64,000 nt of DNA. Source: Caulobacteraceae bacterium (GTDB lineage: Bacteria > Pseudomonadota > Alphaproteobacteria > Caulobacterales > Caulobacteraceae). Positions 1-64,000 of this stretch are shown one piece after another (the first letter of the stretch is position 1; each line of letters starts with the position of its first letter). A model generated the notes under the pieces. It was not told the DNA's origin, did not search any database, and saw only the letters and a program-made list of their open reading frames with translations. The stretch is from the NCBI GenBank assembly GCA_947475845.1, contig CANJMO010000001.1, positions 1-64,000 on the forward strand, written 5' to 3'. The position numbers and the translations under genes are program-made.

Positions 1-151
1 AGAGCGCTTACGACAAAAGATGTCATAGTCACGGAATTCGTATATTTGAATATTGTGTCTGGTCACATGGAATTTGAAAGAGATCTTAAAAGTACGGATT
101 AACACAATTTATATGATTTCCAGTGCAAACCTCAAAAGCGCCTAGACGGTA

Positions 152-604
152 TTAATTGATAGGCATCTTTCTATTTCGCCACTCCCAAGGCGGCTCAAAC
201 TGAGAAGCCCACATCCCCGCCCGGTTACCGTTCGCCTCGTCCTCGGCAGGGACGTAGCGGGTGCTGTAGCGGCGATACGCCAGCGCCCAGCCCTGTCGGA
301 CCATCTCTTCGTTGAGATTGACTGAGCCGGCCCAGCAGATCGCCACGAGCCGCCTGTAGCGGTCCTTGGCCTTGCCCTCGCAGCGGACTGCGCCGGCGCC
401 GATCATCGACCGCAGCGCCTCTGTAGCGGCCAGGCCGCAGCGCCAGTCACCGTCACGCTTGCACACCTGCTTGGTCTCCGGCGCATCGATGCCGTCGAGC
501 CTGATGTGTTGACCTGCAATCACAAGCGTGTCGCCATCAATCACCCGGGCCTGGCCATCGAAAGTGGACAGCGCTGCGAGGATCAAAAGGGCGGTGACGT
601 TCAT
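152..604 (-). CDS. Secreted thermonuclease-family protein (SNase fold)
   Basis: A 150-residue staphylococcal-nuclease-like protein, expected to hydrolyse nucleic acid phosphodiesters outside the cytoplasm with a metal ion. A short hydrophobic N-terminus (about residues 2-12) suggests export. Visible family motifs are VIDGDT near residue 20, DGIDAPE near residue 37 and DRYRR near residue 83, which carry the metal-binding Asp and the catalytic Arg/Glu positions known for the family. I chose the ATG at 604 because the open frame continuing upstream to 763 has no recognisable content, while the nuclease fold begins right after this Met. It lies in a lower-GC accessory stretch without an operon partner. 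Substrate and physiological role are unknown. Confidence 0.85.
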   Translation of the reverse strand: MNVTALLILAALSTFDGQARVIDGDTLVIAGQHIRLDGIDAPETKQVCKRDGDWRCGLAATEALRSMIGAGAVRCEGKAKDRYRRLVAICWAGSVNLNEEMVRQGWALAYRRYSTRYVPAEDEANGNRAGMWASQFEPPWEWRNRKMPIN

Positions 605-818
605 GAGCCAGCTAGCCAAGACGTTCGGTGCATCAGCCCTTAATGCCCACGCCTGTAGGCAGCCACAGCGGCGTCTGACGCATCGCCCAGGTAGCACATG
701 GGCGCATAGCCACCGCCACGGCTGGACTGCCAGCCGATCAGACCTTGAGCGGACCGGATACACCGGGCTCGCCGAGTTCGCCCGATGACTGTCGCCGGCG
801 CGGGCCAGCTAAAGAAAG

Positions 819-1076
819 CTAGCTTGATTTGCGCCGGAACCATCTCCAGAATTGGCCAATACTAAACCTTTTGATTCTTTTCTCGGACGACGTCACAGAA
901 AAATCTAGTAAAATTCCGTATTCAGACAGCCATCGGGGTTGTGCGTTAAACATATTTGGCTCGATCTGAAGCTTGTAGTGCGGAATTCCATTGATCAGGA
1001 ATCTAGAAATCACGGTAGCTTTTATTCCGGATCCGTACCTAGCAATAAACTGGTATCCGACTTTGTATGTTGTCAC
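819..1076 (-). CDS. Small hypothetical protein, 85 aa
   Basis: I do not recognise this family. The frame gives a protein with ordinary composition, many beta-prone segments (for example TTYKVGYQFIARYGSG) and a strongly basic, aromatic C-terminus (QFWRWFRRKSS). The start is GTG at 1076, preceded at a plausible distance by a purine-rich GAGAAG. Base composition is clearly more AT-rich than the genome core, as in its neighbours, which suggests recent acquisition. There is no signal peptide and no clear membrane segment. It could be a spurious frame, but its composition is more protein-like than the antisense shadows elsewhere in the window. Confidence 0.45.
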   Translation of the reverse strand: MTTYKVGYQFIARYGSGIKATVISRFLINGIPHYKLQIEPNMFNAQPRWLSEYGILLDFSVTSSEKRIKRFSIGQFWRWFRRKSS

Positions 1077-1225
1077 CGCAATCTTCTCGAAGTTATCGTA
1101 CTCTCCGACCGTATAAGCAGTGCATTATGAGAAACGCAATAACCTAAGATCCGTGATTTTCACCACATTGAGCGCTGTCACGCCATATTGGGCAATATCA
1201 GTCCATTTTTAATTCAGATTAAACA

Positions 1226-2704
1226 ATGAAAATACAAATTCGCCCACACGTTCTGGTTCTCTCTATTGCTTTGACATTTACATTAATGTCGCCCTCCCGC
1301 TCTAGGGCTGACACGCTTGAAGATCTCGCTAGGCGGCTTGATCGTCTGGAACAGGAAAACCGGGAACTACGGCAGGCATTGATTGCCGCGATCGGCCAAG
1401 CGAAGACTGAAGGCCTTCCGGCGCCGACGGTATCGGAGCCGGCGCCGAAGCCGGACGTAGCCACGGGCCCCAAGGAAAGCGTGGTGCGCTTCGACAGCAG
1501 CTACGCCTTTGCCGCCCTGGACCCGACCGTCGCGGGTAAGACCAAGCCCCTGATGCAGCTTGGGCTCGGGGACGGCTCACCGGCTGTTTATCTCAGCGGT
1601 GCGCTGACGGCGGTGGCGGATTTTCAGACTAGCAACAGGGACGATGACTTCGGCTACCTGATGCGTCAGCCCGGCGCCAATCACATCGGCAAGACCGCCT
1701 CAGAAGTGGCGCTTCACACCGCGCAACTTGCCGTCACGACGCGCCTGTCGCCTTGGGTCTCGGCCTACGGGGAACTGCTCTACGATCCGCAACAGAGTTT
1801 CGCCAGCGGGACTATCACGGCCTTGTCGCGCAACCAGATACAGCTCCGTCGCGGCTACGTCCTAATTGGCAACCCCAAGGCAACGCCCTTCTATTTCATG
1901 GCCGGCAAGTTGGACTCGCCATTTGGGCAGACCGACACGCTTAGCCCGTTCAGCCTTTCGACGGACGTACACACCTTTGCCGGCCTGTCTTACGGCGCGC
2001 TGGTGGGGTTCTCGAGGGGCGGCCTCAATCTGTCGTTGGAGGCCGCCCAAGGCGGCGCGGAGTTCCGCGGGCTGAACACGCCAGTTTCGGGCACCAATGT
2101 CCCCAGCCAGCTAAACAACTTCATTGTCGATGCGAATTATAGCCTGCCGCTAGGTCAGCCCAATGGCCGGCTACTGGTTGGAGCCTCCTACGAGGCTGGT
2201 AGTCCCTATTGCCAGACCTTCCCGATCCAACACTTCGGTCCCTGCGACAAAGCCAACCCAGCGTTCGCTGTCTACACGACACTGGGTTGGAACGCGGTCA
2301 CTTTGAAGGGTGAGTTCATGCAAACAGTCGGCGTCTGGCCGGGGACCCATAACCCCAATCCCCCGCTGAACGCATTCGCCGCCAGCAAAGTCACGAGTTA
2401 CGATTTAGCCGGCCGCTACCGGCTTCCGGTGGGCGGGAAAACCGTCGATCTGTCACTGAGCTTCAGCTCCTTTCTTTCGGGTCCGACTAACGCCCCCTGG
2501 CGAGGACAAGACCAGTTTGTTGGCGGCTTGGCCATCTACCTGGAACCCAATGTGAAGCTGTTTTCGGAGTTGGTGTTGGTCAACGGCTACGATCCCTTGA
2601 ACTTCCTCAGCGGCGGCATTCCGGGGCAAAATCCGGGCGCCTCCGACAGCGATCCGAGCAATCGCTCCAAGGTCATTATGTCCGGTGTGAACGTTGCATT
2701 CTAA
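1226..2704 (+). CDS. Outer-membrane beta-barrel protein, LbtU/DUF3573-like porin
   Basis: A 492-residue exported protein. Residues 1-28 are a signal peptide ending in SRSRA; residues 30-50 form a short coiled coil (LEDLARRLDRLEQENRELRQ), which is the periplasmic element typical of LbtU-type porins. The remainder is rich in alternating hydrophobic/polar strands and ends in VNVAF, the terminal aromatic expected by the BAM machinery. The family includes the Legionella siderophore porin LbtU, but the substrate here cannot be read from sequence. It has an ATG start with an AT-rich upstream region. It stands alone; the next gene (2717) starts 12 bases after its stop on the same strand and could be co-transcribed. 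Confidence 0.7.
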   Translation: MKIQIRPHVLVLSIALTFTLMSPSRSRADTLEDLARRLDRLEQENRELRQALIAAIGQAKTEGLPAPTVSEPAPKPDVATGPKESVVRFDSSYAFAALDPTVAGKTKPLMQLGLGDGSPAVYLSGALTAVADFQTSNRDDDFGYLMRQPGANHIGKTASEVALHTAQLAVTTRLSPWVSAYGELLYDPQQSFASGTITALSRNQIQLRRGYVLIGNPKATPFYFMAGKLDSPFGQTDTLSPFSLSTDVHTFAGLSYGALVGFSRGGLNLSLEAAQGGAEFRGLNTPVSGTNVPSQLNNFIVDANYSLPLGQPNGRLLVGASYEAGSPYCQTFPIQHFGPCDKANPAFAVYTTLGWNAVTLKGEFMQTVGVWPGTHNPNPPLNAFAASKVTSYDLAGRYRLPVGGKTVDLSLSFSSFLSGPTNAPWRGQDQFVGGLAIYLEPNVKLFSELVLVNGYDPLNFLSGGIPGQNPGASDSDPSNRSKVIMSGVNVAF

Positions 2705-2716
2705 TCAGCGAGGCGG

Positions 2717-3010
2717 ATGAGTAGCCGCCGACCAGCGCCCACCGCTCCAGTTTGGATATATTGGCTCACGCCCATGACCTACGGCTTCTAAACGTTCTTG
2801 CGGCTGGTCGTTTTCGGCTGCGCTGGATGGATTGCCTATCGCCGCTATCGAGAGGGCGAGACCAACTGGGCCCTGGGCTTCGGGCTCCTCACGGTGGCAT
2901 ATAATCCGCTGATCCCGGTGCTTCTCTCGCGCCCGATCTGGCTGCCAATCGATCTGTTCGCGATCTGGTTCTTCTGGAAGGCGCGGAAGCGGGAAGCCGC
3001 CAACAGGTAA
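2717..3010 (+). pseudogene. DUF6804-like small membrane protein with an in-frame stop
   Basis: From an ATG at 2717, preceded by GAGGCGG, the frame reads a short N-terminus ending PMTYGF, meets TAA at 2789-2791, then continues in the same frame with TFLRLVVFGCAGWIAYRRY and two further hydrophobic segments to a stop at 3010. DUF6804-type proteins normally have an uninterrupted YGYYTFLRLVV stretch at exactly this place, so the TAA most simply replaces a TAC or TAT tyrosine codon. The downstream part could still be made from the TTG at 2798 as a 70-residue, roughly three-segment membrane protein. Family assignment is from memory of the motif; function is unknown. Confidence 0.6.
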
Positions 3011-3021
3011 GGGGTGTCTCG

Positions 3022-3495
3022 CTAAAACTTCCGCGCTTCGGGCGAAAGCTTCGAGCATTCGGCTTCGATTTTGGTAGAAATTATTGCTCCACCATTCCAT
3101 TCTCCTAGATAACTAAGTCGACCACTAAGGCGATTTATATAGAATGTTTGTTCAAGTTTTCCGTCACTGAAGATAACAGTGTTTTTTATATTCCACGAAT
3201 TATAATCAGAATTATTCTGAATAGATTTTCCTTCCCCAACAAATGTAATTGCGCTAGTAACAACTACGTCACCGTCGGTAGATATAAAAATATTATTAAT
3301 CTGTTGTATAGATACTGAAAAATCAACCGACCTCATTTTCGGCGGGTCGGTTATGTAGGTTGGTTTTGATGTATATAGAACAACCTCAGTGCCCCGGCAC
3401 CTAAGCGTTAGATCGATAGTCTCAGCCTTGGCGTGGCCGTTCATCGACAGGGCCATGGTAAGCACCAGCCCGACGCCAAGAGATTTGTTATTCAT
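3022..3495 (-). CDS. Secreted hypothetical protein, 157 aa
   Basis: A protein of unknown family with a clear signal peptide (residues 1-24, ending NGHAKA) and a mature part of about 130 residues rich in beta-prone sequence. One cysteine lies near the mature N-terminus (LRCRG) and one near the C-terminus (EAECSK), which could pair in the periplasm. I chose the ATG at 3495 because its A/T overlaps the TGA of the upstream Sel1-type remnant (TGATG), an arrangement typical of translationally coupled genes; the open frame begins only 15 bases earlier. It is strikingly AT-rich compared with the core genome. Function cannot be assigned. Confidence 0.6.
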   Translation of the reverse strand: MNNKSLGVGLVLTMALSMNGHAKAETIDLTLRCRGTEVVLYTSKPTYITDPPKMRSVDFSVSIQQINNIFISTDGDVVVTSAITFVGEGKSIQNNSDYNSWNIKNTVIFSDGKLEQTFYINRLSGRLSYLGEWNGGAIISTKIEAECSKLSPEARKF

Positions 3496-3612
3496 CACTT
3501 CGGCTTCCACGCACTAGCCAGCCTCTGCGCCTCTGCGATCTGGGCGGGGGTCATCTTGGCGGCGGCGATGTCGCGGGCCTTCACAGCGTCCGCATCGCCT
3601 GACACAGCCGAG
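3495..3612 (-). pseudogene. 3' stump of a Sel1-like repeat gene
   Basis: The last about 38 codons of this frame read SAVSGDADAVKARDIAAAKM followed by TPAQIAEAQRLASAWKPK. This is the characteristic C-terminal tail of alphaproteobacterial Sel1-repeat proteins, which follows the last AHMW..NLAAA repeat. Upstream of the tail (above about 3612) the frame loses all family features and runs antiparallel into the TolC gene, so the repeats and start are missing. Its TGA overlaps the start of the secreted protein at 3495, showing that the two formed an operon before the truncation. It marks the left edge of the sulfur island. Confidence 0.6.
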
Positions 3613-3627
3613 CGTCTGGGGCAGACA

Positions 3628-4884
3628 TCACTCGGCATGGAGCAGGGCGTCCAGGCGATAGGCCGTGACCACGGCCGACCCCTTGGCGGCAATGAGCGCG
3701 CTTTGCGCCGCCAGGGTTTCCCGCTCGGCGTCGAGCAGATCCAGCATCGGCTTCTGCCCAACCCGAACCTCATGGCGGACACTGTCGAGCGCGCTGGCCG
3801 AGGCGCTGGACTGCTCACTGGCGGCCAGAACCACGGCGCGGGACGTCGTCACATCTTCCCACGCTCCGATCACCGCTTCGCGCACCTGAGCGCGCGCCGC
3901 GTCCACGCCGGCGCTGGCCGCGTGAACGCCTGCACGGGCCTCGTCGATGCGGCCGCTGACGGCTCCCCCCGCGAACAGGGTCCAGCGGCCCTGCACGCCT
4001 ATGGTGACGCCATCGGCCCGGTATCTGGGGAAGAACTGGTCACGAACGCTGCTGGCGGTCGCGGTAAGCGCCAGGCTGGGCAGGCGCTCGGCCTCCGCGA
4101 AGCGGGCGCCGGCCTCGGCGGCACGGGCCGCAGCCTTGGCCGCCAGAAGAGTAGCGTTGGACCGGTCGGCGACGGCCAGCGCATCGGCCAGCGCGACCGG
4201 CGTGACGGGCGGCGGGGGCAGACCGTCCAGCGCGTCGGGCTCGGCGCCGACCACTGAAATGAAGTGGGCCCGGCTGCGCGCCGCCTCGCCGTCGGCGCGG
4301 GCCAGGTCCGCACGGGCCTGCGCGAGACGGGCCTGCGCCTGGGCCTGATCCGTCCGCGTCGCGTCGCCCGCCTTGAACCGATCGTCCGCCTGGGCGGCGA
4401 TCTCCGTTAGCTGTCGCACCTGAGCGCCCCGCAGCGCCTGGATTTCGCGCGCGGTCAGAACCGCGACATAGGCGTCGGCGGCCTGGGCCGTCAGCAGCGC
4501 CTTGGCCCCGCCGACCTGAATGAGTGCGGCGTCGCGCCCCTCGCGGGCGCGGTCGATGGCGGCGGTTGTCGCGCCGCCGGTGAATAGGGGCTGACGCAGT
4601 TCCAGCGCGGCCGCCCGCGGAGATACGTCGCTGCGCCCGATGCCGAAGAAGCCGCCAAGATTGGTGTTCCCCCTACCCGCTTCGCCCGAAAGCGTGAGGC
4701 TGGGCAGACGCCCGGCGCGGGCGATGGAAAGGCGGGCGGCCGCCGCGTCCGCCTCCGCCTTCGACTGGGCTAGGCCAGGATTGCTGCGCTGGGCCAGGGC
4801 GATGGCCTCAGGCAGGGACAAGGCGGCGGCGCTGTGCGTCGCGGCAAGGCCGACCGTGATCCCGAAGGCGAGGACCGCGCGCAT
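3628..4884 (-). CDS. TolC-family outer-membrane efflux protein
   Basis: A 418-residue TolC/OprM-type channel. It has a signal peptide (MRAVLAFGITVGLAATHSAA), then two homologous halves of long Ala/Arg/Gln-rich helices: the first has EAIALAQRSNPGLAQSKAEAD, the second starts ALADALAVADRSNATLLAAK. Each half carries beta-strand segments that build the barrel (RQPLFTGGA, GRWTLFAGGA). The start at 4884 gives the signal peptide directly. It lies 5 bases downstream of the YgaP-like gene and probably in one operon with it and SQR. With the adaptor and pump encoded divergently it completes a tripartite RND system. It ends shortly after RLDALLHAE, which is normal for shorter members of the family. Confidence 0.88.
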   Translation of the reverse strand: MRAVLAFGITVGLAATHSAAALSLPEAIALAQRSNPGLAQSKAEADAAAARLSIARAGRLPSLTLSGEAGRGNTNLGGFFGIGRSDVSPRAAALELRQPLFTGGATTAAIDRAREGRDAALIQVGGAKALLTAQAADAYVAVLTAREIQALRGAQVRQLTEIAAQADDRFKAGDATRTDQAQAQARLAQARADLARADGEAARSRAHFISVVGAEPDALDGLPPPPVTPVALADALAVADRSNATLLAAKAAARAAEAGARFAEAERLPSLALTATASSVRDQFFPRYRADGVTIGVQGRWTLFAGGAVSGRIDEARAGVHAASAGVDAARAQVREAVIGAWEDVTTSRAVVLAASEQSSASASALDSVRHEVRVGQKPMLDLLDAERETLAAQSALIAAKGSAVVTAYRLDALLHAE

Positions 4885-4889
4885 CGGGA

Positions 4890-5093
4890 TCAACTGAAGG
4901 CGACGCCCGGTTTGGCCCCGAGCTTTTTGAACAGGATCGCGGCCGGACAGAAGCCGGTGAAGCCGGACTGGATCATATTGAGGCCGGCGAAGATGGTCAG
5001 GCCGACCCACCAGGGGTGCACGAAGTGGGCAAGGGCCAAGCCGAGCAGGACGACACTGCCGGCGAAGATCAGAACCATGCGGTCAACACTCAT
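4890..5093 (-). CDS. YgaP-like (DUF2892) inner-membrane protein
   Basis: A 67-residue protein with two hydrophobic helices (about residues 6-24 and 29-46) and the family motif QSGFTGFCPAAILFKKLG just after the second. This corresponds to the transmembrane part of YgaP, which in E. coli is fused to a rhodanese domain; here the rhodanese is a separate gene at 6651. Proteins of this family recur in sulfide-responsive operons (BigR, SqrR regulons). The ATG at 5093 is preceded by GGAGAT. It sits between SQR (80 bases upstream) and TolC (5 bases downstream), consistent with one operon. A role in binding or passing persulfide at the membrane is inference. Confidence 0.85.
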   Translation of the reverse strand: MSVDRMVLIFAGSVVLLGLALAHFVHPWWVGLTIFAGLNMIQSGFTGFCPAAILFKKLGAKPGVAFS

Positions 5094-5173
5094 GTTGCAT
5101 CTCCCATTCGGACCCGCACTTGCGCCGGAGCCTGTGCCTGGCGCGTCCAGGCGACGTCTTGAACAGAGGGGCT

Positions 5174-6454
5174 TCAGCCCTTGAGCTTGCGCAGCCCCAT
5201 GACGTCGAGGGCGAATTTCTCGTAGAAGGGCTCGCTCACGCCGCTCTTGACCTTGCCGATGAAGTATTTTTCGAAGGCGACCTTGGCGAGATGAACCCAT
5301 CCCCCGCTGGCCGACCAGTTGACGTTGCGCGGCGGAATCTGGGGCTGGGCGATGAAGGCCACGCCGCCGTCACCGAAATCCGCCAGGCAGAAGGCGTTCC
5401 AGGTCGCCTCATGGGTCGCCGGCTTGCCGTCGATGATCTGACCGAGGTTGTGGGCGATAGCCGTGACCATGCTCTCGATCATGAAGCCGGTCTTGGGTAC
5501 GCCGACGGGGACCGGGGTCTTGCCGGTCGGGGCGATGGCCACGCAGACCCCCAGTCCGAACACATTGGGAAAGGTCGGATTGCGCTGGTTCTTATCGACG
5601 ATGACGAAGCCGCGGGGATTGGTCAGCCCCTCGATGCCGCGCACGGCCGCCACCCCCCGGAAGGCGGGCAGCATCATGGAATAGGCGAACGGCAGGTCAT
5701 GGGTCGCCTTGACGGCGCCGTCCTCGGCGATCTCCTCGACATGCATCATGCCGGCCTCGACGGAGGCGACCTTGGCGTTGGTGATCCACTTGATGTGCCG
5801 GTCGCGCATCTCGCTCTCCAGCAGCCCCTTGGTGTCGCCGACGCCGTCCAGCCCGAGATGGCCGATGTAGGGCTCGGGGGTGACATAGGTCATAGGCACG
5901 CGGTCGCGAATCTTGCGGCGCTTGAGCTCGGTGTCGAGGATCATCGCGAACTCGTAGGCGGGGCCGAAGCAGGAGGCGCCCTGCACGGCGCCGATGACGA
6001 TCGGGCCGGGGTTTTCGACGAAGCGGTCGAAGGCCGCGGCGGCCGTCTCGGCGTGATCGACATGGCAGACCGACTGGGTAAAGCCGCCATGGGGCCCAAG
6101 CCCCGGAATCTCGTCGAAGGCCAGTTCCGGGCCGGTGGCGATGACCAGATAGTCGTACTCGACCATGGCCCCGTCATTGAGCTCGACGCGATTTTCCGCC
6201 GGGGAGAGGCGTTTGGCGCCGACTCCGGAAAATCCGATGCCGCGCTTCTTGAAGACGGGCGGGAGCTTGACCTCGATCGCGTCCCGCTTGCGCCAGTGAA
6301 CGGCGACCCAGGGGTTGGATGGGACGAAATGGAAGGTGTCGCCCTGCGACACCACGCTGACTTCGGCCCGATCGCCCACCGCCAGCTTGACCTCAAAGGC
6401 GGCGATGGTGCCGCCCAGACCGGCCCCCAGGATCACAATACGCGGCTTCGCCAT
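5174..6454 (-). CDS. sqr: Sulfide:quinone oxidoreductase
   Basis: A 426-residue FAD flavoprotein that oxidises sulfide to polysulfide or persulfide and passes electrons to membrane quinone. The N-terminal Rossmann motif is VILGAGLGG (residues 7-15), with a second nucleotide-fold stretch DYLVIATGP near 101-109. The three catalytic cysteines of true SQRs are all present: Cys130 (SVCHVDHA), Cys162 (ASCFGPAYEF) and Cys356 (FCLADFGD), which distinguishes it from type II NADH dehydrogenases. The TPVPVGVPKTGFMIESMV segment is also typical. It is transcribed divergently from rhodanese across an AT-rich regulatory region and leads the SQR, YgaP-like, TolC group. No signal peptide; peripheral cytoplasmic-face membrane binding is expected. 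Confidence 0.92.
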   Translation of the reverse strand: MAKPRIVILGAGLGGTIAAFEVKLAVGDRAEVSVVSQGDTFHFVPSNPWVAVHWRKRDAIEVKLPPVFKKRGIGFSGVGAKRLSPAENRVELNDGAMVEYDYLVIATGPELAFDEIPGLGPHGGFTQSVCHVDHAETAAAAFDRFVENPGPIVIGAVQGASCFGPAYEFAMILDTELKRRKIRDRVPMTYVTPEPYIGHLGLDGVGDTKGLLESEMRDRHIKWITNAKVASVEAGMMHVEEIAEDGAVKATHDLPFAYSMMLPAFRGVAAVRGIEGLTNPRGFVIVDKNQRNPTFPNVFGLGVCVAIAPTGKTPVPVGVPKTGFMIESMVTAIAHNLGQIIDGKPATHEATWNAFCLADFGDGGVAFIAQPQIPPRNVNWSASGGWVHLAKVAFEKYFIGKVKSGVSEPFYEKFALDVMGLRKLKG

Positions 6455-6560
6455 GATCTTTATCCTGCTCCAGCAGCCCTACGGCCGCACTCACTGTCCC
6501 CCGGTTGCGCCCCGCGGACTTTGATCCACATCACATCGCGCCGCCGATTTCGGCCTTAGG

Positions 6561-6624
6561 GTTCGGGATCGAACGATTGATTATATATTTGTATTTCGGT
6601 ATATGCGCAATAACGTATTTATAT
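6561..6624. promoter_or_regulatory. Shared SQR/rhodanese promoter region with candidate ArsR operator
   Basis: The 196 bases between the divergent SQR and rhodanese starts contain an AT-rich block in otherwise GC-rich DNA. It has a short dyad GTTCG-GGAT-CGAAC (6561-6574), a run TTATATATTTGTATTTCGGT (6581-6600), and a second GTATTT copy at 6615-6620, 24 bases from the first. BigR/SqrR-type repressors are known to bind AT-rich imperfect palindromes in such places. That the island's own ArsR binds here is inference. Confidence 0.4.
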
Positions 6625-6650
6625 CGTCGCTTTCGATGCAAGGGCCCCCG

Positions 6651-6989
6651 ATGTTCGCCAAAATCAAAACCACTGACCTGACGCCGCAGCAGGTGAAGGC
6701 CGCCCTCGACGCCCATAAAATCCTGCTGGTCGACGTGCGCGAACCTGCCGAGTTCGCCGCCGAGCGCATCCATGGTGCGCTCAACTTCCCCCTGTCCAGC
6801 TTCGATCCCGGCGCCCTGCCGCCCGTCGGCGACCGGATGATCGTCTTTCAGTGCGGCTCGGGAAAGCGATCGGCGACGGCAGTCGAACGTTCTCGCGCCG
6901 CCGGCCACCACATCGACGCCCATCTGGCCGGCGGGATCATGGCCTGGAAGGCCATGGGACTGCCGACCGTCGCCTTCGACCGCGCCTGA
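6651..6989 (+). CDS. Single-domain rhodanese (sulfurtransferase)
   Basis: A 112-residue rhodanese-fold protein without signal peptide. Key features are LLVDVREPAEFAAERI (residues 26-41), the active-site loop CGSGKRS with the persulfide-forming Cys68, and the closing LAGGIMAWKAMGLP. Such proteins move sulfane sulfur from persulfide donors to thiol acceptors, so it would handle the product of the adjacent SQR. I prefer the ATG at 6651 because the domain begins there; in-frame ATGs at 6603 and 6636 would add a short unstructured leader. It heads the plus-strand group rhodanese, adaptor, pump, ArsR, and is 31 bases from the adaptor gene. Confidence 0.9.
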   Translation: MFAKIKTTDLTPQQVKAALDAHKILLVDVREPAEFAAERIHGALNFPLSSFDPGALPPVGDRMIVFQCGSGKRSATAVERSRAAGHHIDAHLAGGIMAWKAMGLPTVAFDRA

Positions 6990-7020
6990 CCGGTTCAATA
7001 TCCATTCGCGGAGGTCAGCC

Positions 7021-8052
7021 ATGGCCGCATCACCCCATCTGTTCTGCATCCTGAGCGCGGCCCTGGCGTTGGGCGCCTGCGGCGAGGCCAAGCCGCCGGC
7101 GTCTGCCACGGCCTCAGCCCCGGCGGCCGGACGTCTGACCGTGCGGACACAGACCATCGCCGACATGAAGGCCGTCCCCGCGACGCTGACGACGCGGGAT
7201 ATGGCGGACGCCAGGGCGCGCCTATCGGGCGTCCTCGTGGCGCTTGCGGTGAAGGCGGGGGACACCGTTCGGCAAGGCCAGGTGATCGCGCGAGTCAGGG
7301 ACGATCGCCTCAACCTGCAGACCAGCGCCTTCGACGCACAGGTCTCGGCCGCCGCGGCGGAGGCGACCCGCGCCCAGGCCGACCTTGCCCGAACGCGCGA
7401 TCTCTACTCTCACGGCGTCTACGCCCAAGCCCGTCTCGATCAGGTGGAGGCCCAGGCCAAGTCCGCCCAGGCCGCGCTGGCCGCCGCCCGCGCCCAGCGC
7501 GACGCCAGCGCCGAACTGAGCGCTCAGGGCGCGATCCTGGCCCCCGCCGCCGGACGGGTGCTGACGGCTGACGTGCCGCTCGGCTCCGTGGTCATGCCGG
7601 GTCAGTCCATCGCCAGGATCACCGCCGGTCCGATGGTGGTGCGGATTGAACTTCCCGAAGGGCAGGCCCGCGCCCTCGAGCTGGGAGATCGGGTACAACT
7701 GAGCCCCGAAGATCTGCGTGGGTCGGCCGCACAGGGAACCATCAGCCAGATCTATCCCTCGGTCGCCGGCGGTCAGGTGACCGCGGATTTAACAGCCCCC
7801 AATCTGCCCACGGAACTGGTCGGCCAGAGGGTGCGCGTCAGCGTCCGAATCGGCGACCGTCAGGCGCTGGTCGTGCCCCGCGCCTATGTCTCAACCCGGT
7901 TCGGCGTGGACTACGTCAGCCTGGTCCACGCCGACGGCACAATGTCTGATATGCCGGTCCAGACGACGGCGGGGCCCACCCCCGACACAGTCGAAGTGCT
8001 GGCGGGCCTTCGGTCCGGCGACGTCCTTAGCCCGGCGAGGACGGCCCGGTGA
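7021..8052 (+). CDS. RND efflux periplasmic adaptor lipoprotein
   Basis: A 343-residue membrane-fusion protein. The N-terminus has a signal peptide with lipobox ALGAC, so the mature protein should be lipid-anchored. The order is typical: first half of the barrel-sandwich (SGVLVALAVKAGDTVRQGQV), a helical hairpin rich in Ala/Gln (about residues 100-165), second half of the lipoyl fold (APAAGRVLTADVPLGSVV), beta-barrel and membrane-proximal domain. The ATG at 7021 follows GGAGG. The stop overlaps the GTG start of the pump (GTGA at 8049-8052), showing translational coupling. It works with the pump at 8049 and TolC at 3628; the exported compound is unknown, but the setting points to reactive sulfur species. 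Confidence 0.9.
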   Translation: MAASPHLFCILSAALALGACGEAKPPASATASAPAAGRLTVRTQTIADMKAVPATLTTRDMADARARLSGVLVALAVKAGDTVRQGQVIARVRDDRLNLQTSAFDAQVSAAAAEATRAQADLARTRDLYSHGVYAQARLDQVEAQAKSAQAALAAARAQRDASAELSAQGAILAPAAGRVLTADVPLGSVVMPGQSIARITAGPMVVRIELPEGQARALELGDRVQLSPEDLRGSAAQGTISQIYPSVAGGQVTADLTAPNLPTELVGQRVRVSVRIGDRQALVVPRAYVSTRFGVDYVSLVHADGTMSDMPVQTTAGPTPDTVEVLAGLRSGDVLSPARTAR

Positions 8053-11000
8053 ACCTCGGTCTTTCCGGACGGCTGACCAAGGCCACCATCAAGTCGCCGC
8101 TGACGCCGCTGTTCCTGCTGGCGGCCATCGCCGTCGGCCTGCTGGCCCTGATGTCGATCCCCCGCGAGGAGGAGCCGCAGATCAGTGTGCCGATGGTGGA
8201 CATCATGGTCGCCGCCCCCGGACTGCGCGCGCCCGACGCCGTCGAGCTGGTCGGCAAGCCGCTCGAGACCATCGTCAAGAGCGTCGCCGGGGTCGAGCAC
8301 GTCTATACTTTCGCCGACGACAATCAGGTGATGGTGACCGCTCGCTTCAAGGTCGGCACCGATCCCGATGCGGCGGCTGTCCGCATCCACGAGAAGGTGC
8401 GGGCCAACTACGACCGGATACCTGCCGGCATTGCCGAACCGCTGATCCAGACGCGCAGCATCAATGATGTGCCCAGCCTGGTGCTCACTCTGTCGCCCAA
8501 GCCGGGCGCGGCCGGCCAATGGACGGATCAGGCCCTGTTCGAGCTGGCCGGCAAGCTGCGCGCCGAGGTCGCGAAGGTCGACGACGTCGGACTGACCTTC
8601 ATCGTCGGCGGCCGATCCCAGGAAATCCGCGTCGAGCCCGATCCGGCCAGGCTCGCGCTGCACGGGGTCTCATTGGGCGTGCTGACGGACGCCATCCGCC
8701 AGGCCAACCGCGCCTTCCCCGCCGGCCAGGTTCGCAACGGGGGACAGGCGGTCGATGTCACCGCCGGGCACACCCTGGTCAGCGCCACTCAGATCGGCCT
8801 GCTCACCATACCCTCGGCCACCGGGCAGGGCGTCTATGTGCGAGACGTGGCCCAGGTCATCGAGGGTCCACGCGAGGATCAGGCCCGCGCCTGGCGCTAC
8901 GCCCGCGTCGGCCAGGGCTGGAGCGAGGCCCCGGCGGTCAGCCTAGCGGTCGCCAAGCGCAAGGGCGCCAACGCGGTCGTGGTTTCCCATGCCGTCCTGG
9001 CCCGCGTCGAGGCGCTCAAAGGGTCGTTGCTGCCCGACAGTCTGGACGTGGCGGTGACCCGGGACTACGGGGCCACGGCCAACGAGAAGGCCAATGAGCT
9101 GCTCATGCATCTAGGGCTGGCGACGGTCTCGATCGTCGTGCTGATCGGCTTCGCCATCGGCTGGGGCGAGGCGGGCGTCACCGCCGTCGTCATCCCCACC
9201 ACCATCCTGCTGACCCTCTTCGCCTCCAATGTGATGGGCTACACCATCAATCGGGTCAGCCTGTTCGCCCTGATCTTCTCCATCGGCATCCTGGTCGATG
9301 ACGCCATCGTCATGATCGAAAACATCGCCCGGCACTGGGCGATGAACGACGGCCGCAGCCGGACCGACGCCGCGATCGACGCCGTGGCCGAGGTGGGCAA
9401 TCCGACGGTCGTGGCCACCCTCACGGTGGTTTCGGCCCTGCTGCCGATGCTGTTCGTTTCGGGGCTGATGGGTCCCTATATGGCGCCGATCCCGGTCAAT
9501 GCCTCGGCGGCGATGGTCTTCTCCTTCTTCGTCGCGGTGGTGATCGCGCCGTGGCTGATGGTGCGCTTCGCCCGCAAGACCCTGAGCGGCGGCGGGGGCC
9601 ATCATGGGGAGGGCCGGCTCGGCGAGCTCTATCGCCGGGTCGCCGGACAGGTCATCGCCACGCGCCGCAGCGCCTGGACCTTCCTGATCGGCGTCGGCGT
9701 GGCCACGCTGGTCGCCTGCGCCATGTTCGCCACCAAGACCGTGACGGTGAAGCTGCTGCCGTTCGACAACAAGTCCGAGCTGCAGGTGGTGCTGGACATG
9801 CCCGAGGGCGCGGCCCTCGAATCCACCAGCCGCACCCTGACCGAGATCGCCGCCATCGCCCGCTCCGTGCCGGAGGTGGAGGCGGTGGACGCCTACGCGG
9901 GGACGGCCTCGCCGTTCAACTTCAACGGGCTGGTACGCCACTACTACCTGCGCAACCGGCCCGAGATGGGCGATCTTTCGGTGGCGCTGGCCGAGAAGGG
10001 ACGCCGCCATCGCAGCAGCCACGCCATCGCCCTGGACCTGCGTCGAAAGCTGACCCGCGTGATGCTTCCCGACGGCGCGGTGATCAAGGTGGTCGAAGCG
10101 CCGCCGGGACCGCCGGTCATGGCGACCCTGCTGGCCGAAATCTACGGTCCCGACGCCCAGACCCGGCGCGCCGTGGCCGAACGGGTCAAGGCGAGCTTCC
10201 ACGCCGTGCCCTACATCGTAGACATCGACGACAGCTATGGGCGGCCGCGGCCGGGGTTGCGGCTGGTTCCCGACCGCGAGCGGCTGGAAGCGCTCAGAGT
10301 GAGCGAGCACGAGGTGTATGATTCCGTCGCCGCCGCGCTCGGCGGCCAGGTGGTGGGCTACGCCCATCGTGGACCGGGTCGCGATCCGCTGGAGATTTCC
10401 GTACGCCTTCCACAATCGGCCCGCACCTGGGGCGAGAGCCTGGCGTCGATGCCGGTCGCCGTCTCGCAGGGGGTCGCGGGTGGACGGCTGGTGGAGCTGG
10501 GCGAGCTGGTGACCGCATCCAACGAGCCCGGCTCGACCCACATCTTCCGCCGCGACGGCCGCGACGTGGACATGATCATGGGCGAGTTGGCCGGCGCGTA
10601 CGAGGCGCCGATCTACGGCATGCTGGCGGTCGACAAGGCCATCAAGCAGGGGAACTGGACGGATGCGCCGAGGCCCGACATCCGCATGAACGGCCAGCCG
10701 ACCGACGAGAGCCGGCCCACCGTGCTGTGGGACGGCGAGTGGGAAATCACCTGGGTCACCTTCCGCGACATGGGCGCGGCGTTCGGCGTGGCGATCCTGG
10801 GCATCTATGTGCTGGTGGTGGCCCAGTTCAAAAGCTTCCGCCTGCCGCTGGTGATCCTGACGCCGATCCCGCTGACCCTCGTGGGCATCGTCCTGGGCCA
10901 TATCGTTTTCCGGGCGCCGTTCACCGCGACCTCGATGATCGGCTTCATCGCCCTGGCCGGGATCATCGTGCGCAACTCGATCCTGCTGGTGGACTTCATC

Positions 11001-11258
11001 CGCCATAGCCAGAACACCGACCGGTCCCTGCGTGAGGTCCTGCTGGAGGCCGGAGCGATCCGCTTCAAGCCGATCGTGCTGACGGCGGCGGCGGCGATGA
11101 TCGGCGCGGCCGTGATCCTGACCGACCCGATCTTCCAGGGTCTTGCGATCTCGCTGCTATTCGGTCTGGCGTCCTCGACCTTGCTGACGGTGCTGGTGAT
11201 CCCCGCCATCTATGTGGTTCTGCGTGACGACGGTGTCGCCCTGGGAACGCCGCCTTGA
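8049..11258 (+). CDS. RND-family efflux pump, inner-membrane permease
   Basis: A 1069-residue proton-driven resistance-nodulation-division transporter of normal length. TM1 is followed by SIPREEEPQISVPMVDI; the TM4 proton-relay pair Asp417-Asp418 is visible in SIGILVDDAIVMIENIARHW; a second transmembrane block follows from about residue 905 with FRLPLVILTPIPLTLVGIVL and AGIIVRNSILLVDFIRH. The two large periplasmic loops lie between TM1-2 and TM7-8. It starts with GTG overlapping the adaptor stop. The subclass resembles broad HAE-type pumps with a REEEPQI signature rather than heavy-metal (CusA) pumps, since I see no CusA-type methionine triad. The substrate is not deducible from sequence. Confidence 0.9.
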   Translation: MNLGLSGRLTKATIKSPLTPLFLLAAIAVGLLALMSIPREEEPQISVPMVDIMVAAPGLRAPDAVELVGKPLETIVKSVAGVEHVYTFADDNQVMVTARFKVGTDPDAAAVRIHEKVRANYDRIPAGIAEPLIQTRSINDVPSLVLTLSPKPGAAGQWTDQALFELAGKLRAEVAKVDDVGLTFIVGGRSQEIRVEPDPARLALHGVSLGVLTDAIRQANRAFPAGQVRNGGQAVDVTAGHTLVSATQIGLLTIPSATGQGVYVRDVAQVIEGPREDQARAWRYARVGQGWSEAPAVSLAVAKRKGANAVVVSHAVLARVEALKGSLLPDSLDVAVTRDYGATANEKANELLMHLGLATVSIVVLIGFAIGWGEAGVTAVVIPTTILLTLFASNVMGYTINRVSLFALIFSIGILVDDAIVMIENIARHWAMNDGRSRTDAAIDAVAEVGNPTVVATLTVVSALLPMLFVSGLMGPYMAPIPVNASAAMVFSFFVAVVIAPWLMVRFARKTLSGGGGHHGEGRLGELYRRVAGQVIATRRSAWTFLIGVGVATLVACAMFATKTVTVKLLPFDNKSELQVVLDMPEGAALESTSRTLTEIAAIARSVPEVEAVDAYAGTASPFNFNGLVRHYYLRNRPEMGDLSVALAEKGRRHRSSHAIALDLRRKLTRVMLPDGAVIKVVEAPPGPPVMATLLAEIYGPDAQTRRAVAERVKASFHAVPYIVDIDDSYGRPRPGLRLVPDRERLEALRVSEHEVYDSVAAALGGQVVGYAHRGPGRDPLEISVRLPQSARTWGESLASMPVAVSQGVAGGRLVELGELVTASNEPGSTHIFRRDGRDVDMIMGELAGAYEAPIYGMLAVDKAIKQGNWTDAPRPDIRMNGQPTDESRPTVLWDGEWEITWVTFRDMGAAFGVAILGIYVLVVAQFKSFRLPLVILTPIPLTLVGIVLGHIVFRAPFTATSMIGFIALAGIIVRNSILLVDFIRHSQNTDRSLREVLLEAGAIRFKPIVLTAAAAMIGAAVILTDPIFQGLAISLLFGLASSTLLTVLVIPAIYVVLRDDGVALGTPP

Positions 11259-11262
11259 TCTT

Positions 11263-11281
11263 ATGTGCGAATATTCCACAT
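11263..11281. promoter_or_regulatory. Inverted repeat at the ArsR start, candidate autoregulatory operator
   Basis: The bases read ATGTG-CGAATATTC-CACAT, with outer arms at 11263-11267 and 11277-11281 and an inner GAATATTC palindrome offset by half a base step. It lies immediately upstream of the preferred ArsR start (11289). GAATATTC-type cores resemble BigR-class operators. The operator role is inferred from position and symmetry only. Confidence 0.4.
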
Positions 11282-11288
11282 TGAGCAG

Positions 11289-11627
11289 ATGACCATGCCC
11301 CCCCCCTTACCCCTCGAGCTTTCCGAACTGGAGCAGAGCGCACAGTCGGCCTCCCGCCTGCTCAAACTCATGGCCAGCGAACCGCGCCTGCTGTTGCTAT
11401 GCCGTCTGTTCGAGGGCGAAGCCTCGGTGGGGACCCTGGCGGATCACGTTAGGATGGCCCGTTCGACCACCTCGCAGCACCTGGCCAAGATGCGCGCCGA
11501 AGGCCTAGTGGCCACGCGCCGGGACGCCCAGACGATCTACTACCGGCTCGACGACCCCGCGGCCGTGAAGATTCTCGACACGTTGTGCGAAATCTATCGG
11601 ACGCCAGCCGCCAACAGAAGGAGCTGA
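11289..11627 (+). CDS. ArsR-family repressor, two-cysteine SqrR/BigR-like persulfide sensor
   Basis: A 112-residue winged-helix repressor: recognition helix region MARSTTSQHLAKMRAEGLV, wing RRDAQTIYYRL. Two cysteines are present at the positions that matter in SqrR and BigR: Cys38 in LLLLCRLFEGEAS and Cys100 in LDTLCEIYR. In those proteins the pair forms a tetrasulfide or disulfide on exposure to persulfides and releases DNA. There is no metal-binding ELCVCDL motif of classical ArsR. The ATG at 11289 (or 11295) is preferred over the GTG at 11265, which would lie inside the putative operator. The last residues TPAANRRS diverge from family ends, and the island junction lies here. Confidence 0.85.
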   Translation: MTMPPPLPLELSELEQSAQSASRLLKLMASEPRLLLLCRLFEGEASVGTLADHVRMARSTTSQHLAKMRAEGLVATRRDAQTIYYRLDDPAAVKILDTLCEIYRTPAANRRS

Positions 11628-12184
11628 CGGCCCGCCTACAGGGCGTGCAGTTCGTCCTGGCTCATACCGAGTCGTTGAAGACGATGGCGGTCGAACAACA
11701 GAAGGCCATCGACCTGGCCAGGGCGGCGTTTGAAGCGGCCGACGCTGGCCGTCAGAACCAGATGGACATCTTGGCCAGCCAAGCGGATCTGGCGCAGTAC
11801 GCCTTCCAGCGCCGCGACATCGAGCGCGAGCTTGCCAAGCTCTCGCAGCAAGAAGAGCTCGACAGGCAAGCCTTCATAACGAGAGGCCACGGCTACACCG
11901 TCGAGCAGGAGGACATCGCCCAAAAGCGCATCGTCGCCCTGCGAACGATCTACGCCAACGACGACAAGGCCGCCCAGCGCCATGAACTCGAGGTCTCTTA
12001 CGCTGACCTTTCGAGCGCCGTGGAATCGATGGCGCAGGCTATCGGCCAGCACGATTGGCAGGCGGCCACTAAGAAGTTCTTTGAGGCCCTGACGACCGCC
12101 GCGCATGCATTCTCGCTAGCGGGCTCAAGGGCCGATCAAGCAAGTGCCGTGGGCGGCCTCATGGGCTCCGTGGGTACGGTCTGA
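11600..12184 (+). pseudogene. 5'-truncated coiled-coil protein gene
   Basis: A frame that begins inside the end of the ArsR gene with no believable start and reads a continuous helical, Gln/Ala/Glu-rich sequence (SRQQKELTARLQGVQFVLAH; LAKLSQQEELDRQAFITRGH), ending in a Gly-rich tail LMGSVGTV. The even heptad-like character suggests the middle and end of a longer coiled-coil protein whose N-terminal part was lost at the island junction around 11600. An internal Met (MAVEQQKA, near 11684) could permit a shorter product. I do not recognise the family. Confidence 0.45.
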
Positions 12185-12589
12185 CGGTCTATCAGCTGGT
12201 GGCTTGGCGGCCGCAGGTTGCGGTATTGGCGGCGGGGGCGCGTTGATGGGTTTTGCAGTTCGGGTGATCTTGGAAAACGCTTGAGCTCCCCTGAGATAGC
12301 GTTGAGCAGCGCGTGCTACCGATCATCTCAACGGGCTCGGTCACCACCGGCCTTGATCTTGTCAGCTGCCGTGGACGGGGTCCAAAACTGGGGCAGAAAC
12401 GTCCAAGTTTACATGCAGCTAATCGACTTCAACGGGCTGCTCCGAGTACGCAGCCGTTACTAATCCCGCTGCACGCCGAGGCCGCGCCACCGGCGTCCGC
12501 TCCAAGCACCGGCCCGGCAGCGATCGTCGTGGCAGTGCTCCAGTAGGCCGGAGCCATGATCCAGGCTTTTCGTGACACCGATTATTCCT
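12185..12589. other. Apparently gene-free stretch
   Basis: About 400 bases between the coiled-coil remnant and the next stump. Short open frames exist on both strands but none has family features, a good start or coherent composition. I see no terminal inverted repeats or transposase sequence. It is best read as decayed intergenic DNA. Confidence 0.5.
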
Positions 12590-12868
12590 TCAAGAGCCGG
12601 GGAACTGCAGAACGATCCGCTGCTGGCCGTGGGAGGGCGTCGTGAATTTGGCGCTGCGGACCTTGTCCGGATCCTCCATCAACTGCGCATAGACCTGATA
12701 CGCGCCTTTGGCGGGCTTCATCAGCACCCATGGTCCATCGCACATCACGGTCAGCAGCGGATGGCCCTTGGCGTCTACCAGGGCGACCATGGTGTCGGTG
12801 ATGTAGTGGCTCTGCGCGTCCGAAAACTCGACCCGGATCGGATAGACCGAACGCCTTCGCGCCGGACT
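12590..12868 (-). pseudogene. 3' part of a carboxypeptidase-regulatory-like (DUF4198-type) secreted protein gene
   Basis: Reading the minus strand from about 12868 without a start, the frame gives VYPIRVEFSDAQSHYITDTM, then VALVDAKGHPLL, CDGPWVLMKPAKGAYQVYAQL and a C-terminus RIVLQFPGS. This beta-rich pattern (a substituted DGP-x-LMKLPAGKY core and a terminal VLQFP) is typical of a small periplasmic family with a carboxypeptidase-regulatory-like fold in Caulobacterales. Signal peptide and N-terminal strands are missing: upstream the frame meets the cytochrome c stump of the opposite strand. It could be a short gene starting at 12790, but the coherent sequence before that ATG argues for truncation. 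Confidence 0.5.
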
Positions 12869-12879
12869 TTCGGACCCTT

Positions 12880-13053
12880 CGTCAAACCCGTTCCTTGCTG
12901 GATATCGAGCGGACGCTCGCCCCGGGACACGTGGTCGGCCACCCGCCCATGCCTGTGTTCGCCGGCATGCCGGACGACGTGAGCGCCTTGATGGAATTTA
13001 TCAAATCCGTTCAGACGTCTCCCGCCAGGTGGCCAGTCAGACGACGGCGGTGA
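12880..13053 (+). pseudogene. 3' stump of a cytochrome c gene
   Basis: The plus-strand frame reads LLDIERTLAPGHVVGHPPMP, then VFAGMPDDVSALMEFIKSVQ, then a short basic tail to TGA at 13051-13053. The HPPMP segment with its axial methionine, followed by the acidic helix ending in EFIKSV, is the standard C-terminus of class I cytochromes c. No CxxCH haem motif exists upstream: the frame enters the divergent remnant at 12868 at once. So this is a gene whose first half is gone, broken at the same junction as its neighbour. Confidence 0.5.
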
Positions 13054-13079
13054 TGGGTGACCACCGCGACTGAAGCTTG

Positions 13080-14252
13080 CTACCGGAGGAGCTGAGCAGC
13101 CGCGTAGGCAAGGGTCTGCTCTTCGTTGGCCGCAATTATCCAGACGGCAGTCGAGGCTTCGGAAAGGCTGATCTTGCCGTGATCGCGATCGTTTGCTTCA
13201 AAGTCTAGCCCGACCCCCAGCCACGCCAGGCGCTCGCAGGTCCGCCGGCGGATCTCGCCGGCGTGTTCACCGATGCCGGCAGAGAACACCAGTGCGTCTA
13301 GACCGCCGAGGGTCGCCGCGAGGGCGCCAATCTCGCGCACCAGTCGGAACACGAATTGATCAACGGCGGCTTCCGCTTCCCGACTGTGCGCGGCCAGCAG
13401 CGTACGCATGTCGCCGGAAACACCCGACAGGGCCAGCAACCCGGATTGTCGGTAGAGGACATCCTCCACTTGATCGGGGGTCAGGCCCTGGCGCAGCATG
13501 TAGAGCACCACGCCAGGGTCCAGCGCTCCACAGCGCGTGCTCATGACCAGGCCGTCCAGCGGCGAAAATCCCATGCTCGTGTCGATGGGGGCGCCGTCGT
13601 TCAAACCGCACAGGCTCGCGCCTGAGCCCAGGTGAGCGAAGACGACTTTGCCTCGTGCCGCCTTAGGATCCAGTTCGCGCAGTCGGCCCAGGAGGAAATC
13701 ATAGGATAGGCCATGGAAGCCGTAGCGCCGCACGCCAAGGTTCGCCCAAGCATTTGGCAGGGGAACGCGTCGCGCCGGTGCAGGCAGGTTGTGGAAAAAG
13801 GCGGTATCGAAACAGGCCACCTGGGGCGTTTCAGGCCCAAGCGCCGCAAAGGCTTTGAGCATCGCGAGATTGTACGGCTGATGCAGCGGAGCTAGGGGGC
13901 AGAGGGCTTCCAGGTCGGCGATCACCCCTTCGGTAGCCACCACCGGGGCGACATAATCGAGCCCGCCATGCGCCACCCGGTGGGCGACCGCCGCCAAACC
14001 GCGGACGCCAGCTCGTTCGGCTACCCAGGCCAAGATGCTCTGTGCTAGCGCCGCCTGCCCAGACTGCACAACATCGGCCCAATTGTGATCGTCGATCTGC
14101 ACGCCGGCGTCCGTAAAAGCGCGCATCCGAGAACCACCGCCGAGTTCGTCGACTAGCCCATAAAACCGGCGCTGGGGTTCATCGGTGGCGGCAAAGAGGG
14201 CGAACTTGACCGTGGACGAGCCGACATTCAGCGCCAGGATATGGTCACCCAT
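13080..14252 (-). CDS. ackA: Acetate kinase
   Basis: A 390-residue enzyme of the acetate/butyrate kinase family, making acetyl phosphate and ADP from acetate and ATP, or ATP from acetyl phosphate. Motifs: LNVGSSTVKFALF at residues 8-20 (first phosphate loop), YGFHGLSYDFL, AHLGSGASLCGL (adenosine-binding), DTSMGFSPLDGLVMSTRCG and FSAGIGEHAGEIR near the C-terminus. Length is close to the usual 395-400. The ATG at 14252 overlaps the end of the phosphotransacetylase gene by 8 bases, so the two are coupled. Together they interconvert acetyl-CoA and acetate. In this lineage the pair is often linked to low-oxygen fermentation. Confidence 0.92.
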   Translation of the reverse strand: MGDHILALNVGSSTVKFALFAATDEPQRRFYGLVDELGGGSRMRAFTDAGVQIDDHNWADVVQSGQAALAQSILAWVAERAGVRGLAAVAHRVAHGGLDYVAPVVATEGVIADLEALCPLAPLHQPYNLAMLKAFAALGPETPQVACFDTAFFHNLPAPARRVPLPNAWANLGVRRYGFHGLSYDFLLGRLRELDPKAARGKVVFAHLGSGASLCGLNDGAPIDTSMGFSPLDGLVMSTRCGALDPGVVLYMLRQGLTPDQVEDVLYRQSGLLALSGVSGDMRTLLAAHSREAEAAVDQFVFRLVREIGALAATLGGLDALVFSAGIGEHAGEIRRRTCERLAWLGVGLDFEANDRDHGKISLSEASTAVWIIAANEEQTLAYAAAQLLR

Positions 14253-15231
14253 GCGCGGATGTCGTCGGCCGACGGGCGATAATCCCCAGCTTTTCAGCCA
14301 TGAGGACCGCGAGGGCGCATGAGACGACGTGGACTCGCTCACTGTCGGCCCGGCTGGTCAGAATGATGGGAACCCGGGCGCCCAAGACGAGGCCGGCCGC
14401 CTCCGCGCCGCCGAGGAAGGTCAACTGCTTGGCCAGGATGTTCCCCGCGATCAAGTCCGGAGCCACCAGGACGTCCGCATCACCTGCCACGGACGACACA
14501 ATCCCCTTTTCCGCCGCGGCGGCCGGATTGACGGCGTTGTCGAAGGCCAAGGGGCCATCAATCAGTCCACCGGTGATCTGATGGCGATCCGCCATCTTGC
14601 ACAGGGCGGCCGCATGGATGGTCGAGGGCAGCCGAGAGGTGACCGTTTCCACTGCGGACAAGATGGCCACCTTCGGTTGATCGATACCGAGCACATGGGC
14701 CAGATCAATCGCGTTCTGCACGATGTCGCGTTTGTCTTCGAGCCCGGGTGCAATGTTGATGGCGCCGTCCGTGATCAGCAGGGGCTTCGGATAGGCGGGG
14801 GTTTGCATCAGGTAGACATGGCTGACCCGGCGTTGTGTCCGAAGACCCGTTTTCGCCGCCAGCACGGCGTGCATCAGCTCGTCGGTATGGATCGAGCCTT
14901 TCATCAGCAGCTGGACTTGACCGTCACGCGCCATTTCGATCGATCGCTCGGCAGAGGCGTGGCTGTGCGGCGTCGAGATCAGCAGAAAGCGGCTGATATC
15001 GATCCCGGCAGCCGCGGCGGCCGCACGGATTTTCAGTTCGGGGCCCACCAGCACCGGCTCGATCAAACCAAGGTCAGCGGCCTCGGCAGCGGACTCGATA
15101 GCCACCGCATCGCACGGATGCACCACTGCCGTCTTTACAGGACCCAGACCGCAGCAACGGGTCACCAGACGGCCGCCCAGCGGCCATGACTTCAGCCGGG
15201 GGGACATTGCGAGTTCGGCAGGAATGAGCAT
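14245..15231 (-). CDS. Phosphate acetyl/butyryl transferase
   Basis: A 328-residue enzyme of the PTA/PTB family, transferring an acyl group between CoA and phosphate. Family features are VHPCDAVAIESAAEAADLGL near the start, LLMKGSIHTDELMHAVL, RRVSHVYLMQTPAYPKPLLI with TDGAINIAP, GPLAFDNAVN and LVAPDLIAGNILAKQL. This short form is the one often called the enoyl-CoA-hydratase-type PTA, so its acyl substrate could be acetyl or butyryl. The start is uncertain: Met at 15231 or at 15207 (MSPRLKSW) both fit; the frame is open further upstream but without family sequence. It is the first gene of the pair with ackA. Confidence 0.87.
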   Translation of the reverse strand: MLIPAELAMSPRLKSWPLGGRLVTRCCGLGPVKTAVVHPCDAVAIESAAEAADLGLIEPVLVGPELKIRAAAAAAGIDISRFLLISTPHSHASAERSIEMARDGQVQLLMKGSIHTDELMHAVLAAKTGLRTQRRVSHVYLMQTPAYPKPLLITDGAINIAPGLEDKRDIVQNAIDLAHVLGIDQPKVAILSAVETVTSRLPSTIHAAALCKMADRHQITGGLIDGPLAFDNAVNPAAAAEKGIVSSVAGDADVLVAPDLIAGNILAKQLTFLGGAEAAGLVLGARVPIILTSRADSERVHVVSCALAVLMAEKLGIIARRPTTSAHG

Positions 15232-15265
15232 GGGCACCAGATAGAGGCGCCGAGGCCTGCGCGCC

Positions 15266-15279
15266 TTGATCGTGCTCAA
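15266..15279. promoter_or_regulatory. FNR/FixK-like box between pta and uspA
   Basis: The sequence TTGAT-CGTG-CTCAA differs by one base from the FNR/FixK consensus TTGAT-N4-ATCAA. It lies 35 bases upstream of the phosphotransacetylase start and about 105 bases upstream of the divergent uspA start, a reasonable place for oxygen-dependent activation. Binding is inferred from the match alone. Confidence 0.45.
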
Positions 15280-15384
15280 TGTCGAAGACTTGAAGGCCGA
15301 ATTGTCTCGCCGCTTTTGATCTCGCGCATAGCGGACACCGAACCGACGGCCACTCTGGCAGGACATTGATCCTCGGGTGCTGCC

Positions 15385-15699
15385 ATGTCCTTCAAAACGT
15401 TGCTGGTCCACGCCGAGCCCGACTGGGGCTCAGATGACGCGCTCACTGCGGCCATGCATGTCGCCAGCCTGTTCAACGCACACATCGTTGGCATCGGGGC
15501 CGAGGCGCTGGACCCAGCCAATTACGCTTTCGGTGACGGCAGCGTGGTCCAGATGCTGCGCGATCAACTCGACATCGATCTCGCTAGCGCCGAACGCAGA
15601 TTCATGGCGGCGGTTGAGGGCAACTCAGCAGGGGCGACTTTCATATCCGGGATGGATCGGCCGCATGTGCTTCTCGCGCGTCACGTTGCGAAATTATAG
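15385..15699 (+). pseudogene. Universal stress protein (UspA), 3'-truncated
   Basis: The first 70-90 residues are a normal UspA N-terminus: MSFKTLLVHAEPDWGSDDAL, then AAMHVASLFNAHIVGIGAEAL, and a helical segment AERRFMAAVEG. The usual continuation (a MARPAEVLARHARAADLIVVG-type stretch, then a second Usp domain) begins at FISGMDRPHVLLARHVAKL but stops at 15697-15699. At 104 residues it is less than half of the roughly 270-residue two-domain form that normally sits by pta/ackA. The ATP-binding GxxG-S/T motif is absent. I see no continuation in the other frames downstream, so a deletion is likelier than a frameshift. Confidence 0.6.
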
Positions 15700-15855
15700 G
15701 GAGGCCGTGCTGGATCGCGGCTTGCAGAGACTTGGCAGCACGTGCGTCGCTGAACGGCGCGAATGAGTGCCGACCGGAGATGAGTTCTTTGGTTTAGGAC
15801 GGGCTATCCGCGCAAATTCGCGGCCTTGCCGCTGAGTACCCTCGCCTTACGCTGC

Positions 15856-16668
15856 TTATTTCCTGCGAGTTTTCGCGCCGGATGCTTTGGCCGAACCTTG
15901 GGGCGGCGTGAGCTTGATCTCATAAAGTCCCGACCACAGCTTGCCGGTGACGAACAGGCGGTCTCTGCCCGCGTCGTAGGCGATGCCGTTGAGCACATCG
16001 ACCGGGCGGCCGCGCGAGGCCTCCACCGCCGCCATGCTGGTCAGGTCGATCCAGCCGAGCACCCTGCCGCTCTTGGGGTCGATGCGGGCGACGCGATTCT
16101 GCTGCCAGATGTTGGCCAGGATCTCGCCCTTCACCCACTCCAGCTCGTTGAGGTTGAACACCGGCTTGCCGTCCTCGGTGACGGTCAGGCGGCCGGTCTC
16201 CTTGAGGGTGACGGGATCGAGGAAGCGCAGCTCCGGCGTGCCGTCGCTCATGATGATGCGCCGGTCGTCGTGGGTCAGGGCCCAGCCCTCGCCCTGGTAG
16301 CGGAAGGTGGACTTACGCTCGAAGGTATTGAGGTCGTAGACGAAGCCGATCTCGTGCTTCCAGGTCAGCTCCATCAGCTTGCCCTGCCAGGCGACGATGC
16401 CTTCGCCGAAGTACTGGGCGTCCAGGGCGCGCTGCTGCAGCACCTTGCCGGTGTCCAGGTCGACCTTGCGGATGAACGACTGGCCTTCCAGGCCGGTGCT
16501 CTCGTAGAGGGCGCCGTTCAGGTAGAACAGGCCTTCGGTGAAGGCGCCCGGGTCGTGCGGGAAGATCTTGACGATGCGGTAGCCGGACACCGGCGCTGCG
16601 GCGTGAGCGGGCAGGCCGCCAAGGCCGAGCGCGGCCAGTACCAGCGACAGCAACAGACCTTTACGCAT
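15856..16668 (-). CDS. Glutaminyl-peptide cyclotransferase (plant/bacterial beta-propeller type)
   Basis: A 270-residue exported protein. It has a signal peptide (MRKGLLLSLVLAALGLGGLPAHA) followed by the five-bladed propeller of the Glu_cyclase_2 family: HDPGAFTEGLFYLNGALYES, YFGEGIVAWQGKLMELTWK, FRYQGEGWALTHDDRRIIMS, NLNELEWVKGEILANIWQQ and VLNGIAYDAGRDRLFVTGK. The conserved Glu and Trp residues of the active-site funnel are present. It converts N-terminal glutamine to pyroglutamate on exported proteins. The ATG at 16668 gives the signal peptide. It appears monocistronic. Confidence 0.88.
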   Translation of the reverse strand: MRKGLLLSLVLAALGLGGLPAHAAAPVSGYRIVKIFPHDPGAFTEGLFYLNGALYESTGLEGQSFIRKVDLDTGKVLQQRALDAQYFGEGIVAWQGKLMELTWKHEIGFVYDLNTFERKSTFRYQGEGWALTHDDRRIIMSDGTPELRFLDPVTLKETGRLTVTEDGKPVFNLNELEWVKGEILANIWQQNRVARIDPKSGRVLGWIDLTSMAAVEASRGRPVDVLNGIAYDAGRDRLFVTGKLWSGLYEIKLTPPQGSAKASGAKTRRK

Positions 16669-16744
16669 GGCTCGCCCGTCTCCGCGCGGCTGCATTCACC
16701 GCGCCTGGATGGATGGCACAGCCGCGCGCCGGGCTCAATTGGCG

Positions 16745-17545
16745 CTATTTGGCGGCGACGGGACCCTGCACCACCGGAGCGGTGGGATTGCTGAAGCCGG
16801 AGGCGGCCCAGGCCGGGCCGAACTCCGAGGCGCGGCCGGCGGCCTTCTGCTCCTGCTCGAAGGCGAACAGGTTGGCCGGATCAACCTCGCAGACGTACTC
16901 CATGACCTCGTTGGCTTCCTGGCCCTTGGCCCGCTCGTATTCGTAGCGGATGTGGTGCGGCTCCATCAGGTTCATCGGGTCTTCCTGAGTCAGCTCGTCG
17001 ATCAGGTGGTCGCCCTGGATGAAGATTTTCTCGGTGATGTGGGCCTTCTCCGAGACGTTGCGGTTGCGGCCGTTGAAGCCGATCGTGTCGACCACCAGGG
17101 TATTGCCTTCCCAGTGGCCGATGGAGTGGCCGTTCCAGCCCGGGATGATGCTGTCGGGGTGTTCCTTCTCATCCAGGTAGATGGTGCGCGGCAGGTTCGA
17201 CACCTCCGACAGGATGGTGACGCGGCCCTTGGTCTGCAGGAACTCGATGCCGAACGGCGGCTGCATCAGGCCGGGCATGCCGGTGGGCCAGCACTTGGTG
17301 TGGGCCTCGCCGATCAGGCGCTTGTTGGCCTGGTTGATCCTCTGGTCTTCCTGGTTCCGCTTCTGCGCCTCGGGGGTGAGCTTGGCGCCCGGCGGCCGCT
17401 GGCGGCCTTCGCCGCGGGCGACGGTGGCCCACATGCCGGTGATGTCCGGCTCGGCGTGAGCGGCGGCGGCGAACGCCAGGACGGGGGCGGCGAGGGCGGC
17501 GGCCGACAACAGGGTCAGCTTGTTGAGGATGGGGCGCGAACGCAT
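16745..17545 (-). CDS. Secreted protein of the HWEG-DTIG family, 266 aa
   Basis: An exported protein: the signal peptide is about residues 1-32 (ending AAAAHAEP). The family hallmark is GWNGHSIGHWEGNTLVVDTI near residues 150-169, followed by GFNGRN. A single CEVDP cysteine segment lies near the C-terminus and a TKCWPTGMPGLMQPP segment near residue 85. The family is widespread in environmental Proteobacteria and Acidobacteria, but to my knowledge has no established activity. A relative with the same core (SIAHWEGDTLVIDTIGI) is encoded at 18838, and the two flank two DUF6152 genes. It is divergent from the DUF6152 gene at 17746. The start at 17545 is chosen for the signal peptide. Confidence 0.75.
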   Translation of the reverse strand: MRSRPILNKLTLLSAAALAAPVLAFAAAAHAEPDITGMWATVARGEGRQRPPGAKLTPEAQKRNQEDQRINQANKRLIGEAHTKCWPTGMPGLMQPPFGIEFLQTKGRVTILSEVSNLPRTIYLDEKEHPDSIIPGWNGHSIGHWEGNTLVVDTIGFNGRNRNVSEKAHITEKIFIQGDHLIDELTQEDPMNLMEPHHIRYEYERAKGQEANEVMEYVCEVDPANLFAFEQEQKAAGRASEFGPAWAASGFSNPTAPVVQGPVAAK

Positions 17546-17745
17546 CGATGAGACCCTCGACTGCACGCAAACCGGGCGCCCGGGCGCCAAGTGGTGCGTT
17601 GTGTGATGAGGGGTATTAGAGCGCGCGGGGAGCCGCAGTATTATCAAAATAAGTTTGAAAGTGCCCTTCTGTGATTTCCTGACCACAGATTAGGCAAAGG
17701 CTTATTGTGAAGTATCGACTGCGCCATCTGGGGAAGCGAACGGTC

Positions 17746-18153
17746 ATGACTGAAGTCTGTATTTCGAAGTTCGCCGCGCCGCTGGCCTTGGCTTTGGCCG
17801 TTGGGGCCTTGGCCGCCGGCGCCGCCGCTCCCGCCTTCGCCCACCATTCCGGGGCCATGTTCGACGGCGCCAAGACCGTGACCATCACCGGCTCGGTCAA
17901 GGACTACCACTGGAGCAACCCGCACACGATCATCGAGATGATGGCCACCAACGCCGCCGGGGCCCAGGTGGTGTGGAACATCGAGTGCTCGACCCCCAAC
18001 ATCCTGGTCCGCAAGGGCTGGGGCGCCCACTCGCTAAAGCCGGGCGATCAGGTGACCATGACCGCGCACCCGATGCGCGACGGCGGCCCAGCCGTCCTGG
18101 TGATGGCCCTGACCACGCCCTCCGGCGTGGTCCTGAAGGACCACGACTACTGA
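17746..18153 (+). CDS. DUF6152 family secreted protein (copy 1)
   Basis: A 135-residue exported protein. The signal peptide ends at AAPAFA, and the mature N-terminus is HHSGAMFDGAKTVTITGSVK, the diagnostic HHS-x-x-x-FD start of DUF6152. Further conserved points are YHWSNPHTIIEM, WNIECSTPNILVRKGW, LKPGDQVTMTAHPMRDG. The fold is likely a small beta-barrel. The exposed N-terminal His-His after cleavage is a possible metal site, but this is inference; no function is established. The ATG at 17746 is chosen because it starts the signal peptide. A strong terminator follows at 18186. Confidence 0.82.
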   Translation: MTEVCISKFAAPLALALAVGALAAGAAAPAFAHHSGAMFDGAKTVTITGSVKDYHWSNPHTIIEMMATNAAGAQVVWNIECSTPNILVRKGWGAHSLKPGDQVTMTAHPMRDGGPAVLVMALTTPSGVVLKDHDY

Positions 18154-18185
18154 ATTCGATTTTAGGCGCGCCGCCCAAAAGGAAA

Positions 18186-18215
18186 CCCCGCCGGTTCGCA
18201 CCGGCGGGGTTTTTT
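18186..18215 (+). terminator. Strong intrinsic terminator, probably bidirectional
   Basis: A perfect 9-bp stem CCCCGCCGG (18186-18194) / CCGGCGGGG (18201-18209) with loop TTCGCA is followed by six T at 18210-18215. An A-rich stretch on the left side lets it also serve the convergent DUF6152 gene at 18238. Confidence 0.9.
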
Positions 18216-18237
18216 GTTGTCCTTGAAGGGTGCGCCT

Positions 18238-18663
18238 CTATTCGGCCTGAGGCTTGCCCGGCTCGCCGCCGCCGCCGCCGAAGTTCACCACCCGGCCGGT
18301 GTCGGCCACCACCAGGCTGACCAGCTGGCCGCCGGTGCGTCCGTCGCGCAGGGGATGCAGGCTGACGTTGACCTTGTCGCCCGGCTTGACCTCGGACTTG
18401 CGCACGCCGGCCCGCGTCAGCTGGCCGACTGAGGCGCCTTCCATGCCCCAGATTTCCGGCGCGCCCGCGCCCTTGGGCACCACTACCCACAGGTAGGAAT
18501 GGGGGCTGGTCATTTCCCAGGCCCGCACCGTGCCGGTGATGGTCGAGGTCTTGCTGCGGTCGAACATGACGTAGGAATGGTGGGCGGAAGCGGCCGTGGC
18601 CAAGCCCGCCGCGACGGTCAGGCCGGCGGCGCCGGCCAGGATGAACTTACGCGGGGTCGTCAT
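18238..18663 (-). CDS. DUF6152 family secreted protein (copy 2)
   Basis: A 141-residue exported protein paralogous to the gene at 17746. The signal peptide ends ATAASA, and the mature N-terminus is HHSYVMFDRSKTSTITGTV. Conserved positions include WEMTSPHSYLWVVV, EIWGMEGASVGQL and VKPGDKVNVSLHPLRDG. The C-terminus is a glycine-rich tail (NFGGGGGEPGKPQAE) lacking in copy 1. The ATG at 18663 is preceded by GGAGCTC. It is convergent with copy 1 across the shared terminator and divergent from the family protein at 18838. The two copies are only moderately similar, so this is an old duplication. Confidence 0.82.
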   Translation of the reverse strand: MTTPRKFILAGAAGLTVAAGLATAASAHHSYVMFDRSKTSTITGTVRAWEMTSPHSYLWVVVPKGAGAPEIWGMEGASVGQLTRAGVRKSEVKPGDKVNVSLHPLRDGRTGGQLVSLVVADTGRVVNFGGGGGEPGKPQAE

Positions 18664-18837
18664 GGTGGAGCTCCTGAGGATCCGGTGTTGCGTTGCACCA
18701 TCCTAGGCGCGCCGGGCAGGTCGCGTTGACGATATTGCTTGAAAGTGTCGAACAACGACGAAGACGCCGGCTCGCTTGAACTAAAGCTCGATTGATCCCC
18801 AAGCTGTAGGCCGCAAGTGTTCTTGTTGGGGAAAGTC

Positions 18838-19650
18838 ATGACGCGATCGATGCGGGCTCTGTTGGCGGCGTCCGGCGCTTGCCTGTTATTGTGCAGCGCG
18901 GCGCCGGCCATGGCCCAGCCCTTCGCCCCGCCGCCGCCGGCGGTGGCCTACCCCCTGCCGGCCGACCGCTCGCCCGCGACCCTGTTCAAGGAGTTCGGCG
19001 GCATGTGGACCATGAACAACCGCATTTCCATCGAGCGGTACGAGACCATCCCGCAGCCGCTGACGCCGAAGTACCAGTCGCTGAAGGAGCTGCAGATCAA
19101 GAACCGGGCGACCGGGGTCCAGGTGCTGACGGCGGACGCCCGCTGCATTCCCATGGGCATGCCGCGCCAGATGGACGGCAACTTCGAGGTGATGGTGCGG
19201 GACAAGAGCCTGGCCCTGCTCACCGGCGGCGGCGGACTTCAGGTGCGAAATATCTGGATGGATGGGCGCAAGCACACCCCCGAGGAGGACCTGTTCGAGA
19301 CCTTCAGCGGGGAATCCATCGCCCATTGGGAAGGCGATACCCTGGTGATCGACACCATCGGCATCCGCCCGACCAACGAGTTCCTCTACGGCGTGGAGGG
19401 CTACAAGATGACGGTGGTCGAGCGCGTGCATAAGACCGGGCCGGACGCCCTGCAGATCGACACGGTGGTCACCGACCCGGTCGTGTTCAAGACGCCGTGG
19501 ACCTACACCTTTACCTACAAGCGCAACCCGACGCAGGTGCTGACCGAGCAGAACTACTGCACCGCCGCGCTAGACCGCGAGGTCGACAAGGACGGCAACC
19601 AGATCTTCGACCTGACCCCGCCGCCGGACCCGCGCGACAGAGGCAAGTAG
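18838..19650 (+). CDS. Secreted protein of the HWEG-DTIG family, 270 aa
   Basis: An exported protein with signal peptide about residues 1-27 (ending APAMAQ) and a proline-rich mature start. The family core is SIAHWEGDTLVIDTIGIRPT near residues 160-180, preceded by RNIWMDGRKHTPEEDL. A second conserved region is RVHKTGPDALQIDTVVTDP and the end contains ALDREVDKDGNQIFDLTPPP. It shares the core with the protein at 16745, but the N-terminal halves differ. The ATG at 18838 is preceded by GGGGAAAG. With 16745, 17746 and 18238 it forms a set of four exported proteins of two families; the joint role is unknown. Confidence 0.75.
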   Translation: MTRSMRALLAASGACLLLCSAAPAMAQPFAPPPPAVAYPLPADRSPATLFKEFGGMWTMNNRISIERYETIPQPLTPKYQSLKELQIKNRATGVQVLTADARCIPMGMPRQMDGNFEVMVRDKSLALLTGGGGLQVRNIWMDGRKHTPEEDLFETFSGESIAHWEGDTLVIDTIGIRPTNEFLYGVEGYKMTVVERVHKTGPDALQIDTVVTDPVVFKTPWTYTFTYKRNPTQVLTEQNYCTAALDREVDKDGNQIFDLTPPPDPRDRGK

Positions 19651-19696
19651 ATTTGGGGCAAGTAGTCAGCCGCCGCCGCTCTGCTATTCAGGCGGC

Positions 19697-20236
19697 ATGA
19701 TCGAACCGATCCTGACCCCGCGCCTCAAGCTGCGGCCTGTGGCCCTGAGCGACGCCGAGCCCAGCGCCCGGCTGATGAGCCCGGACATCGCCCGTTGGAC
19801 CGGCTCGTGGAAGGGGCGCAACACCGCCGAGGAGGTGGCCGAGCGGATCGGCCGCGTGCAGGCGATGCAGGGCCAGGGCCAGGTCTTTCACCAGGTGATC
19901 GAACGCCGCGAGGACGGCGAGCTGATCGGCTGGATCGCGGTGGTCGTGGTCGACGCCTCCGAGCGGCGTGGGGCGCTCGGCTATTGGATCGGCGAGGCCT
20001 ACTTCGGCCAGGGCTACATCCGCGAGGCCGCCGCCGCGATCATGGCGCGGGCCTGGGACGTCCTGCCGGTCGACGTCATCGAGGGCGTGGCCCAGACGGC
20101 CAACGTCGCCTCCATCGCCGTGCTGCGCGGCCTGGGCATGCGCCACCGCGGGCAGCGCATGGAGTTCGCCACCGCGCGCGGCGCCGCCGACCTCTGTGAA
20201 ATCTACGAGATCGGGCGGCCTGGAGCCCGGCCCTAG
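19697..20236 (+). CDS. GNAT-family N-acetyltransferase (RimJ/RimL-like)
   Basis: A 179-residue GNAT protein: TPRLKLRPVALSDAEPSARL at the start, the YWIGEAYFGQGYIREAAAAI acetyl-CoA pyrophosphate loop (a variant of the Q/R-x-x-G-x-G/A motif) near residues 95-114 and NVASIAVLRGLGMRHRGQ near 135-152. The order and length fit the RimJ/RimL type that acetylates N-terminal or small-molecule amines; the acceptor cannot be predicted. AGGCGGC lies just before the ATG. Its stop overlaps by 4 bases the stop of the convergent MFS gene, so no room exists for a terminator between them. Confidence 0.85.
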   Translation: MIEPILTPRLKLRPVALSDAEPSARLMSPDIARWTGSWKGRNTAEEVAERIGRVQAMQGQGQVFHQVIERREDGELIGWIAVVVVDASERRGALGYWIGEAYFGQGYIREAAAAIMARAWDVLPVDVIEGVAQTANVASIAVLRGLGMRHRGQRMEFATARGAADLCEIYEIGRPGARP

Positions 20237-21552
20237 GCCTTGGCGCGGTCCTGGAAGGGATAGCGCAGGAACAGCGAGGCAAGGGTGGAGATCACCAAGG
20301 CGCCGGACATCAGCAGCAGGCCGTTGCTGGCCTTGCCGGTGCTCTGTTCCACCAGGCCGATGGCGTAGGGGCCGATGAAGCCGCCGAGGATGCCGAGGGT
20401 ATTGAGGAAGCCCAGTCCCGCCGCCAGAGCGGCGCCGTGAAAGCGCGACGCCGGGAAGGTGAACAGCACCGACTGCACCGAGGACAGAAAGATGCCGCCG
20501 AAGCAGAAGGCGGCCAGAGCCAGGACCGGGGACACGAACATCGGCATGGCGAAACTGATGGCCATCAGCGCGAAGCCGGTCACCACGAACGGGCGCGACA
20601 AGTTGCGGGCCATGACCAGCTTGGGCAGGAAGGCGGTGCCGAGGCCGGTGCACAGCCAGGGCAGGGCGGTCAGCATGCCGATCTGGATTTCGCCCAGATG
20701 GCCCCAGGAGCGGATGATCGCCGGCAGGAAGAAGGTCACGCCGTAGAGCGCGATCTGGTGGCAGAAGTAGATCAGGATCGCCAGCAGCAGGTGCGGGTTC
20801 ACGAACACCGCCTTGACCGGGATGCTGTCATGGGTGCGGTTGGCCAGGGCCCGCTCTTCGGCCAGCCGCGCCAGCACGCCGTCGGCCTCCGCCTTGGTCA
20901 GCCAGGGCGCGGTGGCCGGCCCGTCGGGCAAAAGCTTCCAGACCACGAAGGCGAACAGGATGGCCGGGGCGCCCTCCATCAGGAACAGCCACTGCCAGCC
21001 GTGCAGGCCGATCTTGCCGTCGAGGCTGAGCAGGGCGCCGCCGATCGGACCGCCGATGATGTTGGCGAAGGCCGAGCCGAGCAGGAAATAGCCGATCGCC
21101 TGGGCCCGCTGCTTGGTGCCGAACCAGCCGGTCAGATAGAACATCACGCCAGGGAACATGCCCGCCTCGGCGATGCCGAGCAGGACGCGCAGGGCGTAGA
21201 AGGACTCCGGTCCCTTGACCAGGGCCATGGCGGTGGAGACGCAGCCCCACGACAAGACGATGGCGGTGATCCAGCGCCGCGCCCCGACCCTCTGCAGGAT
21301 CAGGTTGGAGGGCACCTGACACACCGAATAGGTCAGGAAGAACAGGCCCGCGCCCAGGCCGTAAGCCGCCGCGCCGATGCCGAGGTCGGCCTGCAGCGCC
21401 GACTTGGCCAAGGCGATGTTGGTGCGGTCGAGGAAGTTCAGCAGATAGCCGCAGACCAGCAGCGGCATCAGCTTGGCGAACATCAGGGTGTTGACCCGGC
21501 TGGCCTCGCGCGCCTCCGCCGTGGCCGGCGCGGCTTCAGAGTTGGTCGACAT
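20233..21552 (-). CDS. MFS transporter, anion:cation symporter (ACS) type, copy 1
   Basis: A 439-residue, 12-helix secondary carrier of the ACS family, which usually moves organic anions such as hexuronates, tartrate, phthalates or 4-hydroxyphenylacetate. Visible family features: RTNIALAKSALQADLGI after TM1, the SWGCVSTAMALVKGPESFYA loop, RVLLGIAEAGMFPGVMFYLT and the central TKAEADGVLARLAEE linker. It is highly similar to copy 2 (21619) over its full length. It lies downstream of copy 2 and the SDR gene on the same strand with about 66 bases between the two MFS genes, so co-transcription is possible. The substrate probably feeds the neighbouring dehydrogenase/BKACE genes, which is inference. 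Confidence 0.88.
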   Translation of the reverse strand: MSTNSEAAPATAEAREASRVNTLMFAKLMPLLVCGYLLNFLDRTNIALAKSALQADLGIGAAAYGLGAGLFFLTYSVCQVPSNLILQRVGARRWITAIVLSWGCVSTAMALVKGPESFYALRVLLGIAEAGMFPGVMFYLTGWFGTKQRAQAIGYFLLGSAFANIIGGPIGGALLSLDGKIGLHGWQWLFLMEGAPAILFAFVVWKLLPDGPATAPWLTKAEADGVLARLAEERALANRTHDSIPVKAVFVNPHLLLAILIYFCHQIALYGVTFFLPAIIRSWGHLGEIQIGMLTALPWLCTGLGTAFLPKLVMARNLSRPFVVTGFALMAISFAMPMFVSPVLALAAFCFGGIFLSSVQSVLFTFPASRFHGAALAAGLGFLNTLGILGGFIGPYAIGLVEQSTGKASNGLLLMSGALVISTLASLFLRYPFQDRAKA

Positions 21553-21618
21553 AAGCTTCCCCCCTGGGGTGTTCTCCCCCCGGTCTTGTAATGTTGACGC
21601 GAAAAGGGCGCCGCGACC

Positions 21619-22959
21619 TCAGCCCGGCGCGGCCTTGATCTTGTCGGTCGATGGATAACGCAGCCAGAAGGTGCCGATGGCGCCGGCCAGCAGGGCCCCC
21701 GACATCAACCAAAGCCCGTTGGACGCCTTGCCTGTCGCCTGCTCCACCAGCCCCATCGCGTAGGGACCGAGGAACCCGCCCACCAGGCCCATGCCGTTGA
21801 GGTAGCCGAGGCCGCCGGCCAGCGCCGTGCCCTGCATCCGCGAGTAGGGATAGGTGAACAGGATCGACTGCAGCGGCATGAACATCACCGAGCCGAGGCA
21901 GAACGCGATCAGGGCGCCGACAGGGGGCAGGAACACCGGGCCGGTGAACACCACCGCCATCATCAGCATGCCGCCGATCATGGTCTCGCGGGCCTTGCCG
22001 AATTGGGTGGCCACCTGCGGGATGATGATGGCCCCGAGGCCGCAGCAGACCCAGGGCAGGGAGGACAGGAGGCCGATCTGGATTTCCCCCAGCCCGCCCC
22101 AGGAGCGGACGATGCCCGGCAGGAAGAAGATCACCCCGTAGAGCGCGATCTGGTCGCAGAAGTAGACCCAGATCGCCAACAGGATCTGCGGGTGCCCGAA
22201 CACCGACTTGAGCGACGGCGTGTAGTGCTTGGCGTTGGCCTCGCGCTCGGCTTTCAGCCGGCTCAGCACCCCGTCGGACTCCGCCTTGGTCAGCCACGGC
22301 GCGGAGGCCGGGCCGTCGGGCAGGAACTTCCAGATGACGTAGGAGAACAGCACCGCCGGCGCCCCCTCCAGGATGAACAGCCACTGCCAGCCCTTAAGCC
22401 CGTGCCAGCCGTTCAGGGTCAGGATGGCGCCGCCGAGCGGTCCGCCGATGGCATTGGCCAGGCACACCCCGAACAGGAAGTAGCCGGTGGCGCGGGCGTT
22501 CTGGCGGGCCCCGAACCAGCTATTGAGATAGAACAGCACGCCCGGAAAAAGCCCGGCCTCGGCCACGCCCAGCAGGACGCGCAGGGCGTAGAAGGAGGTT
22601 GGTCCCTTCACCAGGGCCATGCACATCGAGATGATGCCCCAGGTGAACATGATCCGGGTGATCCAGCGGCGCGCCCCGACCTTCTGCAGGATCAGGTTCG
22701 AAGGCACCTCGCAGGCGGCGTAGACCAGGAAGTAGAGCCCGGCGCCGAGGCCGTAGGAGGCGGCGGAGATGCCGACGTCGATCTGCAGGGCCGACTTGGC
22801 CATGCCGATGTTGGTGCGGTCCAGGAAGTTGATGATGTAGCCGATCACCAGCAGAGGCATCAGCCGGGCGAACATCAGGTTGTTGACCCGGGAGACTTCC
22901 TTTTCGGAGGCCGTGGGCGGGTCGGGCGCCAGGTCCATCGGCTCAGAGATACTCGACAT
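21619..22959 (-). CDS. MFS transporter, anion:cation symporter (ACS) type, copy 2
   Basis: A 446-residue ACS-type carrier. Aligned by eye with copy 1 it shares RTNIGMAKSALQIDVGISAA, VRALLGV-type RVLLGVAEAGLFPGVLFYLN, APWLTKAESDGVLSRLKAE and LGYLNGMGLVGGFLGPYAMG. The two copies probably arose by tandem duplication and then diverged, so they may have different affinities or related substrates. The start at 22959 (MSSISEPMDLAPD) overlaps the end of the SDR gene by 17 bases, which indicates coupling. The hydrophilic N-terminus before TM1 is about 30 residues, as in copy 1. Confidence 0.88.
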   Translation of the reverse strand: MSSISEPMDLAPDPPTASEKEVSRVNNLMFARLMPLLVIGYIINFLDRTNIGMAKSALQIDVGISAASYGLGAGLYFLVYAACEVPSNLILQKVGARRWITRIMFTWGIISMCMALVKGPTSFYALRVLLGVAEAGLFPGVLFYLNSWFGARQNARATGYFLFGVCLANAIGGPLGGAILTLNGWHGLKGWQWLFILEGAPAVLFSYVIWKFLPDGPASAPWLTKAESDGVLSRLKAEREANAKHYTPSLKSVFGHPQILLAIWVYFCDQIALYGVIFFLPGIVRSWGGLGEIQIGLLSSLPWVCCGLGAIIIPQVATQFGKARETMIGGMLMMAVVFTGPVFLPPVGALIAFCLGSVMFMPLQSILFTYPYSRMQGTALAGGLGYLNGMGLVGGFLGPYAMGLVEQATGKASNGLWLMSGALLAGAIGTFWLRYPSTDKIKAAPG

Positions 22960-23731
22960 TGCCATCCACGCTGATCGCCTGACCGGAGACGTTGCGCGCG
23001 GCTGGCGAGCACAGGAACAGGGCCATGGCGGCCACATCCTCGGCGGTGGTCATCCGCCGCAGGGAAATCTTGTCGATGTACTGTTCGCGCATCTCTTCGT
23101 CGGAGATGTTGGTCTGGCGGGCGCGGGCCGCGATCACCTTGTCGATGCGGGGGCCCTCGATGACGCCGGGCAGCAGGGCGTTGACCCGCACCCCGTCGGG
23201 GCCAAGCTCGGCGGCCAGGGACTTCATCAGGCCGATGATGGCCCATTTGGTCGCCGCATAGGGAGTGCGCCAGGCATAGCCGAGCCGGCCCGCCACCGAG
23301 GAGATGTGGATCATCTGGGCGTGTTCGGACTCCCTGAGCAGGGGCGTGGCGTGGTGGGCGAAGCGGTACTGGGCGTTGAGGTTGATCTCGACGGTGCTGC
23401 GCCACTCGCTTTCCGACATCACGTCGATGCCGCAGGTCGGCCCGGCGATGCCGGCGTTGTTGATCAGCACGTCGAGGCCGTCGTAGCGCTGCTTATGCAT
23501 GGCGAAGACATTGTCGACCGCCCAGCGGTCGGCGACATCGGCGGGGGTGGCGAGGGCGGAGGGGAAGCGCTTGCGGAAAGCGGCGATGGCCTTTTCGCTG
23601 ACGTCGCAGACGTGGACCTCGGCCTTGGCCTCGATGAACGCCGCGGCGATGGCTTCGCCGATACCCGAGGCGCCGCCCGAAATCATTACGCGCAGTCCCG
23701 CGACCGGCGTCATACGCTCCAACAAACCCAT
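22943..23731 (-). CDS. SDR-family oxidoreductase
   Basis: A 262-residue classical short-chain dehydrogenase. The NAD(P) motif is SGGASGIGEA (TGxxxGxG type) near residue 18, with acidic CDVSEKAI near 42 suggesting NAD preference; NNAGIAG near 90; the catalytic Ser in ISSVAGRLGY and YAATK with the active-site Tyr and Lys near 158-162. The reaction is reversible oxidation of a secondary alcohol of unknown identity. It is the first gene of the minus-strand group SDR, MFS copy 2, MFS copy 1, and is divergent from the CRYL1-like dehydrogenase at 23894 across about 160 bases. The context suggests catabolism of a hydroxylated organic acid taken up by the MFS proteins. Confidence 0.88.
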   Translation of the reverse strand: MGLLERMTPVAGLRVMISGGASGIGEAIAAAFIEAKAEVHVCDVSEKAIAAFRKRFPSALATPADVADRWAVDNVFAMHKQRYDGLDVLINNAGIAGPTCGIDVMSESEWRSTVEINLNAQYRFAHHATPLLRESEHAQMIHISSVAGRLGYAWRTPYAATKWAIIGLMKSLAAELGPDGVRVNALLPGVIEGPRIDKVIAARARQTNISDEEMREQYIDKISLRRMTTAEDVAAMALFLCSPAARNVSGQAISVDGNVEYL

Positions 23732-23893
23732 TCCGCGGTTTCCTCTATACGGCTCTGACGGCCTTGGACGGCGATGTGACCTCGCCGATTGCGGGGTTGC
23801 AAGGGCTGGCGCGTCTTAATCGGGTAATTTGCACTTCTGTCGCGCCGCGTTGGCGAATAGGAACGGCGCAAAGCCGTCTTGAGGAAACAACCT

Positions 23894-24838
23894 ATGTCGA
23901 AGATCGCCATCGTCGGGTCCGGCCTGGTCGGCCGGTCCTGGGCCATCAGCTTCGCCCGCGCCGGCCACGACGCCTTTATGTGGGACCAGCAGGACGGCGC
24001 GGCCCAGGCGGCTATCGGCTATATCGAGAAGATCCTGCCGGACCTGGAAGCCAACGACCTGCTGCGCGGATCGACGCCGGCCCAGGTGCTCGGCCGCCTG
24101 CATGTGGTGGCGACGGTGCAAGAGGCTTTGGACGGCGCCGTCTACTGCCAGGAGAGCACGCCGGAGAACCTGGAGATCAAGCGGGCGGTGTTCGCCATGC
24201 TCGACAAGGCCGCGGCGCCCGAGACGATCTTGGCCTCATCGACCTCGGCGTTGCTGCCGTCGGCGTTTTCCGAAGGGCTGGCGGGCAAGGACCGCTGCGT
24301 GGTAGCCCACCCGATCAACCCGCCCTACATCATTCCCGCCACCGAGGTGGTCCCGGCCCCTTGGACCCGTCCCGACGTGGTTCAGCGCACCGCCGACATG
24401 ATGCGCGACATCGGCCACGCCCCGATCGTGATGGGCAAGGAGCTGGACGGCTTCCTGATCAACCGGCTGCAGGGCGCCTTGCTGCACGAGGCCTTCCGCC
24501 TGGTGGCGGGCGGCTATGCCGGGACCGAGGACATCGACATCTGCCTGCGTGATGGCCTGGCCCTGCGCTGGAGCTTCATGGGCCCGTTCGAGACCATCGA
24601 CCTCAACGCCCCGGCGGGCGTGCGCGACTACGTCGCCCGCTACGGCGGCGCCTTCGCCAAGATGGCCGAGGGTTCGGCGCCCATCGAATGGACCGGCGAG
24701 CTGCTGGACAAGGTCGAGAGCCAGCGGCGCGAGAAACTGCCCGCCGCCGCCCTGGCCGCCCGGCAGGCGTGGCGCGACCGGCGCCTGATGGCGCTGGCGG
24801 CGCATAAGCAAAAAGCGGTCAAGGAGATCGGCGGCTAA
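23894..24838 (+). CDS. CRYL1-like 3-hydroxyacid/3-hydroxyacyl dehydrogenase
   Basis: A 314-residue NAD-dependent dehydrogenase of the 3-hydroxyacyl-CoA dehydrogenase fold, closest by eye to lambda-crystallin (L-gulonate 3-dehydrogenase) and L-carnitine dehydrogenase. Motifs: IAIVGSGLVGRSWAISFARA (NAD fold), ESTPENLEIK, SSTSALLPSAF, VAHPINPPYIIPATEVVPAP with the catalytic His, ELDGFLINRLQGALLHEAFR and the terminal AARQAWRDRRLMALAAHKQK, the same tail as in CRYL1. The ATG at 23894 is preceded by a purine-rich GAGGAAAC. The next gene, 25 bases on, encodes a beta-keto acid cleavage enzyme, so the 3-oxo product is presumably its substrate. Hydroxy acids such as L-carnitine or L-gulonate are possible. 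Confidence 0.85.
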   Translation: MSKIAIVGSGLVGRSWAISFARAGHDAFMWDQQDGAAQAAIGYIEKILPDLEANDLLRGSTPAQVLGRLHVVATVQEALDGAVYCQESTPENLEIKRAVFAMLDKAAAPETILASSTSALLPSAFSEGLAGKDRCVVAHPINPPYIIPATEVVPAPWTRPDVVQRTADMMRDIGHAPIVMGKELDGFLINRLQGALLHEAFRLVAGGYAGTEDIDICLRDGLALRWSFMGPFETIDLNAPAGVRDYVARYGGAFAKMAEGSAPIEWTGELLDKVESQRREKLPAAALAARQAWRDRRLMALAAHKQKAVKEIGG

Positions 24839-24863
24839 GCCGGCGACATAGGGAGCGAGTATC

Positions 24864-25787
24864 ATGAGCAAGGTCATCATCACCTGCGCCGTCACCGGCG
24901 CCATCCACACCCCGTCGATGTCGCCCTATCTGCCGATCACGGCGGAAGAGATCGCCGACGCGGCGGTCGGGGCGGCGGAAGCCGGGGCCGCCATCGTCCA
25001 CCTGCACGCCCGCGACCCGGTCACCGGCAAGCCGGACCAGACGCCGGAGGGCTTCGCGCCGTTCCTGCCGGTGATCAAGCAGCGCTGCGACGCGGTGATC
25101 AACCTGACCACCGGAGGCCACCCCTCGATGCGGGTCGAGGAGCGGATCAAGCCGGCCGAGACCTTCAAGCCGGAGGTCGCCTCGCTCAACATGGGGTCGA
25201 TGAACTTCGGCCTCTATCCGATGCTCAAGCGCTTCAAGGAGTTCAAGCACGACTGGGAGGCGCCGGCCCTGGAGGCCTCGCGCGACATCGTCTTCCGCAA
25301 CAGCTTCGCCGACATCGAATATGCGATCCGCACCTTGTCGGACACCTGCACGCGGTTCGAGTTCGAGTGCTACGACACCTCGCACCTCTATAACCTGGCC
25401 CACGTCCTCGACCGCGGCCTGGTCCAGGCGCCGCTGTTCGTGCAGACCGTGTTCGGCCTGCTCGGCGGCATCGGCGCCCATCCGGAAGACGTGATGCACA
25501 TGAAGCGCACCGCCGACCGGCTGTTCGGCGACCACTACAAGTGGTCGGTGCTGGGCGCGGGCAGGAACCAGCTGCCGATCGCGGCGCAGGCGGCGGCCAT
25601 GGGCGGCAACGTTCGCGTCGGGCTGGAGGACAGCCTGTGGATCGGCAAGGGCAAGCTGGCGGAATCCAACGCCCAGCAGGTGCGCGCCGTGCGCCAGATC
25701 ATCGAAGGCTTGGGGCTGGAGATCGCGACGGCGGCCGAGGCGCGGGAAATCCTGTCGCTGAAGGGCGGGGATCAGGTGAATTTCTAG
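24864..25787 (+). CDS. Beta-keto acid cleavage enzyme (BKACE, DUF849)
   Basis: A 307-residue TIM-barrel enzyme of the Kce/BKACE family, which condenses a beta-keto acid with acetyl-CoA and splits it into acetoacetate and a new acyl-CoA. The zinc ligands His46 and His48 are visible in AAIVHLHARDP; other family points are VINLTTGGHPSM, EFECYDTSHLYNL, FGLLGGIGAHPED, AGRNQLPIAAQAAAMGGNVR and VGLEDSLWIGKG. Length is normal. The substrate subgroup cannot be set reliably by eye; the upstream CRYL1-like dehydrogenase supplies a 3-oxo acid, and dehydrocarnitine, 5-hydroxy-3-ketohexanoate-like or sugar-acid-derived substrates are all possible. AGGGAGCGAG precedes the ATG. Confidence 0.88.
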   Translation: MSKVIITCAVTGAIHTPSMSPYLPITAEEIADAAVGAAEAGAAIVHLHARDPVTGKPDQTPEGFAPFLPVIKQRCDAVINLTTGGHPSMRVEERIKPAETFKPEVASLNMGSMNFGLYPMLKRFKEFKHDWEAPALEASRDIVFRNSFADIEYAIRTLSDTCTRFEFECYDTSHLYNLAHVLDRGLVQAPLFVQTVFGLLGGIGAHPEDVMHMKRTADRLFGDHYKWSVLGAGRNQLPIAAQAAAMGGNVRVGLEDSLWIGKGKLAESNAQQVRAVRQIIEGLGLEIATAAEAREILSLKGGDQVNF

Positions 25788-25823
25788 TGCCCTACCGCCT
25801 AGCGGCTGCATGAGCGCGTTCTA

Positions 25824-25856
25824 GTTGCGCTACCGGCCTTTGGCCTGCTTGAGCGC
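25824..25856 (-). repeat. Intergenic hairpin repeat, copy A
   Basis: Read on the minus strand it begins GCGCTCAAGCAG and ends GGTAGCGCAA, with an inner hairpin GGCC-AAA-GGCC. The outer GCGCT/AGCGC arms and the CAAGCAG and TAGCGCAA boxes match copies at 30193 and 33752. It lies after the BKACE gene, before the DUF1800 gene. Confidence 0.55.
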
Positions 25857-25959
25857 GGGCTGTCAGGCGCGGTTCAGGCCGCGCCTGTAAGCTGTTCGCC
25901 GTATTTGAACCACCCTTGGCTGTTACGGTTTAACAGTCGGTGGGGAGAAAGGCGTGCTT

Positions 25960-27182
25960 ATGGCTTCCCTGCGACTGACCGTCCTCAGCGGTGTCTGCGC
26001 CCTGGCGCTGGCCGGCGGCGCGGCCGCCGATACCGCGCTCAAGCCGCACGACCTGGCGTTGCTCAACCGCCTGAGCTGGGGCGAGAGCCCGTCCGCCGCC
26101 GCCGACATGGCGGCCGAAGGCCCTAGGCGCTGGCTGGAGAAGCAGCTGCATCCGTCGCCCGATGATGGCCTGCCGCCCGCCGTGCGCCAGCAGATCGCCG
26201 ACCTGCCGATCAGCCGCCTGCCCATGGCCGACCTGGTGGTGCAGATGGACGCCCAGATCCGCGACGCCCGCGCTATTGCCGACCCGGACAAGCGGGCCGA
26301 GGCGCAGAAGGATTATCAGCAGGCCATGACCGGGCTGGCGCGCCAGGCGGCGGCGCGGTCGCTGCTGCGCGACCTCTATTCCACGAGCCAGCTCAACGAG
26401 CAGATGACCTGGTTCTGGATGAACCATTTCAACGTCCACGCCCAGAAACGCGATATCCGCGCCATGGTCGGCGACTACGAGGACCAGGCGATCCGGCCGC
26501 GGGCGCTGGGCAAGTTCCGCGATCTGCTGGAGGCGACCCTGCGCCACCCGGCCATGCTGCGCTACCTCGACAACGACCAGAACGGCGCCGGCAAGATCAA
26601 CGAGAACTATGCCCGCGAGATCATGGAGCTGCACACCCTGGGGGTGGGTTCCGGTTACAGCCAGACCGACGTGCAAGAGCTGACCCGCATCCTGACCAGG
26701 GTGGGGGTCAATATCCGGGCCGAGGCGCCGCGCCTGAAACCCGCCTATCAGGGCCTGTATCAGCGGACGGGTCTGTTCGAGTTCAACCCCAACCGCCACG
26801 ACTTCGGCGACAAGACCTTCCTCGGCCACACGATCAAGGGCTCGGGCTTTGGCGAGGTGGAGCAGGCCCTGGACATCCTGGTCCGCGATCCGGCCACGGC
26901 GCGTCATATCTCCTCGCGGCTTGCGACCTACTTCATGGGCGACAACCCGCCCGAGACGGTGGTGGCGCGGATGGCCAGGACCTTCCAACAGAGCGATGGC
27001 GACATCGCCCAGGTGATGGGAGCCATGATCTCGTCGCGGGAGTTCGGCGGCGGACCGGCCGGGCTGTTCAAGGGCGAGCAGAAGGACGCGGCGGAGACGC
27101 CCGCCTTCCCGCAGCTGCAGAACGCGCTCTATTTCACCGGCCTTGGCCAATCGCTTGGCGCCCCGACCCAGACCGCGCTCGG
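25960..27182 (+). pseudogene. DUF1800 family protein gene, 3' end lost by deletion
   Basis: The frame encodes a signal peptide (residues 1-22) and about 400 residues of a DUF1800 protein: LALLNRLSWGESPSAAADMA, MTWFWMNHFNVHAQKRDIR, NENYAREIMELHTLGVGSGY with SQTDVQELTRILTRVG, and KTFLGHTIKGSGFGEV. The reading stays good to NALYFTGLGQSLGAPTQT (about 27170), where a DUF1800 domain should continue for roughly 60-100 more residues. Instead the frame runs out of phase into the end of a DUF1501 gene and antisense to the porin. DUF1800 and DUF1501 genes normally stand side by side as an exported pair, so a deletion has joined them. The start could also be GTG at 25954. Confidence 0.72.
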
Positions 27183-27424
27183 CCACCGATCACGGCCACG
27201 GCAGCGTCTACTGGGTGATGGGCGGCGGGGTGCGCGGCGGGCGGATGGCGGGCGAGCAGGTCGCGGTCAGCGCCGCCACGCTGAACCAGAACCGGGATTA
27301 TCCGGTGCTGACGGATTACAGGGCGCTACTGGGCGGCATTTTCGAGCGGACCTACGGCCTCAGCGCCCAGCGGACCGGCGAGGTGTTCCCGCAGGTGCAA
27401 CCCCGGGACCTGCAGATCGTCTAG
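27182..27424 (+). pseudogene. DUF1501 family protein gene, only the C-terminal ~80 codons left
   Basis: In the frame one base off from the preceding DUF1800 gene the sequence reads ATDHGHGSVYWVMGGGVRGG, then NQNRDYPVLTDYRALLGGIF and ends QVQPRDLQIV. The (T)DHGHG..(M)GGGVRGG block followed by DYR.LLG.IFER.YGL is the standard C-terminus of DUF1501 proteins (sulfatase-fold exported proteins). At least 300 upstream codons are missing. No start codon in a sensible place. Its stop overlaps the stop of the convergent porin by 4 bases. Confidence 0.72.
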
Positions 27425-28635
27425 TAACGATACTCCAGCTGCAGCCACAGCTTGCGGCGGCCGGGGACGGCGGCGACGCCGTGATAGTCGGCGTAGTCGA
27501 TCAGGGCGGTGAGGTGCGGGGTGACGGCGCCCTGGGCGCCGAAGTTCCATTCCGTGCCGAGACTGCCGGAGCCCTGGGCGTAGGTGAAGTCGTGATGGCG
27601 GGCCATCAGCTGCACCTGGGACAGATAGGGCAGTTTGACGGGCGGATTGGCGGTCAGCGACAGGTTCAGGTCATCGACCCCGCGCGCGGGCGTGGTGGTG
27701 AAGGCGTCGGCCCAGCCCTGGAAGCCGTGCAGGCTGGCCAGGGGGGTGGCGAAACCGCGGCGGCCGTCGCTGCCGAGGGACTCGTAGTTGAGTTTGGCGG
27801 TGTACAGGCTCCAGCTCGCGGCAAGCTCGCCCATGGCGTAGGGGACGCGGTAGTGGGCTGGGTTGCTGGCGTAATCGGTCTGGTTGGCCCAGGCGGCGGC
27901 GTAGGCCAGCTTGAACACTCCGGCCTTGAACTGGCCGGTCGCCTTGAGGCCCAGGGTTTGGGTCGAGGCGGCGGGGGCCTGCTTCAGGTCCAGGGCGTAG
28001 ACGAAGCCTTCCAGCTTCAGGGCCGGGCTCGCCGTGTAGTAGGCGTTCAGGACGTGGCTGGCTGAGGTGTAGTCGGCCGACTGGGCCAGGGTGCGGTTGG
28101 CCTTGGCGATATAGACATAGGTGGCGCTGAACGCGCCATGCCTGGCGTCCAGCCACGCGGCGTCGAAGGTCTGTTCGTCCTGGCGCCAGTTAGAGTAGCT
28201 GATGAAGCGCTGGTCGTCGAGGGTCAGGCGCTGGCGGCCGACCACCATCTGCACGTCTCGGCTCGGCGCCCAGGCCAGCTGCAGCCGGTTGAGTTCGGTC
28301 ACGTCCGGGTCGTTGACCCCGGGATAGAGGGTCTTGCGGTTGACGGTGTCGTTGAAGCGGCCGTCGGCGTGGCTGACGTTCTCGATCTCGATCAGGCCGC
28401 TGAGGCCGCTCCAGGCCTTGGTTTCCCAGCCGATCCTGCTGCGCAGGGTCAGGGCTTCGGCCGAGCGGGTGAAATTGGCCTGATCGACGCCCTCATAGCG
28501 CAGGCGGGCTTCCAGGATCGGCTTGCCGGAGACGACCGCGCCGATCAGCGAGGTATCGGGCGATGGGGTCTGGGCGGCCGCGGTTCCGGCGGCCAAGGCG
28601 CTCAGCAATCCGGCGATACAGATTACGCTTTTCAT
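27421..28635 (-). CDS. Alginate-export-type outer-membrane porin
   Basis: A 404-residue exported beta-barrel protein. Signal peptide MKSVICIAGLLSALAAGTAAAQ; then the Alginate_exp pattern: GKPILEARLRYEGVDQANF, ALTLRSRIGWETKAWSGLSG, LNRLQLAWAPSRDVQMVVGR with QRLTLDDQRFISYSNWRQDE and QTFDAA. The mature part is alternating strands ending KLWLQLEYRY with the terminal aromatic Tyr. The start at 28635 is chosen for the signal peptide, although the frame stays open far upstream. Members are monomeric 18-strand channels; the substrate may be an anionic sugar or organic anion. It is alone, convergent with the DUF1501 remnant. Confidence 0.82.
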   Translation of the reverse strand: MKSVICIAGLLSALAAGTAAAQTPSPDTSLIGAVVSGKPILEARLRYEGVDQANFTRSAEALTLRSRIGWETKAWSGLSGLIEIENVSHADGRFNDTVNRKTLYPGVNDPDVTELNRLQLAWAPSRDVQMVVGRQRLTLDDQRFISYSNWRQDEQTFDAAWLDARHGAFSATYVYIAKANRTLAQSADYTSASHVLNAYYTASPALKLEGFVYALDLKQAPAASTQTLGLKATGQFKAGVFKLAYAAAWANQTDYASNPAHYRVPYAMGELAASWSLYTAKLNYESLGSDGRRGFATPLASLHGFQGWADAFTTTPARGVDDLNLSLTANPPVKLPYLSQVQLMARHHDFTYAQGSGSLGTEWNFGAQGAVTPHLTALIDYADYHGVAAVPGRRKLWLQLEYRY

Positions 28636-28881
28636 CCGCCCCAGCCCAACACTGCCCGGATTCCGGACGACGCGGCCCAAGCATGGCCAATTCGCTCGCG
28701 CTTGTCGCGGGGGCCAAGCGGTCCGGCTCATGCGCCACAGCGGCGTGTCTTTCGCGCCACGGCTACGCTTAATGCGAGCTGCGGGCCCTGGTCCCCTTGT
28801 GGATTCAGGGATTGAGCCTATTTGCAGCGTCGCAATCGAAAGCCCGACGCAATAGGTGCGTTGGGGAACGGCCACACTCAA

Positions 28882-28968
28882 ATGAACAGCCTGGTTATGG
28901 TCGCCGTCCTCAGCGGACTCAGCGTTTTCGTCCTGATGGCCCTCAAGGGCCTGCTCACCAGCCGATAG
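28882..28968 (+). CDS. Possible 28-residue membrane peptide
   Basis: An ATG at 28882 opens a frame MNSLVMVAVLSGLSVFVLMA ending LKGLLTSR, stop TAG at 28966-28968. The product would be one hydrophobic helix of about 20 residues with a basic C-terminus, like many known small inner-membrane proteins. It occupies the otherwise empty gap between the porin and infA. There is a weak GGGGAACGG upstream at 28863-28871, somewhat far from the start. Without conservation data it may be chance. Confidence 0.35.
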   Translation: MNSLVMVAVLSGLSVFVLMALKGLLTSR

Positions 28969-29049
28969 GCCGAAGGCTGCGGCCGTCCGAGGACAGCCGC
29001 ACCGTAAAATCCACACGACGGCTCCCCGCCAAGGGAGCGCCCCGATACG

Positions 29050-29080
29050 AAAAAGGCCCCTCCCCGGAGGGAGAGGCCTG
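29050..29080 (-). terminator. Intrinsic terminator of infA
   Basis: On the minus strand an imperfect GC-rich stem AGGCCTCTCCCTCC / GGAGGGGCCT is followed by a run of five T (AAAAA at 29050-29054 on the plus strand). It lies directly after the infA stop. Confidence 0.75.
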
Positions 29081-29088
29081 TCGTGGTG

Positions 29089-29364
29089 TCAGCGCCGGCG
29101 GAACTGCGGCCGTTGACCGCCGGGCCGCGGAGCGGCGCCTTCGGTCTTGTGCCGGAAGGTGATCCGGCCCTTGGACAGGTCGTACGGCGTCATCTCGACG
29201 GTGACGCGGTCTCCCACCAGGGTCTTGATCTTGTTCCGCCGCATTTTCCCGGCCGTATAGGCCAAGACCATGTGCTCATTATCGAGCTTCACCCGATAGC
29301 GGCCTTCGGGCAGAAGTTCTGTCACGGTTCCCTCGAATTCCAGGAACTCTTCTTTATCGGCCAT
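29089..29364 (-). CDS. infA: Translation initiation factor IF-1
   Basis: A 91-residue OB-fold protein: [20 protein letters not shown], the RNA-binding [20 protein letters not shown] with [18 protein letters not shown], and [13 protein letters not shown]. It binds the ribosomal A site during initiation. The first about 72 residues match standard IF-1; the added tail [18 protein letters not shown] is a basic, proline-rich extension common in alphaproteobacteria. It is 13 bases downstream of the cold-shock gene on the same strand and ends at a clear terminator. Confidence 0.96.
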
Positions 29365-29377
29365 CGGGGCTGCGTGC

Positions 29378-29587
29378 TTAGATCGCGCGCAGATCGCCGG
29401 CGGCGAATTTGCCGCTCTTGCGATCTTTCTCGAGCTCGTAGCTCAGCTTTTGGCCTTCGTTCACCGAGCCGAGGCCCGAGCGTTCGACCGCCGAAATATG
29501 CACGAACACGTCCGCGCCGCCGTCATCGGGCTGGATAAAACCATAACCCTTGGTGGTGTTGAACCACTTCACAGTCCCTGTCGCCAT
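29378..29587 (-). CDS. cspA: Cold-shock protein (CspA family)
   Basis: A 69-residue cold-shock domain protein, an RNA chaperone. RNP1 is KGYGFIQPD and RNP2 is [24 protein letters not shown] is the normal start. The C-terminus [20 protein letters not shown] is typical of the alphaproteobacterial subgroup. It lies immediately upstream of infA, so both may be transcribed together. The upstream region carries a perfect 8-bp inverted repeat (29618-29641) that would be in the 5' untranslated RNA, which could make expression temperature- or growth-dependent. Confidence 0.94.
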
Positions 29588-29617
29588 CTGGGCGTACCCT
29601 CATAAATAGAAGAGTCC

Positions 29618-29641
29618 ACGCAGGTGTCTCTTAACCTGCGT
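29618..29641 (-). promoter_or_regulatory. Hairpin in the presumed 5' leader of the cold-shock gene
   Basis: A perfect inverted repeat ACGCAGGT (29618-29625) / ACCTGCGT (29634-29641) with an 8-base loop lies 31-54 bases upstream of the cspA start. The rest of the 316-base gap to the next gene (29588-29903) shows nothing else I can name. It may be a leader hairpin, an operator, or a terminator-like element; only the symmetry is certain. Confidence 0.4.
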
Positions 29642-29903
29642 ATCAAACGTCGAGGGGGTCGGGGAGCAGGTCCGGACTCAACCGAAATCGAGTAAAGAAG
29701 AGCGGCCGAACCGGGCGATATTCGATGTGCGGCAATATGACCAGATCGAGCGCAAAAGCAACCGGGGACGGCGCATTTGCCCTGCGTGGGCCGATCGCGG
29801 CGAGCCGGGTTGACGTGCGCCGATACCGGACTGCCGATAACTGAAATCTTCAGCCCACATTCAGGCCCTAGCCCTCAAGCTGCCTAATATGGAGCGCTCA
29901 CCG

Positions 29904-30191
29904 ATGAAACCCCTGCTCAGAGCCGCCGTGGCCCTGTCGCTGTCGGTCTCGTCGATGGCTGCCGTCACGGTGCTGATTTCGGCCTGCCCGGCGGCGGCCC
30001 AGGCCCAGCGCGGCCAGCCCCAGCGCGGCGACTATCTGCCCGGGGACGTGATCCGCGGCGGGCCAAATGTCGACGCCGCCGCCCAGCATCTGCGCCGCCC
30101 GCCGTCAGGCTATGGCTGGTTCTCGCTCGGCGGCGTGTTCGTGATGGCGTCGCTGTCGACCGGACTGATCGTCGAAGTGGTGAGCCCCTAA
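29904..30191 (+). CDS. RcnB-like small periplasmic protein
   Basis: A 95-residue exported protein with signal peptide (about residues 1-33, ending AAAQA), a Gln/Arg/Gly-rich linker (QRGQPQRGDYLPGD) and a C-terminal AAQHLRRPPSGYGWFSLGGV with a hydrophobic tail TGLIVEVV. The L-R-x-PP-x-GY-x-W pattern followed by a GG-x-(F/Y)-V strand is the mark of RcnB-type domains (in E. coli, modulators of nickel/cobalt efflux). Many alphaproteobacterial copies have no known metal role. The ATG at 29904 begins the signal peptide. A hairpin repeat follows its stop at once. Confidence 0.75.
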   Translation: MKPLLRAAVALSLSVSSMAAVTVLISACPAAAQAQRGQPQRGDYLPGDVIRGGPNVDAAAQHLRRPPSGYGWFSLGGVFVMASLSTGLIVEVVSP

Positions 30192-30192
30192 A

Positions 30193-30231
30193 GCGCGGTC
30201 AAGCAGCGCGAAGCGCGGTAGCGCAAAAAGG
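30193..30231 (+). repeat. Intergenic hairpin repeat, copy B
   Basis: Reads GCGCGGTCAAGCAG, inner hairpin CGCG-AAG-CGCG, then GTAGCGCAAAAAGGA. The outer boxes match copies A and C, while the inner stem has a different sequence but still pairs. It fills the space between the convergent RcnB-like and deformylase genes and may act as a terminator for either. Confidence 0.6.
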
Positions 30232-30232
30232 A

Positions 30233-30739
30233 CTAGGCGGCCTTCTGCTTCTTGACCTTGGCCACGGCGCGGTCGCGCTTCAGGCGCGACAGGTGGTCGA
30301 TGAACAGCACGCCGTTCAGGTGGTCCATCTCGTGCTGGATGCAGACGGCGTAGAGGCCCTCGGCGTCTTCCTCGACGGGCTTGCCGTCGTAGTCGAGGTA
30401 GCTGAGCTTGACCCGCGCCGGACGCTCGACCTCGTCGTAGATCTCGGGCACCGACAGGCAGCCCTCCTCGTAGGGCGCGGTCTCTTCCGACGCCCACAGA
30501 ATCTTCGGATTGACGTAGTAGCGCGGCTGCGGCGCCTCGTCCTCGCGGGCCAGGTCCATGACGATCACGCGCTTGGGCTCGCCGACCTGGATCGCGGCCA
30601 GACCGATGCCGGGCGCCGCGTACATGGTCTCCAGCATGTCGTCCATCAGGGCGCGCAGGGCGTCGTCGACGCCGTCGACGACGGTGGAGATCAGCTTCAG
30701 ACGGGGGTCCGGAACGGTGAGAATGTCGCGTAGGGCCAT
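30233..30739 (-). CDS. def: Peptide deformylase
   Basis: A 168-residue metalloenzyme that removes the formyl group from nascent proteins. All three motifs are present: [10 protein letters not shown] (residues 44-53), EGCLSVP with metal ligand Cys94, and QHEMDHLNG with His136, Glu137 and His140. The N-terminus [17 protein letters not shown] is typical. The ATG at 30739 is chosen since the open frame extends far upstream without family sequence. It lies 14 bases downstream of rmuC on the same strand, so the two are probably co-transcribed. The lysine-rich C-terminus ([12 protein letters not shown]) is usual. Confidence 0.96.
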
Positions 30740-30753
30740 GGCAGTCAGGTAGG

Positions 30754-32001
30754 TTAGCCCCTGTTGGCCGTCAAGACGGGGCGAGGGTGCGGCTCTTCGT
30801 CGGCGATCAGCTTGGCCAGGGGCCGGGGGGTGGTGTCGAGCGGCTCGAGCACCTCGATCTTGCGGCCCTCGTGGTCGACCGACAGCTCCTCGAAGCGGCG
30901 CGCCTGGGTCAGGACCTGGCTTTCCAGCGAGCCGACGAAGGCGTTGTACTTGCCGACCGCGGTCTCCAGCGCCTTGCCGACCCCCGCCACATGCGCGCCC
31001 ATCACCGACAGGCGCTTGTACAGATCGCGGCCGATGGCGGCGACTTCCTCGGCGCCCTTGGCCTGTTCCTCGACTCGCCAGCCGTAGGCGACCGCCTTGC
31101 ACAGGGCGAACAGGGTGGTGGGGGTGACCACCACCACCTTCTGGCTCATGCCGTCCGACAACAGGTTCGGCTGGCGCTCGAGGGCCGCGGCCAGATAGCC
31201 GTCGCCGGGCAGGAACATGGCCACGACGTCGGGCGAGCGGTCGAACTGATCCCAATAGGCTTTGGCCGACAGCCCCTTGATGTGGCTCTGCACGCTCTGG
31301 GCGTGGCGCACGAAATGGGCCTCGCGCACGGTCTCGTCGGCGGCGTCCTGGGCTTCCAGGAAGGCGTTCAGCGAACATTTGGCGTCGATCACCAGCAGGC
31401 CGCCGCCGGGCATGTTGACGGTGACGTCGGGACGCCGGCGCCCTTCCTCGGTGTCGGTCGAGGTCTGTTCGGTGAAGTCGAAACGGCTGTGCAGGCCGGC
31501 GGCCTCCAGCACGTTGCGCAGCATCTGCTCGCCCCAGCGGCCCTGCACGCCCGCGCCCCGGCGCAGGGCGGAGGACAGCTTGCGCGCCTCGGTCTGGGTG
31601 TCGGTGGAGGCCTGCAGCAGGGACGCGATCTGGGCCTTGAGTCCGCCAGTGTCTTCGGCGCGGGCCTTTTCCATGGCCGCCACCTGGGCTTCGAACTTGG
31701 CCAGGGTTTCGGCGACCGGCTTCAGCTGCGCTTCCAGGCGGGCCTTGGCCAGGTCTTCCTGCGATTTGAAGGTTTCGCTGGCGCGGGCGACCATCTGGTC
31801 GGCCACGGTCCGGGCCGACTGCGCCGCCTGGGCGGTGAGCAGTTCGGTGTGCGAGTGGCGGGCCTCCTCGACCATCCGCAGCCGCTCCTCGGCCAGGGCC
31901 TGGCCGGTGCGCGCCTTGCCGAGCGCGAGGAAGGCCCAGCAGGCGGCCCCAAAGGACAGCAGGGCGATGAGGGCGAGCACGAGAGCAGCAGGACCGTTCA
32001 T
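30754..32001 (-). CDS. rmuC: DNA recombination protein RmuC homologue
   Basis: A 415-residue protein: one N-terminal membrane helix (about residues 5-27), a long coiled-coil region (residues 30-150, for example [20 protein letters not shown]), then the RmuC nuclease-like domain with [57 protein letters not shown] and [19 protein letters not shown]. The family is linked to limiting inversions between repeats in E. coli; the biochemical activity is not firmly established. The conserved WGE and DAKC residues of a restriction-endonuclease-like core are intact. It precedes def by 14 bases. Confidence 0.92.
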
Positions 32002-32044
32002 GGTCCGTTCGCTATCATGACTCGCCTTCTAGAGCGAGAGGGCC

Positions 32045-32251
32045 CTAGTAGCCCATCTTCAGAGACAGGGTCTCGCCGGCGGCCAGCTGCATGTCCACCT
32101 GAAGGCCTCGGACCTGGGGCCCGAGTTTGGCCTCCGCGTACATCGAGGCGCCGCGCACGGTTCCCTGCCATGGTCCGCAGGCGATGCGCAGGCCCATGGC
32201 GGCGAGGAACAGGACGCTGAGGATGGTGACGATCTTCGTGTTGCTGGACAT
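32045..32251 (-). CDS. Small hypothetical exported or membrane protein, 68 aa
   Basis: I do not recognise the family. Residues 6-25 (KIVTILSVLFLAAMGLRIAC) form a hydrophobic segment that could be a signal peptide or an anchor; the rest (GPWQGTVRGASMYAEAKLGP) is short and mildly polar, ending LSLKMGY. The ATG at 32251 is preceded by AAGGAGGG (read on the minus strand), a strong ribosome site, which supports it being real. It is divergent from the MocR regulator 92 bases away and may be its target. Confidence 0.5.
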   Translation of the reverse strand: MSSNTKIVTILSVLFLAAMGLRIACGPWQGTVRGASMYAEAKLGPQVRGLQVDMQLAAGETLSLKMGY

Positions 32252-32287
32252 GGCTGAGCCCTCCTTGTCACAAAACTATTGCGCGAG

Positions 32288-32321
32288 ATTGTATCATGAT
32301 TCAAACTAAACATTGTCATAG
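32288..32321. promoter_or_regulatory. Direct repeats upstream of the MocR gene
   Basis: Two similar elements ATTGTATCAT (32288-32297) and ATTGTCATAG (32312-32321) lie 24 bases apart in the AT-rich gap between the small gene at 32045 and the MocR gene. MocR-type regulators commonly bind direct repeats near their own promoter. Function here is inferred from position. Confidence 0.35.
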
Positions 32322-32343
32322 TGCAATAAGAGCGAACCCTGTC

Positions 32344-33744
32344 ATGGCCTACCCGCTGACCTGGCGCCCCACGCTCGAGGACAATGCCCGCCCACTGGTG
32401 GAGCGCTTGCTGGCGGCCCTGGAACGGGACGTTCGAGCCGGCGCCCTGGCCCCCGGCCTGCGCCTGCCGCCGCAGCGCGAGCTGGCCTTCTTTCTCGGGA
32501 TTTCGCTGGGCACCGTGACCAAGACCTATACCGAGGCCGAGCGGCGCGGCCTGACCCAGGCCACCGTGGGGCGCGGCACCTTCATCGCCACGCCCGGACC
32601 CGACGCCGCCTTCCGCCTCAGCCCGCGCGGCGCGCCCGGTGGACTGAATCTGTCGCAGAACGTGCGGCCGGTGCTGTCGAGCCGGATCGCGTTGAACGAC
32701 GCCCTGGCCAAGCTGCGCAAGAAGGACCTGACCGCGATGCTGGGCTATGGCCCCGCCGCGGGAGAAGACGGACACCGCCGCGCCGCCGCCGCCTGGTTGG
32801 CGCGCACCACGACCTTGCAACCCGATTGGAACGCTCTGTCGATCACGGCCGGGGGGCAGCAGGCGGTCGCCCTGGCCATGGGCGTCCTGGCCGCGCCGGG
32901 CGACCTGATCATGACCGAGGCCGGCACCTACTATGGTCTGCGCACCCTGGCCGAGCACGCCGGCTACCGCCTGAAAGGCCTGGCCATGGATGGCGAAGGC
33001 GTGACGCCCGACGCCCTGGAACGGGCCGCCGCCATGACCGGATCGCGGGTGCTCTATGTGACCCCGACGCTGCACAATCCGACCGGCCGCACCATGGGCC
33101 TGCAGCGGCGCCATGACATCGTGAAGGTGTGCCGCGAGCGTGACATCTGGATCGTCGAGGACGACGTCTACGCCCTCTATGACGCGCAAGGCCTGCCGCC
33201 CCTGGCTCAATTGGCGCCCGAGCGCACCCTCTATGTCTCCAGCCTGTCCAAGTCGCTGTCGTCGGGCCTGCGGTGCGGAATCCTGCTGACCCCGGGCGGC
33301 GATTGCCTGGAGCGGGTCATGCGGGCGATGCGGGCGACCTGCTATGCGCCTCCGGCTCTGGGCCCCGCCGTCGGGGTGCAATGGATCGAGGATGGGACGG
33401 CGGACGCCCTGGCGGCCGAGGTCAAGGCCGAGATGACCAAGCGGGTCGCACTGGCCACGCGCCTGTTCGGTCCGCTGGCGGAGGCCCCGGCCTCACGGTC
33501 CAGCCTGCACATCTGGCTGCCGCTGTCGGAACTGGACGCCGAGCGCGCCGCCGCCCACTGCCTGCGCGCCGGGGTCGAGCTGACCCCGCCAGGCGCGCCG
33601 ATCGTCGACTGGCAGGGCTTGGCGGGCATGCGCATCTGCCTCGGCGGCGTCGAGGACATCGGCGAGCTGGAGAGCGCGCTGACGGTCGTGGTCAAGGCTT
33701 TGGAAAGCGCGTCGTGCGATCCGCATGCCCGGGCGATGATGTGA
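32344..33744 (+). CDS. MocR-type regulator (GntR HTH fused to aminotransferase fold)
   Basis: A 466-residue protein. The N-terminal winged helix (about residues 1-75) has LRLPPQRELAFFLGISLGTV and KTYTEAERRGL; the rest is a fold-type I PLP aminotransferase domain with ITAGGQQAVALAMGVLAAPG, VTPTLHNPTGRTMGLQRR, WIVEDDVYALYD and SSLSKSLSSGLRCG containing the likely PLP-binding Lys. Such proteins sense an amino acid, PLP or amine and often control a nearby gene. The ATG at 32344 gives the usual short leader; an earlier in-frame start exists at 32296. The neighbour on the other strand (32045) is the nearest candidate target. Confidence 0.88.
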   Translation: MAYPLTWRPTLEDNARPLVERLLAALERDVRAGALAPGLRLPPQRELAFFLGISLGTVTKTYTEAERRGLTQATVGRGTFIATPGPDAAFRLSPRGAPGGLNLSQNVRPVLSSRIALNDALAKLRKKDLTAMLGYGPAAGEDGHRRAAAAWLARTTTLQPDWNALSITAGGQQAVALAMGVLAAPGDLIMTEAGTYYGLRTLAEHAGYRLKGLAMDGEGVTPDALERAAAMTGSRVLYVTPTLHNPTGRTMGLQRRHDIVKVCRERDIWIVEDDVYALYDAQGLPPLAQLAPERTLYVSSLSKSLSSGLRCGILLTPGGDCLERVMRAMRATCYAPPALGPAVGVQWIEDGTADALAAEVKAEMTKRVALATRLFGPLAEAPASRSSLHIWLPLSELDAERAAAHCLRAGVELTPPGAPIVDWQGLAGMRICLGGVEDIGELESALTVVVKALESASCDPHARAMM

Positions 33745-33751
33745 TGAACGC

Positions 33752-33785
33752 GCGCTCAAGCAGCGAAGCGATAGCGCAAAAAGGC
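33752..33785 (+). repeat. Intergenic hairpin repeat, copy C
   Basis: Reads GCGCTCAAGCAGCGAAGCGA, then TAGCGCAAAAAGGC. The outer GCGCT/AGCGC arms and the CAAGCAG and TAGCGCAAAAAGG boxes match copy B closely; the inner stem is short. It sits between the convergent MocR and TetR genes. Confidence 0.6.
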
Positions 33786-33787
33786 CT

Positions 33788-34477
33788 CTAGTCTTCCCAT
33801 AACTCGTGCATCGAACCCTTGCGGTTGAGCACGCGGGTGACCCGCTTGACCACGGTCAGCAGGCGGTCGATGCGCTCGTCCTCGCCATAGGTCAGGCTGG
33901 CGCGGGCGAGGCCTTCGAGCATGAAGCGGGCGAGGTCTCGGCCGGTCTGGAAGCGGGGGCCGGAGCCAGCCAGCAGCAAGCCCGACAGGTCGCCGATCTG
34001 GGCGTGGTCGAAGGCGGCCTGGGCCGGGGCGATGCGGCGGGCGAGATCGGGATCGGTGCGGGCCACGGCTTCGAGCTCGGCGAAGGCCTTGAACGGCGCC
34101 TGATGCAGCAGCTCCCAATAGGCGTCGACGGCATGGTCGGTGGCGTCGCCCTGGCCCTGGCCCTGATCGCGCGCGGCGGTCTCGAACGCTTCGGTGCGGC
34201 GGCGCTGGATATGGTCGATGGCGGCTTCCACCAGGTCCTCGCGGGTGGGGAAGTGATAGAGCATCGCCCCGCGCGTCAGGCCGGCGGCCTCGGCCACGTC
34301 GGCGTTGGACGAGGCGTGATAGCCGCGCTCGGCGAACAGACGCATGGCCGCATCCAGGATCCGCTTGCGCGTCCGCAGGGACTTCGGCGTCGTCTTGGCG
34401 CTGGAGGTGGACACGTACGGGGGCATCTTGCCGGGGAGGGCGTCTTGCGGGGACAGGAGAGCAGCTCTTGGGGGCAT
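33788..34477 (-). CDS. TetR/AcrR-family transcriptional regulator
   Basis: A 229-residue repressor. The helix-turn-helix domain is RILDAAMRLFAERGYHASS with NADVAEAAGLTRGAMLYHFP and TREDLVEAAI; the C-terminal ligand domain is all-helical and of the TetR_C-type with FKAFAELEAVARTDPDLARR and a tail RKGSMHELWED. The start is uncertain: Met at 34477, Met at 34426 (MPPYVSTSS) and a GTG at 34513 are all in frame; about 30-45 residues before the HTH are low-complexity. No obvious target; the closest divergent gene is the LpxH-like phosphatase at 34651. Confidence 0.87.
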   Translation of the reverse strand: MPPRAALLSPQDALPGKMPPYVSTSSAKTTPKSLRTRKRILDAAMRLFAERGYHASSNADVAEAAGLTRGAMLYHFPTREDLVEAAIDHIQRRRTEAFETAARDQGQGQGDATDHAVDAYWELLHQAPFKAFAELEAVARTDPDLARRIAPAQAAFDHAQIGDLSGLLLAGSGPRFQTGRDLARFMLEGLARASLTYGEDERIDRLLTVVKRVTRVLNRKGSMHELWED

Positions 34478-34650
34478 GAAATCGGACAATCGCGGCCGGG
34501 GAGTGGCCGTCACCCTACTTATCTACGTCGAGTACCCGTCGCTACCCTCAGGGCGCGATTTCACAAAAGCGACATGCAATCAGCCTAATCGCGGGCTAAC
34601 GGGGGGTCGGAACGCCCGCCGGCTCAGCACTTCGCAGCAAAGCGCGCCCT

Positions 34651-35517
34651 TTGAGCATCTCCCAGGCAACCTTCCCCCAAGCCATCATCGACGACGACGA
34701 CGGCCGCCCGCCCTCGACCTTCCGCTCGGTATTCATTTCCGATGTCCATCTGGGCACCCGCGGCTGCCAGGCGGAACTGCTGCTCGATTTCATCAAGCAC
34801 CTGGAATGCGACACGCTCTATCTGGTGGGCGACATCATCGACGGCTGGAAGCTGAAGAGCGGCTGGTACTGGCCGCAGTCGCACAACGATGTGGTGCAGA
34901 AGATCCTGCGCCTGGCCCGCAAGGGCGTGAACGTCATCTATGTGCCGGGCAACCACGACGAGGTGGCGCGCGACTACTGCGGCGTGCATTTCGGCGGGGT
35001 GATCATCGCCCGCGATTGCATCCACGAGACCGCCGACGGCCGCCGCTTCCTGGTCACCCACGGCGACGAGTTCGACGGGGTGGTGCAGCACGCCCGGTGG
35101 CTCGCCTTCCTCGGGGATTGGTCCTATAGAACCGTCCTTATGCTGAATACCTGGTTCAATCTGATCAGGCGCAGGCTCGGGTTCGGCTACTGGAGCCTTT
35201 CGGCCTATCTGAAGGTCAAAGTGAAGAACGCCCTGCAATTCATCGAGAATTTCGAGACGGCGGTGGCCGACGAGGCCCGCCGGCGCGGCGTGGACGGGGT
35301 GATCTGCGGTCACATCCACAAGGCCGAGATGCGCGACATCGGCGGCGTCACCTACATCAACGACGGCGACTGGGTTGAAAGCTGCACCGCCCTGGTCGAA
35401 CATCCTGACGGGCGACTCGAGATCCTAGAATGGGCCAAGCTGCGGTCCTGGTCGGTGATCGAGCGCAAGGCGGGCCGGACGGTATCCGCGCCTGAAGGGG
35501 AAAAGGCCGCGGCCTGA
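34651..35517 (+). CDS. LpxH-like UDP-2,3-diacylglucosamine diphosphatase family metallophosphoesterase
   Basis: A 288-residue calcineurin-like phosphoesterase. Metal-binding motifs in order: FISDVHLGTRGC (D-x-H), LVGDIIDGWKL (GD-x-x-D), PGNHDEVARD (GNHD), THGDEFDG and CGHIHKAEMRDIGG (GH-x-H). The family splits UDP-diacylglucosamine in lipid A synthesis (LpxH), but alphaproteobacteria generally use LpxI, and this longer subgroup lies by a glycosyltransferase, so another phospholipid or nucleotide substrate is possible. The start is TTG at 34651; no ATG lies near the N-terminus. Its TGA overlaps the ATG of the glycosyltransferase (TGATG at 35515-35519). Confidence 0.82.
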   Translation: MSISQATFPQAIIDDDDGRPPSTFRSVFISDVHLGTRGCQAELLLDFIKHLECDTLYLVGDIIDGWKLKSGWYWPQSHNDVVQKILRLARKGVNVIYVPGNHDEVARDYCGVHFGGVIIARDCIHETADGRRFLVTHGDEFDGVVQHARWLAFLGDWSYRTVLMLNTWFNLIRRRLGFGYWSLSAYLKVKVKNALQFIENFETAVADEARRRGVDGVICGHIHKAEMRDIGGVTYINDGDWVESCTALVEHPDGRLEILEWAKLRSWSVIERKAGRTVSAPEGEKAAA

Positions 35518-36605
35518 TGCGTATCCTGATTGCGACCGACGCCTGGGAGCCCCAGGTCAACGGCGTCGTGCGCACGCTGACCCGCACGGTGGCCGAATGC
35601 CGCGCCATGGGGCACCAGGTCGAGGTGGTCTCGCCCGGCCAGTTCAAGACCTTCCCCCTGCCGACCTATCCCGAGATCAAGCTGGCCATGGGCGCCTACG
35701 AGCCGGTGCAGGAGCGCTTCAAGGCGTTCGAGCCGGAAGCCATCCACATCGCCACTGAAGGCCCGATCGGCCTGGCGGCGCGGCGCATCTGCCTGGAATG
35801 GAAGCTGCCGTTCACCACCAGCTACCACACCAAGTTCCCCGAATACGTCTCCGCCCGCCTGCCGCTGCCGCTGTCGGCTGGCTACGCCTACATGCGCTGG
35901 TTCCACAAGCCGTCGGGGCGGCTGATGGTGGCGACGCCGTCGATGCGCGACGAGCTGGCCAAACAGGGCTTTCGCAACCTGTCGCCGTGGACCCGGGGGG
36001 TGGACACCGACCTGTTCCGCCCGGACATGGATAAGGTGTTCGACGGCCTGCCGCGCCCCGTGTGGCTCTATGTCGGCCGGGTAGCGGTGGAGAAGAACAT
36101 CGAGGCCTTCCTGGCGCTGGACCTGCCCGGCTCCAAGGTGGTTGTGGGCGACGGGCCGCAGCGCGAGGAGCTGACGCCCAAATATCCCGAGGTTCACTTC
36201 AAGGGGGCCCTGTTCGGCGAGGATCTGGCCCGGCATTTCTCGGACGCCGACGTGTTCGTGTTCCCGTCCCTGACCGATACCTTCGGCCTGGTGATCCTGG
36301 AGGCGATGGCCTGCGGCACGCCGGTGGCGGCGTTCCCGGCGCCGGGCCCCATCGACATCATTCCCGGATCGGGCGCGGGGGCCCTGGCCAAAACCCAGGA
36401 CGAGGGGCTGGCCGAAGCCTGCCTCGAGGCGCTGAAGTGCTCGCGCGCGGCCACCCGCGCCTATGCCGAACGGTTCAGCTGGCGCGCCTCGGCCGAGGAG
36501 TTCGTGCGCAACCTGCAGCCCTATCCGGAGCTGGAAAAGCTGAGGTTCTGGCGGCGGTTGCGGCGGCTGGCGCGGATCAGGCGCGGGCCCAAGGCCGCCC
36601 AGTAG
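35517..36605 (+). CDS. GT4-family glycosyltransferase
   Basis: A 362-residue GT-B enzyme. N-terminal domain: MRILIATDAWEPQVNGVVRT, TSYHTKFPEYVSARLP; linker SPWTRGVDTDLFRPDMD; C-terminal nucleotide-sugar domain: LYVGRVAVEKNIEAFLALDL, VVGDGPQREEL, FVFPSLTDTFGLVILEAMAC and GTPVAAFPAPGP. The E-x7-E segment (the first Glu region FGLVILEAM) is intact. The closest familiar relatives are GDP-mannose-dependent mannosyltransferases and SQDG-like lipid glycosyltransferases. Overlap with the phosphatase gene indicates one lipid- or envelope-related operon. Acceptor unknown. Confidence 0.88.
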   Translation: MRILIATDAWEPQVNGVVRTLTRTVAECRAMGHQVEVVSPGQFKTFPLPTYPEIKLAMGAYEPVQERFKAFEPEAIHIATEGPIGLAARRICLEWKLPFTTSYHTKFPEYVSARLPLPLSAGYAYMRWFHKPSGRLMVATPSMRDELAKQGFRNLSPWTRGVDTDLFRPDMDKVFDGLPRPVWLYVGRVAVEKNIEAFLALDLPGSKVVVGDGPQREELTPKYPEVHFKGALFGEDLARHFSDADVFVFPSLTDTFGLVILEAMACGTPVAAFPAPGPIDIIPGSGAGALAKTQDEGLAEACLEALKCSRAATRAYAERFSWRASAEEFVRNLQPYPELEKLRFWRRLRRLARIRRGPKAAQ

Positions 36606-36943
36606 GCCTGCTTCTTACGGCCCATTCGGGACGCAATCGGAATAGCGATAGCCACCATTGCCGTCAGACCAACCAACACGTTGCTCAGAGTCTTTGTGCT
36701 CAGGTGAATGGCTCCGAGGCGAGCAAGATAAACGTAAATCATGCTAGCCGCGGCAATCGCGTAGCAAAACGCGAGAAACGACCACCCTACGAAATTCTGT
36801 CTGGCTTCTGTTTTAAGCTGAAGCTTTCCATTTTCACGCTTGAACGCCCATCCGCCGATCCTCAAGCGAACAAACGCCGACATAACCGGAGGCATTACGA
36901 GAGCGACGAAGATCAAGTACCAAGTCGGATAGGTGTCCTGCAT
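36521..36943 (-). CDS. Hypothetical multi-pass membrane protein, 140 aa
   Basis: A protein with about three hydrophobic segments: TWYLIFVALVMPPVMSAFV, VGWSFLAFCYAIAAASMIYV and TLSNVLVGLTAMVAIAIPIA. Between the first two is a polar RLRIGGWAFKRENGKLQLKT stretch. I do not recognise the family. Its 3' 85 bases overlap the end of the convergent glycosyltransferase gene, so the last about 28 residues (ALGPRLIRASRRNRRQNLSF) are constrained by both frames. The non-overlapping part is distinctly AT-richer than its neighbours, suggesting acquired DNA. The ATG at 36941-36943 is the first in frame. Confidence 0.5.
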   Translation of the reverse strand: MQDTYPTWYLIFVALVMPPVMSAFVRLRIGGWAFKRENGKLQLKTEARQNFVGWSFLAFCYAIAAASMIYVYLARLGAIHLSTKTLSNVLVGLTAMVAIAIPIASRMGRKKQAYWAALGPRLIRASRRNRRQNLSFSSSG

Positions 36944-36968
36944 GCTGGCCCCCTCGGCTTGACTAGCC

Positions 36969-37769
36969 CTACATCAACCGCGTGCGCATCGCCTGGGACA
37001 GCAGGTCGATCAGGGTCACCGCCGCCACGATGACGATGACGATGGCCGAGGTCTGGCGGTAGGCGAAGGCGTTGAGCGAGTCGAACAGGGTCTGGCCGAT
37101 GCCGCCGGCGCCTATCAGGCCGAGCACGGTGGCCGAGCGCGAGCTCGATTCAAAGCGGTACAGGGCATAGGAGGTCCACAGCGGCCCGACCTGGGGGATC
37201 ACGCCCCAGGTGATTTCCTGCAGCCGGTGGGCGCCGGTGGCGCGCACGCCCTCGACCGGGCGCGGGTCGATCGACTCCACGGCTTCGGAAAAGAGCTTGG
37301 CCAACACCGCGCCGGTGTTGACCGACAGGGCCATGACCCCGGCGAAGGGGCCGAGACCCACGGCGGTGATGAACAGCAGGCCGACCACCAGATCGGGGAT
37401 CGAGCGCAGCAGGTCCATCAGGCGGCGGGCGGGCTGCTGGATCCATGGCGGCGCGATGTTGCGGGCGCAGAGCAGGCCGAACGGCACGGCGAAGATCACC
37501 GCCAGGGTCGTGCCCCACAGAGCCATCTGCACCGTCAGCCACATCTGCGCGACGTAGAGCTTCCACAGGGTGAAGTCGGGGCGGATCAGCTCCTTGCCGA
37601 ACTCGCGGATGTTGCCGGAGTTGGTCACCAGCATGGTGACCTTGCTCATCTCCACCGGCTTCATGGCCAGCAGCAAAAGGACGATCAGCCCGCCCCAGAC
37701 CAGCAGGTCGAGGCCGCGCTCGGCGGCGGAGCGGACCGGCGGCTTGAGGGTTTCGGCCGGCGGGGTCAT
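36969..37769 (-). CDS. phnE: Phosphonate ABC transporter, permease
   Basis: A 266-residue inner-membrane permease with about six helices. The LLLLAMKPVEMSKVTMLV and FIGREL-like segment KELIRPDFTLWKLYVAQMWL are typical of PhnE, as is RNIAPPWIQQPARRLMDLLR with SIPDLVVGLLF. The EAA loop is VRATGAHRLQEITWGVIPQV and the end has GAGGIGQTLFDSLNAF. It starts 4 bases before the stop of phnD (ATGA overlap), the third gene of a coupled phnC-phnD-phnE operon. It brings phosphonate, phosphite or a phosphate ester into the cell with PhnC and PhnD. Confidence 0.9.
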   Translation of the reverse strand: MTPPAETLKPPVRSAAERGLDLLVWGGLIVLLLLAMKPVEMSKVTMLVTNSGNIREFGKELIRPDFTLWKLYVAQMWLTVQMALWGTTLAVIFAVPFGLLCARNIAPPWIQQPARRLMDLLRSIPDLVVGLLFITAVGLGPFAGVMALSVNTGAVLAKLFSEAVESIDPRPVEGVRATGAHRLQEITWGVIPQVGPLWTSYALYRFESSSRSATVLGLIGAGGIGQTLFDSLNAFAYRQTSAIVIVIVAAVTLIDLLSQAMRTRLM

Positions 37770-38809
37770 GGGGCCTTGGCCGGGAGCGCGGGGGTGACCG
37801 GGGCGTTGGCCGGGGTCTTGACGGCCATCTCGGCCTCGATGGCGTCGAACGTCTTCTGCGCCTCGGCGATCTTCTGCGCATTGCCCGAGTGCTTGGCTTC
37901 GCCCAGGTCGCTGGCGGCCTGCATCTGGCGGATCGGGTCGAGGTAGCTGTTATCGGCGGCCAGGAAGCCGGTGTAGGTCAGGCCCTTTAGCACCTCGCGC
38001 TGATGGTCGCCCTCGGCGCCCGGCGCGTGGCCGTAGGAGAGGAAGAAGGCGCGGATCTTCTCCCTGGTGGCGGGATCCATGTCCTTGCGCACCAGGATCG
38101 CGGATTCCGGCAGGTCCGGCGAGGTCCAGATCACCTGCACCTTGGACGCCGCCGCGGTGTTCTCGCGGGCGTAGAACATCATGCCGACGGTGTTGTTGGT
38201 GGAGACGTCCAGCAGGCCGTTGGCGACGGAGAAGAAGTTGGACTGGTGGCTGGCGGTGCGCACGGTCTTGAAGCAGTTGGCCGGCTCGATGTTCTTGGGC
38301 GTGAACAGATAGGCGGTGGGGGCCAGGGTGCCGGAGGTCGACTTGGCGTCGCCAAGGCCGAAGTTCAGCTTCTTGCCGCACTTCAGGACGTCGTCTAGCG
38401 TGATGCCCGAGCCCTTCTTGGTGATCAGCACCGAATTGTAGGACCCCGTCGAGCCGTTGGTCAGGATACGGCCGAGCACCTGGCCGTCGGCGCGGTTGAC
38501 CGCTTCCAAAGCCGGCAGGGCCGAGAACCAGCCCACCTGGGTCTGTTTGAAGCGCATGGCCTCCACCAGCGAGGTGTAGTTGGAGGCGTAGAACGGCTTG
38601 ATGGTCAGGCCGGTGGCCTTGCCCATGTCGTCGAACAGCGGCTGCCACCACTTGCTCATCGACTGCTGGTCCTCGGCCGACAGCACCGAGAAGGTGATGG
38701 TCTGATCGGTGGCCGGGGCGGCGGGCTTGGAACAGGCGGACGCCATCAGGCCGAGAGCGGCCAGGGCGACGGCGATAGGGCGACGGGCGATGGAGCGTCG
38801 GGCGATCAT
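37766..38809 (-). CDS. phnD: Phosphonate ABC transporter, substrate-binding lipoprotein
   Basis: A 347-residue periplasmic binding protein. The N-terminus has a lipobox-like LMASACSKP, so it is probably lipid-anchored. Family motifs: ITFSVLSAEDQQSMSKWWQP, YASNYTSLVEAMRFKQTQVG, GSYNSVLITKKGSGITLDD, FGLGDAKSTSGTLAPTAYLF (the phosphonate-binding S-T-S loop) and QSNFFSVANGLLDVSTNNTV. The C-terminus is Ala/Pro-rich and longer than usual. It overlaps phnC and phnE by 4 bases on each side. Ligand specificity (phosphonate, phosphite, hypophosphite) cannot be called by eye. Confidence 0.9.
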   Translation of the reverse strand: MIARRSIARRPIAVALAALGLMASACSKPAAPATDQTITFSVLSAEDQQSMSKWWQPLFDDMGKATGLTIKPFYASNYTSLVEAMRFKQTQVGWFSALPALEAVNRADGQVLGRILTNGSTGSYNSVLITKKGSGITLDDVLKCGKKLNFGLGDAKSTSGTLAPTAYLFTPKNIEPANCFKTVRTASHQSNFFSVANGLLDVSTNNTVGMMFYARENTAAASKVQVIWTSPDLPESAILVRKDMDPATREKIRAFFLSYGHAPGAEGDHQREVLKGLTYTGFLAADNSYLDPIRQMQAASDLGEAKHSGNAQKIAEAQKTFDAIEAEMAVKTPANAPVTPALPAKAP

Positions 38810-39600
38810 CTGGCTTCCCCTTCCCAGAAGACCTCTTGGATCTCCGGGCCGTAGATATCCACCAAGGCGGCCCTGTCGAGGCCGACGCTGGGGCCGTCAT
38901 AGACCACCTTGCCGGCCTTCAGCGCCACGATGCGCGGGCAATAACGCATGGCGTAGTCGACCTGGTGCAGGGTGACCACCACCGACAGGCCGTCCTCGCG
39001 ATTGAGGTCGCTGAGCAATTCCATGACACGGCGAGCGGCGACGGGGTCGAGCGAGGCGACCGGCTCGTCGGCGATCACCACCTCGGCCTTCTGCACCAGG
39101 GCGCGGGCGATGGCGCCGCGCTGCTGCTGGCCACCGGACAGGGTCGAGGCCTTCTGCGCGGCGTAGTCGGCGACGCCGACCCGTTGCAGGGCCGCCATGA
39201 CGGCGGTCTTTTCCTCGTCTGGCCATTGGCCCAGGAAGCCGCGCCAGAAGCCGATCCGGCCAAGCATGCCCAGGGCGACATTGGCGTAGAGGGTCAGGCG
39301 GCCGACCAGATTGAACTGCTGGAAGATGAAGCCGACCCGGGTGCGCAGGTGGCGGACCTCGCCGGAGACCTTGCCCCTGGCCTGCATCGGTTCGCCGAAC
39401 ACCTCGATCCGGCCCTCGTCGGGGTCGATGACGTTGAATCCGGTGAGGCTGCGCAGCAGAGTCGACTTCCCGGACCCGGAAGGGCCGATCAGGGCGACCA
39501 TCTCACCCGGGCGCACGGTCAGCGACACCTTGTCCAGAGCCCTGCGGGCGCCGAAGGTTTTCGACACGGCGTGAACGGAAAATACAGCGTCCGAAGTCAT
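38806..39600 (-). CDS. phnC: Phosphonate ABC transporter, ATPase
   Basis: A 264-residue ABC ATPase: Walker A GPSGSGKST near residue 39, Q-loop FIFQQFNLVGRLTLYANV, signature LSGGQQQRGAIARAL, Walker B VVIADEPVASLDP and switch His in VVTLHQVDYAMRYC. The Q-loop FNLV and VAL-G-LG-R pattern are those of PhnC. First gene of phnCDE; its upstream region (39601-39884) is shared with the divergent ornithine decarboxylase leader. No C-P lyase, phosphonatase or phosphite dehydrogenase is present in the window, so downstream use of the imported compound is encoded elsewhere. Confidence 0.92.
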   Translation of the reverse strand: MTSDAVFSVHAVSKTFGARRALDKVSLTVRPGEMVALIGPSGSGKSTLLRSLTGFNVIDPDEGRIEVFGEPMQARGKVSGEVRHLRTRVGFIFQQFNLVGRLTLYANVALGMLGRIGFWRGFLGQWPDEEKTAVMAALQRVGVADYAAQKASTLSGGQQQRGAIARALVQKAEVVIADEPVASLDPVAARRVMELLSDLNREDGLSVVVTLHQVDYAMRYCPRIVALKAGKVVYDGPSVGLDRAALVDIYGPEIQEVFWEGEAR

Positions 39601-39754
39601 CTAGGGACGATCCTTAGCACGACTGCGGTCAGGCAATGGAAGACCCGCGCGAAAGTTTCATGACGAAGCGCCGCATCGCCCGCAAAAGCCCCAGGGGCAG
39701 CCTGTCGGGGACTGTCACAAATCCCGCTGCGGACCGGCTTGCGATTTCTCTGCG

Positions 39755-39884
39755 AAAACGGGGGGCAAAAACACTTTACAAGACCCCCCCTATTCCCTAT
39801 TTGCGCTTCTCCCGGCGGACCCGAAAGTCCACCTACGCTGCTAACGCCGGTCTGGGTTTAACAATCAATCGGGGGTTACGTGCA
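39755..39884 (+). ncRNA. speF-type leader RNA upstream of the ornithine decarboxylase
   Basis: The DNA before the decarboxylase start is unusual: an ACTTTACAAG block, a run of seven C, then CTTCTCCCGGCGGACCCGAA and AGTCCACCTACGCTGCTAAC, closing with CGCCGG. An outer stem CCGGCG (39812-39817) pairs with CGCCGG (39845-39850) and encloses a small hairpin GAC-CCGAAA-GTC (39818-39829). The speF RNA motif is known in exactly this position in alphaproteobacteria, upstream of ornithine decarboxylase. Boundaries are approximate, and the match is from memory of the motif, so a covariance search is needed to confirm it. Confidence 0.6.
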
Positions 39885-41144
39885 TTGCACACGTACCATG
39901 AACCCCTGGACCTGGTCCGCGAGCGGTCCCCTGAACGTCCTGTCGCACTCGTGCGGCCTGGCGTTCTGGCCGTAGCGGCGCGTTGGTTCCAGGAAAACTT
40001 TAAAGGCGATGTCCTCTACGCTGTGAAGGCGAACCCCTCGCCGTGGGTGATCCGCGGCCTGGTGGAGCAGGGCGTCCGTTCGTTCGACGTCGCTTCGATC
40101 CCCGAGATCGAGCTGGTGTCCGAGCACGCCCCCGGTTCGCGCATGGCGTTCATGCACCCGGTCAAGAGCCGCAAGGCGATCTCCGCCGCCTATTTCGACC
40201 ATGGCGTGCGCACCTTCTCGCTGGATACCCACGAGGAACTGGCCAAGATCCTGGACGCCACCGGCGGGGCCAAGGACCTGAACCTGATCGTGCGCCTGGC
40301 CGCCGGCAGCGAGGGCTCGATGTACGCCCTCAGCGGCAAGTTCGGCGTCGAGACCCATGAAGCCCCGGCCCTGCTACTGGCCGCGCGCCGCGCAACCCAG
40401 GACCTGATGGGCGTGTCGTTCCACGTCGGCTCGCAGTGCATGCGTCCGACCGCCTACCAAGGCGCCATGTCGCAGGCCTCGCGCGCCCTGGTGCGCGCCG
40501 GGGTGTTCGCCGACATCGTCGACGTCGGCGGCGGCTTCCCGTCGGTCTATCCCGGCATGATCCCGCCCGCCCTGACCGATTATATGGACTCTATCCACCG
40601 CGGCTTCGCCGAGATGATGGTGCACGAGACCACCGAACTGTGGTGCGAGCCCGGCCGGGCCCTGGTGGCGGAAGCCTCCTCGGTGCTGGTCAAGGTCGAG
40701 CTGAAGAAGGGCGACGCCCTTTATCTGAACGATGGTTCGTACGGCACCCTGTTCGACGCCGCCCACACCAAGTGGCCGTTCCCGGCCAAGATGATCCGTG
40801 ACGGCGAGGCCTCGTCCGAGCTGAAGCCGTTCCGCTTCTACGGCCCGACCTGCGATTCCATCGACCACATGCCCGGCCCGTTCTGGCTGCCCGCCGACAT
40901 CGAAGAGGGCGACTACATCGAGATCGGCATGCTGGGCGCCTACGGCGTGGCCATGAACACCCGCTTCAACGGCTTCGGCGACACCGACGGCGCCATTGTC
41001 GAGGATGCGCCGATGGCCTCGATGTACGGGCTCGCCAGCCGCGTCATCGCCACCCCCAAGGCCGACGAAGAGGAAGCCCGCAAGGTGGTCCGCTTCTCGC
41101 GTCCCAAGGGCAAGGCCGGCCAGCGCAAGCAGCGCAAGCGGTAA
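39885..41144 (+). CDS. speF: Ornithine decarboxylase (type III PLP fold)
   Basis: A 419-residue decarboxylase of the eukaryotic-like (alanine-racemase-fold) ornithine/lysine family, producing putrescine. Motifs: VLYAVKANPSPWVI with the PLP Lys, FDVASIPEIELV, MHPVKSRKAI, SFHVGSQCMRP, DVGGGFPSVYPGM, CEPGRALVAEASSV, YGPTCDSIDHM with the catalytic Cys and GAYGVAMNTRFNGF. I take the TTG at 39885 as start because the known family begins near HTYHEPLDLV and the upstream in-frame sequence is the structured leader. The C-terminal RPKGKAGQRKQRKR is a basic tail. The next gene makes homospermidine or modifies a protein using its product's derivative. Confidence 0.9.
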   Translation: MHTYHEPLDLVRERSPERPVALVRPGVLAVAARWFQENFKGDVLYAVKANPSPWVIRGLVEQGVRSFDVASIPEIELVSEHAPGSRMAFMHPVKSRKAISAAYFDHGVRTFSLDTHEELAKILDATGGAKDLNLIVRLAAGSEGSMYALSGKFGVETHEAPALLLAARRATQDLMGVSFHVGSQCMRPTAYQGAMSQASRALVRAGVFADIVDVGGGFPSVYPGMIPPALTDYMDSIHRGFAEMMVHETTELWCEPGRALVAEASSVLVKVELKKGDALYLNDGSYGTLFDAAHTKWPFPAKMIRDGEASSELKPFRFYGPTCDSIDHMPGPFWLPADIEEGDYIEIGMLGAYGVAMNTRFNGFGDTDGAIVEDAPMASMYGLASRVIATPKADEEEARKVVRFSRPKGKAGQRKQRKR

Positions 41145-41198
41145 CCCGCCAAGCTTGCCTGCAATACAATCGTCGCTATTGAGGCGTTTAAACCAGCC

Positions 41199-41224
41199 GA
41201 CCGTCGTCGCTCCGTCCGACGGTC
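41199..41224 (+). terminator. Hairpin between the decarboxylase and the DHS-like gene
   Basis: A perfect 8-bp stem GACCGTCG (41199-41206) / CGACGGTC (41217-41224) with a 10-base loop TCGCTCCGTC. No T-run follows, so it may be an attenuator or processing site rather than a full terminator. Confidence 0.4.
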
Positions 41225-41270
41225 GCCCTAGCTGTTCGACGGGCGCTCAAACCTTCTGGAAACCGAAGTC

Positions 41271-42314
41271 ATGAACGCTCCGACCAATACCAAGGCCGAA
41301 CTGCTGGCCAATGTCGTCCAGCACGTCGACATCACCGCCTTCGACGCCCGCCCGGTGATCGACGCCATGCGCGGCATGAGCTTCTCGTCGCGCGACACCG
41401 CGCGCGCCGCCGACATCTTCAACATGGCGATCGAGGACAAGGCCTGCTCGCCGTGGCTGATCCTGGCCGGCTCTACCTCGGCCGGCGGCTGCATGCACGT
41501 CTACCGCGACATGGTGAAGTTCGGGATGATCGACGCGGTGGTGGCCACCGGCGCCTCGATCGTCGACATGGATTTCTTCGAAGCCCTGGGTTTCAAGCAC
41601 TATCAGGCGGCCGGTCAGGTCGACGACAACGTGCTGCGCGACCACTACATCGACCGCATCTACGACACCTATATCGACGAGGAAGAGCTGCAGAACTGCG
41701 ATCACACCATCCTGGAGATCGCCAACAGCCTGGAGCCGCGCCCCTATTCCTCGCGCGAATTCATCTGGGAAATGGGCAAATGGCTGGCGGCGGGCAACGC
41801 CAAGAAGCCCGGCAGCTTGATCCAGACCGCTTATGAAGAGGGCGTGCCGATCTTCTGCCCGGCGTTCGTCGACTCATCGGCCGGCTTCGGTCTGGTCAAG
41901 CACCAGAAGGAGCGGGCCGCGGCCAAGCAGCCCTATATGTGCATCGACGCAGTGGCCGATTTCCGCGAACTGACCGACATCAAGATCGCCGCCGGGGTCA
42001 CCGGCCTGTTCATGGTCGGCGGCGGGGTGCCCAAGAACTTCGCCCAGGACACTGTCGTCTGCGCCGAGATTTTGGGGGTCGAGGCCGAGATGCACCGCTA
42101 CGCCGTGCAGATCACCGTGGCCGACGTGCGCGACGGGGCCTGCTCGTCCTCCACGCTCAAGGAAGCCGCGTCCTGGGGCAAGGTGCAGACCACCCACGAG
42201 CAGATGGTGTTCGCCGAAGCCACCACCGTGGTGCCGCTGATCGCGTCGGACGCCTACCACCGGGGCGGCTGGAAGGCCCGCGACAAACGCCGCTGGGCGA
42301 AGCTGTTCGCGTAA
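41271..42314 (+). CDS. speY: Deoxyhypusine-synthase-like enzyme (bacterial homospermidine synthase, SpeY type)
   Basis: A 347-residue NAD-dependent enzyme of the deoxyhypusine synthase family. Visible core: ILAGSTSAGGCMHVYRDMVK, AVVATGASIVDMDFFEALGF, GVPIFCPAFVDSSAGFGLV, LFMVGGGVPKNFAQDTVV and the active-site region STLKEAASWGKVQ, whose Lys forms the aminobutyl intermediate. Bacteria lack eIF5A, and homologues of this kind have been shown to make homospermidine from putrescine or spermidine. The upstream ornithine decarboxylase would supply putrescine, so the pair gives a homospermidine route. It has its own start 127 bases after the decarboxylase, with a hairpin between. Confidence 0.88.
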   Translation: MNAPTNTKAELLANVVQHVDITAFDARPVIDAMRGMSFSSRDTARAADIFNMAIEDKACSPWLILAGSTSAGGCMHVYRDMVKFGMIDAVVATGASIVDMDFFEALGFKHYQAAGQVDDNVLRDHYIDRIYDTYIDEEELQNCDHTILEIANSLEPRPYSSREFIWEMGKWLAAGNAKKPGSLIQTAYEEGVPIFCPAFVDSSAGFGLVKHQKERAAAKQPYMCIDAVADFRELTDIKIAAGVTGLFMVGGGVPKNFAQDTVVCAEILGVEAEMHRYAVQITVADVRDGACSSSTLKEAASWGKVQTTHEQMVFAEATTVVPLIASDAYHRGGWKARDKRRWAKLFA

Positions 42315-42324
42315 GCCGGGCGTA

Positions 42325-42356
42325 AGGGCCGCTTGCGGGCGGCCCTCTTCGGCTTT
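42325..42356 (+). terminator. Probable terminator after the DHS-like gene
   Basis: An 8-bp stem AGGGCCGC (42325-42332) / GCGGCCCT (42339-42346), loop TTGCGG, followed by CTTCGGCTTT. The T-tract is weak, so termination may be partial. Confidence 0.6.
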
Positions 42357-42367
42357 ACCTCAGAGGC

Positions 42368-42883
42368 ATGGGATCGACGAGCCATGCAGACCATCATCAC
42401 GAGCCGCTGGGACTCAGCGGCCGGGCGTTGAGCGCCGGGCTGAAGTCGGCCGAAGCGCGCTGCGAAACCCAGGGTCAGAAGCTGACCCCGGCGCGGCGCC
42501 GCGTGCTGGAGCTGCTGATGAAGGCCGGCCAGCCGGTCAAGGCCTATGACCTGATCGGCGCCTTCAGCGAAATCGCCGGCGAGACGGCCAAGCCGCCGAC
42601 CATCTACCGCGCCCTGGAATTCCTCGAACGCGAGGGCCTGGCCCACCGCATCGAGAGCCTATCGGCCTATGTCGCCTGCCGCGGCGATCCCGGCGAGCAC
42701 GCCGCCGCCTTCCTGATCTGCGACTGCTGCGGGCGAACCGAGGAGATCGCGGCCCCGGTCGACGAGGCCCTGCGCGGCCTGGCGGGCCAGGTCGGCTACA
42801 CCATCCAGACCGTGGCCATCGAAGCGCGCGGGCGCTGCCTGGCCTGCCGCGAAGACCCGCAAGCCGCCCATACCCACGGATGA
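42368..42883 (+). CDS. zur: Fur-family regulator, probable zinc uptake regulator Zur
   Basis: A 171-residue Fur-fold protein. A His-rich N-terminus (HADHHHEP) is followed by the winged helix GQKLTPARRRVLELLMKAGQ and KPPTIYRALEFLEREGLAHR, then ACRGDPGEHAAAFLICDCCG with the first CxxC and RGRCLACRE with the second CxxC, the structural zinc site. Zur rather than Fur is preferred because of the spacing around CDCCGR and the HAAAFLIC pattern that resembles alphaproteobacterial Zur. It represses zinc import genes when zinc is high. Its stop overlaps the thioesterase start (ATGA at 42880-42883), an unexpected partner. Confidence 0.8.
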   Translation: MGSTSHADHHHEPLGLSGRALSAGLKSAEARCETQGQKLTPARRRVLELLMKAGQPVKAYDLIGAFSEIAGETAKPPTIYRALEFLEREGLAHRIESLSAYVACRGDPGEHAAAFLICDCCGRTEEIAAPVDEALRGLAGQVGYTIQTVAIEARGRCLACREDPQAAHTHG

Positions 42884-43815
42884 GCGCATCAGGCGTCGAG
42901 ATCTGGAGGGGCGGCGTCACGCCCTGGCAGTGCGACGAGATGGGGCACATGAACATGGGCTTCTATCTGGCCATCGCCACCGAAGGCATGGCCGGACTGG
43001 CCGCCGCCCTGGGCATGCCCCACGCCTTCTCCACCGGGGCCGGATCGACCCTGCTGGTGCGCGAGCACCATGTGCGCTTCCTCAAGGAAGCGCGGCCGGG
43101 CGACGGCCTGACCATGACCGGCGGGGTGCTGTCGATCGGCGAGACCGACGCGGTGCTGCTGCAGGTGCTGACCCACGCCTCGGGCCAGCCCGCCGCCGCC
43201 ATCACCGCCCGCATCAGCCACGTCACCCCGCATCAGCTGAAGCCGTTCCCCTGGTCCAAGGCCACATTGCGCCTGGCCCAGGATATGATGCTGGAGGCCC
43301 CGGACTTCTCCAAGCCGCGCGGCGTATCGGCCGCGCCCGTGGCCGCCACCAAGGCCAGTGTCGCGGCGGCCGAGGCTTTCGGTCTGCCGATCACCGCCGC
43401 CGGGGCCCTGGGACCGCAGGACTGCGACATCTTCGGGCGCATGTTCCCCGAACAGGTGCTGGCGCGGATCTACGCCTCGGTGGGCCACGTCTTCCGCCGC
43501 TCGCACGCCGCGGCGCTGGAGGCCCAGCCCCATCTGCAGGGGCGCCTGGGCGGGGCGGCGGTGGAATACCGCGCCCTCTATCACGCCTGGCCGCAGGCCG
43601 GAGACCGGCTGCAGCTGCGCTCGGGCCACAAGGCGCTGACGCCCAAGAGCCGCAGCGTGGTGCACTGGCTGCTGGACCCGACCTCGGGCCGGCCCTGGGC
43701 CAGCGCCGAGATCGTCTCGCTGTTCCTCGACCTGCAGGAGCGCCGCGCCCTGGTCATGCCGGAGGAGGTGTTCGCGGTGATGTCGTCCGAGCGGATCGAG
43801 GGTCTGGACCTTTAG
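42880..43815 (+). CDS. Double-hotdog acyl-CoA thioesterase-like protein
   Basis: A 311-residue protein made of two hotdog domains. The N-terminal one has WQCDEMGHMNMGFYLAIATE, the D-x-M-x-H-x-N motif of 4-hydroxybenzoyl-CoA-type thioesterases, with the catalytic Asp and nearby His. The second half has DCDIFGRMFPEQVLARIY and VEYRALYHAWPQAGDRLQLR, a degenerate repeat of it. Predicted to hydrolyse an acyl-CoA thioester in the cytoplasm; substrate unknown, although betainyl-CoA thioesterases have related architecture. It overlaps zur by 4 bases and so is expressed with it, which does not reveal its role. Confidence 0.75.
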   Translation: MSASGVEIWRGGVTPWQCDEMGHMNMGFYLAIATEGMAGLAAALGMPHAFSTGAGSTLLVREHHVRFLKEARPGDGLTMTGGVLSIGETDAVLLQVLTHASGQPAAAITARISHVTPHQLKPFPWSKATLRLAQDMMLEAPDFSKPRGVSAAPVAATKASVAAAEAFGLPITAAGALGPQDCDIFGRMFPEQVLARIYASVGHVFRRSHAAALEAQPHLQGRLGGAAVEYRALYHAWPQAGDRLQLRSGHKALTPKSRSVVHWLLDPTSGRPWASAEIVSLFLDLQERRALVMPEEVFAVMSSERIEGLDL

Positions 43816-43839
43816 GCGAGCTCGGGAGTTTCAGCCTCC

Positions 43840-44286
43840 ATGCCGCGAATCTTCACCATCGGCTATGAGCAGGCCTCCCTGGATCAGGTGATCGGCGCCC
43901 TGAAGGCGGCCGGGGTCGCGGTGGTGGTCGATGTGCGGGCGGTGGCGGCCTCGCGCCGCGCCGGGTTCTCCAAGACCATCCTGGGAAACAGCCTGAAGGC
44001 GCAAGGCATCGACTACGTCCACCTGCGGGCGCTGGGCACGCCCAAGGCCGGGCGCGATGCGGCCAAGGCGGGGCGCACCGGCGAGATGCACGCCATCTTC
44101 GAGGACCACATGGCCGAGCCGGGCGCTGTCATCGCCTTCGAAGAGGCCGGACGGATCGCCAAGGCGCGATCGGCAGCCCTACTCTGCTACGAGGCCGACG
44201 CCGGCCATTGTCATCGCCGCATCCTGACCGACCGGCTGCGGGACGAGGCGGGCTTCACCGTCATGGATTTGAACATCCCGCTCTAG
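43840..44286 (+). CDS. DUF488 family protein
   Basis: A 148-residue protein with the DUF488 pattern: FTIGYEQASLDQVIGALKAA near residue 4, VVVDVRAVAASRRAGFSKTI (the DVR-x-x-P-x-S region), YVHLRALGTPKAGRD and a C-terminal LLCYEADAGHCHRRILTDRL. That C-x-E-x-x-x-x-x-CHR motif recalls a nucleotide or DNA-processing site, but the family has no fixed biochemical role. It starts 24 bases after the thioesterase stop and may be the third gene of zur, thioesterase, DUF488. Confidence 0.87.
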   Translation: MPRIFTIGYEQASLDQVIGALKAAGVAVVVDVRAVAASRRAGFSKTILGNSLKAQGIDYVHLRALGTPKAGRDAAKAGRTGEMHAIFEDHMAEPGAVIAFEEAGRIAKARSAALLCYEADAGHCHRRILTDRLRDEAGFTVMDLNIPL

Positions 44287-44341
44287 GGGTTAATATTCAC
44301 GCGTTTCCCGCCCCTGCGCCGCTATCCTTCGGCCGAGGGCT

Positions 44342-45094
44342 ATGGCATTAGCCTCTTGGCGAATAACGGGGTTTTCCGTGTATCGGCGCATCTACAGCGC
44401 ATTCATCGCGGCGCTCATCGGCGTCTTGCTGTTCAGCGGCGCCGGCCTGGCGCAACAGCGCACCGCGCCGGCGGCTGCGGATGCGGACTTCGAGTATCGC
44501 CTCGGCCCCGGTGACAGGCTGCGGGTGATCGTGTTCGGCGAGGAGTCCCTGACCGGGGAGTTCTTCGTCTCCGGCGCGGGGACCATCGCCTTTCCGCTGG
44601 TCGGCGAGATTCCTGTCCAGGGCAAGACGGTCCCGCAGATCCAGTCCGCCATCGAGGATAAGCTGCGCGACGGCTACCTGAAACAGCCCAAGGTCAGCGC
44701 GGAGGTGCTGAACTACCGCCCGTTCTACATCCTGGGCGAGGTGATGAAGCCCGGCACCTATCCCTACACCAGCGGCCTGACGGTGCTGAACGCCGTCGCC
44801 ACCGCCTCGGGGTTCACCTACCGCGCCGAGAAGCGCAAGGTGTTCATCAAGCGCGCCGCCGCCAACGTCGGCGAGATCGAGCAGGCCCTGACCCCGACCA
44901 CGCCGGTGGAGCCGGGCGACACCATCCGCAGCGACAAAACGACCAACGCGCTGGTCGGCGGCAAGTACTACATGAACCGCCTAGTGGCCTTCACCGCGTC
45001 GTACACCTACGCCAACCTGACGACCTCGGGCACGTCGCCCGGGCCGCGCTACACTGACAACAAGTTCTTGTTGGGCACGACCCTGTCGTTCTAA
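44342..45094 (+). pseudogene. Polysaccharide export (OPX/HfsD-like) protein fused to the end of an outer-membrane barrel
   Basis: Residues about 1-35 hold a signal peptide (ending SGAGLAQ); residues 45-195 are an OPX protein: FEYRLGPGDRLRVIVFGEES, GTIAFPLVGEIPVQGKTVPQ, YRPFYILGEVMKPGTYPYTS with GLTVLNAVATASGFTYR (SLBB), and VEPGDTIR. Homologues such as HfsD end within about ten residues of PGDTIR. Here the frame continues for 54 residues with SDKTTNALVGGKYYMNRLVA, FTASYTYANLTTSGTSPG and a terminal GTTLSF, which is the end of an outer-membrane beta-barrel. So a deletion has probably fused two neighbouring genes in frame. The OPX part could still work. Start could also be GTG at 44378. Confidence 0.65.
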
Positions 45095-45127
45095 AAGGGC
45101 AGTAACCCCCCGTAGTTGGTAAACAGC

Positions 45128-47370
45128 ATGAACTTTCAGCGCATTTTACCGACTGCCGGACCAGACCAGACTGCCGGAGAGCGTGATCCGCTACAGCTGA
45201 TCTCGACTTTCCGGCGGCGGTCGCGGGTTTTCGCCGCCAACTTCCTGCTGGTGATCGCCGGGGTGATGATCTTCACCCTGCAGCAAACGCCGCGCTATAC
45301 CGCCACCCCTATGTGATGATCGACACCCGCAAGCGGGATGTCAGCAAGATCGATCAGGTGCTGTCGGGTCTGCCCGCCGACTCCAGCGCGGTGGACACCG
45401 AGGTCGAGATTCTCCGGTCCCGCTCCCTGGCCACCCGGGTCGCCCTGAAGCTGAACCTGGTCGCGGACCCCGAATTCAATGGCAGGCTGCGTAAGCCGTC
45501 CCTGGCGAGCACCTTGCTGTCGGCCCCCATGGGCCTGTTCAAGTCGGCCGCCCCGGTCCTCTCCCAGCGCTCGGCAGCCGACCAAAAGGCGCTCAACGAC
45601 CGCAAGGAACTGGAAGCTGTGGTCGACGTGGTGCTCCGGCGCCTGAAGGTCGCCCGCGCCGGTCTGACCTATGTGATCGGCATCGACTTCACCTCGACCG
45701 ACCCGACCAAGGCGTCGATGATCGCCAATACCTTCGCCGACGACTATCTGCTGGAACAGCTCGAGGCCAAGTTCGACGCCACCAAGCAGGCGTCCAGCTG
45801 GCTCAACGATCGTCTCGGCCAATTGCGCGTTCAGGTCGAACAGGCCGAAAGCGCGGTGGCGGCCTATCGCGCCCAGGCCGGCCTGATCGGCGCGATCGGT
45901 TCGAGCCTGACCGAACAGGAAGTGTCGAACCTGAACCAACAGCTGGCCCTGGCCCAGGCCTCGTCGGCCGAGCAGGAAGCCAAGGTCCGCACCGCTCGTG
46001 GCCAACTGGCCGGCGGCTCCAACGGCGAGGATGTCGGCGCCGCTCTGGATTCCGACGTGGTCAAACGCCTGCGTCAGCAACGGGCGGAAGTCAGCGGCAA
46101 ACAGGCCGACCTGCAAACCCGCTATGGCGCGCGCCACCCCGAGGTGCAGCGCGTCGACCGTCAACTCGTCGATATCGACGCCCAGATCCAGCAGGAGATC
46201 AACCGCTCGATCTCGAACCTGGACGCCCAGGCCAATGTGGCGCGGCAGCGGGTCGCGTCGATCCAGTCCAGCCTCGGCCGCGCCCGCGGGACCCTGGCCG
46301 GGACCAATACCGCGGCGGTGCGGCTCAACGAGCTTGAGCGCAACGCAACCTCGGTGCGCACCCTCTACGAGAGCTTCCTGAACCGCTTCAAGGAAACCAC
46401 CACCCAGCAGGGCATGGAGGATTCCGACGCGCGCGTGGTTTCGAAAGCTAAGATCCCCAACACGCCGAGCTTCCCCAAGATCAATCTCAACCTGGCTCTG
46501 GCGGTCATGCTCGGACTCGGCGCCGGCATCGGGGCCGTGCTCCTGGCCGAGGCCCTGGACAGCGGCATCGCCACCTCCGAAGACATCGAACGCTTCCTCG
46601 GGGTGGCCAGCCTGGGCTCGATCCCCCTGTTGTCCTCGACTCAGGGCAAGGACACCGGCGGAGGCGGGGAATCGCCGTCCGACATGGTGGTGGAACGACC
46701 GCTGTCGGCCTTCGCCGAAGCCTTCCGCAACCTGCGCACCTCGATCGTCTATTCTCGGGTCGACAAACCGATCCGCGTGATCGCGGTCACCTCGTCCCTG
46801 CCCGGCGAGGGCAAGACCACTACCGCCTTCTGTCTCGGCCGGGCCATGGCCATGTCCGGCAGCCGCACCGTGGTCGTCGACTGCGACGTGCGCCGCCGCA
46901 ACATCAACCGTCTGCTCGGCCAGGAGCCGGCGGTCAGCCTGATGGAAGTGCTGACCGGCAAGGTCACCCTGGATCAGGCCCTGGTGCTGGACGCCGCCTC
47001 GGGCGCTTGGTTCCTGCCTCTGGCCCGCTCCAGCTTCACGCCCAAGGATCTGTTCGGCGGCCAGGCCATGTCCAACCTGCTCAACGAGCTGAAGGCGCGC
47101 TTCGAATTCGTGCTGCGCGACACCGCGCCGGTTCTGCCGGTGGCCGACACCCGCGCCCTGGCCCCCAAGGCCGATGTGGTGGTGTTCCTGACCCAGTGGC
47201 GGCGCACCCCGCGCCGCGCTGTTCAGGCCGCCTTCGAGCTGCTGCGTTTGGTGGGCGCCGATATCGCCGGTGTCGCCCTGACCCAGGTCGATGTCCGCGA
47301 ACAGGCCAAGTACGGCTACGGCGACGCGGGCTACTACTACCGCCCCTACCGCAAGTACTACGCTCAGTAA
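45128..47370 (+). pseudogene. Wzz/BY-kinase-like polysaccharide chain protein (HfsA/Wzc type) with a one-base frameshift
   Basis: The first part (45128-45316) gives ERDPLQLISTFRRRSRVFAA with TM1 and QQTPRYTAT, then stops. The second (from GTG 45313) reads MMIDTRKRDVSKIDQVLSGL, exactly the continuation expected for a Wzz-type protein (YTA-x-A-x-V-M-I-D). Restoring one base near 45307 joins them. The rest has coiled coils, the proline/second TM segment (FPKINLNLALAVMLGLGAGI) and a BY-kinase domain: Walker A GEGKTTT, Walker A' VVVDCDVRRR and LRDTAPVLPVADTR. The tail KYGYGDAGYYYRPYRKYYAQ has eight tyrosines, the usual autophosphorylation cluster. GTGA overlap at 45313-45316 could allow coupled translation of both parts. 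Confidence 0.8.
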
Positions 47371-47372
47371 GG

Positions 47373-47390
47373 CCGGGGCGCGCGCCCCGG
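47373..47390. terminator. GC palindrome between convergent genes
   Basis: A perfect 18-base palindrome CCGGGGCGCGCGCCCCGG directly follows the hfsA-like stop and precedes the regA stop. There is no T-run on either side; it could slow or process both convergent transcripts. Confidence 0.4.
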
Positions 47391-47406
47391 TCGCTGACGC
47401 AGCCGC

Positions 47407-47961
47407 CTATCGCGGCGCGCGCTTGGCCAGGATGCGTTGCAGGGTCCGCCGGTGCATGTTCAGCCGGCGCGCGGTTTCCGAAACATTGTGGCCGCACAGC
47501 TCGTAGACGCGCTGGATATGCTCCCAGCGGACACGGTCGGCCGACATCGGGTTCTCCGGCGGCGCCGGGCCGTCCTCGCGGGCCAGCAGGGCCCTGACGA
47601 CATCGTCGGCATCGGCGGGCTTGGGCAGATAGTCGACAGCGCCGGCCTTCACCGCCGCCACGGCGCTGGCGATATTGCCGTAGCCGGTCAGCATCACCGC
47701 GCGGGCGTCCGGACGCGCCGCATGCAGGGCTTCCACCACGCTGAGGCCGTTGCCGCCCTCCAGCCGCATATCGACCACCGCGAAAGCGGGGGCGCTCGTC
47801 TTCAGATAGGCGAGGGCCTCGGCGACGCCGGACACCAGGGTCGGCTCGAAGCCCCGGCTCTCAAGGGCGCGTCCCAGGCGGGTGCGCAGGGGCGCGTCGT
47901 CGTCCAGGACCAGCACGGTCTTGTCGGGCAACTCGGCAATGACTTCGGCAATGTCGGTCAT
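47407..47961 (-). CDS. regA: Redox response regulator RegA/ActR/PrrA type
   Basis: A 184-residue response regulator. Receiver domain: VLVLDDDAPLRTRLGRALES with the acidic pair, VVDMRLEGGNGLSVVEAL with the phospho-Asp, MLTGYGNIASAVAAVKAGAV and DYLPKPAD with the conserved Lys. A short Pro-rich linker leads to the Fis-type DNA-binding helix-turn-helix RVYELCGHNVSETARRLNMH with RRTLQRIL, nearly invariant in this family. It controls respiration, carbon and nitrogen genes in response to the quinone pool, with the sensor RegB encoded 81 bases upstream on the same strand. Confidence 0.93.
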   Translation of the reverse strand: MTDIAEVIAELPDKTVLVLDDDAPLRTRLGRALESRGFEPTLVSGVAEALAYLKTSAPAFAVVDMRLEGGNGLSVVEALHAARPDARAVMLTGYGNIASAVAAVKAGAVDYLPKPADADDVVRALLAREDGPAPPENPMSADRVRWEHIQRVYELCGHNVSETARRLNMHRRTLQRILAKRAPR

Positions 47962-48042
47962 CGTCCAGGTCCAATCTCACTAGCCATCAGGGTGCGACAA
48001 CTTGTCCATTCCTATATGCGCTGGCTCGGGCCCCGAAGGCAA

Positions 48043-49395
48043 TCAGTCTGGCGGCGCCTCGATCACATCGCGCGGCCAGCGGATCGCCACCACCGCCCCG
48101 CCGCCCCGGGCGTTGTGGAATTTCACCTCGGCTCCGGTGCGCTCAAGCAGGGTCTTGGCGATGAAGAAACCCAGCCCCATGCCCAGGTGCCCCGAGGGTG
48201 AGTTCTCTCCCGCCGGCCGGCTGGTGACGTAGGGCTCGCCCAGCTTGGCGAAGATTTCCGGAGCGAAGCCGGGGCCGTCGTCGCGCACCTCGATGGCGAT
48301 ATGGTCGTAGTCGTAGCGGCCGACCACCCGCACTTCGGTGGCGGCGAAATCCATGGCGTTCTCGATGAACGAGGTCAGGGCGTGGCCTACCTCCGGATGG
48401 CGGATCATCTCGGGCGGGTCGGTGTCCGGTTCGCCGACCACCGTCCACTCGACGCGGACGCCCTCGTCGCCCTCATTGTCCTGACCGGCGGCTTCTTCCA
48501 GAAGTTGGGGCAGGCTGACCCGGGCATGGACCATGTCGTCGGTGTCGGGCGCCTCGGCCAGGCGGCGCAGGATGTCGCGGCAACGCTGAGCCTGGTACGA
48601 GACCAGTTCTGCGTCCTCGCGCATCGGACCGGGCGGCGACTCCCGCGCCATTTCCTTGGCCACGATGGCGATGGTGGCCAGGGGCGTGCCCAGCTCATGA
48701 GCGGCGGCGGCGGCGAGGCCGCCCAGGGCCGACATCCGCTGTTCGCGCGCCAACACGCTTTCGGCGGCGTGCAGGGCCAGTTCCATCCGGGCCGATTCCG
48801 CCGCGGCGCGCCGGGCGTAGCTGGCGGTGATGACCACGCCGGCGCCCAGGGCCAGGGCGGCCGCGTAGCGATAGAGGCGGGGCAGGACGAAGGTCACGCC
48901 GCTGGTCCAAGGCAGGGGCTTCGAGGCGGCGGCCAGAAACAGCATGGTGGCCACCACCAGTCCGGCCAGGATCAGGGTGTCGCGTCCCTTGAGCGACGAG
49001 GCGGCCAGGATCGCCGGCACCAGCAGCAGCACGGCGAAGGGGTTGGTCAGGCCGCCGGTCAGGAACAGCAGGGCGCCCAACTGCAGGACGTCGAAGCCCA
49101 GTTGCACCGCCGCTTCCCACTGCACCAGCACCCGCTGCGGCGGCAGGGCCAGCACCAGGGCCAGGTTGAACAGCGCCGCCAGAGCGATCACCGCCAGGCA
49201 ACCGCCCAGGGGCAGCTCGAACCCGAGCAGGAAGCGGGTGACCAGCAAGGCCAGCATCTGCCCGCCAATGGCGCCCCAGCGCAGCGACACCAGGGTGCGC
49301 AGGCGCAGGCGCTCGCCCGGCGCACCGGCGCCTTGCCTCGGGCCCGCGGCGGTCCTATCCAGTCGGTCGGCGGTATCTGGCGCGGCCAGGGTCAT
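48043..49395 (-). CDS. regB: Redox sensor histidine kinase RegB/ActS/PrrB type
   Basis: A 450-residue membrane kinase with six N-terminal helices. The quinone-sensing element is GGLTNPFAVLLLVP; the H-box is AAAAHELGTPLATIAIVAKE, the signature of RegB; the redox Cys is present in SYQAQRCRDILRRLAE. ATP-binding boxes follow: LTSFIENAMDFAATE (N), VRDDGPGFAPEIF (G1) and GMGLGFFIAKTLLERTGAEV (G2). I take ATG 49395 (MTLAAPD) as start; a TTG at 49407 is also in frame. It lies upstream of regA and divergent from the SenC gene, the classic RegB/SenC/RegA neighbourhood. Confidence 0.93.
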   Translation of the reverse strand: MTLAAPDTADRLDRTAAGPRQGAGAPGERLRLRTLVSLRWGAIGGQMLALLVTRFLLGFELPLGGCLAVIALAALFNLALVLALPPQRVLVQWEAAVQLGFDVLQLGALLFLTGGLTNPFAVLLLVPAILAASSLKGRDTLILAGLVVATMLFLAAASKPLPWTSGVTFVLPRLYRYAAALALGAGVVITASYARRAAAESARMELALHAAESVLAREQRMSALGGLAAAAAHELGTPLATIAIVAKEMARESPPGPMREDAELVSYQAQRCRDILRRLAEAPDTDDMVHARVSLPQLLEEAAGQDNEGDEGVRVEWTVVGEPDTDPPEMIRHPEVGHALTSFIENAMDFAATEVRVVGRYDYDHIAIEVRDDGPGFAPEIFAKLGEPYVTSRPAGENSPSGHLGMGLGFFIAKTLLERTGAEVKFHNARGGGAVVAIRWPRDVIEAPPD

Positions 49396-49432
49396 GTCTG
49401 CATCCAAACGGCGGATCGAAGGCTACGACGAC

Positions 49433-50044
49433 ATGAGCGTGATGCGAACCTGTTTGATGATCCTGCTGGCGACCGCGGTGGTCGGCTGCGGACCCTCGAC
49501 GCCGGTCAAGGGCGGCGGCGAGCCTGTGGCCAGCGGCGTGGCCTTTATCGGGGGCCCGTTCAATCTGGTCGATCAGGACGGCCGGCCCCAGGATCAGCGC
49601 CTGCTGAACGGCAAATGGAGCGCCCTGTTCTTCGGCTACACCTATTGCCCGGACATCTGCCCCACCACCCTGCAGGCCCTGGCCCAGACCAAGGCGCAGC
49701 TGGGCGGGGCGGCCAAGGACCTGCAGATCGTGTTCGTCTCGGTCGATCCGGAGCGCGACACCCCGGCCCAGATCAAGGCCTATCTGCAGACACCCGCCTT
49801 CGCCCAGCCGACCATCGGCCTGACCGGTACGCCCGAACAGGTCGCCGCGGCGGTGAAGGCCTACCGGGTCGTGGTGCAGAAGCAGGGAACCGGCGAGGGC
49901 TATACCGTCAACCACACGGCGGTGATCTACCTGATGGACCCTAAGGGACAATTCGACCGGCCGATCACCGAGACCCTATCCCCCGCCGAAATGGCGGCCC
50001 AGATCAGGGATGCGATGAAGGCGGGCCCCAAGGTTTCGTCCTGA
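49433..50044 (+). CDS. senC: SCO1/SenC-family copper chaperone lipoprotein
   Basis: A 203-residue thioredoxin-fold protein. Lipobox VVGC with Cys19 suggests anchoring to the membrane. The copper-binding CxxxC is YCPDICP (Cys72, Cys76) and the third ligand His161 lies in YTVNHTAVIYLMDP. IVFVSVDPERDTP is the usual family strand. It delivers copper to the CuA site of cytochrome oxidase. Divergent from regB with only about 37 bases between the starts, so its promoter must overlap the regB promoter or lie within it. The ATG at 49433 gives the lipoprotein signal peptide. Confidence 0.93.
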   Translation: MSVMRTCLMILLATAVVGCGPSTPVKGGGEPVASGVAFIGGPFNLVDQDGRPQDQRLLNGKWSALFFGYTYCPDICPTTLQALAQTKAQLGGAAKDLQIVFVSVDPERDTPAQIKAYLQTPAFAQPTIGLTGTPEQVAAAVKAYRVVVQKQGTGEGYTVNHTAVIYLMDPKGQFDRPITETLSPAEMAAQIRDAMKAGPKVSS

Positions 50045-50159
50045 TTGAGGCGGGCTTCGTCTTAGACGGGAATCCGACATACGAACCGGATTCATATCTT
50101 TGCATTATCCTTCGGGAATGATCTGATGCTGCAGCGCACAAAGCGCCCGAGGCCGATTG

Positions 50160-51425
50160 ATGCTCTACGCCCTTCACGAAGCCGCCTACAACGCCGCCGT
50201 CCCCCTGAGATTGGCCGCAGACGCGGCGCGTGACTTCTGGGGCTCGCCCGCCAACCCGGCCGGCCACACGGAATATGCGCGCAAGCTGTTCGCTTCGGCG
50301 GACATGATCTCCAACATGACTCGCCGCTATGGCAAGCCGGACTGGCGCATCGACGAGGTCGAGGTCAACGGGCACGCGGTGGCGGTCCGGATGGAGACGG
50401 TGTGGAGCTCCGCCTGGGTCAAGCTGCAGCACTTCCGCCGCGACCCCGGCGCCCTGGCCGCCGCCGGCCAGCCCGGGCCCGCGCCCGCGGTCCTGATCGT
50501 GGCGCCTCTTTCGGGGCATTACGCCAGCTTGCTGCGCGGGACCGTGAAGGGCTTCCTGCAGGATCACGACGTCTACATCAGCGACTGGAGCAACGCCCGC
50601 GACGTGCCGCTCTATGAGGGCCGCTTCGACTTCCATGACTTCGTCGACCATGTGCGGGCCATGATCACCGCCATCGGCCCCAACACCCATGTGGTGGCCG
50701 TATGCCAGCCGGGTCCGCCGGTGCTGACCGCCTCCGCCCTGATGGCCGAGGACAAGGACCCGATGCGGCCCGCCTCGCTGATCTTCATGGGCTCGCCGAT
50801 CGACGCGCGCCTGTCGCCCACCGTGACCAACAAGATGGCCGAGGACCGGCCGTTCACCTGGTTCCAGCAGCACATGATCCATGGGGTGCCGGCGCCGTAC
50901 CTGGGCGCCATGCGCCGGGTCTATCCGGGCTTCGTTCAGCTCTACAGCTTCATGTCGATGAACGAGACCATGCACCGCGACGCGCACTGGCGCTATTTCG
51001 AGGATCTGGTGAAGGAAGACGGCGACGCCGCCGACAAGCATCGCGAGTTCTACGACGAATATCTCTCGGTCCTCGACATGACCGAGGAGTTCTATCTGCA
51101 GACCATCGATATCGTGTTCCAGAAGTATCTGCTCCCGCGCGGCGAGCTGATCCATCGCGGCCGACTGGTGAAGCCCGAGCTGATCACCGACATCGCCCTG
51201 ATGACCATCGAAGGCGCCCACGACGATATCTCCGGCGTCGGCCAGACCCAGGCGGCGCACGGCCTCTGCTCCGGCATTCCGGCCGATCTGAAGGAGCTCT
51301 ACGTCCATCCCGACGTCGGCCACTACGGCGTGTTCAACGGCGGCCGCTTCCGCCGCGACATCTATCCGCGCGCCCGCGACTTCATCCGCCGCACCCACGA
51401 GGCCGCGGTGCGCGTCGCCGCCTGA
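50160..51425 (+). CDS. phaZ: Intracellular polyhydroxybutyrate depolymerase
   Basis: A 421-residue protein of the PHB_depo_C/intracellular PhaZ family that degrades cytoplasmic polyester granules. Family sequence: LYALHEAAYNAAVPLRLAAD at the start, PAVLIVAPLSGHYASLLRGT, DVYISDWSNARDVPLYEGRF, VVAVCQPGPPVLTASALMA with the nucleophile Cys in the QPG context typical of this family, SPIDARLSPTVTNKMAEDRP and VGHYGVFNGGRFRRDIYPR with the catalytic His. The ATG at 50160 is preferred; a TTG lies one codon upstream. It is monocistronic. Confidence 0.92.
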   Translation: MLYALHEAAYNAAVPLRLAADAARDFWGSPANPAGHTEYARKLFASADMISNMTRRYGKPDWRIDEVEVNGHAVAVRMETVWSSAWVKLQHFRRDPGALAAAGQPGPAPAVLIVAPLSGHYASLLRGTVKGFLQDHDVYISDWSNARDVPLYEGRFDFHDFVDHVRAMITAIGPNTHVVAVCQPGPPVLTASALMAEDKDPMRPASLIFMGSPIDARLSPTVTNKMAEDRPFTWFQQHMIHGVPAPYLGAMRRVYPGFVQLYSFMSMNETMHRDAHWRYFEDLVKEDGDAADKHREFYDEYLSVLDMTEEFYLQTIDIVFQKYLLPRGELIHRGRLVKPELITDIALMTIEGAHDDISGVGQTQAAHGLCSGIPADLKELYVHPDVGHYGVFNGGRFRRDIYPRARDFIRRTHEAAVRVAA

Positions 51426-51471
51426 TCGGCCACGCTTGAACTCCAGGTCGGACTCGCCCTCTAGCTAGGCC

Positions 51472-52245
51472 ATGACTCTGTTTGGCGGCCACAAATACGC
51501 GCCGGGCGACCTGATCGAGGTGGCCGGACAGCGCGTGCGCCTGCGCGTCAGCCCGCGCGCCAGCCGCGTCAGCCTCAGGGTCGATCAGACCCGGCGCGAG
51601 GTGATCGCCTCGGCCCCCTCCGAACGGCGCCTGGGCGAGGCGGTGGCCTTCGCCGGCCAGCGGGCCGCCTGGATCTCGGCCCAGATCCGCTCCCTGCCCA
51701 GCCCGCAGACCCTGGAGCCCGGCGGCGTGCTCGACGTACTCGGCCGCCCGCACCGCCTGGAGCAGGCGGCCAGCCGGCTGAAGGCCGGCTTCCACGAGGA
51801 CGATGACGGTCACCCGGTGCTGAGCGCATTCGGCGAAGGCGAGGCCTTTGGCCGGGCGGTGGTGCGCCTGCTACGCCGCCATGCCCTGGATGTTCTGGCC
51901 TCGCGCACGCGTTTGCACGCCAAGGCCTTGGGCCAGCCGGAGCCGAAGGTCGCGGTGATGGACGCCAAGGGCCGCTGGGGCTCCTGCCGCCCGGCCCGGC
52001 GCGGTGTGTTCGGCGGCCCGGCCCGGGGCGACACCGGCTCGATCCGCTACTCGTGGCGGCTGGTCCTGGCTCCGTTCGAGGTGGCCGACTACGTCGTGGT
52101 CCACGAATGCGCCCACCTGCTGGAAGCCAACCACGGCCCGCGCTTCTGGGCCCTGGTGCGCAAGGTGTGCGGCTCGGAGAAACCTTCCCGCGCCTGGCTC
52201 AGGCTGCACGGCGCGCGGCTGCACGGCTTCGGCCGCGAGCCCTAG
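51472..52245 (+). CDS. YgjP-type M48-like metallopeptidase (DUF45/SprT-like)
   Basis: A 257-residue protein of the YgjP/UTP-pyrophosphatase-like zinc peptidase family. Key points: RVRLRVSPRASRVSLRVDQT at the start, RWGSCRPARRGVFGG (the WGSC motif) and VVVHECAHLLEANHGPRFWA, with HE-x-x-H zinc binding and the third ligand further on. The inserted segment between the first and second halves is longer than in E. coli YgjP. It is convergent with the PBP1A gene, whose stop overlaps its stop by 4 bases. Physiological substrate unknown. Confidence 0.85.
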   Translation: MTLFGGHKYAPGDLIEVAGQRVRLRVSPRASRVSLRVDQTRREVIASAPSERRLGEAVAFAGQRAAWISAQIRSLPSPQTLEPGGVLDVLGRPHRLEQAASRLKAGFHEDDDGHPVLSAFGEGEAFGRAVVRLLRRHALDVLASRTRLHAKALGQPEPKVAVMDAKGRWGSCRPARRGVFGGPARGDTGSIRYSWRLVLAPFEVADYVVVHECAHLLEANHGPRFWALVRKVCGSEKPSRAWLRLHGARLHGFGREP

Positions 52246-54305
52246 AAGAACTCTGGTTGCTTGGCCGTGTTGGGCGCGGTCTGTCCGGGCGGCGCGGGCG
52301 GCGGCGCGGACGAAGCCCCGCCTTCCAGAAGGTCGCCGATCGGATCGCCGGACGACGGCGCCGCTAGGGGCGCGGGCTCGCCGCCGGGGATGTTGGACAC
52401 ATGCAGACGCGGCAGGGCGCCGGTCATGAAGCTGCGCCAGATTCGGGCGGGGAAGGTGCCGCCGGTGACCGCGCGCATCGGCGTGTTGTTGTCCTTGCCG
52501 ACCCAGACCGCGGCCACGAAGCCGCCGGTGTAGCCGACGAACCAGGCGTCGCGATAATCGGACGTGGTGCCGGTCTTGCCCGCCAGATCGTAGCCGGCCA
52601 CGCGGGCGCCGCCGCCCGAGCCCGACACGAGCACCTGGCGCATCATCTGGTTCATGTAGGTCAGGGGCGGATTGCCGATCACCTGGGCGCGGGGCGGCTT
52701 GGCCACGCTGTGGTCGTAGAGCACCTTGCCCGCCGCCGTGCGGATGCGCTCGATGCCGTAAGCCTTCACGCCATATCCGCCGTTGTCGAAGGCGGTATAG
52801 GCCTGGGCCATCTCCAGCGGCGAGACCTCCACCGCGCCCAGGGCCATCGACGGGTCGGTCTGGATCGGGGAGGTGATACCGAGGCGGTGGGCGGTGCGCG
52901 CCACGTTCTGGGTGCCGACCTCGTTGGCCAGACGCGCGGCCACGGTGTTGATGGATTCCGCCAGGGCCGTCTGCAGGGTGATCGGGCCCAGATATTTGTT
53001 GGTGAAGTTGTGCGGCTCCCAGTTGCCGATCTTGATCGGCTCATCCACGACCGGCGTATCGGGCGTGCGGCCCGCTTCCATGGCGGTCAGGTAGACGAAC
53101 GGCTTGAACGAGGAGCCGGCCTGGCGGCGGGCGTCGGTGGCGCGGTCGAACTGGCTGTCGGAATAGTCGACGCCGCCGACATAGGCGCGCACCCGGCCCT
53201 CGCCGTCGAGCGCCACCAGGGCGGCCTGCTGCACCCCGCGCGAAGCGGCCTCGGCGGTGGCGGCCTCGCGGATCGCCCGTTCGGCATCGGTCTGGATCGG
53301 CAGGTCGATGGTGGTTTCCACCACCAGGTCCTGCTGCAGGACGTCGTCCTTGCTCTTGCCGAGGATCGAGCGGACCTCGCCGTCGACCCAATCGATGAAG
53401 TACTGCGCGCGCTGGTTGGCCAGGGTGCGCGACACCCGCACCGGCTGGGCGAAGGCGTTGTCGCGCTGCTCCGACGTGATCGCCTTGGTCTGCACCATCT
53501 GGTCCAGCACCACGGTGGCGCGGCGCTCGGCGCGGGCGGTGTCGGACAGGGGGCTGTAGCGCGACGGCCCCTTCATCAGCCCGGCCAGCAGGGCCGCTTC
53601 GCCCACGGTCAGCTTGGAGGCGGGCACGTTGAAATAGCGCTGGGCGGCGGCTTCGATGCCATAGGCGCCGGCGCCGAAATAGACCCGGTTCAGATAGAGG
53701 GCGAGGATCTCCTTCTTGGAGAACTTGCTCTCCAGCCACACCGCCAGGATCAGCTCCTGGACCTTGCGCCGGATGTTCTGGTCGGGGCTGAGGAACAGGT
53801 TGCGCGCCAGCTGCTGGGTGATGGTCGAGGCGCCCTGGGCGAAGCGGCGGCGCTGAACGTTGACCACCACCATCCGCACCATGCCGATCGGGTCAAAGCC
53901 GAAGTGGTGGTAGAAGCGGCGGTCCTCGATGGCGACGAAGGCGGCCGGCACATAGGGCGGCAGTTCGTCCAGATTGACCGGCGGCGCGAACTGGCTGCCG
54001 CGCACCGCCACCAGCCCGCCGGAACGGTCCAGGTATGAGATCGAGGGCTGGCGCTGCACCTGATAGAGCTTTGAGGTGTCGGGCAGGCCGTAGGCGAACA
54101 CCGCCAGGAAGGCGACGCCGAAGATCAGCATCCAAACCGCGCCGACCGCGCCCCAATAGACGATCGCCTGCAGCGGCGTGCGCCGGGCCGGGCCGGAGGG
54201 GGGCAGGGGCCGAGGACCGGGCGCGCCGGTTCCCGCTGCGTGGCCGCCGCCTCTTCCAAAACCCTTCCCTGAGGATCCGGCGCCGCCGGACTTGCCTCTC
54301 GCCAT
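52242..54305 (-). CDS. Class A penicillin-binding protein (PBP1A type)
   Basis: A 687-residue bifunctional cell-wall synthase. A Gly/Pro-rich cytoplasmic leader and one membrane helix (about residues 48-72) come first. The glycosyltransferase domain (GT51) has AIEDRRFYHHFGFDPIGMVR with the catalytic Glu, GASTITQQLARNLFLSPDQN and RKVQELILAVWLE. The transpeptidase domain has the active Ser in AGSSFKPFVYLTAM (SxxK), SIN in LAESINTVAAR and KTGTTSDYRDAWFVGY. The C-terminus is a Pro/Ala-rich tail. The ATG at 54305 is clear. It is divergent from the hybrid kinase gene. Confidence 0.93.
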   Translation of the reverse strand: MARGKSGGAGSSGKGFGRGGGHAAGTGAPGPRPLPPSGPARRTPLQAIVYWGAVGAVWMLIFGVAFLAVFAYGLPDTSKLYQVQRQPSISYLDRSGGLVAVRGSQFAPPVNLDELPPYVPAAFVAIEDRRFYHHFGFDPIGMVRMVVVNVQRRRFAQGASTITQQLARNLFLSPDQNIRRKVQELILAVWLESKFSKKEILALYLNRVYFGAGAYGIEAAAQRYFNVPASKLTVGEAALLAGLMKGPSRYSPLSDTARAERRATVVLDQMVQTKAITSEQRDNAFAQPVRVSRTLANQRAQYFIDWVDGEVRSILGKSKDDVLQQDLVVETTIDLPIQTDAERAIREAATAEAASRGVQQAALVALDGEGRVRAYVGGVDYSDSQFDRATDARRQAGSSFKPFVYLTAMEAGRTPDTPVVDEPIKIGNWEPHNFTNKYLGPITLQTALAESINTVAARLANEVGTQNVARTAHRLGITSPIQTDPSMALGAVEVSPLEMAQAYTAFDNGGYGVKAYGIERIRTAAGKVLYDHSVAKPPRAQVIGNPPLTYMNQMMRQVLVSGSGGGARVAGYDLAGKTGTTSDYRDAWFVGYTGGFVAAVWVGKDNNTPMRAVTGGTFPARIWRSFMTGALPRLHVSNIPGGEPAPLAAPSSGDPIGDLLEGGASSAPPPAPPGQTAPNTAKQPEFF

Positions 54306-54426
54306 GGTCGATGACTCTCCAACGGGGTCCCGCCCGCCAGGGCTGTTTAGCGTGAACCGCCTGCACGCCTCCAGCGATTTACGGGGTTTGACCGCTCGTT
54401 AAGCCCGTCAAGACTAAGCTCGAGGG

Positions 54427-56178
54427 ATGGCTGAAGCCGCCGACATCCTCGAGGGCATGACCAAGCCCGCCGCCGTCATCGACAAGGACGGACGGCTGGC
54501 CGCGGCCAATGTGCTGTTCCACGGCACGGACGTGGCCGTCGAGCGGCTCGTGGCGCTGATGCCCGGCGAGCGGTTGCAGACCCCGGACGACGGCGGCGGA
54601 TCGTGGATCTGGCGGGCCAAGCTGCTGCCTGGCGGCGAGCGTATGATGGTCGCCGACGCCGGCGAAATGGAGGCGCTCGACGGGCGCAAACGCTATCTGG
54701 CGGCGCTCAGTCACGAACTGCGCACGCCGCTCAACGGGGTGCTGGGCATGGCCGGGTTGCTGGCCGACACCCGGCTGGACGCCGACCAGAAGGCCTATGT
54801 CCAGGCGCTGCGCGAATCCGGCCAGCATCTGCTCAACCTGGTCAACGACGTCCTCGACCTGGCCAAGCTGGAATCTAGTTCGATCAGCCTGGAGACGGCC
54901 CCGGTCGACGTGGAATACCTGCTGCAGGGTGTGTGCGAATTGCTTAGCCCGCGAGCGCGGGAAAAGGGGCTGGAGATCGCCTGGGCGGCGGGCGCGACCT
55001 GCCCGCCGGTGATGGCCGACGAAGGGCGCCTGCGCCAGATCCTGTTCAACCTGGCCGGCAATGCGGTGAAGTTTACCGAGCGCGGCGGCGTTCTGCTGGA
55101 GGCCCGTCAGGTGATGGCCGACGACGGCGGGGTGATCCTGCGCCTGTCGGTGCGCGACACCGGGCCGGGGGTCGCAGAATCCGAGCGCGCCCGCATCTTC
55201 GAGGAATACGCCCGGGCCGCCGGCGCCGGGGCGCGGCTGGAGGGGGCGGGGCTGGGCCTGGCCATCGTCCGGCGGCTGGCGGCGGCTCATGGCGGCAGCG
55301 TCGGCCTGACCGTGCCGGATGACGGCGGATCGGAATTCTGGTTCGAGGCCCGCTTCGACCCGGTGACGGGCGAACAGCCCGTGGCCCAGCAGCCGCTCGG
55401 GGGATTGAAGGTTCTGGTGGCCTCGCCCAACGGCGTGGTGCGCACCGCCGCCGCCCGTCAGATCGAGGCTTGCGGCGGCCTGGCGGTCCTGACCGCCACA
55501 GCCCCGGCAGCCGAGGACGGCTATGACGCGGTGCTGCTGGACCGGGCCCTGTCCACCGACAAGAAGTTGAAGCCGCCGGCGGGCGCGCCTTGCCTGGTGA
55601 TGCTGGCGCCCGACGAGCGGGCCAAGATTCCCGGGCTCAAGCCCGCCGGGTTCGCCGGCTATCTGATCAAGCCCCTGCGCCGCGCCTCGGTGGCCCAGCG
55701 GGTCCTGGCTTTGCTGACCCACGCCCAGACCTCGGCGGCCTCGCCGGAGGACGAACGCATCAGCCCGGCCAGCGCCGTGGGCGTGCGCGTGCTGCTGGCG
55801 GAGGACAATCCGATCAACGCCATCCTGGCGCGGGCGCTTCTTGAACGGGAAGGCTGCGCCGTCGACTGCGCGGCCAACGGGCTGGAGGCGGTGGCGGCGG
55901 CCCGCAGCGGCGGCCACGACCTCATCCTGATGGATGTGCGCATGCCGGTGATGGACGGCATCCAGGCCGCCCGCGCCCTGCGCCTGGAGGGTTATGTTGG
56001 CTCGATCGTGGCCCTGACCGCCGACGCCTTCGAGGACGACCGTCGCGCCTGCCTTGCCGTGGGCATGGACGATTTCCTGACCAAACCCCTGGAAGTCGGG
56101 GCCCTGCGCGCCATCCTCACCCGCTGGGGCGCACGGGTCTGGACGCCGGAGCCTGGGAAAGACAAGCTGGCCTCCTGA
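54427..56178 (+). CDS. Hybrid histidine kinase, ShkA-like
   Basis: A 583-residue cytoplasmic hybrid kinase. A short PAS-like N-terminus (about residues 5-80) leads to the H-box ALSHELRTPLNGVLGMAGLL with His96, then N-box FNLAGNAVKFTE, G1 RDTGPGVAESE and G2 GAGLGLAIVRRLAAAHGGSV. Next is a first receiver-like domain (residues 325-430) whose acidic pair is replaced (VLVASPNGVV), then a complete receiver VLLAEDNPINAILARALLER, MDVRMPVMDG (Asp503) and LTADAFEDDRRAC, TKPLEVG. This order, with an EDER linker between the receivers, matches Caulobacter ShkA, a c-di-GMP-controlled stalk-pathway kinase; the orthology is inference. No membrane helix. Confidence 0.87.
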   Translation: MAEAADILEGMTKPAAVIDKDGRLAAANVLFHGTDVAVERLVALMPGERLQTPDDGGGSWIWRAKLLPGGERMMVADAGEMEALDGRKRYLAALSHELRTPLNGVLGMAGLLADTRLDADQKAYVQALRESGQHLLNLVNDVLDLAKLESSSISLETAPVDVEYLLQGVCELLSPRAREKGLEIAWAAGATCPPVMADEGRLRQILFNLAGNAVKFTERGGVLLEARQVMADDGGVILRLSVRDTGPGVAESERARIFEEYARAAGAGARLEGAGLGLAIVRRLAAAHGGSVGLTVPDDGGSEFWFEARFDPVTGEQPVAQQPLGGLKVLVASPNGVVRTAAARQIEACGGLAVLTATAPAAEDGYDAVLLDRALSTDKKLKPPAGAPCLVMLAPDERAKIPGLKPAGFAGYLIKPLRRASVAQRVLALLTHAQTSAASPEDERISPASAVGVRVLLAEDNPINAILARALLEREGCAVDCAANGLEAVAAARSGGHDLILMDVRMPVMDGIQAARALRLEGYVGSIVALTADAFEDDRRACLAVGMDDFLTKPLEVGALRAILTRWGARVWTPEPGKDKLAS

Positions 56179-56208
56179 TTTGGGCTCCGGGCGAGCCCTG
56201 GGGATTCC

Positions 56209-57552
56209 ATGAGCAGCAAGCCTTCCAAGCGCGCCTCGTCCAAGGATGTGCTCAGCGCCCTCAGCCGCCCGCGCGTGCTGGTCATGCTGATGCTGGGCTT
56301 CTCGTCGGGCCTGCCGTTCCTGCTGACCGCCGGCACCTTCGGCTACTGGCTGCGCGACTCGGGCACCTCGCTCAAGGCGATCGGCTTCCTGTCGTGGGTG
56401 GGGTTCGCCTACAGCTTCAAGTTCCTGTGGTCGCCAGTGATCGACCGGGTCGATGCGCCGCTGATCGGCAAGTGGCTGGGCCGCCGGCGCGGCTGGATGC
56501 TGATCGCGCAAGGGGTGGTGGCCATCGGCCTGCTGGCCATGGCCCTGACCACGCCGGCGGCCGGACTGGCGGTAGTCGGCGCGGCGTCTCTGGTGGTGGC
56601 TTTCGCCTCATCGACTCAGGACATCGTCATCGACGCCTGGCGGATCGAGGCGGCGGAAAACAGCGAAGAACTGGGCCTGCTGTCGAGCGCCTATCAGCTG
56701 GGCTACCGCATCGCCCTGCTGGTGTCCGACAGCCTGATCCTGATCCTGGCCAACCACTTCGGCTGGCCGATCTCCTATGTCGCCATTGCGGCGCTGATGG
56801 GGGTGGGGATGTTCGCCACCCTCAAGGCCACCGAGTCGGTGCGCGGCGACAAGGCGCTGGACGCCAAGGCGGCGGAGGCGCCGCTATGGACCCCGCGCGG
56901 CTTCTTCGACGCGGTGGTCGGGCCGTTCGTCGCCTTCTTCCGCACCTACGGGGCCCTGGCCCTGCTGATGCTGCTGTTCATCAGCCTCTATCGCCTGCCA
57001 GAATATGTGATGGGGCCGATGGCGACGCCGTTCTACCACGACCTCGGCCTGTCCAAGGATCTGGTGGGGGGCGTGCGCGGCTCGTTCGGCCTGGTGGGGT
57101 CGTTCGCCGGGATCGCGGTCGGCGGCCTGACCATGGCCCGGTTCGGGCCGTTCAAGGGCATGATCCTGGGCGGTATTCTGCAGGCGGTGGCGATCGCCTC
57201 CTTCGCCCTGCTGGCGGTCTATGGCGGCGATGCGCGGCTGTTCGCGGCGGTGATGACCTTCGACAACTTCGGGGTCAGCGTGGCCGGGGTAGCCCTGGTC
57301 ACCTACATGTCTACCCTGACCACCCTGGGCTACACCGCCAGCCAGTACGCTCTGCTGAGCTCGACCTACACCATCATCGGCAAGTTCCTGAAGGGCTTCT
57401 CCGGCGCGGTTGTTGAGGGGCTGGTGGCCCAGGGACATGCCCTGATGCAGGCCTATGCCCTGTTCTTCATCGGCTGCGGCGCCATCGGCCTGCCGGCGAT
57501 CCTGGTCTGCTTGCTGTTGGCTCGGGTTACCCCCCGGCCCGCCGCGATGTGA
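56209..57552 (+). CDS. ampG: AmpG-type muropeptide permease
   Basis: A 447-residue MFS carrier with 12 or more helices. Characteristic features: VLMLGFSSGLPFLLTAGTFG in TM1, LKFLWSP-type SFKFLWSPVIDRVDAP, GRRRGWMLIAQGVVA, SSTQDIVIDAWRIE, the AmpG motif, and VALVTYMSTLTTLGYTASQY. It imports anhydromuropeptides from wall turnover into the cytoplasm. A PBP1A gene lies close by on the other side of the hybrid kinase, so wall synthesis and recycling genes cluster here. It begins 30 bases after the kinase stop and may be in one operon with it. Confidence 0.93.
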   Translation: MSSKPSKRASSKDVLSALSRPRVLVMLMLGFSSGLPFLLTAGTFGYWLRDSGTSLKAIGFLSWVGFAYSFKFLWSPVIDRVDAPLIGKWLGRRRGWMLIAQGVVAIGLLAMALTTPAAGLAVVGAASLVVAFASSTQDIVIDAWRIEAAENSEELGLLSSAYQLGYRIALLVSDSLILILANHFGWPISYVAIAALMGVGMFATLKATESVRGDKALDAKAAEAPLWTPRGFFDAVVGPFVAFFRTYGALALLMLLFISLYRLPEYVMGPMATPFYHDLGLSKDLVGGVRGSFGLVGSFAGIAVGGLTMARFGPFKGMILGGILQAVAIASFALLAVYGGDARLFAAVMTFDNFGVSVAGVALVTYMSTLTTLGYTASQYALLSSTYTIIGKFLKGFSGAVVEGLVAQGHALMQAYALFFIGCGAIGLPAILVCLLLARVTPRPAAM

Positions 57553-57631
57553 TCTTTTCGGACGCAAAAACCAATGCTGGCCTTTTCCCGCGTCTGACGG
57601 CAACCTCAGGTCAGAAACTGGAGACCCAAAA

Positions 57632-58018
57632 ATGAAAACAGTCGTTCTAGGCCTAGCCTTCGCGCTCGGCGCCACCGCGGCGCTCGCCGCCTCGCCGTTC
57701 GACGGCAAGTGGGCGGGGACCTTCATGCGCCCGCAGCCAGCCGGCGATCAGGCGGTCACCATCACCGTCGCCACCGACGACAGCGGCCGGGTGACCGGCG
57801 CCATGACCCTGGCGGGGGCCACGGCTCCGGCGCCCATCGAGTGGGGTTATGTGACCAAGGACCAGATCGTCTACAAGGTCGTGGCCACTGGCCCCGCGGG
57901 CCTGGCGCCGTTCATCTACATCGGCCACATGACGCCCACAGGCATCGAGTTCGGCCGCCGTCCGGAAGATTTGAAGGTCGGCTTCCTGGTCAACGGGATC
58001 GTCAAGAAGGCGCCGTAA
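57632..58018 (+). CDS. Small secreted hypothetical protein, 128 aa
   Basis: An exported protein: signal peptide MKTVVLGLAFALGATAALAA, mature part beginning SPFDGKWAGTF and showing alternating beta strands (MRPQPAGDQAVTITVATDDS, GRVTGAMTLAGATAPAPIEW, GYVTKDQIVYKVV). The pattern of a small lipocalin-like or beta-sandwich fold with a DGKW start recurs in alphaproteobacterial periplasmic proteins. I cannot assign a function. The ATG at 57632 is chosen because it starts the signal peptide. A strong terminator follows at 58039. Confidence 0.7.
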   Translation: MKTVVLGLAFALGATAALAASPFDGKWAGTFMRPQPAGDQAVTITVATDDSGRVTGAMTLAGATAPAPIEWGYVTKDQIVYKVVATGPAGLAPFIYIGHMTPTGIEFGRRPEDLKVGFLVNGIVKKAP

Positions 58019-58038
58019 GCCAAGTCTCGGAGACAAAC

Positions 58039-58075
58039 GGGCCGTCGCCGCAGGACCTGCGGGGGCGGCCTTTTT
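58039..58075 (+). terminator. Intrinsic terminator after the small secreted protein
   Basis: A long stem GGCCGTCGCCGCAG (58039-58052 region) / CTGCGGGGGCGGCC (58057-58070) with loop GACC-like bases and five T at 58071-58075. It would end the kinase, AmpG and small-protein transcription unit. Confidence 0.85.
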
Positions 58076-58082
58076 GCGCCCG

Positions 58083-60020
58083 CTACTGGTTGGCCGCCTG
58101 TCCCTGGAACAGGAATTCCGGCACCGCCGAGCGGATCAGGCGCAGGACCTTGTCCTCGTCGTGGGCGGCCACCGCGCGGGCCAGTTCGCTGACCTGACGG
58201 CGCAGGATGGCCAGGTCGGTGGTGCGCGGGCTGACCGCGAAGGCGCCCCCGTCGGCCACGCCCATCGAGTGACTCTCGTGCTCGTGGACCAGTTCCTCGT
58301 GCAGCTTCTCGCCGGGGCGCAGGCCGATGAACTCGATCTTGATATCGACGTCCGGCTGCTTGCCCGACAGGCGGATCATCTGGCGGGCCAGGTCGACGAT
58401 CTTGATCGGCTTCCCCATGTCCAGGACATATACCTCGCCGCGCGGGGCCTTGGCGGCCAGGCCGGTGGCGGAGGCCTGCAGCACTAGCTGAACTGCCTCG
58501 GGAATGGTCATGAAGAAGCGGGTCACGTCGGGGTGGGTGACGGTGATCGGGCCGCCGGCGGCCAGCTGCTTCTGGAACAGTGGGGCGACCGAGCCATTGG
58601 AGCCCAGCACATTGCCGAAGCGCACGGCGGTGAAGCGGGTGTCGCCCTCGGCCAGGTCCATGGCCTGGCAGTAGGCCTCGGCCCAGCGCTTGGTGGCGCC
58701 CATGATGTTGTGCGGATTGACCGCCTTGTCGGTGGAGATCATGACCATGGCGCGCACGGCGAACTTGGCGCAGGCGTCGGCCACGTTGCGCGCGCCGATG
58801 ACGTTGGTGTGCACGCCCTCGACGGCGTTGGCCTCGACCAGGGGCACATGCTTCAGGGCGGCGGCGTGGAACACGATGTCCGGCCGCTCGTCGGCGAACA
58901 CCCGGTGCAGCGAGACCTCGTCGCGCACGTCGCACAGCACGACGCGGTGCGAGGGGCAGTCCTCGCGTCCGGCCAGTTCCTGCCCGATGGAGTAGAGGTT
59001 GAACTCGCTGTTCTCCAGCAGCACCAGCCGGCTGGGCTGGAAACCGCAGATCTGACGCGCCAGCTCCGAGCCGATCGAGCCCCCGGCGCCGGTGATCAGC
59101 ACCCGCTGGCCTTCCAAAAGCTTGCGCAGGGCGACGCGGTCGAGCACGGCCTGGGGCCGGCCGAGCAGGTCGGCCAAGGCGATGGGGCGGGCTTCGCGGG
59201 CCTGGGCGGAGGTGTCGTCGCTGAAGTCCATCAGGCGCGGCAGGCGGCCGACGGTCATGCCGTGGTCGCTGGCCATGTCGAGGTACTGGCCGATACCCTC
59301 CTCGCCGATCTCGTCGTCGGCGATGATCAGGCGTTGCGGGCGGATCAGGCGCTGGTTGAGGAAGGCCATGGCCCCGTCCAGGTCCTGAGCCCCGCCGAGC
59401 ACCGCTATGCCGTGGATATGGCGGCCGTGCCACTCGTGGCCGTCGGTGAGGATGCCGACCGCCGCATAGCCGCTATGCGGGTCGCGGTTGAGGTCGCGGA
59501 TGAAGGGCTCGATGCGCTTGGGCTGGCCGATCACCATCACCGGCACCGACTGGGCGCTGAGCCGCGGGTGGGTGGTGAAGGGGCGCGGGGTGCGGCCGTC
59601 GGCCCGGGCCCGGGCGATGACCCGGGGCGCGGCCATCAGGGCGGCCATCAGGAAGAAGGCGAGCATGGGCGCCAGGTGCGGCGTCGCCGAGAAGGCCGGC
59701 GACCAGATCATCAGAGGCACGAACACCAGGGTGGTGAACAGCGACACCCGCACGATGCGGATGGCGTCCGACAGCGAGGTGTAGCGCCATACCGCGCGGT
59801 GCTGGTCCTGCCAGTAGGCGATGGCCACGGCGATGATGGCGAAGGCGGCGGCGCCGGGCAGCATGCCCTGCAGATCGCCGGTCAGGCCGCCGAGCGTCCA
59901 CATACGGCCGCCGGTCACGGTGAAGGCCAGGGCGAACGCCAGCGCCGACGCGGCGGCGTCGTAAATCTGCGGGCCCAGCATCAGGGCGGCCGGCTTGGAC
60001 GGGGGAGTTCCGTTTGCCAT
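58083..60020 (-). CDS. Membrane nucleotide-sugar 4,6-dehydratase, WbpM/CapD/FlmA-like
   Basis: A 645-residue protein with a four-helix membrane domain (about residues 15-130), a CoA/NAD-binding-like linker (VMVIGQPKRIEPFIRDLNRD) and a C-terminal extended SDR domain: VLITGAGGSIGSELARQICG, FHAAALKHVPLVEANAVEGV, MVMISTDKAVNPHNIMGATK with the Lys of an S-M-K type site and VRFGNVLGSNGSVAPLFQKQ. Such proteins make UDP-4-keto-6-deoxyhexoses for O-antigen, holdfast or capsule. The ATG at 60020 is chosen because the upstream frame has no family sequence. It lies 7 bases downstream of the epimerase, so they form an operon. Confidence 0.9.
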   Translation of the reverse strand: MANGTPPSKPAALMLGPQIYDAAASALAFALAFTVTGGRMWTLGGLTGDLQGMLPGAAAFAIIAVAIAYWQDQHRAVWRYTSLSDAIRIVRVSLFTTLVFVPLMIWSPAFSATPHLAPMLAFFLMAALMAAPRVIARARADGRTPRPFTTHPRLSAQSVPVMVIGQPKRIEPFIRDLNRDPHSGYAAVGILTDGHEWHGRHIHGIAVLGGAQDLDGAMAFLNQRLIRPQRLIIADDEIGEEGIGQYLDMASDHGMTVGRLPRLMDFSDDTSAQAREARPIALADLLGRPQAVLDRVALRKLLEGQRVLITGAGGSIGSELARQICGFQPSRLVLLENSEFNLYSIGQELAGREDCPSHRVVLCDVRDEVSLHRVFADERPDIVFHAAALKHVPLVEANAVEGVHTNVIGARNVADACAKFAVRAMVMISTDKAVNPHNIMGATKRWAEAYCQAMDLAEGDTRFTAVRFGNVLGSNGSVAPLFQKQLAAGGPITVTHPDVTRFFMTIPEAVQLVLQASATGLAAKAPRGEVYVLDMGKPIKIVDLARQMIRLSGKQPDVDIKIEFIGLRPGEKLHEELVHEHESHSMGVADGGAFAVSPRTTDLAILRRQVSELARAVAAHDEDKVLRLIRSAVPEFLFQGQAANQ

Positions 60021-60027
60021 CAAGCGC

Positions 60028-61017
60028 TTATAGACGCGAAGAGCTGTCGGCGGAATGCCATTGACGGCGCCAGGCGACAAAGCGCGGCAGGCCCTCGTCT
60101 ATGGTCACCTGGGGCGCGTAGCCGGTCAGGGCCTGCAGGCGCGAGATATCGGCGAAGGTGGCGGTGACGTCGCCCGGCTGCATCGGCAGCATGTGCTTCT
60201 CGGCGGCGCGGCCGAGCGCGTGCTCCAGCACATCGATCATGTCCATGAGGCCGACCGGGCGGTTGTTGCCGATGTTGAACAGGCGGTGTTCGGCGGGCTC
60301 GGCGGGCTTGTCGATCACGCCCATGATGCCGTCGACGATGTCGTCGATATAGGTGAAGTCGCGGGCCATTCGGCCCTCGCCGAACACGTCGATCGGACGC
60401 CCGGCCAGGATCTTCTCGGTGAAGCTGAAATAGGCCATGTCGGGCCGGCCCCAGGGCCCGTAGACGGTGAAGAAGCGCAGGCCGGTCTGCGGCAGGCCGT
60501 AGAGCTTGGAATAGGTGATGCTCATCAACTCGGCGGCGCGCTTGGTGGCGGCGTAGAGCGAGGCGGGCGCGTCCACCGGATCGTCCTCGCTGAAGCCCGC
60601 CGCGTTCAACGGACGGTCGCCGTAGACCGAGCTGGACGAGGCGTAGACCAGCTGTTTCAGGCCGGTATGGCGGCGGCAGGCCTCCAGCACCGACAGGTGT
60701 CCGGCCAGGTTGGAACGCTCGTAGGCGAAGGGGTTGTCCAGCGAGTAGCGGACCCCTGCCTGGGCGGCCAGATGCACCACCACCGGCGGCGCCGCCCTGC
60801 GTACAAGAGCTTCCATCGTCGGAGCGTCGGCGATGTCCATCCGCGCCATCTCGAACCCGCGATGGGCAAGGAGGCGCGCGGCGCGGGCTTCCTTGAGGGC
60901 CGGGTCGTAATAGGTGTTGAAGTTGTCGACGCCGATGACCCGCTCGCCGCGGCCCAGCAGGCGCTCGCAGACATGCATGCCGATGAAGCCGGCGGCGCCG
61001 GTGACGATGACGGCCAC
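60028..61017 (-). CDS. UDP-glucuronate 4-epimerase-like NAD-dependent epimerase
   Basis: A 329-residue extended SDR. Rossmann motif VTGAAGFIGMHVCERLLGRG near residue 5, VDNFNTYYDPALKEAR typical of UDP-glucuronate epimerases, HLAAQAGVRYSLDNPFAYER, YASSSSVYGDRPLNAAGFSE and YAATKRAAELM with the catalytic Tyr and Lys, YGPWGRPDMAYFSFT, and RDFTYIDDIVDGIMGVID. It probably interconverts UDP-glucuronate and UDP-galacturonate for surface polysaccharide. The start is GTG at 61017. It is the first gene of a pair with the dehydratase at 58083. Confidence 0.9.
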   Translation of the reverse strand: MAVIVTGAAGFIGMHVCERLLGRGERVIGVDNFNTYYDPALKEARAARLLAHRGFEMARMDIADAPTMEALVRRAAPPVVVHLAAQAGVRYSLDNPFAYERSNLAGHLSVLEACRRHTGLKQLVYASSSSVYGDRPLNAAGFSEDDPVDAPASLYAATKRAAELMSITYSKLYGLPQTGLRFFTVYGPWGRPDMAYFSFTEKILAGRPIDVFGEGRMARDFTYIDDIVDGIMGVIDKPAEPAEHRLFNIGNNRPVGLMDMIDVLEHALGRAAEKHMLPMQPGDVTATFADISRLQALTGYAPQVTIDEGLPRFVAWRRQWHSADSSSRL

Positions 61018-61080
61018 GATCCCTCGCGATCAACCTGCGGCAGTCCTACACCGAAATCGCCGCGATGGGCGAAGACTGAG

Positions 61081-63285
61081 TTAGGCCCTCAGCTGCCGCG
61101 CATCGATGGGCAGGGAGCGGATGCGCTTGCCGGTGGCCTGGAAGATGGCGTTGCACAGGGCCGGGATCACCGGCGGCAGGGCCGGTTCGCCCAGGCCCGT
61201 GGGCGGGTTGTCGCTCTTGAGGAAGGCCACTTCGATCTGCGGGGCCGCGGGCATGCGGATCAGCGGATAGTCGTGGAAGTTGGTCTGCACCGCCTGGCCG
61301 TTCTCGAAGGTCACCGCCAGGGCCAGGGCCTGGCTGATGCCGTCGATCACCGAGCCCTGCGCCTGGTTCAGGGCGCCGGTGGGGTTGATGATCTGGTTGC
61401 CGATGTCGCCGGCGACCCAGACGTGGTCGATCTTGATCTGGCCGTCGGTCTCGACGCTGGCCTGCACCACCTCAGCGAAATAGCCCAGGTGGCAGAAGTA
61501 GTGGGCGATGCCCATGCCGGTGCGGGCGGGCAGGGTCTTCTTGCCCCAGCCGGACATGTTGGCGACCAGTTCAAGGACGCTGCGGGCGCGGCCGGTGTCG
61601 AAGCTGTCGCGCTCGCCGGTCTTACCGAACAGGCGCGGCTCGCCGAGCATGTCGAGGTGGAAGGCCAGGGTGTCCTTGCCGGCCGCGTGCGCCAGTTCGT
61701 CCATGAACGACTGCTGCACGAAGCACAGGGCGTTGGACCTTGGCGCCCGCATCGGGCCGGTGGGGATGCCCAGCGGCATCAGGGTGGTCTCGAAGGTCAG
61801 GTCGGACACCAGCCGCGCCGGCAGTTCGGTCGGGGCCATGTCGGCGGCGGCGGCGAACTTGGCCGGATCGTCACGGTCGGCGAAGCTGACAAAGTGGTTT
61901 TTCCAGCCCGACACCTTGCCCTGGGCGTCGAGGCCCGCGGTCATGTGGTGGAAGCCGCCGGGGCGGTAGAAATCGTGGGCCAGGTCGTCTTCGCGCTGCC
62001 ACAGCACCTTGACCGGGGCCCCGGTTTCGCGGGCGATCCAGGCGGCCTCGGCCATGTAGTCGTTCTGCAGCCGCCGGCCGAAGCCGCCGCCGCAGCGCAT
62101 CATGTGAATCTTCACGTCGGCCGGGGCGACGCCCATCAGCTTGGCGACGATCTCGCGGCCCGGCTGCGGGTTCTGGGTCGGCGCCCAGATCTCGATCTTG
62201 CCGTCCTTGACCTCGGCCGTGCAGTTCTGCGGCTCCAGATTGGCGTGCGACAGGAACGGGTAGGAGTAGGAGGCCTCGACCACCTTGGCGGCGCGGCCGA
62301 TGGCGGCATCGGCGTCGCCGTCCTTGCGCAGGACCTTCTGGCCCTTCTGCGGCAGCAGCTTCGCGGCGTCGGCTGCGAACTGGACGCTGGAGCGGGCCGC
62401 CACGGGACCTTCGTCCCACTCGACCACCAGTTTCTCGCGCGCCTTCTTGGCCCGCCACCAGCTGTCGGCGACGATGGCGACGCCGGCGGCCAGGCCGTTG
62501 AACTCGTTATTTCCCTCGACGATGAAGGCCTTCTTGACGCCGGGCATGGCCAGGACCGCGTCGAGCTTGGCCGACTTCACCTTGCCGCCGTAGACCGGGC
62601 ATTTGATGAAGGCGGCGTAGAGCATCCCCGGGCGCTGGGTGTCGATGCCGTAGATGGCTTCGCCCTTGACGATGCGCGGGCTGTCGATGCCGCGCACCGA
62701 CTGGCCGATGATGGTGAAGTCCTTGGGGTTCTTCAGCGTCACGGTCTTCACGTCCGGCGCCGGGATCGTCGAGGCTTTCTTGGCCAGGGCGCCGTAGGTC
62801 AGCTTGCGGCCGGTCGGGGTGTGGGTGACCACGCTCATGTGGGCCGAGCATTCGGCGGCCGGGACCTTCCAGGTGGTGGCGGCGGCCTCGATCAGCATCT
62901 GCTTGCCGGCCGCGCCGACGCGGCGCAGCGGATCGTAGTTGACCGGGGTCGCGGTCGAGCCGCCGGCGACCTGTGAGCCGTATTTGGCCGGGTCGCTGAG
63001 GGCCTGCAGGATACGCACCTTCGACCAGTCGGCTTCCAGCTCCTCGGCGATGACCATGGGCAGCATGGTCTTGATGCCCTGGCCGCACTCGGGGTTCTTG
63101 CCGATGATGGTGATGATGCCGTCCGGCTCGATGCTGATGAAGGCGTTGAGGTCGGACGGAGCGGCGGCGGCGGCCACCGCGCCCTTGGCGGTCAGGCCCC
63201 AGCTGATGAAGAAGCCGCCGCCGGCGGCGGCCCCGCTCTTGAGCAGGGAGCGGCGGGTGGGGACGAAGGACGCGTCGTCAGCCAT
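61081..63285 (-). CDS. Molybdenum hydroxylase large subunit (isoquinoline 1-oxidoreductase beta-like)
   Basis: A 734-residue xanthine-dehydrogenase-family molybdopterin subunit. A Tat signal FVPTRRSLLKSGAAAGGGFF (residues 8-27) shows export in folded form. Visible elements: GKNPECGQGIKTMLPMVIAE, RGIDSPRIVKGEAIYGIDTQ, RCGGGFGRRLQNDYMAEAAW, GPMRAPRSNALCFVQQSFMD, GMGIAHYFCHLGYFAEVVQA and the terminal PPTGLGEPALPPVIPALCNA with the active-site Glu region. The substrate is a heterocycle or aldehyde, not readable by eye. Its start lies 4 bases after the stop of the small iron-sulfur subunit gene. The usual cytochrome c partner is not in the window. Confidence 0.88.
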   Translation of the reverse strand: MADDASFVPTRRSLLKSGAAAGGGFFISWGLTAKGAVAAAAAPSDLNAFISIEPDGIITIIGKNPECGQGIKTMLPMVIAEELEADWSKVRILQALSDPAKYGSQVAGGSTATPVNYDPLRRVGAAGKQMLIEAAATTWKVPAAECSAHMSVVTHTPTGRKLTYGALAKKASTIPAPDVKTVTLKNPKDFTIIGQSVRGIDSPRIVKGEAIYGIDTQRPGMLYAAFIKCPVYGGKVKSAKLDAVLAMPGVKKAFIVEGNNEFNGLAAGVAIVADSWWRAKKAREKLVVEWDEGPVAARSSVQFAADAAKLLPQKGQKVLRKDGDADAAIGRAAKVVEASYSYPFLSHANLEPQNCTAEVKDGKIEIWAPTQNPQPGREIVAKLMGVAPADVKIHMMRCGGGFGRRLQNDYMAEAAWIARETGAPVKVLWQREDDLAHDFYRPGGFHHMTAGLDAQGKVSGWKNHFVSFADRDDPAKFAAAADMAPTELPARLVSDLTFETTLMPLGIPTGPMRAPRSNALCFVQQSFMDELAHAAGKDTLAFHLDMLGEPRLFGKTGERDSFDTGRARSVLELVANMSGWGKKTLPARTGMGIAHYFCHLGYFAEVVQASVETDGQIKIDHVWVAGDIGNQIINPTGALNQAQGSVIDGISQALALAVTFENGQAVQTNFHDYPLIRMPAAPQIEVAFLKSDNPPTGLGEPALPPVIPALCNAIFQATGKRIRSLPIDARQLRA

Positions 63286-63289
63286 GGTC

Positions 63290-63820
63290 TCAGCCCTTCG
63301 CCGGAGTGGATGCAGCCGCGGACGCCAGCACCTGCTGCGGGGCCGGCGCGGCGCCCAGGGGCGTGTCGATGCCGGCGGCCTGGCGGATGGCGGTGCGGAT
63401 GCGCGTGTAGCAGGCGCAGCGGCAGATGTTGCCGGTCATGGCGCTCTCGATCTGCTCGTCGCTGGGCTTGGGCGTCTTGGACAGCAGGGAGGTGGCCGAC
63501 ATGATCTGGCCGGCCTGGCAGTAGCCGCACTGCATGACGTCGTGGTCGATCCAGGCCTTCTGCACCGTGGCCCCGAGGGTGGTCTCGGCCATGCCCTCGA
63601 TGGTGGTGACCGCCTTGGTCCCGACCCGGGAAATCTGCGTCTGGCAGGAGCGCACCGCGACCCCGTCCAGATGCACGGTGCAGGCCCCGCACAGGCCCGC
63701 GCCGCAGCCGAACTTGGTGCCGACCATGCCCAGCGTATCGCGCAGGACCCACAGCAGCGGGGTGTCGGCCTCGACATCCGCCGTATGCGCCTTGCCGTTG
63801 ACCTTGATCGTATAGGCCAT
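63290..63820 (-). CDS. [2Fe-2S] subunit of the molybdenum hydroxylase (IorA-like)
   Basis: A 176-residue protein with two iron-sulfur clusters. Plant-ferredoxin-type cluster: [20 protein letters not shown] with SC; second cluster: [18 protein letters not shown] and [19 protein letters not shown]. The N-terminus [19 protein letters not shown] and [16 protein letters not shown] are typical. It hands electrons from the molybdenum site to a cytochrome c. The C-terminus is an Ala/Pro tail ([19 protein letters not shown]). No signal peptide: it would be co-exported with the Tat-targeted large subunit. It is the first gene of the pair. Confidence 0.92.
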
Positions 63821-64000
63821 GACGTTTCCTCGGTTTTCGGATCGAACCCTGAAGGCAGTATACAGCGGCAGCGAGCACTGTCACGCCTGTCTCCACTGGA
63901 TGTGAGGTCAAGGCCCAGGTGTTCGTCCAGTATTCGAACCGCTATATTTCATCGGATACGATCTTGATCGAACCCGATGGGCTGGTGCGATCGCGGCTTC
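63821..64000. other. Window end, no gene identified
   Basis: 180 bases upstream of the IorA-like gene. A plus-strand frame stays open to the edge from about 63880 (KAQVFVQYSNRYISSDTIL) but has no convincing start or family feature; a promoter for the molybdoenzyme pair must lie here. Confidence 0.4.

Follow-up and report, generated by a model that had tools for sequence, protein, structure and literature searches.

The window, by which we mean the whole 64,000-nt stretch of Caulobacteraceae DNA analyzed, was found to contain at positions 3628–11627 a set of sulfide genes joined to a tripartite RND pump, and the pump genes are probably under the same sulfur-sensing switch as sulfide oxidation. 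Comparison of genome sequences indicated that the cluster is widely shared and that its predicted switch is a variant of a known persulfide-sensor type, in which one of the sensing cysteines is displaced by one helical turn. The pump may expel a sulfur product.

Gene content and recurrence of the cluster

The seven genes are arranged in two arms that diverge from one shared promoter region, and the gene map agreed with the set, the order and the single divergent promoter region claimed in a preliminary description. The leftward arm (minus strand) consists of the genes for sulfide:quinone oxidoreductase (SQR; 5174–6454), a YgaP-like small membrane protein (4890–5093) and, at the end of the operon, a TolC-family outer membrane channel (3628–4884; TIGR01844, 250.9 bits against a cut-off of 225; PF02321). 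The rightward arm (plus strand) encodes a single-domain rhodanese (6651–6989; PF00581, 56.9 bits), an RND periplasmic adaptor with an N-terminal lipobox-like LALGAC (7021–8052; TIGR01730, 145.7 bits against a cut-off of 94.9), an RND permease (8049–11258; PF00873, 467 bits) and an ArsR-family repressor (11289–11627, its probable ATG at the first of these positions and its stop at the last; HTH_5 and HTH_metalloreg). SQR showed the full-length flavoprotein fold of Acidithiobacillus SQR (PDB 3sz0; E 1.8e-146 over residues 5–425), and Cys130, Cys162 and Cys356, which had been numbered correctly, all aligned with its three catalytic cysteines. Cys304 is also present in this protein. No other SQR of the same kind was detected by a genome search. 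soxB was not found in the genome search either, so this bacterium seems not to be a complete Sox sulfur oxidizer. The rhodanese active-site loop, CGSGKRS (Cys68), was conserved among homologues, and the G-F-C-P motif of the membrane protein, which includes Cys49, was kept in 116 of 119 (PF11127, 44 bits; cut-off 25.3). In contrast to YgaP itself, in which rhodanese and transmembrane domain form one fusion protein, PF00581 and PF11127 occur here in two separate genes.

A comparison across genomes had been proposed for the neighbourhood of SQR, RND pump and ArsR, and it did recur. Among 71 close pump relatives with enough flanking sequence, SQR was found near the pump in 62, the membrane protein in 70 and ArsR in 66. 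SQR lay by 23 of the 33 close pumps drawn evenly from Pseudomonadota, and even draws also placed a pump by 5 of 10 SQRs; of the 64 loci with SQR, 32 had TolC nearby. Because the arrangement was seen again in dozens of independent genomes, it is far beyond chance. Distant pumps (37–46% identity) from other proteobacterial families also had the transmembrane protein and ArsR nearby, some together with rhodanese and SQR. A sister clade of nine pumps had none of these neighbours, and a number of close pumps, those of family f24 among them, were adjoined by the adaptor alone, so sulfide genes do not always accompany the pump. It has been reported (PMC12423496) that sulfane-sulfur ArsRs are linked to sqr, rhd, pdo and RND pumps, and sulfur-compound transport was proposed there. 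Since this general linkage of SQR, ArsR and RND genes is already published, the association of pump and SQR is not new.

The ArsR variant and the control regions

The preliminary description had also stated that two cysteines of the ArsR match those of SqrR and BigR. Numbered from ATG 11289, Cys38 and Cys100 are correct, and Cys38, located in alpha2, aligns with its counterparts in SqrR, BigR and HlyU; the match does not extend to Cys100, which lies inside alpha5, four residues (one helical turn) ahead of the second cysteine of these proteins. In persulfide-sensing ArsRs the two cysteines are about 66 residues apart, the second lying at the end of alpha5, and the spacing here is 62. In predicted structures, Cys100 falls within helix 90–103, and Cys98 of a canonical ArsR (locus L004) is just beyond helix 84–97. 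The window ArsR scored 74.6 bits with the BigR equivalog NF040642 (cut-off 155 bits), and its AlphaFold model (pLDDT 90.5) had HlyU and SqrR as best Foldseek matches. The 62-residue spacing was observed in 58 of 115 ArsRs in the loci retrieved for comparison; these form one clade, separate from known 66-spaced sensors, and in the even draw were found beside the pump only. We infer that the window ArsR senses persulfide. Bridging of Cys38 and Cys100 by sulfane sulfur is an assumption, the second cysteine being away from the proven position.

An automatic inverted-repeat search yielded no operator, and a guessed operator pattern gave matches no better than chance; comparison across loci did find one. 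A promoter-operator matrix was built from 27 other loci, with the window excluded (training median 54.6 bits). Its best match in the 64 kb, both strands considered, was at 6577–6610 (plus strand; 46.9 bits), a promoter for the rhodanese and pump genes (TTGATT-N25-GCAA) with an embedded ATAT...ATAT operator-like repeat. The next independent match in the whole window was a promoter/operator-like site directly before arsR (11255–11288, plus strand; TTGATC...GAATATTC...CACATT), with a far lower score of 5.3 bits, the next best elsewhere being 1.5. The TTGAT(C/A) promoter before arsR was kept in L003, L005 and L008. ArsR would bind to both operator-like sites. In the nearest relatives (L003–L006 and L008), a canonical 66-spaced, persulfide-type ArsR is encoded at the same promoter, both of its cysteines aligning with those of HlyU, BigR and YgaV, and the operator-like site is common to these loci and to that of the window ArsR. 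Together with the conservation of the cluster and the weaker site copy before arsR, these observations support the earlier proposal of a commonly regulated sulfide/persulfide unit.

A FixK/FNR-type box, TTGATCCACATCAC, is located at 6521–6534 (plus strand), 67 nt upstream of the sqr start codon, and differs by one mismatch from TTGAT-N4-ATCAA. When boxes with at most one mismatch were sought 25–95 nt upstream of sqr, they were found in 14 of 19 Caulobacterales loci, 1 of 26 Sphingomonadales and 0 of 8 Hyphomicrobiales, and the half-site ranked top of all 1024 half-sites. A FixK/FNR-type regulator carrying ETVSR in a helix is also encoded in the genome. Retention of the box before sqr in Caulobacterales points to low-oxygen control, and the window cluster is probably also under control of this type.

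Intact relatives have trxC (thioredoxin 2) between the SQR and membrane-protein genes, and 19 of 64 loci had trxC no more than 3 kb from SQR. In the window, a relic of its 3' end remains at approximately 5094–5160 (minus strand). It matches trxC of L004 and L022 with 96% identity across 25 bp, and in L003 the match is 78% over 89 bp, running into the next gene (pairwise E 4e-11). Alignment to relatives showed no relic of the missing 66-spaced arsR; the alignment breaks off at the promoter and picks up again at the rhodanese ATG. The window cluster is a reduced copy, which has lost trxC and lacks the usual second ArsR gene; with these absences and the probable FixK/FNR-type control, the earlier term "self-contained" was an overstatement.

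Substrate of the pump and signal of the repressor

In a tree, the RND permease fell into a clade of its own, whose members are more than 59% identical across Alphaproteobacteria. Permease, adaptor and TolC are encoded together, and TM4 contains the Asp pair VDDAI, as in tripartite pumps of HAE type, which are usually broad exporters. The closest PDB structure, MexK, is only distantly related (203 bits over about 1000 residues). A literature search found no published report of sulfane-sulfur transport by RND pumps. In a paper on Sulfurovum S0, TolC/HlyD is connected with export of polysaccharide rather than sulfur. Our best guess for the substrate is sulfane sulfur, and we infer export of a sulfur product from the gene neighbourhood.

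It is possible, though less likely than not, that the cluster is a sulfide-response regulon whose pump is merely co-induced by reactive sulfur and exports hydrophobic toxicants or products of damage in general (e.g., quinone or thiol adducts). Among solved structures, the nearest relatives are multidrug pumps (MexK and other HAE-type pumps), the close relatives without sulfur neighbours are consistent with such a role, and persulfide sensors of the SqrR/BigR group also control non-sulfur genes (PMC10509353). However, the pump has a tight and old association, seen in several orders, with SQR, rhodanese and the YgaP-type protein, and the operator-like promoter is immediately upstream of the rhodanese and pump genes. 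Export of thiophilic metals accompanying sulfide, by a CusA/CzcA-type pump, is most improbable and was rejected: the TIGR00914 match that suggests it (250.3 bits) is far under the 701-bit family cut-off, the VDDAI pair is typical of HAE-type pumps, and the pump clade has no conserved cysteine (the single Cys557 of the window permease is not conserved), even though a copper-ATPase-like gene is found near the cluster in L022.

With regard to the repressor, the cysteine shift, common to the whole clade, might mark a change of signal to peroxide, to a metal or metalloid, or to thiol oxidation in general. Three clade members have lost the second cysteine and have an alpha1 cysteine instead, and Sphingomonad members carry CxxC(xxxC) tails. 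We consider such a change unlikely, as the window ArsR has no alpha3 CxC metal motif, SqrR and HlyU are nearest by both fold and sequence, sulfide genes adjoin, and the operator-like site is shared with canonical 66-spaced regulators.

Proposed mechanism and relation to known systems

The model we favor is that of a sulfide/persulfide stress unit with a pump for sulfane sulfur, SqrR-like ArsR control and FixK/FNR input. SQR would oxidize sulfide into the quinone pool, generating polysulfide or thiol persulfide, and the rhodanese and YgaP-type membrane protein, as a split YgaP, would shift sulfane sulfur at the membrane. The pump, with adaptor and TolC, would then expel sulfane sulfur, as polysulfide, S8 or a thiol persulfide of low molecular weight, taking it from the inner membrane or periplasm. 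The ArsR would repress arsR itself as well as the divergent promoter, releasing DNA once sulfane sulfur bridges its two cysteines, and in Caulobacterales a FixK/FNR-type activator would also drive sqr at low oxygen. The sequence itself shows the gene content and its conservation, the shifted cysteine, the FixK-type box and both operator-like sites; known families supply the chemistry of SQR, the sensing of persulfide by related ArsRs and the FixK boxes. Taken whole, we regard this model as evenly poised between right and wrong. The broader proposal, of a dedicated trans-envelope sulfane-sulfur RND exporter widespread in Alphaproteobacteria, a new persulfide-sensor subclass with the second cysteine one helical turn earlier, and FixK wiring to oxygen limitation in Caulobacterales, is tentative, its prospects somewhat short of even. 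For bacterial disposal of excess polysulfide or persulfide across the envelope, the cluster offers a defined, widespread and genetically testable candidate. The 62-spaced ArsR clade is in turn a natural experiment on cysteine placement versus persulfide specificity, which surveys demanding a 66-spaced pair could miss.

Among known systems, the Acidithiobacillus-type SQR shares with the window SQR a full-length match and all three catalytic cysteines; the window SQR differs in sitting within a cluster of pump and ArsR. E. coli YgaVP likewise combines an ArsR, a rhodanese and the YgaP transmembrane domain, whereas in the window the latter two are separate genes on either side of the promoter, and SQR and the RND pump are added. 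HAE-type pumps (MexK, TriC and MdtB) have the same domain layout and TM4 motif but only distant similarity to the window pump, which belongs to an alphaproteobacterial clade tied to SQR. The neighbourhoods described in PMC12423496 are of the same kind as the window cluster; that survey demanded both conserved cysteines, the second of which is shifted in the window ArsR. Finally, the SqrR/BigR/HlyU/YgaV/SoxR/sHdrR group (SSN cluster 4) has in common with the window ArsR its fold (TM-scores reaching about 0.9 against HlyU and SqrR), the alpha2 cysteine in register and sulfide-gene neighbours, whereas the window ArsR belongs to a separate clade and has its second cysteine within alpha5, four residues ahead of theirs.

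Gene order and recurrence of the SQR-pump association

All seven genes named in the preliminary description were found in place: a leftward unit of TolC (3628-4884), a 67-residue YgaP-type membrane protein (4890-5093) and SQR (5174-6454), and a rightward unit of rhodanese (6651-6989), adaptor (7021-8052), RND permease (8049-11258) and ArsR (11289-11627). Along its entire length the SQR aligned to that of Acidithiobacillus, in which Cys130, Cys162 and Cys356 all had their counterparts. ATG 11289, from which ArsR Cys38 and Cys100 are numbered, was the best placed start, because an upstream GTG falls within the conserved promoter.

When GTDB contigs were scanned with the window pump, at least 579 relatives were confirmed, and the 80 best were taken further; as these were picked by similarity to that pump, two even draws were added. 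Of these 80, 71 extended 2.5 kb or more beyond the adaptor on its upstream side; among those 71, SQR was present in 62, the membrane protein in 70 and ArsR in 66. In an even draw of 399 Pseudomonadota genomes, 34 genomes, all alphaproteobacterial, carried a pump with at least 59% identity; among the 33 besides the window, SQR (23), the membrane protein (25) and ArsR (24) lay within the fetched stretch. Also, 5 of 10 other SQR relatives from 240 alphaproteobacterial genomes adjoined the same pump. Thus, the proposed pairing of pump and SQR, which a lack of co-occurrence elsewhere would contradict, recurred in both the similarity set and the even draws. The linkage was not universal: several pumps of family f24 and others stood alone. 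Distant pumps of other families (37-46% identity) were of two kinds, nine without a sulfur neighbour and others with the membrane protein and ArsR, some also with rhodanese and SQR. In f172 genomes of the same phylum (loci L183 and L184), the membrane protein and several rhodanese-like frames came after the homologous pump, and L183 had SQR nearby. A copper P-type ATPase-like gene lay close to the SQR-RND cluster of locus L022 (3219-5570).

The ArsR and its putative sites

The ArsR cysteines had been equated with those of SqrR and BigR. Cys38 indeed lined up with the first of the two cysteines in SqrR and HlyU, but Cys100 was out of register with the second, the spacing being 62 residues versus 66 in HlyU and BigR and 67 (through a one-residue insertion) in YgaV. 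Among 115 distinct ArsRs of fetched loci, 58 showed a spacing of 62 (18 with a further cysteine at 65) and 47 a spacing of 66, and intermediates were few. The 62-spaced proteins formed one clade (98/88 support; 98% of bootstrap trees), separate from SqrR, HlyU, BigR and YgaV. As a control, an even draw across the class gave 29 further top ArsR matches: 22 had 66 or 67, and the only one with 62 lay beside the pump. AlphaFold models placed Cys100 inside alpha5 (residues 90-103) and the canonical cysteine of the 66-type ArsR of related locus L004 just beyond the same helix end; Foldseek still returned HlyU and SqrR among the nearest structures. Because the SqrR-like frame is kept but one defining feature fails, the window ArsR is regarded as a variant of this group. 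Persulfide is fairly likely to be its signal. Clade members in L003, L022 and L110 lacked Cys100 and had a cysteine in alpha1, 21 residues before the Cys38 position. Sphingomonad members (L034, L036, L038, L053) had CxxCxxxC at the C-terminus in place of a single cysteine.

A promoter matrix trained on 27 other loci and scored over both strands of the 64 kb gave its top score, 46.9 bits, at 6577-6610, and its next independent site, a weak one, at 11255-11288. These two sites are the divergent promoter and the front of arsR, which supports one regulator acting at both. The common regulation proposed in the preliminary description is likely.

Upstream of sqr, TTGATCCACATCAC matches the FixK/FNR-type box with a single mismatch. 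Such a box was found in 14 of 19 Caulobacterales loci, 25-95 nt from the start codon, where it topped all 1024 half-sites, and in 1 of 26 Sphingomonadales and none of 8 Hyphomicrobiales loci. Among the proteins encoded in the genome is one of the FixK/FNR family, with an ETVSR recognition helix, which may bind the box.

Reduction of the cluster, and features of its flanks

A thioredoxin-2 gene (trxC) was located within 3 kb of SQR in 19 of 64 SQR-bearing loci, in most cases separating SQR from the membrane protein gene. At that position the window has only the last trxC codons (5094-5160; 96% identity over 25 bp to L004 and L022) where relatives carry the intact gene, and its cluster is therefore a reduced copy; another trxC-like gene is present elsewhere in the genome. 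The nearest relatives (L003-L006, L008) carry a canonical 66-spaced ArsR at the divergent promoter and a 62-clade ArsR behind the pump. No 66-spaced arsR was found at the window promoter, where the alignment spans the promoter and restarts at the rhodanese ATG, and the sole comparable ArsR match in the genome was the window's own. This gene may have been lost or never present; the promoter is retained although the gene is absent, which favours loss, if not with certainty.

G+C was lower left of the cluster (0.56-0.60 at 1-4000), and third-position G+C was ~0.72-0.75 in porin-like and acetate kinase/phosphotransacetylase-like genes (1226-15700) versus ~0.9 further right; the left part may be acquired or degraded DNA. 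The frame continuing past the TolC end (3495-3627) closes with AVKARDIAAAKMTPAQIAEAQRLASAWKPK, apparently the terminal part of an unrelated gene, which hints at a rearrangement junction at the tolC 3' end. Acetate kinase- and phosphotransacetylase-like genes lie beside a short universal-stress-like frame (13080-15700), a combination commonly associated with low oxygen.

Proposed sulfur handling and known systems

Type I SQR produces polysulfide, or persulfide with thiols. This product would be relayed as sulfane sulfur at the membrane by the rhodanese and by the membrane protein, through its GFCP cysteine; the rhodanese loop (CGSGKRS) and this cysteine, kept in 116 of 119 homologues, are consistent with such a relay. 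Substrates of HAE-type RND pumps are hydrophobic or located in the periplasm, and both S8 and long polysulfides partition into membranes, which makes export of a product of this type via TolC plausible. With no conserved cysteine in the permease, there is no indication that pumping involves a covalent transfer step. We consider the chances evenly balanced that a sulfur compound is the pump substrate, and no published test of the pump was found in the literature.

It has been reported that sulfane-sulfur-responsive ArsRs occur by sqr, pdo and rhd and also by RND efflux pumps, which probably transport sulfur compounds (PMC12423496). SqrR, BigR and HlyU belong to a single group, which has a pair of cysteines in alpha2 and alpha5 (PMC10509353), and in Rhodobacter capsulatus SqrR signalling is shaped by SQR and a rhodanese (PMC9995734). 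Given these published neighbourhoods and the effect of SQR and rhodanese on SqrR, the SQR-ArsR-RND association is already known in outline.
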